Shown here: piece by piece, positions 1 to 25,062 of the stretch
Position numbering within the stretch: the stretch's first letter is position 1
Layout of the letters: each line of letters begins with the position of its first letter
IMG/VR virus record: IMGVR_UViG_3300050821_009262
Coordinates: 1-25,062 of that record
Length of the DNA: 25,062 nt
Strand: one strand, 5' to 3'
DNA from: a virus
The notes under the pieces: generated by a model
What the model saw: the letters and a program-made list of their open reading frames with translations, nothing else
Databases searched by the model: none
Told to the model about the DNA's origin: nothing
Made by a program: the position numbers and the translations under genes

Positions 1-111
1 GCACCGGAACTCAAGGAATGTTATTCGGCGGCCCGCGTGGCGCTTTGGTTCAAGACTTGGGAAGAAGCGCAAGCATTCGTCGCGCTATTCACTTCTGCAA
101 AGGGAACGTGA
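1..111 (+). CDS. C-terminal end of a small hypothetical protein (partial)
   Basis: Frame 1 is open from the left edge to a TGA at 109-111 and gives 36 residues ending in a Lys-Gly-Thr tail. The next gene begins 1 nt after this stop with a GTG, which is typical of co-translated phage early genes. The visible part is helical and rich in Ala, Trp and Phe, with no recognisable domain. The start lies outside the window. I take it as real because of the tight coupling to the downstream gene, but the family is unknown. Confidence 0.5.
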   Translation, partial: APELKECYSAARVALWFKTWEEAQAFVALFTSAKGT

Positions 112-112
112 C

Positions 113-361
113 GTGACGAAAGCCGATAAGCTAACACTCGCCGCCAAAGCTGCCGCTATTTGGTTCATCAAGGTCTGCGACTACGGCGACGAAAGCCTGA
201 ACTACGAGAATGGCGATAGCGACGTGTTCGCCGGCCATGCCAAAAAGGATGCGAGAGCAATCAAACTTGATCTGCAGGCCGCCTTAGCGGCGAAGGGCAT
301 CGGCGTCGGAGAGTTGGTGAAGATCGCAAATAGTCCGCCGCACACGCGCAAGAAGCGTTAA
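113..361 (+). CDS. Small hypothetical phage early protein, 82 aa
   Basis: The gene starts with GTG at 113. An AAGGGA ribosome site ends about 7 nt upstream, and the start is 1 nt after the preceding stop. The product is a soluble, mainly helical protein with a mixed acidic and basic middle (Asp/Glu near residues 24-40) and a basic tail (His-Thr-Arg-Lys-Lys-Arg). I see no Cys/His metal site, signal peptide or membrane segment. It belongs to the rightward small-gene operon and converges on the repressor gene at 387-548. The function is not recognised. Confidence 0.65.
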   Translation: MTKADKLTLAAKAAAIWFIKVCDYGDESLNYENGDSDVFAGHAKKDARAIKLDLQAALAAKGIGVGELVKIANSPPHTRKKR

Positions 362-386
362 AGACCGCATAGTCGCCAACGATAGG

Positions 387-548
387 TCAATCTTTATGAC
401 GTTCCCGACGCTTCAATTCCCGCTCTACGGCCTTACGGATGAAATCCGCTCGTTTCTCGCCGTCATCCAATACGGCGTCCATTCGACTGAGTGTCCCAGC
501 CGGGAGCCTAGCGGGAATCTGTTCCTCATTTATGCGTTTTCGCCCCAT
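387..548 (-). CDS. Ribbon-helix-helix (CopG/Arc-type) transcriptional repressor, 53 aa
   Basis: The layout is that of a ribbon-helix-helix DNA-binding protein: a short basic N-terminus and strand (residues 1-16, with RLPAG), helix A (about 18-29) and helix B with the FIRKAVEREL motif (about 36-46), then a charged tail. Such proteins bind palindromic operators as dimers through the beta ribbon. I prefer the ATG at 548 (MGRKR). The frame is also open to an ATG at 584, but that codon lies inside an operator palindrome and would add 12 uncharged-looking residues not expected in the family. It is the only leftward gene in the early region and faces the operon from 656 onward across a symmetric promoter region with TGATATCA palindromes. 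It is probably autoregulated and also represses the rightward operon. The fold call is fairly secure; the target is inferred from context. Confidence 0.75.
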   Translation of the reverse strand: MGRKRINEEQIPARLPAGTLSRMDAVLDDGEKRADFIRKAVERELKRRERHKD

Positions 549-574
549 CTGGACCCGCTCATATGCATAAATAC

Positions 575-614
575 ATGATATCATCTATTGACTATGGCAA
601 TATAGGTGATATCA
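575..614. promoter_or_regulatory. Paired TGATATCA operators between divergent promoters
   Basis: There are two copies of the same palindromic core: ATGATATCAT at 575-584 (10-bp perfect palindrome) and TGATATCA at 607-614. Their centres are 31 bp apart, close to three helical turns. One copy overlaps the rightward -10 box. The other lies just downstream of the inferred leftward start. I noticed no other full TGATATCA elsewhere in the window. They are probable binding sites for the ribbon-helix-helix protein encoded at 387-548; the pairing of protein and site is inference. Confidence 0.55.
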
Positions 615-615
615 T
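588..615 (+). promoter_or_regulatory. Rightward sigma70-type promoter for the small-gene operon
   Basis: TTGACT (588-593) is followed after 16 nt by TATCAT (610-615), which resembles a housekeeping promoter. Transcription would start near 622, ahead of the AGGAGG ribosome site at 644-649. The -10 box overlaps the TGATATCA palindrome at 607-614, so a bound repressor would block it. Confidence 0.6.
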
Positions 616-627
616 ATATCCAGTCAA
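599..627 (-). promoter_or_regulatory. Leftward sigma70-type promoter for the repressor gene
   Basis: On the minus strand TTGACT (complement of 627-622) is followed after 17 nt by TATATT (complement of 604-599). Transcription would start near 592 and read into the repressor gene at 548, giving a leader of about 44 nt. The -35 boxes of this promoter and of the rightward one form the two arms of a perfect 9-bp inverted repeat (CTATTGACT 585-593, AGTCAATAG 622-630). The two promoters are therefore interleaved and nearly mirror images. Confidence 0.6.
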
Positions 628-655
628 TAGGACCGGCCCATTTTAGGAGGATACC

Positions 656-763
656 ATGCAGTACGATCACCATTATCTGCTTTGGCTCTATGAGCAAGGA
701 TACGGGTCGCACAGCTTCCGTCGTTTAGTTCTGGCTGGTTATGTTTCGAAAAGTCTCCAGTAA
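656..763 (+). CDS. Very small hypothetical protein, 35 aa
   Basis: An ATG at 656 follows a near-perfect AGGAGG ribosome site (644-649) with 6 nt spacing, and a TAA closes the frame at 761-763. It is the first gene after the rightward promoter. The peptide is rich in Tyr, Leu and His, with a pattern like a short helix (LLWLYEQGYGSHSF) and no clear membrane span. No family is recognised. The strong ribosome site and position make it a likely expressed micro-protein or leader peptide rather than chance. Confidence 0.6.
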   Translation: MQYDHHYLLWLYEQGYGSHSFRRLVLAGYVSKSLQ

Positions 764-779
764 GCGGGGAATTTGTGAC

Positions 780-1013
780 ATGACCGCCATTTTTGTAAAT
801 GGGGTGAAGCATCGCTTCCCCGAAGAACTCATCGAATGGAATGACATCAAACAGCTTGCCGATCCCCACGACGAGAAGGGACTTTTGATTGTCAAATATT
901 ACTACATCGACCACGCCGATATGTATCGCAGTGGCTATCTTGAACCCGGTAAAGATCGAATAGCCGTTGTCGAGGGCATGAGGTTTGCCGCGATACATAG
1001 CGGCGGCGCGTAA
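780..1013 (+). CDS. Multiubiquitin/BilA-like beta-grasp (ubiquitin-like) protein, 77 aa, ending Gly-Gly-Ala
   Basis: The product reads as one ubiquitin-like beta-grasp domain of the bacterial multiubiquitin type. It has a first strand with FVNG (residues 4-7), a strand and helix with WNDIKQLA (about 23-30), a third strand with IVKYYY (about 41-46), then GYLEPG (about 55-60) and a last strand VVEGMRF (about 65-71). The order VNG, hydrophobic-x-x-I-x-x-LA, V-x-Y, G-x-L-x-x-G, then (E/D)G-M/I-x-F matches members of that family as I know them. The C-terminus is Ser-Gly-Gly-Ala, so a Gly-Gly sits one residue from the end, as in ubiquitin-like proteins that need trimming. I start at the ATG at 780 because the frame upstream (from 741) overlaps the preceding gene. 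The ribosome site is weak. No E1, E2 or JAB gene is visible in the window. The call is from motif pattern only. Confidence 0.5.
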   Translation: MTAIFVNGVKHRFPEELIEWNDIKQLADPHDEKGLLIVKYYYIDHADMYRSGYLEPGKDRIAVVEGMRFAAIHSGGA

Positions 1014-1043
1014 CAACGGCCACACTAAAGACCGGAGTAGCCG

Positions 1044-1247
1044 ATGACAAACCAAGAAGCCACAAGGAGCGACGTTCTTGCCGTGATCCGTGAACTTCAA
1101 CGATTTAAATACCGTCAGATCGATGACGACATTAAAAACGACTGCGACATCATCTGTGCCAATCTCAAGCTCGCCCTTGAACAAGACACTATGCCCGGCT
1201 TCAATACGATGTTGATGCAGAAAGTCGAAAGTCTGAAAATCCGCTAA
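1044..1247 (+). CDS. Small hypothetical protein, 67 aa
   Basis: An ATG at 1044 has a GGAG ribosome site at 1034-1037. The product looks all-helical, with alternating charged and hydrophobic residues, two Cys in a Cys-x4-Cys spacing around residues 34-39 and a Lys-Ile-Arg end. There is no signal or membrane segment. A 6-bp perfect hairpin (1254-1269) follows the stop and precedes the next gene. The function is not recognised. Confidence 0.6.
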   Translation: MTNQEATRSDVLAVIRELQRFKYRQIDDDIKNDCDIICANLKLALEQDTMPGFNTMLMQKVESLKIR

Positions 1248-1281
1248 CCCAACGCCGTCATGCGACGGCATGGAGAGGATG

Positions 1282-1686
1282 ATGTCTCAGGTTGTCACCT
1301 TGGCCGGCGCTCCGCACGTTCTATGGCAATGCAAAACCTGTGGCGTCTTAGCGACGTGCCCGGAGGTCGTCTATGACCAGCACCGCGCCGAAGGCGGCTT
1401 TCATTTCTGCCCGAATGGACATTCGTGGGGCTGGTCAAAAGAGAATTGCGAACGTGAGGAACTGCGCCGAGAGCGAGATAGGCTCAAACAGCAGGTCGCC
1501 GCGCGTGATGATGAGGTTGCGCGCCAGATAGCTATGCGCAAGCAGATCGAAGGCAAGCTTGGGCGCGTGACCAAGCGTATCAATCACGGCGTTTGTCCGT
1601 GCTGCAACAGAACCTTTGGGAATCTTGCACGGCACATGAAATCGAAGCACCCGAACGTGGTGCCGCTCGAACAGAAAACCGCGTGA
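1282..1686 (+). CDS. Zn-finger phage protein with N-terminal Cys/His ribbon, coiled coil and C-terminal C2H2 finger
   Basis: There are three parts. The N-terminal third carries a possible zinc ribbon (CKTCG, then a later CP and an FCPNGH motif). The middle is a charged coiled coil of about 50 residues, rich in Arg, Glu and Gln. The C-terminus has CPCCNRTF followed by LARHMKSKH, a C2H2 finger. This arrangement is familiar from small proteins of many proteobacterial phages whose role is unknown. DNA or protein binding is likely. The frame is open from an ATG at 1270, but the GGAG at 1272-1275 lies 6 nt before the ATG at 1282, so I choose 1282 (134 aa). Confidence 0.7.
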   Translation: MSQVVTLAGAPHVLWQCKTCGVLATCPEVVYDQHRAEGGFHFCPNGHSWGWSKENCEREELRRERDRLKQQVAARDDEVARQIAMRKQIEGKLGRVTKRINHGVCPCCNRTFGNLARHMKSKHPNVVPLEQKTA

Positions 1687-1723
1687 TGTTTATGTGAGTT
1701 GAGGGAACAACGGAGAAGAAAAC

Positions 1724-1792
1724 ATGAAGGAATTTTTCGCGGCCATCGGTATCATCGCCACGTTCTTGTTTCTCGCCTATCTGCTGTCCTAA
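1724..1792 (+). CDS. Membrane mini-protein, 22 aa, single transmembrane helix
   Basis: An ATG at 1724 lies about 8 nt after a GGAG (1712-1715), with TAA at 1790-1792. After a short MKEFF start, nearly the whole peptide is hydrophobic (Ala, Ile, Phe, Leu), ending Tyr-Leu-Leu-Ser. This is enough for one inner-membrane helix. The strong ribosome site and fit between two genes support expression. The role is unknown; one-helix phage peptides often modulate membrane complexes. Confidence 0.55.
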   Translation: MKEFFAAIGIIATFLFLAYLLS

Positions 1793-1807
1793 TCGGAGTA
1801 TGGAACA

Positions 1808-1987
1808 ATGGTTCTACAGCCGGTCAAAAACATCAAATACGTCGGGGCCTCACGCTACACAGGGTATATCGCCAAGTCTATTCGCCTGATCTTGGAATGC
1901 GGCCATGACCAATACCGAAAGGCGAGTCAGGGCGTACCGAGACGAGCACGTTGCAGGGAATGCGAACGACGGCCACATAAAGGATAA
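1808..1987 (+). CDS. Small Zn-ribbon protein, 59 aa
   Basis: An ATG at 1808 has a GGAG at 1795-1798 and the frame closes with TAA at 1985-1987. The C-terminal half holds LECGHDQ and, after 15 residues, CRECERR. The Cys-x-His and Cys-x2-Cys together can bind one zinc ion. The chain is very basic, which suits nucleic-acid contact. Short proteins with this CGH...CxxC pattern are common in phage early regions but uncharacterised. It lies 6 nt before the next gene. A longer frame covering 1699-1908 is a shadow, because it ignores this ribosome site and has a shadow-like composition. Confidence 0.6.
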   Translation: MVLQPVKNIKYVGASRYTGYIAKSIRLILECGHDQYRKASQGVPRRARCRECERRPHKG

Positions 1988-1993
1988 TCGACA

Positions 1994-2185
1994 ATGAAAC
2001 CATTTCTGCTGCTCGCTTCTGCTCTCTTTTTGTTTGCCGCGCCGACGCGGGCTGACATGCTGCCACCGGAGTGTCTGCCGAAGCCATGGACTTGCGGAAT
2101 GAGCAAAAAGCATGTTCGGCAGTTCTGCGAATATCTGTGGCGTGAAGGCTGGACTTGCGGCGGCACGACAAGACACCGCTTTTGA
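1994..2185 (+). CDS. Small secreted Cys-containing protein, 63 aa
   Basis: The N-terminus is a clear Sec signal peptide: MKP, a hydrophobic core of Leu, Ala and Phe, then a likely cleavage site after Thr-Arg-Ala near residue 20. The mature part is about 43 residues with four Cys (PEC, TCG, FCEY, TCGG), enough for two disulfides in the periplasm. AAAGGA lies about 9 nt before the ATG. It is probably a periplasmic effector or envelope-modifying phage protein, but no family is recognised. A cytoplasmic-type early operon encoding an exported disulfide protein is unusual. Confidence 0.6.
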   Translation: MKPFLLLASALFLFAAPTRADMLPPECLPKPWTCGMSKKHVRQFCEYLWREGWTCGGTTRHRF

Positions 2186-2199
2186 AAGGTTAGTCGGCA

Positions 2200-2472
2200 A
2201 TGAACGATCATATTCGCTGGGCCGTTTCCCGTTGGGAGGCTGAGGTCAAGAACCGTCCGTTGCGGAACATTCATCGGCGCACACTCGATACTACGTGGCG
2301 GCAGGTTATCTGCCATTACGGCGGCGACGCCGAAGGGCTATGTGGCCCCACCCATGACGAGCTTCTTGAAGCCACGCCAACAACCACGGCAGAGGAACAA
2401 TTTACAATCGCAATACGAGAAATTGGCGCGATAGCCACTGATGTCTTGAAACGTCACAATATAAGGCCGTGA
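2200..2472 (+). CDS. Hypothetical phage protein, 90 aa
   Basis: An ATG at 2200 lies 14 nt after the preceding stop, with AAAGG upstream. The N-terminal half is basic and Trp-rich (IRWAVSRWEAEVKNRPL, then RRTLDTTWRQVI) and resembles a conserved small protein seen in other phages of GC-rich proteobacteria. The C-terminal half is helical and acidic-to-neutral and ends Arg-Pro. It has no signal, membrane segment or metal cluster. Function unknown. Confidence 0.6.
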   Translation: MNDHIRWAVSRWEAEVKNRPLRNIHRRTLDTTWRQVICHYGGDAEGLCGPTHDELLEATPTTTAEEQFTIAIREIGAIATDVLKRHNIRP

Positions 2473-2475
2473 AGG

Positions 2476-2649
2476 ATGGGTGCCGCCAATAAGGAAGTCA
2501 AAAAACGCGCGCAATTCCTCGCAACTTGCGAACACTCCTTCACGCATACGGAAGTTGATCGCCGATTTGGCTTGCTGATTATTTGCAACGACTGCGATCA
2601 GGTCGTTGACGTAATTGCGCGGCCCGGCGCTCACGAACGCCACTCCTGA
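2476..2649 (+). CDS. Small putative Zn-binding protein, 57 aa
   Basis: An ATG at 2476 lies 3 nt after the preceding stop, and the TGA at 2647-2649 overlaps an ATG at 2649. The product has CEH near residue 18 and CNDC near residue 37, so it can form a Cys/His plus Cys-x2-Cys zinc site between two beta strands (FGLLIICNDC). The AAGG directly before the ATG is a poor ribosome site, so translation may depend on coupling to the upstream gene. Function unknown. Confidence 0.5.
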   Translation: MGAANKEVKKRAQFLATCEHSFTHTEVDRRFGLLIICNDCDQVVDVIARPGAHERHS

Positions 2650-2672
2650 TGAATCAACCGCGAGAGGATAAA

Positions 2673-2870
2673 ATGCCAAAGTTCCAAGAGACATTTTGCA
2701 GCCAATGTGGCGGCGCATTCGGTCCCGGCGATAGCGGGTTCTCACATTGCGACCAGCACAATGAGCTTGCCGAGCTTGATGAGCCTAGCCCGATGGTCAA
2801 GCGCGTGATGAAACAATTTGAGAGTGCCTTAGCGCGGCGGCGCGCCTACGGGCCACCCTCTGTGCACTGA
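2673..2870 (+). CDS. Small Zn-ribbon protein, 65 aa
   Basis: I choose the ATG at 2673 because GAGAGGA (2662-2668) lies just upstream. The frame is also open from the ATG at 2649 that overlaps the previous stop. The product starts with a CSQCGG and HCDQH pair that forms a zinc ribbon within the first 30 residues. A helical, basic C-terminal half follows and may bind nucleic acid. It is the fourth Cys/His protein in this short operon. Function unknown. Confidence 0.6.
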   Translation: MPKFQETFCSQCGGAFGPGDSGFSHCDQHNELAELDEPSPMVKRVMKQFESALARRRAYGPPSVH

Positions 2871-2889
2871 CGCGGCGAGAGGGAAGATC

Positions 2890-3108
2890 ATGCGCGGAAC
2901 ACCATTACAAACGCGAGAGGCCGCTGAGGCGGCGCAGGGTTCGATTGAGGATGAGGAGGCCGGTCGTGTGGCTCTGGAATCCGCATGGGATAAGATCGAT
3001 GGCGCCATTGCTGCTGCCGGCATTGGCTCAGGGAGCCGATCGACCAAAATAAGATTTTCGATTTACGAACTACGAATGCTGAGACAGTTTCGGCGCCAAT
3101 ACGCATAA
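2890..3108 (+). CDS. Hypothetical protein, 72 aa
   Basis: An ATG at 2890 follows a GAGAGGGA ribosome site. The N-terminal half is an acidic Ala/Glu helix. The C-terminal half ends in a basic segment (KIRFSIYELRMLRQFRRQY) that could contact nucleic acid. No domain is recognised. The frame has a normal composition and an optimal ribosome site, so it is probably expressed. Confidence 0.55.
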   Translation: MRGTPLQTREAAEAAQGSIEDEEAGRVALESAWDKIDGAIAAAGIGSGSRSTKIRFSIYELRMLRQFRRQYA

Positions 3109-3134
3109 CGTGCGCTCCTGGGGAGGAAGTCGCC

Positions 3135-3269
3135 ATGACCATCGTTTTTAATATACCGACTTGGGGAGTGTGGATTGTTGCGGCCATGCTTGCGGCCAGC
3201 ATCGGTGTGAACATCTGGCACGGAATTGTTGTGCGGGATTATATGCGCTGGCTGAATAGGCCACGTTAA
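3135..3269 (+). CDS. Small membrane protein, 44 aa, one transmembrane helix
   Basis: An ATG at 3135 has GGGGAGGA about 6 nt upstream, and TAA closes the frame at 3267-3269. A hydrophobic, Trp-containing segment of about 20 residues (from GVWIVAAML) spans the membrane once. It is followed by a basic tail (RDYMRWLNRPR) that predicts a cytoplasmic C-terminus. It is the last gene of the rightward operon, directly before the convergent terminator. Function unknown. Confidence 0.55.
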   Translation: MTIVFNIPTWGVWIVAAMLAASIGVNIWHGIVVRDYMRWLNRPR

Positions 3270-3277
3270 CGTGTCGC

Positions 3278-3315
3278 AAATAAAAAAGAAATGCCGAGCC
3301 CGTAGGGGCCCGGCA
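3278..3315 (-). terminator. Intrinsic terminator of the leftward late operon
   Basis: A 9-bp stem (3293-3301 with 3306-3314, loop GTAG) is followed on the minus strand by a T-rich run (complement of the A-rich 3278-3291). In the minus-strand RNA the single non-Watson-Crick pair is a G-U wobble. In the plus-strand RNA it would be an A-C mismatch with no U tract after the stem. It therefore ends the late transcript coming from the right. Confidence 0.75.
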
Positions 3316-3382
3316 GCACATAGCGGATAGTCATCAACAGCGGGAACGGTATAGGGCCGTCGCTGCTGTCACGCAACCTCGA

Positions 3383-3544
3383 TCATTCGTTGTTCACGGC
3401 CTCCTTGGGCGGCCCGCCGATCGACACCTCGTCGTCCGGCGTCTCGAATTCTGGGTGTGCGACATCGTCCTCGTCCTGGAACTTGTTCCGTTTGACCACG
3501 CGACGCACGCGCGGTCCGGGGATCCTCGGACGCTGACGACGCAT
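3383..3544 (-). CDS. Small hypothetical protein, 53 aa, last gene of the late operon
   Basis: The N-terminal half is strongly basic and Pro/Arg-rich (MRRQRPRIPGPRVRR). The C-terminal half is acidic, ending near KEAVNNE. I start at the ATG at 3544, 13 nt after the upstream stop. An earlier ATG at 3601 would overlap the holin-like gene by 44 nt. It is the last gene before the terminator. No family is recognised; the bipolar charge suggests a disordered binding peptide. Confidence 0.45.
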   Translation of the reverse strand: MRRQRPRIPGPRVRRVVKRNKFQDEDDVAHPEFETPDDEVSIGGPPKEAVNNE

Positions 3545-3557
3545 CGGAGCACTCGCA

Positions 3558-3821
3558 TCAGTGGGTACCGATTGGATATAGGCGGTTTGCCACGGCAACA
3601 ACGGCCGTCATCGCGCCGGCTACGGCGCCAACGACAGCGCCGAGACCAACTGAGACGGTGTGACTGACACCGAGCGCGCGGCGCTTTTCGATCTTGGCGC
3701 CCTTTTCCTGCAGGATATAGGCGTGCAGGTCGCCTACTTGCTGGCTAATGCCCTCGAGCTGCTTGCCCTGGTTTGTGAGGTGGACCTCGACCGCGGCGAG
3801 GCGCTCTTGGACTGTAGCCAT
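3558..3821 (-). CDS. XhlA/holin-like protein: coiled coil plus one transmembrane helix, 87 aa
   Basis: Residues 1-45 form an amphipathic coiled coil (MATVQERLAAVEVHL..., then QLEGISQQVGDL). A basic stretch (KIEKRR) follows, then a Gly/Ala/Val membrane segment (about residues 55-78) and a short tail. This is the layout of XhlA-type phage hemolysin/holin accessory proteins, which sit in the inner membrane and help release the endolysin. It starts 3 nt after the Rz1-like stop, within the lysis cassette. The sequence shows the topology; the holin role is inferred. Confidence 0.55.
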   Translation of the reverse strand: MATVQERLAAVEVHLTNQGKQLEGISQQVGDLHAYILQEKGAKIEKRRALGVSHTVSVGLGAVVGAVAGAMTAVVAVANRLYPIGTH

Positions 3822-3824
3822 GGC

Positions 3825-4118
3825 TCATTTCCTTGGACCGTAGCGCTGCCGGACACCGGCAACGCAGTTTCGACCGTTCTCGATTTCGTTGCGTGCGGTG
3901 ACGAGCACCGCCTCATCGCGAACGAAAGCGACGCGGGCATCCGTGGTGGACTTTACTTTCGGGAAGTTCACCGGCGCGAGTATCTGCTCGCACACGCGAA
4001 GAGCTGCGAGGTTCACCGCCAGCGGCGGTGTGCCGAATAGCTGATTAGGAGATGAGGCGCAGCCGCAGAGCGGGAGCCCCAATAGGACAAGCCGGAGCAC
4101 TCTTGATAGATCGTGCAT
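3825..4118 (-). CDS. Rz1-like outer-membrane spanin lipoprotein (o-spanin), 97 aa
   Basis: I choose the ATG at 4118, which gives a type II signal: a basic start (MHDLSRVLR), a hydrophobic core and a lipobox ending Leu-Cys-Gly-Cys near residue 23. The mature lipoprotein would be anchored in the outer membrane. Its start lies inside the 3' end of the Rz-like gene (4045-4482) in another frame, the classic overlapping Rz/Rz1 arrangement. Spanin pairs fuse inner and outer membranes at the end of lysis. It is longer than lambda Rz1 and less Pro-rich. Confidence 0.7.
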   Translation of the reverse strand: MHDLSRVLRLVLLGLPLCGCASSPNQLFGTPPLAVNLAALRVCEQILAPVNFPKVKSTTDARVAFVRDEAVLVTARNEIENGRNCVAGVRQRYGPRK

Positions 4119-4482
4119 AATTTTGGACCTGTTGCCGGAGGTTGATGATTGTCCGGTCGCGCGCGGCAATGACAGGGCCATACTTCGCCTCAGCCGCCTT
4201 CGCGGCGTCGGTGTCTCGTGCTTCAGCCTCTTTGGCAATTTTGGCATTCGCCGCTACCCACACTGCCCTCTCATCGACGCGACCGACGTGGTTTTCATAG
4301 AGACCAGACGCGTACGCGACGCTGACGAGCACGGCGGCCCTTATGGCGAATGCGCGCGCCGTGGGATCGAGGTAGGCCAAGACCGCCAGCGCGACAAGTA
4401 CGCCGACCGAAATGCCGGTCAGCTCACTGATATGGGCGATCTCGCGCCAGATATCGCCGAGACCGGAGAGCATCTCAAACAT
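4045..4482 (-). CDS. Rz-like inner-membrane spanin (i-spanin), 145 aa
   Basis: The N-terminal third holds two hydrophobic segments (about residues 22-39 and 45-61). Next comes a periplasmic Ala/Glu/Lys-rich coiled coil (about 70-130, with AKIAKEAEARDTDAAKAAEA) and a short tail. This fits an i-spanin, although lambda Rz has only one N-terminal helix. The ATG at 4482 overlaps the endolysin stop by 8 nt. The 3' end overlaps the Rz1-like gene by 74 nt. Role: partner of the o-spanin in disrupting the outer membrane. Confidence 0.7.
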   Translation of the reverse strand: MFEMLSGLGDIWREIAHISELTGISVGVLVALAVLAYLDPTARAFAIRAAVLVSVAYASGLYENHVGRVDERAVWVAANAKIAKEAEARDTDAAKAAEAKYGPVIAARDRTIINLRQQVQNYARSIKSAPACPIGAPALRLRLIS

Positions 4483-5356
4483 GGTCGTTCAGCAGTTTTT
4501 GCCGGCGGTCGTACCAGACGTACGCGCCGAGTATTAGGAAACCGATACCAGCGGCCAGGGCGAACTCGTGGGAATGGGCGAGCGTGACGAGATGGTCCCA
4601 GACCCCGAGATTGGTCAGGTTGTCCTTCGTGGTCTGGATCGGTGCGCTCGCGTCATTGAACTGGTCGAGGAAGGCCCTGATCGCCAGCCAGATGCCGCCG
4701 GCGCCGGTCGCGGCGCCCGCCGTGCCCGAGGTCGAGCTCGCCATGCTCTTCGGCGGCTTCGTGCGCTCGCCCTTCGGGCACACGGTGGTTTCGGAGGGGG
4801 CTACCTGGGTGGTCGCTTCGGTCTCTGGGTCGTCCGGCACGTTGGCCCATGAGATTTCGGCGTTGCGCCGGCGCACGAGACCCTGCATGCGCTCGCCCTT
4901 CGAGTTCACATATTGCAGCATCGCGCGCTCGGCGCCGGGCCAGTTGCCGGCGTTCACGAGGCCGATGACGTGCGGCGACGCCGATGGGCAGTTAAAATCG
5001 AGATCGGCCAGTGCGTCGAATTGGTGCTGGGTGACCGACACCTTGAGCAGCCGATTTACGCGCGCCTCGCACGGCTCGAGGTCGTCGGCGAAGATTTGCT
5101 CGGCCTGCTCGTCGGTCAGGCGCATACCCTGATGGATGCGCGGCGCCAGTCCTGCGACCTTGATCGGGCCGGCGGCGTCGGTGTGACCGATGCCGATGGT
5201 AAGCGTGCCGTGCACGGCGCCGCCTTGCCACTCGGGCTGCACCCACTTCCCGTTGACGTGGACCTTGGCGAGTTTGTCGTCGTAGACGTAGAGGATGCGC
5301 TCCTCCCACGGCTCGGTCAGTTTGGCGCGGCCGGCAGCGCTCATACGCATGGTCAT
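4475..5356 (-). CDS. Endolysin: GH24-type muramidase with C-terminal membrane anchor, 293 aa
   Basis: The N-terminal 170 residues are a phage lysozyme of the T4/P22 type that cleaves peptidoglycan between MurNAc and GlcNAc. The catalytic pattern is visible: Glu18 (in WEERIL), Asp27 (in YVYDD) and Thr53 (in LTIGIGHT). An insert of about 20 residues lies between Asp and Thr. Residues 175-235 form a Ser/Thr/Ala/Gly linker. The tail has one hydrophobic helix (about 264-282, FALAAGIGFLILGAYVW) followed by basic residues. That tail is an oddity, because classic GH24 endolysins are soluble or carry an N-terminal SAR signal. The ATG at 5356 overlaps the upstream stop (TGATG). It starts the lysis cassette with Rz/Rz1 downstream. 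Confidence 0.85.
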   Translation of the reverse strand: MTMRMSAAGRAKLTEPWEERILYVYDDKLAKVHVNGKWVQPEWQGGAVHGTLTIGIGHTDAAGPIKVAGLAPRIHQGMRLTDEQAEQIFADDLEPCEARVNRLLKVSVTQHQFDALADLDFNCPSASPHVIGLVNAGNWPGAERAMLQYVNSKGERMQGLVRRRNAEISWANVPDDPETEATTQVAPSETTVCPKGERTKPPKSMASSTSGTAGAATGAGGIWLAIRAFLDQFNDASAPIQTTKDNLTNLGVWDHLVTLAHSHEFALAAGIGFLILGAYVWYDRRQKLLNDHV

Positions 5357-5547
5357 CACAGCTTTCCCAGTTTTTTGATCACGTCCTCGATTCCCTCGGT
5401 CACGTATTGCGTCGCCGCTTCGCAAGCGATGCAGGTGTTCGCATTGCTGTGACCGGTCCCGGCGGCGACCGTGACTTCCTCGACCGTGTCAGGATCGATG
5501 AAGCACGGCCGCCCATCGGGGCGCGTGAAACGGACCAGTCGGCCCAT
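5356..5547 (-). CDS. Small FlbD-like hypothetical protein, 63 aa
   Basis: The product has a beta-rich start (RLVRFTRPDGRPCFIDPDTVEEV) resembling the small FlbD-type fold, where a short strand pair and the I-(N/D)-P-(D/E)-x-(I/V) motif are typical. It ends with a helix (EGIEDVIKKLGKL) as FlbD proteins do. Two Cys occur mid-chain (TCIACE). The ATG directly follows the upstream TAA with no gap, and the stop overlaps the endolysin start, so translation is coupled. The phage role is unknown; resemblance is by pattern only. Confidence 0.55.
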   Translation of the reverse strand: MGRLVRFTRPDGRPCFIDPDTVEEVTVAAGTGHSNANTCIACEAATQYVTEGIEDVIKKLGKL

Positions 5548-5754
5548 TTACATGCCGAGCTTGGTCTTGATGGCCGCAACGTCGGTCTTGAGGGTGGCGA
5601 CGTCGTTCTTCACGGCGTTGGCGGCAGAATTCCACCACGCCTCGACCTTGCCGACGGCGTACGACCAGCCCTTCTTGACGCCGAGGGTCACGAACCAGCC
5701 GACGCCAACGAGGGCGGCACCGGCGGCGATCAGCATCAGATCTTGCATTGCCAT
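5548..5754 (-). CDS. Small membrane protein, 68 aa: one transmembrane helix plus amphipathic tail
   Basis: I choose the ATG at 5754 because GGAG lies 6 nt upstream. The frame extends back to 5793, but without a ribosome site. Residues 6-25 are a hydrophobic helix (LMLIAAGAALVGVGWFVTLG). The rest is an amphipathic helix with heptad-like repeats (NDVATLKTDVAAIKTKLG). Its position just before the endolysin makes it a candidate pinholin, holin or antiholin, besides the XhlA-like protein downstream. This is inference from topology and place. Confidence 0.55.
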   Translation of the reverse strand: MAMQDLMLIAAGAALVGVGWFVTLGVKKGWSYAVGKVEAWWNSAANAVKNDVATLKTDVAAIKTKLGM

Positions 5755-5782
5755 TTTAGTCTCCACGGTTTGGGGGTGTTGC

Positions 5783-6022
5783 TCACTTTCCATGCCGCTT
5801 GAGCACGCGGTCGCACGGCTTGCTCATCTCGCGCCGATGCGTCTTGAAGCACTGGTAGATGCCAGTGCGATCACCGAAAAATGCGCGCGCCAGTTCGTCG
5901 GTCGAACACAGCCGCAGCGCGTCGGGCCTGCAGGCCGCCTTCTCCGCTGCGGTCTGCGCCGCCGCTGCGCTGGTGAGCGCGCACAAAAAAGCCGCCCAGA
6001 GGGCGGCGCGCCGGATCTTCAT
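5783..6022 (-). CDS. Secreted Cys-rich-repeat protein, 79 aa
   Basis: I choose the ATG at 6022 (MKIRR), which has AAGGA 9 nt upstream and gives a typical Sec signal peptide with cleavage after Ala-Ala-Ala near residue 24. The mature part has one copy of the bacterial cysteine-rich repeat pattern: ACRPDALRLC, then IYQCF, then LS-like MSKPC. The four Cys are spaced for two disulfides. Such repeats are common in exported proteins of alphaproteobacteria, so this may have been picked up from a host. It lies 11 nt after the giant gene in the late operon. Function unknown; probably periplasmic. Confidence 0.65.
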   Translation of the reverse strand: MKIRRAALWAAFLCALTSAAAAQTAAEKAACRPDALRLCSTDELARAFFGDRTGIYQCFKTHRREMSKPCDRVLKRHGK

Positions 6023-6033
6023 GTTGCTAATCC

Positions 6034-9000
6034 TTATTGGTTCAGGCCCAACGCATGCCCCAGATCCATGAGTGGCTTCTCCGGGTGCCGGGGCGCCCCT
6101 TCCCACGGGTGCTTGCTTTCGATCTTTCGCTCGCGCGCGATCGCCTGATTAGCCTTGTCGTAATCGGTGCCGTAGAAGACGCGGCCGACCGGAATGTCGG
6201 AGGGGACGATCGGCTGGCCTTGGCCCACGGTGCTGAAGACCTTGGCGGCGTTCTCGATCGTGCGCACCTGACCGCCGAAGTATTCCTTCATGATGTAGGC
6301 GATGTCCTCGGGGTAGAAGTCGAGGTAACCCGAATGCGTGCGGTTACCGCCGCTGACATTGTTGAGGAACTTCGCGATATCCTTCCACGCCGACGGCGTC
6401 CATTTGAAGCCGGACTCGGCGTTCGGTCCTTTCTGCATATCGGTCGTCGTGTGGATATGGCCGCCGGTCCACGATTTGTTGAGGCCGATATCCATGAGCG
6501 GCTTGATCTGCTCCGGCGCGATGTCGCGCCAGGCGACGCCAGTTTCGCCGATCGGCGAAATAGCTGAGATCAACGATTTTATCGCCTGGGCCGCATAGGT
6601 GGCGGCCTTCTCGGTTCCGAAGATCATGCCCGCCGCGGCGTAGCCGAGCGTGAGCGGAAAAGCATAATTGAAGGGGAACGGAAACTGGATCGGTTGCGGA
6701 CGGCCTTTCTCGTCCGACAGGCCGATGAAGAGAGCGAGCTGCTTCGTCTTCGTCCACTCCGGCAACTTATCGAAGAACGCGATTTTGTCTTTGTCCTGGC
6801 CGCCGAACGCATAGTTCCAGGCGGCTGCACCGAACCCCATCGCCATCGTATAGAAGAAGACCTTGCGCATGATACGCGATCGGCTTTGCGCTGCGCCCAT
6901 CCGGTAGCCGGTCTGGGTGGCGACGTTCTGGAACGGCTCCCACAGGGCCAAGTAATTCGACAAAACGCCGCGCAGGTTATAATCGACGGTCGCCTCACGG
7001 GCGGTCATGCTTGCCTGCTGGATCGACTTGCCGGCTTGGCGCGCTTGGACAAAGGCAGAAAGGCGCGTCGAATTGTCGATGATGCTGGTCCACATATCGA
7101 CGGTTTCGCTGATCGCGCGGGCGAGTTCGCGGGGATCGTATTCGCTACGGCCGATCGATGCTGCCTTCTTGCGCAGCCGGTCGAGCATCTGATCGTATTC
7201 GCGCATCGAGAACATCGACATTGCGCCGCCGCCCTCTTTCATCTGCTTCCAGTAGTCACCGAGCGGTCCGCCGTCGCGGCCGTGCTCAACATTCCAGATC
7301 GCGCGCGTCGCGTTGCCGATGAAGGGGAAGGCATCGGTCATGTACTGTAGCGCGCTGAAATTGCCGTGCTCCTTCTGCTCGTAGGCGTTGAGCAGCCCCT
7401 CGACGAAATAGCGCGCCGCGTGCCGGGCCATGAATTCCGGGTTATAGTGGGTGAGCAGGCTCTTCCATTTGCCGAGAATGTGGTTGGCGATCTGGATGAT
7501 GGCGTTGGTTTTCGGCGACCACATCTTGACCGCGCGCGCCAGGCGTAGATCGTCGAACACTACGTACTGGTCCCGGCCGCGCACCTTCATGTGCACGGCG
7601 TTCTCCCGGCGCTGGTCGTAGCTATCGTCCGTCCATTTCACGAGGCCGGTGGAGCGGTCGATCATCCGCTTCGGGCGGCCGCGGTCGATGGTGATGCCCA
7701 GTTCCTTGCGCACCTCGGCGCCGGCGGCATTGAGCATGCGGGCGAGGCCATGGAGGGCGAGGTTCTTCTCGGCCCGGTCGATGGTGCGGAGCGCCTGATC
7801 GACGAGCGCCACGACGGGGTTGTCGGCCTTGCTGCGGCGGCCTAGCGCGCGCTGGGTCTCCGGCCCCTTGATATCGCCGCCATAGCCTTTCGGCCGTTGC
7901 TCGGCGAATTGCGGGGCGTTGGTGGGGTCTTCCCAGCCGCGCAGGGGCACATAGTTCGGGCTCGAACGCCACCACTCGGAGATGGTCTCCTGGCTCTCGA
8001 GGCCGCCGCGGATCATCTCGCTGCTGATGAAGCGCCGGATCTCGCCGACGCGCTGCGCGAGCTCGCGGAAGGCGTCCCCCTTCGGACCATGTTCGAGATC
8101 GAATGCGATCCGTCTGGCGTCGTTGGTCGACATGCCCGAGGCGCCGACGACGTCGTGGTCGGACACAGCCCGGTAGAAATCGCTGCCCGGCTGGTGCAGC
8201 CGGCCGACATTGTCGTTCCGCTCCGGCGCGTGCTTGGCGTAGACGTAATCACCCGCCTCCTGCGAGCCGATATGGCCGATGCGCATCGTGTCGGCGAGCG
8301 GCCGGAAATACTCCGTCATGAAGGTCTGCATGCGGCTCGCGCGCTTGCCGGGGAACAACCGCTTAAGCTGGTAGAATTGCTGGTCGTCGGGCAGCGGCGA
8401 TTCGCGATCCCTGGCGACCCAGTCGTTCGAGCGCGCCTCGACGGCATTCTGCATGCGCTCGACGCGCGCGTTCCAATCCTGGAAGTGCTCCTTGGTCCAG
8501 AGCATGCCTTCGGAGCCGATCAGGTCGGCGATCTTGCGGCGGATGCTCCAGGAGGCCGGGTGCAGCGGGTCGTCGAAGGCCGGGCGCGCCATGGCCGCCT
8601 GCGGGCCTTCCTCCGCGTGCTCGATGCGTGCCGCGACCTCGGTGCGCGCCTGCTCCGCGCGGATCTGGTCGGCCATCCGCGAGGGGGCGCCCTCGGCCTT
8701 GCGGCTCGGCCGGGCGGCGAGATCGCCGGCGGCGGCTTGCTCGAAGACGTCGTGGTAGCTGTTGAAGCCAAGGCCGCGCAGGTAATTGGCGATCTGCTGG
8801 AAGAGACGCCGCAACCGCTCGAATAGCGCCCGGATGCCGATGTGCAGGCCAGCGCCATAGCCGCCGCCCTCGCGGTCTTTCATGAAGGCGGTAAACGCCT
8901 CGGCGCGGATCTCGTAATCCGCCATCTTATCGACCAGCTTGCGGACCTGCGCGTCGGTGGCGCTGGGCGCTTCCTGCTTCATGCTGGCGATCGCCATCTC

Positions 9001-12000
9001 GCGAAGGCGCGGCTCTTGCGCCTTGAGAAGACGCATCTCGGCGTCGGTGACGAAATGGTCTTCGATGGCGTGCCAGGACTCGTGATAGGCGGCGTCAAGC
9101 GGATTGATCGAAGGGTGATTGAGCGCGAGCCGGATGATGTCGTGCATCGGCAGGTACGCGCCGCCGACCTCTTCCTTGCGCGCGTGTCCCCAGCCGATCG
9201 GCTTCATCGCGTAGCGGCCGCGGATGTCGACGGCGACCTGCCTGCCGGTGAGGTGCTGCACTATGGCGGTCAGGCGCCGCGCAAGGTCCTCGCGCAGCGG
9301 CGCCGCCTTCGGCGTCAAGGCGGCGGCGAGCGCCGGCCGCGCCATCGGGGCAAGAAGGTCGCCCTCGGGTTCGGCCTCTTGCGGCTCCGCAGCGCCGCCG
9401 CGGCGCCCTTCGGCCTCTTTCGTCCGGCGGTCCAGCTCGGCGACGATGGCGGCAAGGCGCTCGCGCATCGTCTTGAGCTCGCCGGCGAGCGGAAAGCCTT
9501 CGCCACGCTGCGCCTTCAGGCTCGGCAGCGTCCGCTTCGCCTCGTCGATCCGCTGCTGCATCCACGCGCCGGTCGAGCGCGCGTTGCCCATGATATCTTC
9601 GCTCAGTTTTTCGAGCGCGGCCTGGATACGGTTTGGACTGATTGAACGCTCGGTTCGGCCGCTGATAGCGGCGAGCGTACGACCACCCTTGGTAACGGCG
9701 AGCACGATATCGGCGAAGCTCGTGCTCTCGCCCTGCACAGTAGCGCTTACGTCCGTATCGAACATGCGCCCCAGCGGGACCACCTTGGTCTCGTTGTTTT
9801 TTACGCTGTCGAGCGCGGGCTTCACCTTCTCGGCGATGGCCTTGCCGGCACTCCAGCGGCGCCGGAAAGTCTCTCCGCCCATCGTCATCTCAAATGGCAC
9901 GCGGGTGTCGCCGAAGGCGTTGCGGATGGCCTCCTCGATCGCGGTCTTGTTGGTCAGCGCCGCGCCCTCGATGTTGACGGTGTAGGGCGCGTTCTCGTCG
10001 CCGCCCTTTTGCGTGGCAATCGCGTCTGCCGCTGCTTTCTCCGCACTGAAGTCATCAAAGTGCTTTTTGCCCTCGATAGTGATGGAGCGCGAGCGGACAG
10101 CGTCGAGCAAGGGGTCAACGAGCTCGGAGCGCACCTCGGCGGCGTTGAGCTTTTCCTCTTCGATCTTTGCCGGATAATCCCTGATCGCCCGCTCGGCGCT
10201 GGTGATTGCGTCCTCGATGCCGAACATCTTGCGCCGGTAGGCGCGCTCCTGCATCTCGATCTTCTCGATCTCGCCGCCGAGCTTGACGCGCTCGAGGAGG
10301 AGCGGGTCGCCAGAGGCAAGCGCGGCGATCTCGGCCATGCTCACCGAGTCGTCGTCCTCGAATTCCATATTGAAGGCACCGTTATACTTGCGGATGCCGT
10401 TGACCATCTTGAGCTTCTGGGAATTGAGGTCCCACATCTTCGCGTCGACCGTGCGCTCGGTCGCATAGGCGAGGATTTCCAAGGCGAACTTGTCGCCGTA
10501 TTTCTCAAGGAGCCGGTTGCCCTGGCGGATGCCGCGGCCTTCGCGCTGCTCGATGTCCGACGGCTTCCAGGTCACATCGCCGTGGTGCAGCCCGACGATG
10601 CGCTCCTGCACGTTAGTGCCGGCACCCATGCGCGCGGTCGAACCGATGAGCACACGGATTAGGCCGTCGTTGACGGCGTCGAATATCGCTTTCTTCTCGG
10701 CGTCGCTGCTGGCCTCCTGGATGAACCGGACTTCGTCTGCCGGGATGCCGCGCGCGATCAGGTTTTTTTTCAGTTGGTCGTAGGCGTTCCACCCGCCCTT
10801 CTGCGCTTGGCGCAGTTCCTCCATTTCGGCAGGGTGGTACTTTTCGAGGTGATCGGTGATCTCGCGGTAGGTGGCTTCGTCTCCGGCCGTGAGTGCCGCA
10901 TCGCGCTTGGCGACCAGGCCGTCGTATTCCTTCAGGATGCGGTCGTCGCCCTTGGACTTGGGCACACTGCGATCGAGGAAGACGAGCTGCGTTCCCTTGT
11001 CCTTGCCCCACGCCTTATGCAGGCGCGCGACGTTGTCGGCGATGACGTCGACCTTGCCACCCTTCTCGTTGCCCGGATAGACGGTATGGGTATTGATCGC
11101 CCGCACATCGAGCGAGAGCTTGCGCGCCTTGTCCATGAGGCGCAGTCGGGTCGCGTTGCGCTCATCCGGGTCTTTGATGTTGGGAAGATCGTTGAACGCC
11201 GCGACGATCTCCTCGAGCATCGTCTGCTGCGCGCGCGTCGGCTTGACAATGATCTCCTGGCGGCCGCCGCCCTTGACCTCCGGCACCGGGAACCGCGCGC
11301 CGCCGTTATCTTCTGCGTACCAACGGTTGATGTCGTCCTGCGAAACGGCGTCCGTGAAGGAGTAATAGAGCTCCATCAGCGCGCGCATGTTCGACCAGGA
11401 CCGGCCGAGCCGCGTGACTTCCTTGAGGCCTCCGGCTTCGGTCGGTTCCCATTTCGGCTCCGCCGAGACCGACTGCGCGCGCCAGGCGTCGAAATGCTCA
11501 AGCCCGAGATCGTGCAGATCCCGCGCCGCGAGATAGCGCATCATCGTGTACATCTCGACGGCGCTATTCGAGATCGGCGTTCCGGTCATGAAGGTGACGG
11601 TGCCGGTCGGGCTTTCCCGCAGCACGCGCACCTTGTTGTAGAGATCGAACGCCTTGCGCGAGCCATGCTTGTCGCCCATTCCCCGGACGCCCTGCAGGCG
11701 CGAGGAATAGAAGAGGTTCTTGAACTCGTGGGCCTCGTCGACGGTGAGATCGTCCACACCCATCTGCTCGAACGTCAGCATGTTGTCGCGGTTCTTCGAC
11801 CGCAGCGAATCCATGCGGGTTTCGATGGTGGTGACCAGCCTTTCAGCCTCCTTGACCGTGAAAGGCTTGCGGCCGCCGCCGATGCCAGATGCCTCGGCCT
11901 CTTCCTGGGCCTCTCTCACGGCGTCTTGCGCGACGCGCAGTTCCTCATCGAGGAAGCGCAGCTCGGTGTCGGGCGAGATGCCGATAAAACCGAACGACGA

Positions 12001-15000
12001 GTGCGGAACGATAACGAGGTCCCAGTCGCCGGTCGCGATCTTGGCAAACAGGCGCCGGCGGTTCTGCTTATCGAATTGGTTCTTGCCGGCCGCGAGCACC
12101 TTGGCGCCGGGATAGAGCCGATAGGTGTCGGCCGCCCACTGATCGACGAGATGGTTAGGGACCGTGACCATGGGCTTGCGCGAAAGGCCCATGCGGCGGC
12201 GCTCCATCGCGCGCGCGATCGCCGTGAAGGTCTTGCCCGCCCCGACGACGTGGTCGAGCAGCATGAAGCGCTCGTAGATGCCGCGCCAGATCGCGTTCTT
12301 CTGGTGCCGGCGCATCTTGATGACTTCATCCGGCACCTTGCCGGGAAGCGTCAGATGCGAGCCGTCATGCTGCCGCGTGACGCGGGTGTTGAACTTGTCG
12401 TTATAGATATCGACAAGTTGATTGCGCCGGTCCGTATCGGCAAACACCCAATCAGCGAAATCGTTCTGTATCTCCTTCGCCTTTATCACCACGAGTGCCG
12501 AGGCTTCCTTGTCCTCGTAGCGGTTTTTCTTGGCGTCCTCGCGGATGACTTTCGGGATACGGGAATTGAGCATGCCGCGCAGGATGGCGTCGGCCGGCAT
12601 GTCGTCCGTGCCCCACTGGGCCTGCTTGTCCTGCCCGTAATCCCCGACCAGGAGGTTGAAGCTGTTCGTCGCCTTCGAGTAATTGACGCGGCCCTTGGCG
12701 CCGAGAAGATGCTCGGCGTAATCCTCGTAGATCTTCGGCGGTATCCAGTTGGCCCCCGGCAGCGCGGTGACCTGCTCGGCGGTCCACCTTTCCGGCTGGA
12801 CGGCTTCCAGCTCGGTGATGTTCTTTTCGAGACCGGCAGTGATGGCAGCGGCGAGCTTTCGCCTTACCTGGCCTGACAGGTAGTCGTTGCGCGGTTCCCA
12901 CTCGTTCGTCTCGGGATTGAAAAAGGCGAGTGGCTTGTCGCCCTCGCCGAGCTTCGCCGCGGCTTCTTCCTCGGAGACGCCAAGAAGAGTGGCGACACGC
13001 GGCAGGTCGATCTTGCCTCTCTCGGAGAGTGAGATTGAGAGAGCGTCGGCCGGGCTCTTCGCCGAGGTGGGTGCCTCGTATTTCGGGATGACCCGCCGTG
13101 AAAGAATGGCCGCCGGCGTCGCTGTCGCCGCGCGCGGCTTGTCCCCGGTGCGCGCTGCCTTGGCCGGCGTGATCGGCGGCCGGTATCCGCTTTCGAGTGC
13201 CGCCAGCAGCGCGCCGTCCGGCATCTCATTGACGAGCGCGGCATTGCGGGGTTCGTTGAGCAGCCCGTTCTTGCCGGTATAGCTCTTGTAGGCGGTCGCA
13301 AGGAGACGCCGGTTTGCCTCCATGCGCTTTGCGTCGGCGTCCTCGGTCTCGAGCACGATTTGCTTTTTCGTCAGGTCTCTCAAGCGTGCGAGGTCTGAAA
13401 GGCGTTCGAACTTTGCCTGCCCAAGCCGCATGCCCGCCGGCACGTCATTGTTCGGAAAGTATTTGCGCTCGTAGACGTTCCGCTTGCCCTGCTTGAGCTT
13501 CTCGCCCTTCTCGTTGACCGCCGGTTCGAGCGTGTACCATTTGCCCTCGCGGTCCATGAGAAGCTGTCGCGACCACGGCGACTCGGGCGTGAGCGCGCGC
13601 CGTGTTGCCTCGAAACCGCCAGACGGCGTCTCCTTCTCGGCGATCTGGGTGAGCTGGCCCTTGTCGTCGAACTCGATGTGCCCGGTCTCATGCCCGGCGA
13701 GTGCGATCTTGAGCGCGTCCGACATGGATTTGTGGCGCTCGATCGACGCTTTGGCGATGTCGGGCGAGAGATTGATCGCGTCCTTCGGTAGCGTGCCGAT
13801 GGCCTTGTCAAGCAACGCGCCGAGATCTGCGTTCTTGTCGAGCGTGACATTGACGCCTTTGCCCTCTTCGCCGGCCCGCTGCATCGTCCCGGAGCGTTCG
13901 AGACGCCCCATGACCATCTTCGGATTGCTGGCGAAGTAGGAGTTGACGCTCATCGGTTCGCCGCCGAGAGGGTCTTTCACCTCGTCGGTGTCGATCCACG
14001 GCGCCATCCGCAGGAGCGTTTCCCTCGCGGCTTGGCGCGCCTCGTCTGCCGCTTTGCCCTTCCCGGGCTGCCGCATGTCGGCGATCAGGTTCTCGATGGC
14101 CTTCTCATCTTCCGCGGTCCGGCGCCGCATGAAGACGATGTCCGTCACCACCTCGGTGCGCGCGTTCTCTTTGAAGGCGGTATCGGGAAGGCGGATGGCG
14201 CCGAGCAGGTCCGCCTTTACCGCCATCTTCTCGCGCGCGCTACTATCGCGCGCATCAAGGAGGTATCGCGAGACGACTGCGGCATGCAGGCCGCCCGGCT
14301 GCAGCGCGTCGAGCGCCGCCAGGAAGAACTGATTGTGGATCGAAAGACCGGCGAGCGCCGGCTTGTATTGGAAGCGAAGCGACTCCGAGCCGAACGGCGG
14401 ATTGCCGATCGAGAGCACGAATTCGCCGTCGGGCATTGGCACGCGCTGGAAGCCCGAATGCAGGACAGTCTCCTGCGGATATAACAATTTTGCGATGCGC
14501 GCCGTCAGACTGTCGAACTCGACGCCGATAAACTTGGTATGCGCGGCGAGATGATCCGGCACCAGACCGAGGAAATTGCCCGGCCCCATCGAGGACTCGA
14601 GCGTAAGACCACCCTTGAAGCCCAGGTGCTCGACCGCCTTCCACATGGCGTCGATAACCGGCTTCGACGTGTAATGCGCATTGAGCGTGGTGCGGCGCGC
14701 CGCGCGCAGCTCGTCCTTGGTCAGAAGGCTCTCGAGATTGTTGCCGCGCTCGGCCCAGTCCGGCTTGAATTCGTCGGTCTGCGGCGAGCGGAAGGCATTG
14801 GCGAGACCGCCCCAGCCGACATAACGCGCGAGGATGCGCTGCTCGTCCGGCGTTGCCCGGCGCTCGTCGCGCTCGATGTTCTTGAGCGCCGCGATCGCCG
14901 TGAGGTTGTCGTTGAATTTTTGGGTTTCGCCGCCTTTGCCGAGACCGAGATCTTCCCTGATCCGGAAGTTCTGCTCGGGGACGTTCGGCTCTATCCGACT

Positions 15001-18000
15001 TGCACTGGCGGGGCCTTCAGATAGTCCTGATCCATCTGGTGCAGCTCGGCCCTCTGCTCCTCGTCGAGCCCGTCCACTTCGGGCGGCAGCAGCACGTAGT
15101 CCTTCAGCGCCTTTTCTCTCGCCTCGTGCTCCTGGTACCCGTTCGCCTTGAGGTGATCGATTTCCCTTTGCGCCAGGTTCGCCGCGCCCTCGAGATCCTC
15201 GTTCAGCGTTCCGTTCGCCTGCGCCTCCCGATACTTCTGCGGGAGCCACTTCTGCCAGTGGTCGTTCGCCAGCGCTTTGAGTTCCTGCACGCTCATCGGG
15301 TGCCTCTTCCTTAAATTTATCACCCGGGCGCTCGCCGGCAAGGTCTTCGCGGGTGATTTTCCCGGCTTTGACCTCTTCGATGAATTTCTGCACGTAGGGC
15401 TGGACGCCTTCCAGCATCTCGCGGGACCAGCCATAGGCGTCCTTGAGCTCGCCAATCATCCGGTCCATCAGCTCGTAGATGTCGTCAAGGAAGGCCGAGA
15501 AGCGGCTGGCCGCCTTGATGAAATGCGGCTTTGCCTGCTGATAGGTCTCCGGGTCGAAGGCCGGCCCGGCGCCGACGGTCTTGCCGCCGCCGAAGAGCTT
15601 GGTGAGGGCCTGCATCGCCTCTTCGGCCGAGCCGCCCAGGTTCTCCGCGGCGCTCTTGGCGACCTTCCTCGCGGTGCGGCGGCGCGGTGATTCGGTGGCC
15701 TTGGCGGTCTCTTCGGCGGATTGCTCGGCGGCGTCCTCGCTCGCGATTGCCGCGGCGCGATCGTCCTCGCGCGGTCCGAATGCCTTGTCGAGCGATTGCT
15801 TGAACCGGCGCTGGAATTCCTCGTCTACAGGAAGCTCAGTTGCAGAGGGGGGGGGAGCCCCGGTCGGGGCTGTCGTCCACTCTTCGCGTTGTGCTTCAAG
15901 CTGCTTCGAGGCGGCCTCGGGTAGCCATTCGGTCGACTTCTCCTCCTGGATCACGCGCGCTCGCGCTTCGCGCTTCATCGCAGTCACGGCTTCCGGATCG
16001 AAGAAGCTCTCTAGCTCGGACGCGGTGTCCTGGAAAGCGCGAGCCGCCTCCTGGATGTCACGCGTGAGTTGTTTGATGTATTTCTCGGGCGGCGTACGGC
16101 CCGGCGGTTTCGTTTTTCCGGACTTAATTTCGGCCCGCAATCTGCCGGCGCGACGCATGACGGCTTGGTCGTTGACCATGCTGTTGATGGTCTCGTCGAG
16201 CATGCCCGCGACTTGCGATGCGTCGTAGCTCCCGTCCTCGTTCGCCTCGCCGAAGATCGGGCCACGCTGCTCTTCGTAGGCCGCCAGCTTCTTCTCGTTC
16301 GGCGCTGGGAATGTATCGTTGAAATCCCACGGGCCTTTGTCGGTGAGCTTCACCGTCATCGGCTCGCCGGTATCGGCGGCTTCTATCTCGCCTTCGCGTT
16401 TTACTTTCGGTGTTTCCGGCGCGCGCGCCTGTTCGACGAGGTCGGTTTGCTTGTGCTCGTCGCCGAACAGCCCTTCGTCGGCCGGCTTCTGATTGACCTT
16501 CGGCTTTAGGCGCTCGTCGGCTCGTCGCTGGGCGAGTTCGGCGTCGGAGATGCGTTCTGCGCCAGGGAGGACGTGCTGTTGGCCGGCTGCGGTGCGCTCG
16601 GTGCTGGGTTGTCGTTCGCGCTCGGCTGAGGGCTGCTCTCCTCCGGCAGCGGTCCCGCGTTCCGCGCTTCCGCTGCGTTCGCCAGCTTGAGACCGAGCCT
16701 CGCCGCCTTCTGATATTGCGGGCGCCTCGCCGGCACTCTTCTCGCCAGCTTGCGGAAGCTGTGCGCCGCCGCCATGAGCCGTTTCGTTCTTGGTCTCACT
16801 GACTGCCTCTTGTCGTTCGGTGGCCGCTTCCGATTCTTCAGCCTCGAACACGACCGCGTCATGCTCTGCCTTGAGGAATGCAGCGTCAATAGCATCGATC
16901 GGTTCGTGGCCGTGGTCGATCATCCGGCCGATGGCATCGTTCCAGATCTCGTCGGGAACCTCGTCGCGGCCGATTTTCGCCTGCTTGAGCGCTTTCTTCA
17001 GCTTCTTCTCGTGCTCGGCGACGAGTTTTGCCCGTTCTTCGTTCGCCTCGGTGACGGTGCGCCCGTGGCGCGCGGCTTCCTCGGCGCGGTGCGATTTGAA
17101 TGTGGTGACGGTGCCTTCCTGCCCCGATTCGCGGCGTTTTTTGGCCGCCGCCCGATACTCTTCGGCGTTCTCGACCATGCCCGCGAAGGGCGCGCCGCCG
17201 GTTACACGGGGGGCATTTTCGGCATGTTCACGTTGAGCGGCGTTGCCGGCTTCCACGGCGTTGCCTTGGCCAGATTGCTCGGCTGCAGCTTCGGCAGCGC
17301 GCTCCCCGCCGGCGGGCTCGCGAACGGGATGCTCTCCTGCTTCGCCACCGGCGGCTTCGCCGTTGTCATGCTCGGCACCTTCGGTGCCTTCAGTTTTGGG
17401 GCCTTCGGCGGCTTCGCCAGCCCGCTGGTGAGGTTCTTGTGGGCGAGCCGCGCCGCCGCCACGAAGCTGTTCGCCCGCTGGCGCGGCAGTCTCCCCACGA
17501 GCTGCGGCGCTTGATGCCGCAGGAGGTACGACGAGTGCAGGTGCTCCTGCGGGTTCCAATAGAGCGTGGATTTCTTCACCGTACTGCTCCTTGACCTGCT
17601 CCGGCGTCATTAGGCCGTCCTCGACGGCGGCGCGCACGACGGCGAGTTGGAAGGCGTCGGCTGGCGGCAGGCCCTCGTTGGCGTGGATCTCGGCGGCGCG
17701 CGCGATATCGACCGGTCGCACCTGGTGCGGATCGACGCCCACCTCCTTGAGCGCGGCTTCGACGGCGGCGTGGTCACGGGGTGACGTCTCCGGCCCGCTT
17801 GAAACGACAGAACCCCCCTGGGCGGCAGAGGGGTTTTGTCGTTCCTCCGGGGTAAGATCGGCCTCCCGGGCACCCGTCTTAGGGTTGTTCGCCCCCTCTT
17901 CGGCCGGCTTTACATCCGGCTTTACACTATACATGGCATCGGAGAGCGGCTGGCTCAGGTCGCCCTTGGCCCAGTCCTTGAACTCCGGAACCGACATCGC

Positions 18001-20166
18001 GCGCATGCCGCCGACACCGGTTTCTTCCTTCCCCTGCGCGCCGGTGTAGGCCTTGAGCGCTTCCATCGGGCTCTGGAACCCGATGAACGCCTTGTGCTGG
18101 CGGAATGCTCCGGTCTTCGGATCGCGCTCGTCGATGACGTAGACCGTCGGCGCGCCGGGATTGGCGCCGAAGAAGGCGTCGAGGTGATCGCCATCGGCCC
18201 CTTTTGTTCCCTTGATGTACCCGTACGCAGCGCTGAAGCGTTGCTCCCAGGGCATACCCTCGGCAGAAACGCCGCGCCTGATGCCGCCGGCCGGCGCTTC
18301 GAAGGTGACGCCGAGACCCTGCCACGTCGCATGGCCGCGCTCGGCATTGTTCGCTTCGCCCTGCGCGTGCGTGTGGTCCTGGCTCGCCTGCCGGGATGCG
18401 CGCTCGACGTCGGCGCCGGTTTTGATGTCGATCGGCGCGCCGCGGCTTCCCGGCGCCGGCGGCTCTTCGGTCGATGGCGTGCCGTTGCGCAGCGCCTCGT
18501 CGACGTTTGCCGCCTTCTCCTCTGGCGACATTCCCTTGATGTCTTCGTCGGTGTGGCCCTGGCGGCGCAGGATCTCGTCGTCGTCGGCGCGGTGCGAGCC
18601 ATACCCGAACTTACGGTTGACGTAATCTTTCAGCTCGTCGTCGGACCAAGACCGGATGGTGTCGCGGTCGTGCTCCTTGTAATAGGCGGCGGCGTCCTCG
18701 AGCTGCAGACGCACGCTCGGCTTGAGCTTCGTCTCGAACGGCTGCGGCTTTTCCTTCGGCGCGCTCTGTTGCGCTCCCGCACCTCCAGCGCCGGCGCTCG
18801 CGTTCGGGCCTGTGCTTTGCCACGGGTTGGGATCGTCCTTGCGATCGTAACCGGGATTGTCTTGCTGGTATTTGCCGTAGTCGAAGGAGCCGTTCTCCTG
18901 CCAGTATTTTGGATTATTGGCGTCGGTGAACCCTTGCTGGGCGCCGGCGCTTCCCGGCGGTAGACCTGGCTGCGGCTCTGGTTCGGCGTCGCCCCTGTTA
19001 CGGAGATCGTCCTCCGTATCGATTTTCAGTTCTGGTTTTGCCGCCTGGTGCTTTTCGAGCGCGGCGTGCAACGTGCCCAACGCGCCGCCGGCGAGCAGTT
19101 CCGAGATCAGGCGCTCCGTATTGAACGAATAGCCCGCTTTCGGGTCGTACATCTTGGCGATTTGCTGGCCGATATATTCCTGCGCCTCGCCGACGCTCGC
19201 GAAGACGACGCCGTTCTGCGCCGCCTCCGAAAGGATGCGCATGCCGAGGCCGGCGCCTTCGGGCAGGAGCTTCTTGAAGGGCGCAAGTACGCTCGCGATT
19301 GGCAGCGTGCCGAGCGCAGCATTCGCTGCACCGGACAGCATCGCGGCTTCGCGCGCGGTATCCTCGCTCGCGCCCTTCTCGATCGCCGCGTCGTACGTGT
19401 CGCCGGCGCTCGAAAAGCCGAACATGGCGGCGCCGCCGGCGATGCCGGCTGCCGGATCGACCATGCCGAGCGCGAGCGGCGCGGCGACGCCACCGAGGAT
19501 CTGTCCGGTCTTGCTGTAAATCGGATGCGCGGCGCGCTCGGCCTCGCTAACCGGGATATTCTCCTCGGCCCATTTCTCGGTCGCCTGCCCGGCCCGGTAG
19601 AGCGAGCTTTCCTTGGCTGAGGGCTGCTTGCCGACGGGCACATTCTCGGGGACGTTGATATCGGCTTCGCCGGGCGGGCTCGGCTGCGCCTGTGCGGTTG
19701 CGGCGACGCCGAGGCCTTTGAGCGTGCTGCCGACGCCTTTGACCGCGGACTGCGCCGCCTCGCGTGCGGCAACGCTGGGGCCGCTGCCAATGTCGTTGAC
19801 AGGCACCTCGCCCGCGGCGACCGCTTCATTTTCCGGCGTGCCGAATTGCGAGAAGTCCGGCGATTGCACCTTGTCTTTGGTGGTGCCGAACGCGCTGAAA
19901 TCCGGCTGGCCTTCGGGCGTTTTCGCCGCGCGCTCCGCCATTTTGTCTTGCTGCCGACGGATCAGCCGGTTGAGCACCGCCTGCGGATCGACGTTGCCGT
20001 TGTCGGCAAGGTCCGGCGCGCGCTGCCGGATGAGATCATTGAGCACGCCCTGCGGCTCGATCGGTCCCGTTGAGAGACCGAGTGTGGTGCCGCCGGTGTT
20101 GCCAGCACTATTTGTCTCCGCGTCGTCCGGAGGCGACGCGGGGAGATCAGGCCAATTTGCTGGCAT
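6034..20166 (-). CDS. Giant polyvalent protein, 4710 aa (InPase-like, N6-methyltransferase, SF2 helicase, HExxH zincin, LPD38-like)
   Basis: One uninterrupted frame. The order of parts is as follows. N-terminal short repeats (PDFSAFG and PDFSQFG near residues 90-110). Hydrophobic Gly/Ala-rich segments (about 220-340). An InPase-like domain (about 612-745). Helical linkers. A region preceding the methyltransferase with helices ending near residue 1600. A DarB-like N6-adenine methyltransferase (YVGWGG at 1782, NPPF at 1922-1925). An SF2/SNF2-like helicase (about 2600-3230). Coiled coils. A zincin (HESWH 3695-3699). A long LPD38-like C-terminus (about 3870-4700). Such proteins are known as polyvalent proteins of phages and conjugative elements, delivered with the DNA to defeat host defences. 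It lies between virion and lysis genes, which supports packaging in the virion. Three stretches (about residues 863-988, 1122-1220, 1623-1725) have poor GC3 and Ala/Gly/Glu/Arg composition; each hosts a nested gene in the +1 frame. Confidence 0.9.
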   Translation of the reverse strand: MPANWPDLPASPPDDAETNSAGNTGGTTLGLSTGPIEPQGVLNDLIRQRAPDLADNGNVDPQAVLNRLIRRQQDKMAERAAKTPEGQPDFSAFGTTKDKVQSPDFSQFGTPENEAVAAGEVPVNDIGSGPSVAAREAAQSAVKGVGSTLKGLGVAATAQAQPSPPGEADINVPENVPVGKQPSAKESSLYRAGQATEKWAEENIPVSEAERAAHPIYSKTGQILGGVAAPLALGMVDPAAGIAGGAAMFGFSSAGDTYDAAIEKGASEDTAREAAMLSGAANAALGTLPIASVLAPFKKLLPEGAGLGMRILSEAAQNGVVFASVGEAQEYIGQQIAKMYDPKAGYSFNTERLISELLAGGALGTLHAALEKHQAAKPELKIDTEDDLRNRGDAEPEPQPGLPPGSAGAQQGFTDANNPKYWQENGSFDYGKYQQDNPGYDRKDDPNPWQSTGPNASAGAGGAGAQQSAPKEKPQPFETKLKPSVRLQLEDAAAYYKEHDRDTIRSWSDDELKDYVNRKFGYGSHRADDDEILRRQGHTDEDIKGMSPEEKAANVDEALRNGTPSTEEPPAPGSRGAPIDIKTGADVERASRQASQDHTHAQGEANNAERGHATWQGLGVTFEAPAGGIRRGVSAEGMPWEQRFSAAYGYIKGTKGADGDHLDAFFGANPGAPTVYVIDERDPKTGAFRQHKAFIGFQSPMEALKAYTGAQGKEETGVGGMRAMSVPEFKDWAKGDLSQPLSDAMYSVKPDVKPAEEGANNPKTGAREADLTPEERQNPSAAQGGSVVSSGPETSPRDHAAVEAALKEVGVDPHQVRPVDIARAAEIHANEGLPPADAFQLAVVRAAVEDGLMTPEQVKEQYGEEIHALLEPAGAPALVVPPAASSAAARGETAAPAGEQLRGGGAARPQEPHQRAGEAAEGPKTEGTEGAEHDNGEAAGGEAGEHPVREPAGGERAAEAAAEQSGQGNAVEAGNAAQREHAENAPRVTGGAPFAGMVENAEEYRAAAKKRRESGQEGTVTTFKSHRAEEAARHGRTVTEANEERAKLVAEHEKKLKKALKQAKIGRDEVPDEIWNDAIGRMIDHGHEPIDAIDAAFLKAEHDAVVFEAEESEAATERQEAVSETKNETAHGGGAQLPQAGEKSAGEAPAISEGGEARSQAGERSGSAERGTAAGGEQPSAERERQPSTERTAAGQQHVLPGAERISDAELAQRRADERLKPKVNQKPADEGLFGDEHKQTDLVEQARAPETPKVKREGEIEAADTGEPMTVKLTDKGPWDFNDTFPAPNEKKLAAYEEQRGPIFGEANEDGSYDASQVAGMLDETINSMVNDQAVMRRAGRLRAEIKSGKTKPPGRTPPEKYIKQLTRDIQEAARAFQDTASELESFFDPEAVTAMKREARARVIQEEKSTEWLPEAASKQLEAQREEWTTAPTGAPPPSATELPVDEEFQRRFKQSLDKAFGPREDDRAAAIASEDAAEQSAEETAKATESPRRRTARKVAKSAAENLGGSAEEAMQALTKLFGGGKTVGAGPAFDPETYQQAKPHFIKAASRFSAFLDDIYELMDRMIGELKDAYGWSREMLEGVQPYVQKFIEEVKAGKITREDLAGERPGDKFKEEAPDERAGTQSAGERPLAEVAPAEVSGGAGERNAERGSRGRGEPGAKGNRSPQGERVPGARGERKGAEGLRAAAARSGRARRGAEGRAAPDGSGLSEGPASASRIEPNVPEQNFRIREDLGLGKGGETQKFNDNLTAIAALKNIERDERRATPDEQRILARYVGWGGLANAFRSPQTDEFKPDWAERGNNLESLLTKDELRAARRTTLNAHYTSKPVIDAMWKAVEHLGFKGGLTLESSMGPGNFLGLVPDHLAAHTKFIGVEFDSLTARIAKLLYPQETVLHSGFQRVPMPDGEFVLSIGNPPFGSESLRFQYKPALAGLSIHNQFFLAALDALQPGGLHAAVVSRYLLDARDSSAREKMAVKADLLGAIRLPDTAFKENARTEVVTDIVFMRRRTAEDEKAIENLIADMRQPGKGKAADEARQAARETLLRMAPWIDTDEVKDPLGGEPMSVNSYFASNPKMVMGRLERSGTMQRAGEEGKGVNVTLDKNADLGALLDKAIGTLPKDAINLSPDIAKASIERHKSMSDALKIALAGHETGHIEFDDKGQLTQIAEKETPSGGFEATRRALTPESPWSRQLLMDREGKWYTLEPAVNEKGEKLKQGKRNVYERKYFPNNDVPAGMRLGQAKFERLSDLARLRDLTKKQIVLETEDADAKRMEANRRLLATAYKSYTGKNGLLNEPRNAALVNEMPDGALLAALESGYRPPITPAKAARTGDKPRAATATPAAILSRRVIPKYEAPTSAKSPADALSISLSERGKIDLPRVATLLGVSEEEAAAKLGEGDKPLAFFNPETNEWEPRNDYLSGQVRRKLAAAITAGLEKNITELEAVQPERWTAEQVTALPGANWIPPKIYEDYAEHLLGAKGRVNYSKATNSFNLLVGDYGQDKQAQWGTDDMPADAILRGMLNSRIPKVIREDAKKNRYEDKEASALVVIKAKEIQNDFADWVFADTDRRNQLVDIYNDKFNTRVTRQHDGSHLTLPGKVPDEVIKMRRHQKNAIWRGIYERFMLLDHVVGAGKTFTAIARAMERRRMGLSRKPMVTVPNHLVDQWAADTYRLYPGAKVLAAGKNQFDKQNRRRLFAKIATGDWDLVIVPHSSFGFIGISPDTELRFLDEELRVAQDAVREAQEEAEASGIGGGRKPFTVKEAERLVTTIETRMDSLRSKNRDNMLTFEQMGVDDLTVDEAHEFKNLFYSSRLQGVRGMGDKHGSRKAFDLYNKVRVLRESPTGTVTFMTGTPISNSAVEMYTMMRYLAARDLHDLGLEHFDAWRAQSVSAEPKWEPTEAGGLKEVTRLGRSWSNMRALMELYYSFTDAVSQDDINRWYAEDNGGARFPVPEVKGGGRQEIIVKPTRAQQTMLEEIVAAFNDLPNIKDPDERNATRLRLMDKARKLSLDVRAINTHTVYPGNEKGGKVDVIADNVARLHKAWGKDKGTQLVFLDRSVPKSKGDDRILKEYDGLVAKRDAALTAGDEATYREITDHLEKYHPAEMEELRQAQKGGWNAYDQLKKNLIARGIPADEVRFIQEASSDAEKKAIFDAVNDGLIRVLIGSTARMGAGTNVQERIVGLHHGDVTWKPSDIEQREGRGIRQGNRLLEKYGDKFALEILAYATERTVDAKMWDLNSQKLKMVNGIRKYNGAFNMEFEDDDSVSMAEIAALASGDPLLLERVKLGGEIEKIEMQERAYRRKMFGIEDAITSAERAIRDYPAKIEEEKLNAAEVRSELVDPLLDAVRSRSITIEGKKHFDDFSAEKAAADAIATQKGGDENAPYTVNIEGAALTNKTAIEEAIRNAFGDTRVPFEMTMGGETFRRRWSAGKAIAEKVKPALDSVKNNETKVVPLGRMFDTDVSATVQGESTSFADIVLAVTKGGRTLAAISGRTERSISPNRIQAALEKLSEDIMGNARSTGAWMQQRIDEAKRTLPSLKAQRGEGFPLAGELKTMRERLAAIVAELDRRTKEAEGRRGGAAEPQEAEPEGDLLAPMARPALAAALTPKAAPLREDLARRLTAIVQHLTGRQVAVDIRGRYAMKPIGWGHARKEEVGGAYLPMHDIIRLALNHPSINPLDAAYHESWHAIEDHFVTDAEMRLLKAQEPRLREMAIASMKQEAPSATDAQVRKLVDKMADYEIRAEAFTAFMKDREGGGYGAGLHIGIRALFERLRRLFQQIANYLRGLGFNSYHDVFEQAAAGDLAARPSRKAEGAPSRMADQIRAEQARTEVAARIEHAEEGPQAAMARPAFDDPLHPASWSIRRKIADLIGSEGMLWTKEHFQDWNARVERMQNAVEARSNDWVARDRESPLPDDQQFYQLKRLFPGKRASRMQTFMTEYFRPLADTMRIGHIGSQEAGDYVYAKHAPERNDNVGRLHQPGSDFYRAVSDHDVVGASGMSTNDARRIAFDLEHGPKGDAFRELAQRVGEIRRFISSEMIRGGLESQETISEWWRSSPNYVPLRGWEDPTNAPQFAEQRPKGYGGDIKGPETQRALGRRSKADNPVVALVDQALRTIDRAEKNLALHGLARMLNAAGAEVRKELGITIDRGRPKRMIDRSTGLVKWTDDSYDQRRENAVHMKVRGRDQYVVFDDLRLARAVKMWSPKTNAIIQIANHILGKWKSLLTHYNPEFMARHAARYFVEGLLNAYEQKEHGNFSALQYMTDAFPFIGNATRAIWNVEHGRDGGPLGDYWKQMKEGGGAMSMFSMREYDQMLDRLRKKAASIGRSEYDPRELARAISETVDMWTSIIDNSTRLSAFVQARQAGKSIQQASMTAREATVDYNLRGVLSNYLALWEPFQNVATQTGYRMGAAQSRSRIMRKVFFYTMAMGFGAAAWNYAFGGQDKDKIAFFDKLPEWTKTKQLALFIGLSDEKGRPQPIQFPFPFNYAFPLTLGYAAAGMIFGTEKAATYAAQAIKSLISAISPIGETGVAWRDIAPEQIKPLMDIGLNKSWTGGHIHTTTDMQKGPNAESGFKWTPSAWKDIAKFLNNVSGGNRTHSGYLDFYPEDIAYIMKEYFGGQVRTIENAAKVFSTVGQGQPIVPSDIPVGRVFYGTDYDKANQAIARERKIESKHPWEGAPRHPEKPLMDLGHALGLNQ
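8750..9270 (-). other. Zincin metallopeptidase domain (HExxH) of the giant protein
   Basis: About residues 3630-3805. The HESWH at 3695-3699 (in DAAYHESWHAIED) is an HExxH zinc-binding motif with Glu3696 as the general base. A downstream glutamate in EIRAEAFTAF could be the third ligand. The preceding segment (HDIIRLALNHPSINPLD) resembles domains that precede such zincins in other polyvalent proteins. Possible roles are self-processing of the giant chain or cleavage of a host target; the sequence does not decide. Confidence 0.65.
10480..12360 (-). other. SF2/SNF2-like helicase domain of the giant protein
   Basis: About residues 2603-3229. All the main ATPase motifs are present: Walker A VGAGKT (G2642-T2646), motif Ia (VTVPNHLVDQW), Walker B DEAH (2810-2813), motif III (TFMTGTPISNS), motif V (GSTARMGAGTN) and motif VI (QREGRGIRQGN, from 3207). 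An RHQKNAIWR Q-like motif precedes Walker A. With the methyltransferase upstream this matches the methylase-helicase pairing of DarB-type antirestriction proteins. It appears catalytically intact. Confidence 0.85.
13980..14990 (-). other. N6-adenine DNA methyltransferase domain (DarB-like) of the giant protein
   Basis: About residues 1725-2062. It begins with the conserved lead-in (ARYVGWGG at about 1780) typical of polyvalent DarB-like proteins. It then has a SAM-binding loop (LESSMGPGNFLG near 1856), an acidic strand end (GVEFD) and the catalytic IGNPPFG (NPPF 1922-1925), which places the target adenine. It probably methylates incoming phage DNA to protect it from restriction. No start codon with a ribosome site lies just upstream, so this part must be translated as a continuation of the giant frame. 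Confidence 0.8.
14991..15296 (-). CDS. Nested out-of-frame gene 3 inside the giant ORF: 101-aa soluble protein
   Basis: An ATG at 15296 lies 6 nt after AAGAGG (complement of 15308-15303), and TAG closes the frame at 14991. It is in the +1 frame relative to the giant ORF. The product looks like a genuine helical protein: MSVQELKALANDHWQKWL, then NLAQREIDHL, then DYVLLPPEVDGL and an acidic end. By hand count over 15181-15240, 16 of 19 codons of this frame end in G or C, against 8 of 20 for the giant frame. The giant frame here gives only Arg/Gly/Ala/Glu-rich sequence. No family is named with certainty, though the LLPPE ending resembles small conserved proteins of alphaproteobacterial elements. 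It is better supported as coding than the overlapping giant segment. Confidence 0.75.
   Translation of the reverse strand: MSVQELKALANDHWQKWLPQKYREAQANGTLNEDLEGAANLAQREIDHLKANGYQEHEAREKALKDYVLLPPEVDGLDEEQRAELHQMDQDYLKAPPVQVG
16506..16799 (-). CDS. Nested out-of-frame gene 2 inside the giant ORF: 97-aa Pro/Asn-rich protein
   Basis: A GTG at 16799 lies exactly 6 nt after AAGAGG (complement of 16811-16806); an alternative ATG is at 16775. TAA ends it at 16506. It uses the same +1 frame as the other two nested genes. The N-terminal half is basic and helical (HSFRKLARRVPARRPQYQ, then LGLKLANAAEARN). The C-terminal half is Ser/Pro/Asn-rich and probably disordered. GC-ending codons clearly dominate in this frame from about the ATG onward, while the giant frame shows the same Ala/Gly/Glu/Arg linker as at the other sites. 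Function unknown. It is less certain than genes 1 and 3 because the tail is of low complexity. Confidence 0.6.
   Translation of the reverse strand: MRPRTKRLMAAAHSFRKLARRVPARRPQYQKAARLGLKLANAAEARNAGPLPEESSPQPSANDNPAPSAPQPANSTSSLAQNASPTPNSPSDEPTSA
17202..17579 (-). CDS. Nested out-of-frame gene 1 inside the giant ORF: 125-aa Pro/Lys-rich protein
   Basis: A GTG at 17579 lies 7 nt after AAGGAG (complement of 17592-17587), and TAA is at 17202. It is in the +1 frame relative to the giant ORF. The N-terminal 50 residues look globular (KKSTLYWNPQEHLHSSYLL, then ANSFVAAARLAHKNL). The rest is a Pro/Lys/Ala-rich tail with PKAPKLKAPKVP-type repeats ending Met-Pro-Pro-Val. By hand count over 17521-17580, 17 of 19 codons end in G/C here against 6 of 20 in the giant frame; over 17281-17340 the figures are about 20 of 20 against 12 of 20. 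The giant frame has about 90% GC3 just upstream (17641-17700) and recovers right after the nested stop. The function is not recognised. Confidence 0.72.
   Translation of the reverse strand: MKKSTLYWNPQEHLHSSYLLRHQAPQLVGRLPRQRANSFVAAARLAHKNLTSGLAKPPKAPKLKAPKVPSMTTAKPPVAKQESIPFASPPAGSALPKLQPSNLAKATPWKPATPLNVNMPKMPPV
17940..18333 (-). other. InPase-like domain of the giant protein
   Basis: About residues 612-745 of the giant protein. The segment reads ERGHATWQGL, then YGYIKGTKGADGDHLDAFFG (DGDH at 658-661), then VYVIDERDPKTG and later MSVPEFKDW. This succession is the hallmark of the inorganic-pyrophosphatase-like domain found in polyvalent proteins of mobile elements. The Asp and His residues of GADGDHLD are the likely metal ligands. 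Whether it hydrolyses pyrophosphate or acts on modified nucleotides is unknown. Confidence 0.7.
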
Positions 20167-20174
20167 GCGTTCAC

Positions 20175-21524
20175 TTACGCCGCGGCTTGGATCTGCGCGG
20201 GCGGTTCTGAGGCGAGATAATCGTCGGAGGAGAGTTGCTGCGGGGAAGCGGACGCGCCCGCGCCAGGCGGCGGAACGGTGCGCTGGAGCACGTTGCCGTT
20301 CTGGTCTTTATACCAAGCGCCCATCGGCACCTGAGAATGGAATTGATCGAGCGACATGCCTTTCGTGTCGAAGGGATTATTGGGAGCGGTGCCCTGGTCT
20401 CTGAGCTTTGCTGCCTTGTCGGGATCGACGCCGGCCGATTTGTAGAGACGGTTGCGATAGCCGTCGACGGTCTTTTGCAGGTTTTGGAGATCCTCCTGCT
20501 GCTGCTCCGGCGACGTGCCGTTGAGCGCCCACCGCTTCTGCAGGATGATCTGTTGGCCCTTCTCGTATTTCTGAGCCTCGTTCTCGACCTGGATCACCTT
20601 GCCGTACGGCGTGTTCTGCCACGCGTTCGAGCCGCCGGTACCGGACATCATGCCGGTCGCGCGCGCGTTGAAGTATTTGGTGCGCGCCTGATTGTAGGCT
20701 TCGGCATCGTCGGTGTGCTGCGCCAGGATCATGTCCTTGAACGCGGCCGAGCTCTGATCGAAGTTTTGTTTCTTCTGCGCCTCTTGGTCGGCGATACCGC
20801 CGCTCAAGCCGCCGCCCATGCCGGCTGCGAACGATGCGGCGCCGCTCGCGCCAGGGCGCTGCGCGCCAACCGCGGACAAGCCTCTGCCGACGCCGGCAAG
20901 AGCGCTCTGCCAATAGTTCGGCTGCGATTGCTGCTGACGTAGGAGGCCAAGCGCCCTGGCAAGGCTGCCGGTGGTGCTGGTGGGCGGCGCTCCGCCGCCG
21001 GGCGGCAGCGCTGCCGGATTGGCGCCGGAGAGGCCGAAATTCGGGGAGATGTTGAGCGGAGCACCGGGCCCAACGTCGGTCATGCCGCCGTTGTATCCTT
21101 GGCCGCCCGGCGGTCCGGAAGGTGTCGGGCCGGTCGGACCTGGAATCGCGGCGTTGGCTGGTGTAACGAGGCTCGGTCCGCCGCCAGGCGGCGGCGTAGG
21201 GGAAGGCGGGATTGGACCGCCGCCATAGGAGCCGCCAGGGCCAGATGGAGGTACGGCCGCGGCGCTGAAGGGAGCGGTGCCGGCATCGCCAAGGGCCGGG
21301 ATCGGTCCGGGCTGGGGGCCCAATGCTCCGCCATCGACGGCACCGCTCGGCGAGAACGGGCCGGGATTGTTCATCGCGGCCGCGGGCGGAAGCGCCGGCG
21401 GCGCTCCGCCGCCATAGCCTTGGCCGGGAGGCGGAGCGCCAGTAGGGCCCGCGCCGGCAGGTCCGGGCTGTCCCAGAATACTGGCCCAGTTGCTCGAGAG
21501 AAAGTCGAGAATGCTGTCGCCCAT
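20175..21524 (-). CDS. Pro/Gly-rich probable internal virion protein, 449 aa
   Basis: Residues 1-185 are a long Pro/Gly/Ala/Ser-rich, disordered tract after a short structured start (MGDSILDFLSSNWASILGQ). The rest is helical (LARALGLLRQQQSQ, GVGRGLSAVG, QEAQKKQNFDQSSAAFKDMI), then a Gln-rich coiled coil, ending in QIQAAA. There is no enzyme motif. A GGGAG precedes the ATG (the upstream stop is 12 nt away), and the giant gene starts 8 nt after its stop. Placement between a virion protein and the polyvalent protein suggests an internal or ejected capsid protein, perhaps helping to load the giant protein. The function is inferred. Confidence 0.7.
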   Translation of the reverse strand: MGDSILDFLSSNWASILGQPGPAGAGPTGAPPPGQGYGGGAPPALPPAAAMNNPGPFSPSGAVDGGALGPQPGPIPALGDAGTAPFSAAAVPPSGPGGSYGGGPIPPSPTPPPGGGPSLVTPANAAIPGPTGPTPSGPPGGQGYNGGMTDVGPGAPLNISPNFGLSGANPAALPPGGGAPPTSTTGSLARALGLLRQQQSQPNYWQSALAGVGRGLSAVGAQRPGASGAASFAAGMGGGLSGGIADQEAQKKQNFDQSSAAFKDMILAQHTDDAEAYNQARTKYFNARATGMMSGTGGSNAWQNTPYGKVIQVENEAQKYEKGQQIILQKRWALNGTSPEQQQEDLQNLQKTVDGYRNRLYKSAGVDPDKAAKLRDQGTAPNNPFDTKGMSLDQFHSQVPMGAWYKDQNGNVLQRTVPPPGAGASASPQQLSSDDYLASEPPAQIQAAA

Positions 21525-21536
21525 GGCCGTGCTCCC

Positions 21537-22730
21537 TTACGCCGCAAGGCCAAAGCTGAGATTGTCGTCGTTCGCGGCGGCGAGATTGGTCGCGCGCCGG
21601 TAGTCGACGAGCTTCACGCCGTCGATCTCGGCGACTGCGTCCGGGTATTTCTTCTCGACGTCCTGCGCCATGAGACCGACGCGCAACGTGCCCGGATCGT
21701 CCCACGCGTAGCGGAAGCGATAGAGCGGCAGACCGTCCTTGGTCTTGCCGATCTTCTCCTTGTCGGTCTTCACCCGCTCGTCCGAGAGCATGAGCGCTGA
21801 CGCGAGGGCCGAGGTGCCCTGACCCTGGAAAAATCCGCCGAGCGCCGAGCCCGCGCCACCAAGCAACGAACCGAGAATGCCGAAGCCGGCATTGTTCGGC
21901 GCGGTGGTCGTGGTGGTCATATTCGTCGGCAGCGCCGCGCCCATCGTCGAGTTGAGGAGCTGCGTCGTCTGGAACGGATATTGCTGCGCCATGAGGTACT
22001 GATTGTACATGGCGTTCAATTGCGCCTGGCTCTGCGCCGTCTGTTGGCCGCCCAGCGTGTTGATGAGGTTGGTGGCGTTCGTGCCTTGCCCGAAGCCGGT
22101 ATTCACGCCGGCAAGCTCTTCCTGCAGCCCGACATTGCGATTGGCAGCATTCGTGGTCTGTGCCGTGAGCTGGTTCGCGGTGTCTTGTGCGCCGGCGCCG
22201 ATCGCGGTGTTGAACGCCGCGTTATAGGCGTTGCCGACGAGGCCCTGATTTTCGAGCGAGTAGTTGAGCCCGAGATTGGATTGCAGGAGACTGGCGCGCG
22301 GATCGCCGAAGGCTCCGGCCGAGGTCGCGGCGCCCTGCTGCGCCTGGCTCTGCTGCATGTACGTGTTGGCCGCCTGCGCCAATTGCGGCTGCAGGGCCAT
22401 GTTCACGTACTGGCTCATGTAAGGCGACATATTCGCCGAGATCGGCGTCGCGCTTACGGTCGGCTGGTTCGGCGCGTTTTGCAGATAGCTTTCGAGGCCG
22501 GTGCCGGCGAGCTGCACGCCGGGCGTGACGGCGCCGGCGATGCCGGTGCCGAGGCCAAACGACGCCTCCTGCTGCGGCGAGAAATCGGCGACCTGCTGGC
22601 CCGTGTACGGCGTGAAGCCGGTGGATTGCAGGTTCTGCGCAAAGTTGACGTTGTTTTGCGCAGCGTTCTGCAGCCACGAGGGCGCGGTCTGCGTTTGTGT
22701 CGAGGTGGTCGTGTTATTGCCGAAGCACAT
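21537..22730 (-). CDS. Virion protein with C-terminal Peptidase_S74-type chaperone domain, 397 aa
   Basis: I choose the ATG at 22730 (MCFGNNTTTST), with GAAGAG upstream; the frame extends back to 22928 only through the next gene. Residues 1-300 are rich in Gln, Asn, Ala and Thr, with repeated helices (QLAQAANTYMQQSQAQQGA). A Gly-rich hydrophobic stretch follows (GFGILGSLLGGAGSALGG). The C-terminal 80 residues match the intramolecular chaperone/auto-processing domain of phage tail spikes: LSDERVKTD (Ser316 and Lys321, the expected S/K dyad), YRFRYAW, GLMAQDVEKKYPDAV and VDYRRA. This domain helps trimer folding and then cleaves itself off before the Ser. The N-terminal part does not look like a spike, so it may be another virion component using the same domain. 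Confidence 0.75.
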   Translation of the reverse strand: MCFGNNTTTSTQTQTAPSWLQNAAQNNVNFAQNLQSTGFTPYTGQQVADFSPQQEASFGLGTGIAGAVTPGVQLAGTGLESYLQNAPNQPTVSATPISANMSPYMSQYVNMALQPQLAQAANTYMQQSQAQQGAATSAGAFGDPRASLLQSNLGLNYSLENQGLVGNAYNAAFNTAIGAGAQDTANQLTAQTTNAANRNVGLQEELAGVNTGFGQGTNATNLINTLGGQQTAQSQAQLNAMYNQYLMAQQYPFQTTQLLNSTMGAALPTNMTTTTTAPNNAGFGILGSLLGGAGSALGGFFQGQGTSALASALMLSDERVKTDKEKIGKTKDGLPLYRFRYAWDDPGTLRVGLMAQDVEKKYPDAVAEIDGVKLVDYRRATNLAAANDDNLSFGLAA

Positions 22731-22741
22731 GGCGGTACTCT

Positions 22742-23209
22742 TCAGTGGGCGGTGGCGCGCGCGCCGATTTGCTCCGCGACCGGGAATGGCGCGAAGTGCG
22801 GGTTCGGCTGTTCTCTGTTCGCGTGCTTGTTGAGGATGAGGATGCTGCCTCGTTCCTCGGAGATGATGTGGACTTCCATGTTGGAAGACACGCCGATCTG
22901 CCGCGCCTCGCGCAGCAATGGCTTCCACGCGCCGGCGCCGGGGATGGCGAAGGCCCAGCGGTTCACAAGGAATTTCACCTTGCTATTCCACCAGAAGGAG
23001 GGGCAGACGAGGCCGATCGTGCCGATCAGCTTGTCCTCGCGCATCGCCATGATGGCGACTTCCTGGTGCGCGACGCGCCACACTTCGGTGGCGCTATCCT
23101 TCGGGTCGATCTCGGCGGGCAAGCGCGGGCCGGCGACGATGCAAAGGAATGCGTGGATAGCTATGACGTCCGCGTCGCTCTCGGCGTAGCGGATCGTGAT
23201 CTCGCTCAT
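22742..23209 (-). CDS. GNAT-like N-acetyltransferase fold protein, 155 aa
   Basis: The start (ITIRYAESDADVIAIHAFL) is the typical first strand and helix of a GNAT acyltransferase. It is followed by a strand pair (EVAIMAMREDKLIGTIGLV) that resembles the core around the acetyl-CoA site. The Q/RxxGxG/A motif is not clearly present, so catalysis is uncertain. Small GNAT-like proteins between structural genes are frequent in podoviruses. The ATG at 23209 overlaps the upstream stop by 4 nt (ATGA), so translation is coupled. The next gene starts 11 nt after its stop. Confidence 0.6.
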   Translation of the reverse strand: MSEITIRYAESDADVIAIHAFLCIVAGPRLPAEIDPKDSATEVWRVAHQEVAIMAMREDKLIGTIGLVCPSFWWNSKVKFLVNRWAFAIPGAGAWKPLLREARQIGVSSNMEVHIISEERGSILILNKHANREQPNPHFAPFPVAEQIGARATAH

Positions 23210-23436
23210 GTTGTCCTGTTGATGCCGCCCTTCTGTAGGATTTCGAGCAGCGTCGCGAGGACGGCGTTGGTGTTCGCGAGCGTCGGGGATGAAATGTTGA
23301 GATTGGTCGTCACCGTGACCGCGCCGGTGAAAGAGAAGTTCTGCGCCGCCTCGCCGACATCGTTCTCGTGGCTGGCGCGTTCGATCTCGCGCAGCGACGA
23401 TGCCGGATCCTCCGGATTGAGGGTGACTGGGCGCAT
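23206..23436 (-). CDS. Small conserved phage structural-region protein, 76 aa
   Basis: Pro-rich start (MRPVTLNPEDPASSLREIE), a beta-prone middle with Thr/Ser/Asn (NFSFTGAVTVTTNLNISSPT) and a C-terminal helix (NAVLATLLEILQKGG). Proteins of this layout, with a short helix, a Thr-rich strand and a terminal helix, occur next to tail/head-completion genes in related phages. No enzymatic motif or membrane helix is seen. It overlaps the GNAT-like gene by 4 nt. The function is not known. Confidence 0.6.
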   Translation of the reverse strand: MRPVTLNPEDPASSLREIERASHENDVGEAAQNFSFTGAVTVTTNLNISSPTLANTNAVLATLLEILQKGGINRTT

Positions 23437-23488
23437 AGCGGCTCCGTGCCCCGGAATGACCGTGGCGGATTGCTTGTCGTTGGAAGGA

Positions 23489-25062
23489 TCAGCGCCGCGT
23501 GGCGGTCGGACGGATGAAGGCGACCGGCTTGCCCAGGCGCATGTAGCCGCCGAGCACGCTTTGCGTCATCGAAACTGAGAGGTAACGGCCGGAAACGCGA
23601 AAATCGGTGAGCCCGGCGCCGGTCGGCGCGAGTGTTTCCGTCTCGGTGTCCATCGGTGCCGCGTCGGTCAGCCGATCGTAAGTATTGACGGTCGCACTGA
23701 TATCGCCGCTCTGCTCGAAGAAATCGAAGAGGATGCCTTCGAGATCGACGCTCTGCATGCCCTCGCGAAGCGCATAGGGCGAAAGCGACAGGGTCCAGGT
23801 CAGCGGCGTGCCGTTATCGTCGTAGCTCAACGATGCGGGATCGTGATTGTATAGATACCCATCATCGTGGGCCATGTACGGCGACGTGTCGCCAAGCGAG
23901 AAGTGCGAGCCCGACGCCGGCGATGCTGTGACGCCGGCGCTCGAATAGAAATTCGAGTTGCCGACCGACCAGCATTGATCGTTAATGTGGAAGATCACAT
24001 AGTTCGTCGGATTGGTCGCGCCGGTGGTCGGGTAGAAGAACCAGATTTCGTGATACTTCGGGACATAAACGGCTGCGCACTGATAGGCGAGGTTGGCCGG
24101 AAGCGCGTCGAAGACGTATTTTCTAATGTCCTCCACGTTCGCCATCGGCTGCACGAGGCCGTTGTAGAGGTAGAAATTATCCGGCCCCATCCAGTAGGCG
24201 AAGCCGTCCACGGTGACGGCGGCATTCGGCGAGATCAGCCCGCAGTCGCGCCCGGCGAGGCTCGAATTATAGATGAACTGCGAGCCGGTATATTGGAAGA
24301 TGTAGGCGGCGTTATCGCTCCACACCATCGAGATGAAGGGGGCGAGCGCGCGGCCGGCGACGAGCTTCGATCCCACCTGCAGCGTGCGCGCAAAAGCGGT
24401 GTTTGTGGTCGCCGGCGTCCAGGTCGTCGGATCGCCTTGGCTGCATACGTTCACCACCATGCCGCTGCACAGGGCGAAGATGAAACGCTCGGGGGTGACG
24501 AAGATGGCGCGGATATTCGTGGGCGCGCCGGTTACGCTGGTGCTGTTGAAGGTCGCGACCGCGCGCGGCCATGGTTGGCTCTGCGTCGGATCGAAGAACC
24601 AGAGCGAGCCGCCATTGTAGGAGGCGACGAGGACCTGGCCGAAGTAATCGAATGTCCAGACGCGTGGCTCGAAGAAGATCGTGGAGGAACCACGCGGTGT
24701 GCCCCAGGTGCCGAGGCCCCATGGCCCCGTACCCCAGCCCTGGCCGAAGGCTCCCAGCTCCGTGCCGACCGGGATTTCATACTCGAAGGTGACCGCGTTG
24801 CCGCCGCCCGTACCGTTGTTATTCGCCGTCGTCGCCGCGGTGATGGTGTAATTGTTGAGGTCGATGACCGTCTGGACAATGAACGTGCCGTTCATCGTCA
24901 CATTGTTGAAGGTCGTCGCGCCGGCAAGGATCGCGGTATCGCCGACATTTAGGCCGTGGCTGGTTTGCCCGACTTTGACGGACGCTGAACCGCTGGTGGT
25001 CGTGAACGGATTATTGCCGAGAGTGCCGGTCGCGCGAAACGGCGTGATGTCATTGAGCGTGA
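23489..25062 (-). CDS. P22 gp10-like (beta-propeller-like) virion protein, C-terminal part; 5' end outside window
   Basis: The frame is open to the right edge (last full codon 25058-25060), so at least 524 residues are present and the true start is missing. A GTG at 24901 is internal and should not be used. The N-terminal visible part has TPFRATGT, then HGLNVGDTA and GTFIVQTV, as in phage head-completion proteins. Then come repeated strand blocks with Trp/Gly/Phe motifs (WGTGPWGLGTWG, VWTFDYFGQVLVASYNGG, LWFFDPTQ, YWMGPDNFYLYNG, EIWFFYPTTG) that suggest a beta-propeller. P22 gp10-type DNA-stabilisation/tail-accessory proteins have this build. The family call is by pattern; a fibre or adhesin is an alternative. 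Confidence 0.6.
   Translation of the reverse strand, partial: TLNDITPFRATGTLGNNPFTTTSGSASVKVGQTSHGLNVGDTAILAGATTFNNVTMNGTFIVQTVIDLNNYTITAATTANNNGTGGGNAVTFEYEIPVGTELGAFGQGWGTGPWGLGTWGTPRGSSTIFFEPRVWTFDYFGQVLVASYNGGSLWFFDPTQSQPWPRAVATFNSTSVTGAPTNIRAIFVTPERFIFALCSGMVVNVCSQGDPTTWTPATTNTAFARTLQVGSKLVAGRALAPFISMVWSDNAAYIFQYTGSQFIYNSSLAGRDCGLISPNAAVTVDGFAYWMGPDNFYLYNGLVQPMANVEDIRKYVFDALPANLAYQCAAVYVPKYHEIWFFYPTTGATNPTNYVIFHINDQCWSVGNSNFYSSAGVTASPASGSHFSLGDTSPYMAHDDGYLYNHDPASLSYDDNGTPLTWTLSLSPYALREGMQSVDLEGILFDFFEQSGDISATVNTYDRLTDAAPMDTETETLAPTGAGLTDFRVSGRYLSVSMTQSVLGGYMRLGKPVAFIRPTATRR

Follow-up and report, generated by a model that had tools for sequence, protein, structure and literature searches.

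Two described bacterial systems come closest to the phage gene discussed here. In the first, the ISG15-like protein BilA has two domains, its C-terminal glycine is exposed by the JAB protease BilC, and it comes with BilB, BilC and BilD (PMC11354881); Bil tags the central tail fibres of phages (PMC12948488). The second is the Bub pathway, whose operons are present in hundreds of bacteria and for which protection against phage has not been shown, according to the passages of one source that cite Ye et al. 2026 (PMC13373217).

The window is the whole stretch of DNA that was analysed, a 25,062-base virus contig from IMG/VR that represents a fragment of a phage. The gene of interest lies in an arm of small genes and encodes a protein of 77 residues in an intact reading frame ending in FAAIHSGGA (Table 1). 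An in-frame ATG further upstream, at 741, is not needed, and the start given in the table fits because matches to the family profile begin at residue 2–3. The preliminary description of this locus had recognized a ubiquitin-like protein (Ubl) of the multiubiquitin/BilA kind from a series of short motifs and a Gly-Gly one residue before the end. All of these are present (VNG, WNDIKQLA, VKY, GYLEPG and EGMRF, with G75-G76 followed by A77), as are all seven residues that are invariant in the Multi_ubiq family.

Table 1. Features of the window around the Ubl gene and further downstream.
Feature	Position	Strand	Basis
Divergent 65-aa ORF, ribbon-helix-helix repressor-like	387..584	-	by eye
Sigma-70-like promoter match, TTGACT-16-TATCAT, TG before second hexamer	588..615	+	weak match
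Promoter match overlapping the preceding one	627-599	-	
35-aa ORF, AGGAG upstream, ends 16 nt before Ubl start	656..763	+	sequence
GGGGA (purine-rich), possible ribosome-binding site 9 nt before Ubl ATG	766..770	+	by eye
Ubl ORF, 77 aa, orphan single-domain Ubl (Multi_ubiq / Bub type); ATG at 780, stop 1011-1013	780..1013	+	ORF reading, profile matches, alignments
GM-R-F motif and 10-residue C-terminal tail (RFAAIHSGGA)	975..1010	+	tail length, column counts
Gly75-Gly76 codons	1002-1007	+	
Terminal Ala77 codon	1008-1010	+	
Next gene downstream of Ubl, 67 aa	1044..1247	+	no E1, E2 or JAB match
138-aa phage protein, Cys/His clusters, phrog_33336	1270..1686	+	E 1.8e-17
Phage lysozyme	4475-5425		
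4710-aa polyvalent protein	6034-20166	-	

The match of the protein to Pfam Multi_ubiq (PF14452) is sub-threshold, at 15.8 bits against a gathering cut-off of 24.5, and covers only residues 4–34. Two profiles built without the protein nevertheless recover it. One made from E1-linked bacterial homologues scores it at 30.3 bits (E = 9.5e-9) and one made from four other phage homologues at 38.1 bits (E = 2.3e-11); in both cases it is the sole match among the 413 open reading frames of the window, and the best of 5000 shuffled sequences reached 8.9 bits. Homology across the whole Multi_ubiq domain is thus statistically clear, and the family profile matches a solved multi-ubiquitin protein, PDB 9CD2, along its entire length (E = 9.6e-19). 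Given the recovery by profiles that exclude it and the match to 9CD2, the ubiquitin-like identity is secure: the product is almost certainly a highly diverged single-domain Ubl of the Multi_ubiq family, and its homology to 9CD2 points to a beta-grasp fold. The likeness to multiubiquitin proteins proposed earlier therefore stands, and that to BilA gives way to a closer one with Ubls of the Bub pathway. Membership of the BilA group was rejected, as the family profile does not reach PDB 8U38. With BilA the phage Ubl would share the multi-ubiquitin superfamily and the beta-grasp, which BilA carries as repeats, but it is single-domain, with no ThiF or Prok-JAB gene in the 25-kb record.

Searches made directly with the 77-residue protein returned nothing in IMG/VR, GTDB genomes or plasmids, and its phmmer matches to trypsin in the PDB were noise. 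The bridge to the family was a near full-length tblastn match of 27 per cent identity (E = 3) in LR756511.1, a 595-kb uncultured phage, which was also the only one found by tblastn among 50,697 GenBank phage records. The homologue in this phage is 148 residues long, and its C-terminal domain, just above the Pfam Multi_ubiq cut-off, matches proteins annotated as 'multiubiquitin domain-containing' on alphaproteobacterial plasmids.

Each of these plasmid genes is followed by genes for a ThiF protein and a DUF6527 protein, and in Pfam the three products are Multi_ubiq, DUF6791-ThiF and DUF6527. Pairs of HTH and ImmA/IrrE proteins and a WYL protein adjoin several of the operons, which fits the description of Bub operons; from their gene make-up and regulators we take the Ubl–DUF6791-ThiF–DUF6527 operons to be the published Bub operons. 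DNA-pattern scans starting from the conserved core of the family gave 112 bacterial loci, all but one with a Multi_ubiq domain, and in 109 of these 111 the E1 protein, DUF6791-ThiF, is encoded in the same stretch. The phage protein is the same domain as the Bub Ubl (PF14452; C-terminal domain of PDB 9CD2) from end to end, with the same G-x-L-x-P-G...GM-x-F core, the same tail length and a C-terminus that needs no trimming. Unlike the Bub Ubl, it ends in Ala rather than Ser (S-G-G-A instead of T-x-x-Ser), has neither the PQHP-like loop nor a pair of lysines conserved in bacteria, has one extra residue after LEPG, scores below the Pfam threshold, and is encoded alone, with no DUF6791-ThiF or DUF6527 gene beside it. 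The preliminary description was right that a single Ubl copy occurs here with conjugation genes absent nearby: none of ThiF, DUF6791, DUF6527 or Prok-JAB was found anywhere in the 25-kb record, itself a fragment.

The C-terminus shows a different regularity from the one first proposed. Between the GM motif and the end of the protein there are exactly 10 residues in all 102 distinct bacterial proteins and in all five phage proteins that are unbiased with respect to their last residue, namely the window protein and those of LR756511.1, L017, L018 and L021, which are mutually 27–46 per cent identical. Ser is the last residue in 101 of the 102 bacterial proteins and Thr stands at -4, again in 101; the residues between them are GQ, GE, DK, VR and others, and in none of the 102 are they GG. 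The unbiased phage tails are SGGA (the window protein), TGDA, TSGA, TSGA and TSDA, and the contrast with the bacterial proteins gives a Fisher p of 6e-8, a value that makes the contrast look stronger than it is because the five proteins are few and not fully independent. Further tails (TSNA, TGSA, TGNA, TGGA and TGDA) came from a scan in which proteins were chosen by an Ala-ended pattern, which makes them unusable as evidence for the Ala or the tail length. A GGA end occurs in two other distinct phage proteins (L174, identical to L175, and L178), and the second Gly falls in a column that varies among phage homologues (G, D, N or S). An earlier DNA pattern for the C-terminus, in which a Gly was kept fixed, matched nothing.

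Judged by these alignments, both groups conserve a tail of constant length whose last residue is small, the ending being T-x-x-Ser in bacterial proteins and [TS]-x-x-Ala in phage ones; the GM-R-F motif and tail together form the most conserved part of the aligned Multi_ubiq family. The preliminary description had staked a functional Gly-Gly on its presence in homologues, and it is absent from all of the bacterial and most of the phage ones. The Gly-Gly is one state of a variable position, the reasoning built on it falls, and a diglycine Ubl of the BilA or ubiquitin type was rejected.

About 14 other phage homologues were found, all ending in Ala (LR756511.1, L017, L018, L021, L168, L170, L172, L174/L175, L176, L178, L179, L180, L181 and the partial L169; the search drew on IMG/VR, the source of L017, L018 and L021). 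Homologues above the Pfam cut-off are L174 (41.0 bits), L036, which is identical to L021 (31.3 bits), L168, L181, L172 and L002. Like the window protein, the phage homologues consist of a single or C-terminal domain with a [TS]-[GS]-x-Ala tail and have no Bub genes alongside; they differ from it in their low identity, their gene contexts and, in some, their fusion to other domains. A segment of three or four residues after the helix (PQHP in many bacteria) is absent from 14 of 14 phage proteins as compared with 53 bacterial ones, and nearly all phage proteins have lost both lysines in the VKVK motif (...SVKVKDGM...), each of which is present in ∼89 per cent of bacterial proteins. When a tree is computed with the last residue left out, the phage label requires two changes, compared with 13.0 in shuffles, and is strongly clustered. 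Branches of this tree are long, that of the window protein the longest (3.48 changes per column), and a single origin of the phage group is neither shown nor excluded by it.

The profile trained on phage proteins, run on 398 sampled Pseudomonadota genomes, gave eight matches, seven of them complete and all only to Bub-type Ubls; the seven complete ones lie next to an E1 gene and end in Ser. Ala-ended orphan Ubls are accordingly rare or absent in bacterial chromosomes and constitute a rare phage group, most of whose members are not accompanied by E1/E2 genes. One bacterial E1-linked Ubl ending in Ala (TGQA) was found, at L060:895-1197. A review of jumbo phages does not mention ubiquitin (PMC13282480), and the passages on ubiquitin in a review of counter-defence concern host systems only (PMC10286901); their silence on phage Ubls, in the second case that of those passages, is weak evidence of novelty.

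The contexts of the phage genes are varied. The Ubl lies between a gpA terminase and a lambda-type portal in L174, directly after gpA in L178 and just after another portal gene in L179; head-joining genes are usual between terminase and portal. In the first two the Ala-ended Ubl gene begins where the gpA-type terminase gene has its stop codon (L174:5430-5642 and L178:5378-5590). In L036 it is near a lysis-type gene, in a 393-kb phage contig it is fused C-terminally to a MazG-like domain beside an HD-domain-hydrolase-like gene (L168:5818-6531), and in L170, L180 and LR756511.1 it is C-terminal to unknown domains. Whole-record searches found no ThiF in 12 of the 16 Ubl-bearing phage records and no Prok-JAB in most phage contigs; no DUF6791 or DUF6527 rose above threshold in the first set of phages. 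Three jumbo phages, LR756511.1, G007 and G010, each have a ThiF and a JAB-like gene separated by a further small gene (L014:1414-3339, L183:480-2067 and L182:1315-3000, respectively) as well as an Ala-ended Ubl elsewhere in the genome. The ThiF of another jumbo contig, G002, was considered as a likely Ubl partner and rejected, as it resembles MoeB sulfur-carrier adenylyltransferases. A MoeB-like adenylyltransferase gene lies near ABC-transporter-like genes in a 512-kb viral contig (L163:5398-6153), where it possibly represents auxiliary metabolism or a mis-binned stretch.

What such a protein might do for a phage can be read in several ways. Our first choice, held tentatively, is that it mimics the tag of a host Bub pathway and so occupies and inhibits the Bub-type E1/E2. 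A beta-grasp Ubl presenting a C-terminal tail of exactly native length would enter the adenylation/transfer site of the host DUF6791-ThiF as a substrate mimic, the altered last residue and neighbouring lysines would make it a poor or dead-end substrate, and host tagging would be competed out or wasted during infection. Binding, inhibition and a benefit to the phage would in this way build on the observed homology, orphan status and tail length. The mimic is favoured by the E1-linked loci in which the same domain occurs and by the phage-trained profile finding only Bub-type Ubls, as well as by the clustering of phage labels on the tree. It is further favoured by the fixed tail of the unbiased phage proteins, since an unused C-terminus should drift. 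The gene also looks like an accessory in a variable arm: two relatives of this phage, 57–60 per cent identical in the polyvalent protein, have different small-gene arms and give no match to the Ubl profile. Against the mimic, positions between terminase and portal and fusions are odd for a decoy, the lysine losses and the deleted loop suggest that the surface for enzyme binding may not have been retained, and by the source cited at the outset (PMC13373217) Bub is not known to protect against phage.

We rate as equally probable that the protein is a non-conjugated beta-grasp adaptor through which other proteins make contact, perhaps during head assembly or in nucleotide metabolism, with no tie to an E1 left. 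The head-gene neighbourhoods, the homologues that form C-terminal domains of larger proteins (one of them MazG-like), the loss of the lysines and the final Ser that mark E1-linked proteins, and the scarcity of ThiF in the carrier records all agree with such a role, but tail length and a Thr or Ser at -4 have stayed fixed despite divergence to ∼27 per cent identity, and the gene contexts are too different for one structural role. A kept tail combined with lost lysines and Ser can be taken as speaking for a decoy or against one; it may mean a dead-end substrate or an E1 that is no longer met, and if the latter, the adaptor role is right.

To extend the mimic reading to all Ala-ended Ubls, as a phage-specific counter-defence class that jams host Bub by tag mimicry, seems rather unlikely, although it would be the first sign of Bub as an anti-phage system. 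Orphan phage Bub tags, in which Ala consistently takes the place of the Ser that would be activated, offer a direct handle on Bub in phage–host conflict. Should they prove to bind Bub enzymes, to compete with them or to poison them, Bub is part of that conflict; should they not, phages have reused the ubiquitin-like fold for something else.

It is improbable that the protein is a truly conjugated tag, one that Bub enzymes of the host or an E1 of the phage would attach to proteins of either partner in a way that benefits the phage. The mature C-terminus of fixed length, which needs no processing, and the ThiF-JAB cassettes of the three jumbo phages would suit such a tag, yet in LR756511.1 the cassette is ∼209 kb from the Ubl gene, the small gene inside the cassette may encode the partner that it serves, and neither the other phage contigs nor this 25-kb record contains it, the record being a fragment of a phage that may have an E1 elsewhere. 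Least probable of all is a functionless, decaying piece of a captured host Bub operon, for although the very long branch and the lack of close relatives in any collection searched would agree with decay, the reading frame, invariant residues and native-length tail are intact and its motifs are preserved in ∼14 related proteins from phages that are themselves unrelated.

The surroundings of the gene plausibly form an early operon, judged from their layout. The 35-residue ORF upstream is probably the first gene of the Ubl transcript, and the promoter match before it is weak because promoter-like sites in the region occur at chance level. Neither this ORF nor the divergent 65-residue one has a match in Pfam. 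Annotation of the Ubl neighbours as E1, E2 or JAB was rejected; the 67-residue product of the next gene gave no match to those families. Leftward lysis genes, with the lysozyme, follow downstream of the short genes, and the gene for the polyvalent protein takes over half of the record; relatives of this protein at ∼25 per cent identity occur in Vibrio phages of 59–62 kb, and further ones in Burkholderia, Stx and Ruegeria phages. The 138-residue protein has homologues ∼33–37 per cent identical in Gordonia and Mycobacterium phages, which is unexpected given that the module adjoining its gene relates to phages of Gram-negative hosts.

Follow-up and report, generated by a model that had tools for sequence, protein, structure and literature searches.

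The giant gene and its neighbours

The window analysed here is a 25,062-base fragment that makes up the whole of IMG/VR virus record IMGVR_UViG_3300050821_009262. As originally predicted, a single ORF fills more than half of it, lying at exactly 6034..20166; the strand, which the prediction left unstated, is minus (read from 20166 to 6034). The ORF starts with ATG and runs for 4,710 codons with zero internal stops. The probability of a chance open frame of this length is log10 P ~ -53 at the base composition of the stretch, so the ORF is not fortuitous, and its GC content at the three codon positions (0.67/0.46/0.80) has the pattern usual for coding sequence. Large plus-strand ORFs face the giant gene (one is 10774-12876, 700 aa) and were read as artefacts that GC-rich coding DNA produces on its antisense strand. 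The record of Pseudomonas phage Itty13 (MW460249) annotates three large antisense ORFs opposite a homologous cysteine-free giant, which is probably a misannotation. A megablast search of the phage collection returned no close relatives of the window. The features of the locus, all on the minus strand, are as follows.

3825..6106, minus: lysis cassette including small membrane-type ORFs, with probable spanin and holin roles assigned by position and sequence
4482-3825, minus: Rz/Rz1-like overlapping pair, by position and sequence
4475-5425, minus: Phage_lysozyme endolysin (PF00959, E=4e-25; PHROG_7)
6034..20166, minus: giant polyvalent protein, 4,710 aa, zero cysteines (ORF call, composition)
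6187..6774, minus: LPD38 domain, aa 4465-4660 (Pfam PF18857, E=5.7e-27, 95.5 bits against a cut-off of 27)
9070..9084, minus: HESWH, aa 3695-3699, putative zincin metal site (H, E and H in 8/8 homologous regions)
10207..14943, minus: DarB-like adenine methylase and SNF2-type ATPase core, aa 1742-3320 (PHROG_10089 'DarB-like antirestriction', E=0)
11728..11739, minus: Walker B DEAH, aa 2810-2813 (D and E in 100/101 homologues, H in 96/101)
12229..12243, minus: Walker A GAGKT, aa 2642-2646 (G, G and K, the last being K2645, invariant in 100 homologues)
14392..14403, minus: NPPF methylase motif, aa 1922-1925 (N1922, the second P and F/Y each in 100/100 homologues)
17965..18366, minus: InPase domain, aa 601-734, family I pyrophosphatase-like (Pfam PF18823, E=9.2e-38, above cut-off)
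18178-18195, minus: DGDHLD of the InPase domain, containing DGDH (aa 658-661)
19057..19779, minus: N-terminal Ala/Gly-rich segment, aa 130-370, kept in the closest relatives only (conservation profile)
20175..21524, minus: 449-aa Pro/Gly-rich protein with zero cysteines, directly upstream of the giant; candidate ejection partner
21537..22730, minus: ejection-protein-like, 397 aa, C-terminal Peptidase_S74 (PHROG_4287 'DNA ejection protein', E=1.6e-23; PF13884), one cysteine at residue 2
23489..25060, minus: virion structural protein, 523 aa, cut by the record end (PHROG_3287), five cysteines

Minus-strand transcription would run from the structural protein through a small ORF, the ejection-like protein, the 449-aa protein and the giant to the lysozyme and the Rz/Rz1-like pair. 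The giant gene thus lies between virion genes (ejection-like and tail genes, 20175-25060) and lysis genes, the placement that had been predicted. The PHROG_4287 neighbour and synteny locate it within an ejection gene cluster, and its gene order is that of the isolated podoviruses PEp14, JC1, LASTA, VvAW1 and 8P. Relatives often have a cysteine-free ORF of several hundred residues ahead of the giant. The small ORF in this series (155 aa, 22742-23209, minus strand) has no Pfam match; relatives carry an N-acetyltransferase here within the virion gene cluster. A 138-aa plus-strand ORF at 1270-1686, in an oppositely oriented cluster of small genes, encodes a zinc-ribbon-like protein with eight cysteines.

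Domains of the giant protein

Judged by its several disparate domains (InPase, methylase-ATPase, LPD38), the giant is a DarB-like phage polyvalent protein. This domain combination is already known, and both the family and the domain set have been described: the phage polyvalent proteins of Iyer et al. 2017 also include the methylase-SNF2 pair, InPase, a HExxH domain and LPD38, and were predicted to be injected (PMC5512222). All of the catalytic motifs claimed to be intact were located (DGDH, NPPF, VGAGKT, DEAH and, at the putative protease, HESWH), and the domain searches proposed earlier matched InPase, the DarB-like family and LPD38. Among the predicted modules, InPase and methylase-ATPase are supported by Pfam, PHROG and fold comparison, as is LPD38; the protease is suggested by motif and position. 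Of 102 phage giants exceeding 3,000 aa, some of whose loci duplicate one contig, ~100 cover the core, 37 InPase, 8 the HESWH region and ~15 the LPD38 end, so that the protein combines a constant core with ends that can be swapped. Active-site residues are kept wherever their domain is present, and the long linkers of the giant are of low complexity. The record IMGVR_UViG_3300046513_000224 carries a cysteine-free giant ORF with an open 5' end, whose length is 7,066 aa or more.

The InPase domain retains the acidic residues D658, D660 and D663, of which D658 and D663 are present in 37/37 homologues. Its AF2 model is confident (pLDDT 91.6). In a second-look structural alignment, the best 50 entries were all family I pyrophosphatases at modest Z scores of 5.6-6.6; Foldseek E values were above 0.001. 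Among solved structures, the one relative by sequence is a phage portal protein, in its C-terminal domain (9b41, E=5e-17). This agrees with the fusions of portal and InPase that Iyer et al. 2017 pointed out (PMC5512222).

The core pairs an NPP(Y/F) gamma-class adenine methylase with a following SNF2-type SF2 ATPase, as indicated by PHROG_10089 and the conserved motifs; over aa 2616-3216, Pfam gives weak SNF2, ResIII and Helicase_C matches. Identity as a defence-system helicase was rejected, since the PADLOC and NCBIfam matches are weak (the latter far under cut-offs) and cover ATPase or methylase motifs only. A second HExxH sequence, HETGH at aa 2159-2163, lies inside the core, is shared by few relatives and is probably not metal-binding. 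In one related giant (IMGVR_UViG_3300025000_000430), an intein-like insert at aa ~2787-3120 splits the DEAH box (DE|C...SN|CHEF). Most of the nine cysteines of that ORF lie within the insert or at its ends, and the insert would be spliced out.

A metallopeptidase at the putative HESWH site is plausible, and a metallopeptidase role with chain processing was proposed by Iyer et al. 2017 (PMC5512222). HExxH occurs in 50/92 distinct giants. The motif count is 63, where shuffled sequences would give 8.0, and most of the motifs lie some hundreds of residues past the ATPase core. Profile searches with the HESWH region of the window found no zincin family match and the third zincin metal ligand was not identified; PDB profile matches to acyl-CoA dehydrogenases and one unrelated chain were judged to be chance. 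The AF2 model of aa 3600-4710 is poor (pLDDT 60, pTM 0.38) and places HESWH on a helix after strands. Farther along, the LPD38 domain is matched in 10/11 homologous C-terminal regions.

Cysteine loss tracks phage context

The giant contains no cysteine in 4,710 residues, a feature that the original prediction did not mention. About 51 would be expected at the 1.08% of neighbouring ORFs in related phages and about 21 at the 0.45% of the homologous non-phage core. TGC and TGT are absent from its frame and occur 147 and 96 times in the other two sense frames. Across 78 related phage giants, 343,808 aa contain 51 cysteines, and 45 of these proteins have none; such counts use mechanically called ORFs, so that start sites may be wrong, and the database copies are related among themselves.

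The core, which is found in both phage and non-phage settings, allows a direct comparison. The 96 distinct phage copies hold 47 cysteines in 146,050 aa (0.03%), and 75 of them have none, whereas 82 distinct plasmid or chromosomal copies hold 523 in 116,845 aa (0.45%), with 2-22 in each and no copy at zero. Every residue other than cysteine differs less than twofold between the two sets. At ten alignment columns where cysteine recurs in non-phage copies, it is found in 0/95 phage copies. Cysteine loss in this protein family therefore tracks phage versus non-phage context, although the non-phage copies, gathered with a plasmid-first alignment, come mostly from one alphaproteobacterial lineage, so that the independent contrasts are few.

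A quick tree of the core, with some long branches, places an Acinetobacter plasmid copy with 15 cysteines inside the cysteine-free phage clade of the window, and makes the podoviruses JC1 and Y7 (0 Cys) sister to a plasmid and chromosomal clade with 4-11; both joins have SH-aLRT values of 100. Positions 8881-14607 of Acinetobacter plasmid p10FS3-1-1 hold a stand-alone methylase-ATPase of the window's phage clade with 18 cysteines in 1,908 aa, apparently a virion gene that has moved onto a plasmid.

Some phage copies keep cysteine: L020 (9 in 2,556 aa), L023 (14/5,264), a Bacteroides phage (8/5,553) and a Helicobacter prophage (4/4,272). L020 adjoins portal and terminase genes. The L023 contig has 39.5% GC and an endolysin of a PHROG family; the beginning of this endolysin is similar to GH25 muramidases, as might be expected if the host were Gram-positive. 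Two of these exceptions loosely match an explanation based on the periplasm (see below), and none is proof of it.

Established ejected proteins of T7, P22 and N4 served as controls. T7 gp15 and gp16, P22 gp7, gp20 and gp16, and N4 vRNAP, gp51 and gp52 have 0 cysteines, and T7 gp14 has one. Across families, there are 5 cysteines in 60,389 aa of T7 gp16, 0 in 41,217 aa of P22 gp16 and 2 in 61,370 aa of N4 vRNAP, against 0.58-0.96% in neighbours. Cysteine-free ORFs of at least 600 aa are rare in bacterial contigs (1/107). Absence of cysteine is not a rule for all ejected proteins, because P1 DarB, which is ejected via a contractile tail of the long type, carries 9 cysteines in 2,255 aa.

The lack of cysteine in N4-like vRNAPs and the idea that this eases passage through tail or periplasm have been published (PMC3715699, PMC2784036, PMC3915230, PMC10747016), and absent cysteine was among the grounds for naming one protein a vRNAP (PMC10747016). 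The phage giants and ejected proteins examined here show that polymerases are not alone in having this property. In the open-licence literature searched, we found reports for vRNAPs only and none of cysteine exclusion in polyvalent proteins; the survey of Iyer et al. 2017, which does not mention the zero-cysteine property, never uses the word cysteine (PMC5512222).

Probable packaging and ejection, and possible fate of the chain

Experimental evidence bearing on packaging comes from JC1 gp69, a 4,515-aa protein of a Bcep22-like podovirus of Burkholderia. It resembles the giant in its core, C-terminal region, gene order and lack of cysteine, and aligns with it in the core and C-terminal region. 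It differs in that the core is only ~31% identical and BLAST finds no homology to the InPase of the window; transglycosylase is annotated in its relatives DC1 and CSP3. Mass spectrometry of virions purified on CsCl identified JC1 gp69 by 51 unique peptides (PMC9144972), and packaging of its syntenic homologue in the window is likely on that account. Giants from PEp14 (Erwinia phage, 4,914 aa), PBC5, Atu_ph08 and LASTA are closer in the core (37-39% identity) and have an ejection-like gene nearby and 0-1 cysteines, but their ends have diverged: InPase is present in Atu_ph08, and BLAST gives no PEp14 match. The original prediction of a packaged and ejected protein is thus backed indirectly, by podovirus gene order, the JC1 gp69 peptides and the zero-cysteine signature, and may be called likely.

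Two further systems are instructive. Like the giant, N4 vRNAP is very large, free of cysteine and reported to have a HExxH domain; it is ejected, and the same explanation for its missing cysteines was offered earlier, but it is an RNA polymerase rather than a methylase-ATPase. P1 DarB shares the methylase-ATPase arrangement and is an anti-restriction virion protein, but it is smaller than the giant, belongs to a myovirus, retains cysteines and aligns by BLAST in the methylase part only. To our knowledge, P1 is the only phage in which protection from type I restriction in cis by a DarB-like methylase-ATPase is known. This virion-borne, cis-acting role of DarB is documented (PMC12707154, PMC12810830).

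The explanation that we consider probable is that the giant is a packaged and ejected anti-restriction protein of a short-tailed phage, and that its lack of cysteine reflects a route through the tail and an oxidizing periplasm. Packaging, ejection and anti-restriction we infer from the homologies and gene order above. The giant would be a late-made internal virion protein of a phage with a Gram-negative host, packaged alongside the DNA, its cysteine-free 449-aa neighbour and the ejection-like protein; at the next infection it would be ejected into the new cell together with the genome or ahead of it. Once inside, the methylase-ATPase core may act on or sit along the incoming phage DNA and shield it from restriction, as P1 DarB does; the hypothetical substrate of InPase would probably be pyrophosphate or a nucleotide-like phosphate ester, hydrolysed by this domain, and the HESWH domain may cut the chain. 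The reason for cysteine loss is hypothetical: if the chain crosses tail and oxidizing periplasm at least partly unfolded, thiols would be trapped as disulfides, and cysteine would be kept out. The same reason has been published for N4-like vRNAPs (PMC3715699, PMC2784036).

That the giant is packaged and ejected but excludes cysteine for particle stability or head assembly seems unlikely; the major capsid proteins of N4 and P22 are indeed poor in cysteine (0 and 1), yet P22 gp10, tailspike and portal and T7 gp12 retain 4-8, the tail protein of the window has five, and P1 DarB, itself a head protein, keeps nine. An early intracellular methylase-ATPase that never enters the virion is a still weaker candidate and quite improbable: non-phage homologues are ordinary plasmid or chromosomal genes, but the giant is placed among late genes, JC1 gp69 is found in virions, and the giant has zero cysteines where non-phage copies of the region always have some. 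Base composition or disorder as the source of the missing cysteines can practically be dismissed. The long low-complexity linkers would suit it, but the globular homologous core shows the same loss, and the core comparison, the codon counts in the other sense frames and the ten-column test led to its rejection.

Near-total cysteine exclusion might be a general mark of proteins ejected by short-tailed phages into hosts with an oxidizing periplasm, one that extends even to large conserved enzyme domains and is lost on a move to plasmids. We favour this generalization by a narrow margin. If it is true, ejected chains travel through the periplasm either unfolded or within reach of disulfide-forming enzymes. 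Homology is a poor guide to ejected proteins, and this simple sequence mark could then be used to list them from the genome of any such phage. At stake is how a chain of nearly half a megadalton passes a tail and two membranes and is still enzymatically active afterwards. A homologous core that occurs in virion and plasmid contexts, and differs most in cysteine, offers a natural experiment on what the route demands.

Compatible with the ejection explanation is a polyprotein that its own HESWH domain cuts into InPase, methylase-ATPase and C-terminal working fragments; it is possible, though we lean against it. In its favour are the HExxH motifs past the ATPase core in many relatives and the processing of P1 DdrB (PMC5512222). 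Against it, N4 vRNAP has a similar HExxH-type domain and is packaged whole (PMC5512222), and the corresponding region of the window lacks a zincin family match and models poorly. The division of the giant gene in three related loci (L004, L007 and L008) has also been weighed. In each, two ORFs take the place of the single gene, with the break just ahead of the methylase and core and the InPase half first. This split indicates that the InPase and methylase halves can work as separate chains, which favours self-cutting, although separate genes would fit a processed or an unprocessed chain alike. At the end of the first ORF, the one with InPase, the three loci have a similar peptide, IACMxG.

Follow-up and report, generated by a model that had tools for sequence, protein, structure and literature searches.

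The giant DarB-like gene in the window analysed here (the whole stretch of DNA, 25,062 nucleotides long, positions 1 to 25,062 of IMG/VR virus record IMGVR_UViG_3300050821_009262) appears to contain distinct small genes, read in +1 within its linkers, and one of them, N3, is by sequence comparison and structure prediction a real, conserved gene. Sequence analysis supports the nesting, the conservation, the start sites, selection on both reading frames, the fold prediction and the position of N3 at a joint of the host protein. The best explanation as a whole, which we consider probable, is that these are nested genes, that the host protein arose by fusion across N3 and that N3 would encode a small partner of DarB.

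The host open reading frame (ORF) encodes a polyvalent protein related to DarB, of the sort carried by Bcep22/PBC5-type podophages. It matches the DarB-like antirestriction family phrog_10089 (E=0), its single chain holds the DarB methylase-helicase core together with other polyvalent domains, giant residue 1827 aligns with P1 DarB residue 87, and the gene lies in an ejection-protein cluster, after a DNA-ejection protein gene. Among the polyvalent proteins (Iyer et al. 2017, PMC5512222) it belongs with the DarB-like giants of podophages of the Bcep22, PBC5 and Atu_ph08 types, with which it shares the methylase-helicase dyad, the other polyvalent domains and the late position beside the ejection genes. 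Its layout in the window is as follows.

21537..22928, minus strand: DNA ejection/virion protein gene upstream of the giant gene (phrog_4287, 1.6e-23)
6034..20166, minus strand: giant DarB-like polyvalent protein ORF, 4710 aa, host of the nested genes
17965..18366, minus strand: InPase domain of the giant protein (PF18823, 9e-38), upstream of N1
9406..14943, minus strand: DarB module of the giant protein (methylase and SNF2-type helicase), beginning directly after N3
6187..6774, minus strand: C-terminal LPD38 domain of the giant protein (PF18857, 6e-27)

The sequence-only reading had placed three genes within this ORF, and their coordinates and frame were confirmed: N1, N2 and N3 share a frame that trails the giant one by a single base (+1), on the same strand, and each is complete from start to stop inside the giant ORF. 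Their start codons follow Shine-Dalgarno sites at the 6-7 nt spacing described earlier (scores are duplex energies with the anti-Shine-Dalgarno sequence, for which random giant positions average -2.6 kcal/mol).

17202..17579, minus strand: N1, nested gene in the +1 frame, GTG start, 125 aa
17587..17592, minus strand: Shine-Dalgarno site of N1, AAGGAG, 7 nt, then GTG; -7.7 kcal/mol
16506..16799, minus strand: N2, nested gene in the +1 frame, GTG start, 97 aa, with an in-frame ATG upstream at 16895
16806..16811, minus strand: Shine-Dalgarno site of N2, AAGAGG, 6 nt, then GTG; -5.8 kcal/mol
14991..15296, minus strand: N3, nested gene in the +1 frame, ATG start, 101-aa predicted helical protein
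15303..15312, minus strand: Shine-Dalgarno site of N3, AAGGAAGAGG, 6 nt, then ATG; -6.3 kcal/mol

GC3 in the nested and giant frames, respectively, is 0.89 and 0.51 for N1, 0.81 and 0.64 for N2 (the smallest gap and the weakest of the three) and 0.84 and 0.30 for N3, and in 150-nt windows the giant frame regains the advantage in the stretches that separate and follow them, as had been read from the letters. Across all three genes the giant frame is Ala/Gly/Glu/Arg-rich, and the explanation offered for this composition, namely that the wobble base of the nested frame becomes the first codon base of the giant frame, turned out to be right.

High GC could also open several frames by chance, in which case the +1 ORFs would not be genes at all. 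Long spurious frames are common in high-GC genomes, the window holds many +1 and +2 ORFs exceeding 100 aa, and the probability of finding no giant-frame stop in one genome is 0.12 for N1, 0.07 for N2 and 0.04 for N3. Openness of the giant frame in a single genome is thus weak evidence; the comparative loci, by contrast, put it beyond chance. Homologs of N3 were found at 72 loci, the window included, in phages of Agrobacterium, Klebsiella, Erwinia, Vibrio, Pseudomonas and Microcystis and in prophages, with 25-50% identity among phages. At 69 of these loci N3 is nested within a giant ORF in another frame, +1 every time, and directly upstream of the methylase-helicase module, and across these nested copies (some cut by contig ends) the giant frame contains no stops and the third frame two to nine. 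For 37 non-redundant loci, 129 giant-frame stops were expected across N3 and none was found, a deficit with log10 P of roughly -63, uncorrected for common descent of the loci.

Substitutions fall on the nested wobble base inside N3 and on the wobble base of the giant frame in its flanks: differences at giant codon positions 1, 2 and 3 number 1197, 572 and 495 within N3, against 2771, 2374 and 4676 in one flank and 1319, 1119 and 2894 in the other. What is conserved, at 69 of the 72 loci, is the N3 protein with its start and ribosome site, not the giant-frame linker. Relatives were thus found to show the opposite of a conserved linker over a decayed +1 frame, the pattern that would have spoken against the nested genes. 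The chance-ORF reading, opposed by N3 homology at such identities, the wobble-position switch, the Shine-Dalgarno enrichment and folding contrast given below, and a +1 ORF with a strong Shine-Dalgarno site ahead of the DarB module in a Helicobacter prophage of 39% GC, is extremely improbable and, for N3, already contradicted. The nested arrangement, as judged from these comparisons, is general for this phage group and not peculiar to the window genome. Two genome searches (385 and 301 genomes) yielded, beyond the two seed genomes, a single further N3 carrier, in which the gene is again in +1, within an open frame of 1086 aa (L089), and none was found among the plasmids searched.

The N3 start codon, ATG or GTG, occupies one alignment position throughout the loci, and its Shine-Dalgarno energies average -6.6 against a background of -2.4 kcal/mol (-5 or below in 94% versus 16%; p about 1e-18). 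These starts bear on programmed ribosomal frameshifting, by which ribosomes would enter the nested frame from the giant one and make a shortened giant ending in N3. The PBC5 record fits that idea in having N3 in frame with the upstream part of the giant and terminating it; yet a single small indel, which splits the giant frame just upstream of N3, accounts for this arrangement, and we rejected it as the ancestral state for the same reason. Moreover, the start codon and Shine-Dalgarno site are kept in nearly all N3 loci, and 10 of 36 carry a stop in the N3 frame within 12 codons upstream of the start (in three, two codons upstream), which favours internal initiation. Judged by these start sites, frameshifting is very improbable. 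If the PBC5 indel is real, an unbroken giant would not be essential.

Structure prediction separates the two frames of the same DNA, with a pLDDT of 86 for N3 and about 56, without secondary structure, for the giant frame. A fold search of the PDB with the N3 model returned no match, and the best viral structure match was the fused copy of PBC5. Sequence matches to designed helical proteins were discarded as generic helix matches. An assignment to the phrog_938 endolysins was likewise rejected: N3 matches only positions 2084-2158 of 2185, a C-terminal stretch and not the lytic domain; the profile has the length of PBC5 orf33, where the indel fuses N3. Similarity to the TnpV profile (PF14198) is weak: 16 of the 40 N3 members fall below E=0.01, the lowest value being about 2e-4, and the window's own N3 does not match at that threshold. 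This does not suffice to assign N3 to the family. Comparison with a nested gene of Lessievirus gave 46% probability and is suggestive only.

N1 and N2, too, recur nested in the sole close relative found, N1 clearly and N2, the weakest case of the three, more weakly, as far as alignment can tell. The N1 product has a conserved YWNP..HL..AY.LRHQAPQLVGRLPR head and a Pro/Lys-rich tail, and its homolog, nested in +1 in the relative (L073/L074), is 72% identical over 32 aa, with z 15.9 for the nested and 4.8 for the giant frame. The N2 homolog (L073, 8919-9077) is nested, shorter and preceded by a strong Shine-Dalgarno site. Selection on the nested frame is evident for N3 and N1 and only moderate for N2 (z 4.4), which taken alone would suit the chance-ORF reading. 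N1 had no match in GenBank phages, two further scans of IMG/VR added no relative, and a search with the N-terminal part of the giant protein found nothing. Among the lineages compared, N1 and N2 occur in the window group; others carry nested genes of their own, a gene of ~60 aa 6-6.6 kb after N3 in Rhizobiaceae phages and one of 76 aa in Erwinia phages. Pfam and PHROGs hold no family for nested products other than N3. A first scan for conserved nested ORFs also returned clusters scattered over random positions, and these clusters were rejected as low-complexity matches.

N3 sits at the joint where the separate DarB of P1 begins. The alignment of that free-standing protein starts at about the end of N3, P1 residue 40 corresponding to residue 1697 of PEp14 and 880 of VvAW1, and N3 ends near residues 1672 and 838, respectively. 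Most likely, the ancestors were neighbours: an N-terminal gene, N3 and darB. The two large genes would have fused by reading through N3 in the sole other frame in which stops could be avoided, turning the DNA of N3 into linker. Both frames would since have been under selection, that of N3 to encode a folded protein and that of the linker only to stay open. One mRNA would then serve for the giant protein and, through initiation at internal sites, for the small proteins, each with its own ribosome-binding site and start; we infer the translation of the nested genes, like the order of these events.

The sequence-only reading had proposed either insertion into linkers or overprinting maintained by selection. 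Maintenance of both frames holds for N3, but N3 seems older than the linker: its predicted fold, its free-standing relatives, the codon bias of the genome and its position at the DarB joint favour a linker laid over a small gene rather than a new gene born in a linker. Three free-standing copies were found, with two (L068), seven (L072) and no (L019) giant-frame stops; they branch within the nested ones in an order that the tree leaves open, and could be escapees rather than ancestors. Nested genes that are real and translated, but were inserted into or overprinted within the linkers of an already giant gene, with functions unrelated to DarB, would fit the lineage-specific identity and positions of the extra genes and the weak similarity of N3 to TnpV, a mobile-element protein. 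A gene born in a linker is expected to be lineage-restricted and unfolded, however, and the predicted fold of N3, its free-standing relatives and its place at the DarB joint count against such a birth; we regard this account as unlikely for the whole, though insertion or overprinting may hold for N1 and N2.

From its position and by analogy, we infer that the N3 protein most likely accompanies the DarB module in the virion as a small partner: it may escort the module, help to package it or inhibit it until ejection, and it would be made alongside it by co-translation. In P1 the small Ulx protein 'aids DarB localization' (PMC9024508), and Bcep22-like phages yielded no DarA homologue (PMC10269572), which leaves a partner role open for N3. 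The likeness to the P1 Dar system is of arrangement, a small virion protein encoded beside DarB; ulx lies downstream of darB as a gene of its own and shows no sequence similarity to N3 (profile comparison, 0.1 bits). Neither P1 darB nor a Bacteroides-phage giant has an N3-like gene at the corresponding place, so a DarB module can exist without one.

The nesting itself resembles the embedded spanin genes Rz/Rz1, a pair also carried by this phage group (PMC9144972), in that a small gene with its own start lies wholly inside another in a different frame. Rz/Rz1, however, are one pair of functionally linked lysis genes with a host of about 150 aa, whereas here several small genes lie in the linkers of one protein of 3,500-5,400 aa, of which the overlapped part appears to be spacer only. 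In the Rpn genes-within-genes (PMC10327210), initiation inside the gene likewise yields an antitoxin, a small partner of the full-length protein, but that partner corresponds to the C-terminal domain of its host, whereas the small proteins here are distinct from theirs and read in another frame. The earlier statement that a polyvalent protein hosting internal genes is undescribed agrees with the literature searched: no gene nested in the giant gene is mentioned in PMC5512222, PMC6630229, PMC9144972, PMC10269572 or PMC6606913, a set that does not include the 2011 Bcep22 founder paper.

None of the phage records inspected lists N3 as a separate gene, and its sole PHROG derives from the frame-disrupted PBC5 gene; a conserved phage gene family has thus been missed because annotation programs assign each DNA stretch to one frame. 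The start of N3 can be removed without altering the giant protein: where the giant codon at that place is AAT, changing ATG to ACG turns it into AAC, which also encodes Asn. It is possible, though doubtful, that these giants grew in general by fusion through small genes that survived in their own frame and whose DNA turned into disordered linkers, with a universal N3 as the DarB partner by which these phages, in which no DarA is detectable, load or restrain the ejected enzyme. The nested genes supply specific candidates for the DarB partners missing in Bcep22-type phages, and their place in the linkers suggests how very large multidomain proteins may form without losing the small genes between their parts.

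In this 25,062-base IMG/VR virus record, the giant gene hits phrog_10089 (DarB-like antirestriction, E=0), and its product joins InPase and LPD38 domains to a methylase plus SNF2-type helicase core; comparable giants occur in Bcep22-, PBC5-, Atu_ph08-, LASTA- and Pavtok-type podophages. The giant is probably a virion protein, because DarB of JC1 was detected in virions (PMC9144972) and that of P1 is packaged and believed to be ejected (PMC9024508). The three ORFs that the sequence-only reading had proposed as genes nested out of frame in its linkers were all recovered, each in frame +1 to the giant, with a Shine-Dalgarno (SD) site ahead and GC at third codon positions (GC3) above that of the giant frame:

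21537-22928, DNA-ejection/virion protein gene, upstream of the giant
20166-6034, minus strand, giant ORF, 4710 aa
17579-17202, minus strand, N1
16799-16506, minus strand, N2
15296-14991, minus strand, N3

Downstream of the giant lies an endolysin gene, followed on the minus strand by two overlapping ORFs in different frames (4045-4482 and 3825-4247), which look like an Rz/Rz1 spanin pair because the second contains a lipobox-like LLGLPLCGCASS.

Judged by its distribution, N3 is a conserved gene. In tblastn searches of 50,697 phage records, run again with a free-standing N3 relative as query, N3 matches were confined to DarB-type giant genes, shifted by one base relative to the annotated giant CDS in Atu_ph08, LASTA, Pavtok, VvAW1 and Mwe-JY07; POI1126 and PEp14 carry nested copies as well, and USP_25 gave a weak match. 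Another 55 loci came from scanning IMG/VR and 9 from GTDB genomes. In 69 of 72 loci, a few of them clipped by contig ends, N3 is nested in frame +1 and the giant frame is free of stops, with 2-9 stops in the third frame. Three copies are free-standing (L068, from Corticibacter populi, L072 and L019). The Corticibacter copy (10001-10300) has its own SD and lies close to genes for an integrase and a transglycosylase; no DarB homolog occurs in its vicinity. The Itty13 record presents its giant region (3905-15163) as three ORFs on the strand opposite to that of the intact giant frame.

Sequence comparison indicates that both frames of the N3 region are under selection. When N3 synonymous codons were re-drawn from each giant's own codon usage at 37 loci sharing <85% identity, 129 giant-frame stops were expected and none was observed (log10 P -63.5, a value inflated by the shared history of the lineages), and wobble T is rarer within N3 than in the remainder of each giant. 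Between close pairs, 1197 differences fall at the nested wobble base versus 572 and 495 at the remaining positions, whereas in the flanking sequence they concentrate at the giant's own wobble base; among N3 pairs below 60% identity, 0 of 505 match better in the giant frame. The protein information therefore resides in the nested frame, the giant frame being conserved mainly for openness. AlphaFold2 predicts five helices for N3 (40 sequences; pLDDT 86, core 92-96) versus no secondary structure when the same DNA is translated in the giant frame (31 sequences; pLDDT 56.5). No solved structure matched the predicted N3 fold.

The start of N3 is ATG in 33 of 36 loci, and SD duplex energy there averages -6.6 kcal/mol, versus -2.4 for the remaining ATG/GTG codons of frame +1 (p about 1e-18). 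Ten of 36 loci have an in-frame stop no more than 12 codons before the start, and in three the distance is only two codons, which is evidence against frameshifting. N3 of PBC5 shares its frame with the upstream part of the giant; judging from related sequences, a single small indel immediately upstream is the likely cause. This indel, upstream of 8001 in the published sequence, splits the giant DarB gene, whose upstream half is thereby joined to N3, and the N3 part of phrog_938 ('endolysin') appears to stem from this fusion.

For N1 and N2, the searches yielded a single close relative, phage L073/L074, whose giant is 59% identical across the DarB part:

7995-8354, nested +1, N1 homolog, ATG, SD -7.3
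8919-9077, nested +1, N2 homolog, GTG, SD -9.3
9933-10235, nested +1, N3 homolog, SD -8.9

Alignment z-scores in the nested versus giant frame are 15.9 versus 4.8 for N1, 4.4 versus 1.4 for N2 and 32 versus 4.0 for N3. As nested genes, N1 is convincing and N2 probable.

A scan for nested ORFs with strong SDs and high GC3 gave candidates in no frame but +1, partly an effect of the GC3 rule. Further nested +1 ORFs in giants of this kind are:

L001 14589-14798, with equivalents in 26 other loci, second nested +1 gene of Rhizobiaceae phages, about 60 aa, ..DPPSPFDTLQ.WKDW..
L081 7380-7610 and L004 5529-5759, nested +1 gene of Erwinia phages, 76 aa, strong SD (-9.3)
L096 5495-5899, +1 ORF in the giant of a Helicobacter ganmani prophage, 134 aa, SD -8.7, ending directly ahead of the DarB module

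The Rhizobiaceae gene is conserved, lies about 6-6.6 kb past the N3 start in the C-terminal part of the DarB region and bears a wobble-position signature like that of N3; the Erwinia gene is kept at 65-68% among PEp14, Pavtok and Stean. The Helicobacter prophage giant has 39% GC, and nesting is therefore not merely a high-GC effect. SD-preceded +1 ORFs without a clear N3 match also stand directly ahead of the DarB module in BcepIL02 (conserved in BcepMigl, CSP3, DC1 and JC1), 8P, Y7, USP_25 and a Dolichospermum phage; together with the Helicobacter ORF, these may be remote relatives of N3. Papers on polyvalent proteins, Atu_ph08, JC1, CSP3 and Parlo mention no nested gene in the giant, and literature searches turned up no earlier description; the 2011 Bcep22/BcepIL02 paper, outside that coverage, may hold an earlier remark.

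In P1, small proteins, among them Ulx, encoded beside darB, assist DarB entry into the head (PMC9024508), and no DarA homologue was detected in Bcep22-like phages (PMC10269572). Our best guess, a tentative one, is that N3 is a small co-translated partner that loads or restrains DarB.

The alignment of the free-standing P1 DarB (2255 aa) to the giants begins just downstream of N3: its residue 40 corresponds to residue 1697 in PEp14 and 880 in VvAW1, where N3 ends near 1672 and 838, respectively. N3 thus lies where the N-terminal modules meet a DarB that was once separate. This position, the N3 fold and the free-standing relatives suggest, with an N3 tree that gives no root, that N3 was formerly intergenic and that the two genes flanking it would have fused by read-through of N3. 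Fusion through a pre-existing gene would be the opposite of the usual overprinting account.

Follow-up and report, generated by a model that had tools for sequence, protein, structure and literature searches.

The giant gene and its nested frames

The window, by which we mean the whole stretch of DNA analysed, is a 25,062-base viral fragment. Its largest gene and the three ORFs nested in it, which we call n1, n2 and n3, all lie on the minus strand (Table 1). The 4710-aa product of the host gene matches the DarB-like antirestriction family phrog_10089 (E=0), and an InPase domain (PF18823), a helicase region and LPD38 (PF18857) were detected in it. Genes adjoining the giant gene match DNA-ejection and virion structural families. 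A homologue of the giant protein, JC1 gp69, is virion-associated, with 51 unique peptides in JC1 virions (PMC9144972). Antisense to the giant gene, a 700-aa ORF occupies positions 10774-12876 of the plus strand and is probably a by-product of codon bias.

Table 1. Positions of the giant gene, its domains and the nested ORFs in the window
Feature	Position	Strand	Basis
Host gene, 4710-aa DarB-like large polyvalent protein	6034..20166	-	Profile matches
InPase domain, giant aa 601-734	17965..18366	-	Domain match
Giant-frame module aa 800-872, directly upstream of n1	17551..17769	-	Only in n1-carrying phages
Conserved giant segment aa 1742-2017, after n3, into methylase/helicase part	14116..14943	-	
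n1, nested gene in giant +1 frame, 125 aa, GTG start, stop included	17202..17579	-	Codon score, conserved start and frame, substitution pattern
n1 Shine-Dalgarno sequence AAGGAG, 7 nt spacing	17587..17592	-	
n1 conserved head, residues 2-33, YWNP..HL...Y.LRHQAPQLVGRLPR	17481..17576	-	Identity to L001
n1 Pro/Lys-rich tail, predicted disordered	17205..17426	-	
n2, second nested +1 gene, 97 aa, likely GTG start at 16799	16506..16799	-	Codon score; L001/L002 profile match
n3, third nested +1 gene, 101 aa, ATG at 15296, Shine-Dalgarno sequence AAGGAAGAGG	14991..15296	-	Codon score; same nesting in 68/73 loci

The 125-aa ORF described in the earlier note is present as n1. It begins with GTG, ends with TAA and is complete within the longer same-strand gene, in a different (+1) frame. 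AAGGAG precedes the GTG by 7 nt, as had been described (GCAGGTCAAGGAGCAGTACGGTG). Because n1 lies in the +1 frame, its third codon position falls on the first codon position of the giant frame. The GC content of n1 at codon positions 1/2/3 is 0.62/0.51/0.90. A sharp switch in GC3 had been claimed for this block; the values for the nested frame (0.90) and for the giant frame just before it (0.88) agree with this claim, whereas the range of about 30-60% given for the giant frame inside the block was slightly too wide (0.48-0.60).

The predicted product of n1 has a mass of 13.6 kDa and a pI of 11.3. Its Pro/Lys tail is real (21 P and 14 K among 125 residues), but the suggested likeness of this tail to linkers of phage structural or toxin-associated proteins was not borne out by a match to any structural or toxin family. 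Nor did a globular head emerge from modelling: the AF2 model, built from only 2 sequences, was of low confidence (pLDDT 61), with helices at residues 10-23 and 38-51 and an unstructured tail. A fold search with this model was dropped because the model was too poor. We found no known family, PDB entry or phage record matching n1. The two sister ORFs n2 and n3, which lie near n1 in the same frame, had not been part of the earlier finding.

Codon use and substitution pattern of n1

The +1 frame at n1 is open for 134 codons from stop to stop. In synonymous shuffles of the giant gene the mean was 160 codons, and an equally long open +1 frame occurred in 77% of them (P=0.77), so that we rejected ORF length as coding evidence. 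The giant linker, rich in A, E, G and Q, rarely has T at its second codon position, and this composition by itself keeps the +1 frame free of stops; the high GC3 of n1 is likewise due in part to the high GC1 of the linker. Length and GC3 are thus what a chance open frame would have, a frame that is free of stops and high in GC3 because the linker is rich in Ala, Glu and Gly, and that is not translated. We consider this explanation unlikely, since the codon score, the conserved start with its Shine-Dalgarno sequence, the identity of the nested proteins and the inverted position-specific divergence described below all speak against it.

A codon-usage score was compared with 500 synonymous resamplings across 14.1 kb, for which the whole-gene null maxima were 3.9 (95%) and 4.1 (99%). 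Exactly three stretches of the +1 frame were picked by this score, namely n1 (z 4.3), n2 (z about 4 at ~16600-16700) and n3 (z up to 5.4 at ~15050-15200), and zero stretches of the +2 frame passed the scan over the same 14.1 kb. The giant-frame score collapsed at n1 (z -5.7) and at n3 (z -8.8). With untrimmed training, that is, without excluded zones, n1, n2 and n3 peaked again (z 4.9, 3.8 and 5.6), which indicates that the codon result is independent of the choice of training set. A +1 peak at L011:9168-9336 (z 6.0) scored low in absolute terms, coincided with no protein-like ORF and was not counted as a gene; nor was a +2 peak in L070.

n1 recurs in two contigs, L001 and L002, where it occupies the corresponding place in the giant ORF, again in +1 and behind a Shine-Dalgarno sequence of its own. 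They differ at 3 of 10,096 bases (near-identical contigs, seen also as L011/L012) and therefore provide only one independent comparison for n1. The start in L001 is an ATG one codon from the GTG of the window, with GAGG about 7-8 nt before it. The n1 head is 72% identical to that of L001, a distantly related phage. The tails are only loosely alike (47% identity over the full alignment), and position counts over the whole gene were uninformative.

We held both giant proteins fixed and resampled their synonymous codons. The identity of the nested heads was 23/33 in the best-matching 33-codon segment, compared with a mean of 10.1 and a maximum of 21 in 20,000 resamplings (P<5e-5). In the reverse test, with the nested proteins fixed, the identity of the giant proteins was 13/34, as expected (P=0.40). 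Divergence at giant codon positions 1/2/3 was 0.50/0.25/0.12 over the n1 head and 0.33/0.25/0.48 in a downstream DarB control, so that the silent sites of the giant frame are the frozen ones over the head (Fisher 6e-5). We conclude that, in this one independent comparison, the nested frame of n1 is under selection.

The earlier note had named the absence of the frame in close relatives that keep the surrounding giant domains as the observation that would speak against n1. The giant-frame module at aa 800-872 was found only in the window phage and in L001 and L002, each of which also has n1. Where only more distant giant domains are retained (InPase, 41 loci), n1 is absent; it is therefore lineage-specific. 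No credible n1 relatives beyond these contigs were obtained by tblastn against phages and plasmids or by profile and pattern scans of viral and genome contigs, GTDB and about 795 bacterial genomes. A single match in G271 was rejected, as it is interrupted by a stop and falls mainly in the Pro/Lys tail.

The GTG start of n2 and its Shine-Dalgarno sequence are common to the window and L011, with the GTGs aligned. Its conservation was weak in synonymous resampling (core P=0.019, N-terminus P=0.51), and taken individually n2 is a weak case.

n3 and its family

Among the nested genes of the window, n3 is the strongest case. Single-sequence scans for n3 and InPase had found nothing before the alignment-based search, in which an alignment of eight relatives yielded 55 viral loci; the later set comprised 73. 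In 68 of these 73 loci, which are related and thus do not count as independent events, the longest ORF contains n3 in its +1 frame. The loci include phages of Agrobacterium, Klebsiella, Erwinia, Pseudomonas, Vibrio and Microcystis, and n3 is likewise present in Ochrobactrum phage POI1126 and Erwinia PEp14. A Shine-Dalgarno sequence precedes 70 of the 73 n3 starts, compared with 7% of other out-of-frame ATGs. In the pair L004/L087, divergence at giant silent sites was 4/90 within n3 versus 271/593 downstream. n3 was modelled with confidence as a helical bundle (pLDDT about 94 over residues 1-70); a fold search matched only Q8W6J4, presumably the PBC5 protein, and nothing in the PDB.

Free-standing n3 genes, without a giant gene, occur in L091 and L095. 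A third is probably that of L029, which is overlapped by a 241-aa ORF. The copy in Corticibacter populi (L091:8001-8300) is situated near a Mob_Pre relaxase and an integrase, and these neighbours suggest that n3 is found in mobile elements outside phages. The neighbours of free-standing n3 (relaxase, integrase, primase) did not point to a function.

Among the GenBank records examined, those that place the giant gene on the right strand have no same-strand CDS at the nested n3 position. In Itty13 (L008, Pseudomonas phage, MW460249) the GenBank features are on the strand opposite the giant ORF, which is itself unannotated. As the nested genes are missing from the annotations inspected, this conserved small protein is absent from the protein collections on which phage proteomics, defence screens and PHROG-type families draw, and PHROG even folds n3 into an 'endolysin' family (PHROG 938), where it forms a C-terminus.

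The n3 loci also bear on the question of whether only the small genes are real, the giant 'gene' being a row of separate genes that an open frame links by accident. At n1 the giant frame shows no conservation beyond that expected in the reverse test above, and giant codon use collapses, both of which would fit this explanation. However, the giant frame is open through n3 in 68 loci, where the probability that it is open by chance, given the n3 protein, averages 0.034; this argues that both frames are kept. Moreover, the Burkholderia pair BcepIL02 and JC1 has a nested gene at the linker corresponding to that of n3 (its similarity to the n3 profile is no more than marginal), and here both frames are conserved beyond expectation, the giant frame beyond what the nested frame demands (P<5e-5). 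Peptides of the giant protein were also present in JC1 virions (PMC9144972). An accidental joining of genes is therefore very improbable.

Programmed +1 frameshifting would make n1 an alternative C-terminal end of the upstream giant part rather than an independently initiated product. In Sinorhizobium phage PBC5 (L006, AF448724; 752-7309) n3 is the in-frame continuation of the upstream orf33, and the methylase part starts with the ORF that follows. A frameshift at this site, natural or from sequencing, is possible, and the C-terminal position of n3 in PHROG 938 agrees with such an arrangement. Against this, stops in the nested frame lie 9 codons before the GTG of n1, 3 codons before the ATG of L001 and 2 codons upstream of the ATG in several n3 loci, leaving almost no room for a slip site. 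In addition, the Shine-Dalgarno sequences and start codons are conserved, and free-standing n3 genes exist. Internal initiation fits the nested genes better than frameshifting, which we regard as the least probable of these three alternatives and reject as the source of the nesting. Assembly error is rejected as well, because the same arrangement recurs across dozens of records, cultured phages included.

Origin of the nesting and comparison with known systems

Our results make it very probable that n1 is a real overlapping gene, initiated internally in the +1 frame of the giant gene, and that the giant gene holds at least three such genes, all in linkers. The giant mRNA would most likely be translated twice at n1. 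Ribosomes coming from the upstream ATG would read this stretch as part of the giant protein, presumably a virion component, in which it forms a disordered Ala/Glu/Gly linker; others would initiate within the gene, at the GTG that follows AAGGAG, and produce a strongly basic protein whose short helical head is followed by a Pro/Lys tail.

Judging from sequence features, the nested frame is probably older than the giant frame: its codon usage is ordinary, n3 has a confident fold, the giant linkers are of low complexity, much as if a small gene had been translated out of frame, and n3 occurs alone elsewhere. The small genes would have existed first, and the giant frame would have been laid over them when neighbouring parts fused. 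Such overprinting may be one specific way in which giant virion proteins acquire linkers. A similar route has been proposed for embedded spanins (PMC6139136).

As to function, we tentatively suggest that n1 could encode an accessory protein, or a partner, that is produced alongside the giant, presumably ejected protein and perhaps acts on it, although we find this more doubtful than not. A broader proposal, which we hold to be plausible but somewhat short of probable, is that giant polyvalent genes are read twice by design: they would have grown by fusion across small genes, whose sequence now also codes for the disordered linkers of the giant protein, and the small proteins (n1, n2, n3 and other, lineage-specific ones) would still be made from internal starts. 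If so, the gene of each giant virion protein would carry accessory proteins of its own.

Embedded +1 genes are already known, Rz1 in Rz being one example. In the two-component spanins of lambda and others, Rz1 is, like n1, a complete same-strand gene inside another in the +1 frame; such genes are usually missed by gene callers, and disordered residues are expected in one of the overlapping frames (PMC6139136). The Rz host gene is small, however, and both products belong to one lysis complex, whereas the host gene described here, which presumably encodes a virion protein, is 14 kb long and has three or more nested genes in its linkers. The analysis revealed no lysis signature. We rejected n1 as an o-spanin Rz1, since it has no cysteine and hence no lipobox and is located in a presumed virion-protein gene instead of a lysis cassette. 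Another comparable case is gene E of phiX174, initiated internally in the +1 frame of the morphogenesis gene D. Unlike the window phage, phiX174 is a single-stranded DNA phage under size pressure, and E is a lysis protein.

The host gene of the window belongs to the DarB-like large polyvalent proteins (P1 DarB, Bcep22 gp75, JC1 gp69). The known members differ in that the GenBank feature tables examined list no nested genes for them, and a term search of Iyer et al. 2017 (PMC5512222) found none either. Several nested genes in one giant virion-protein gene, one of them widely conserved and unannotated, appear to be undescribed in the openly searchable literature.

Weak matches to TnpV (PF14198) were obtained with 20 of 49 n3 members (E<=0.01, best E 3.5e-4), and none with the n3 of the window itself. 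TnpV proteins are similar to n3 in their small size. This likeness concerns n3 members only; n1 is unrelated.

The simple codon test used here also finds further nested cases. Besides BcepIL02 and JC1, which are Bcep22-like, +1 genes inside giant genes were found in Pseudomonas 8P and Pseudoalteromonas Y7. Other nested genes are lineage-specific; one of them, the +1 gene at L058:5523-5744, matches a known standalone small phage family, phrog_16759 (E 2.9e-19). In the Erwinia phages Pavtok and PEp14 (L005:4448-4759, L101:5569-5880), both frames of a nested +1 gene are conserved beyond expectation. Finally, the rhizobial phages L019-L041 and L004 have another conserved nested +1 gene about 6.6 kb downstream of n3, exemplified by L037:14475-14684 (MENQIQAVQGLIDPPTPFDTLQAWKDWAQSISKWPAHDPQRQVFLKQARQMIQEKS) and its relatives.
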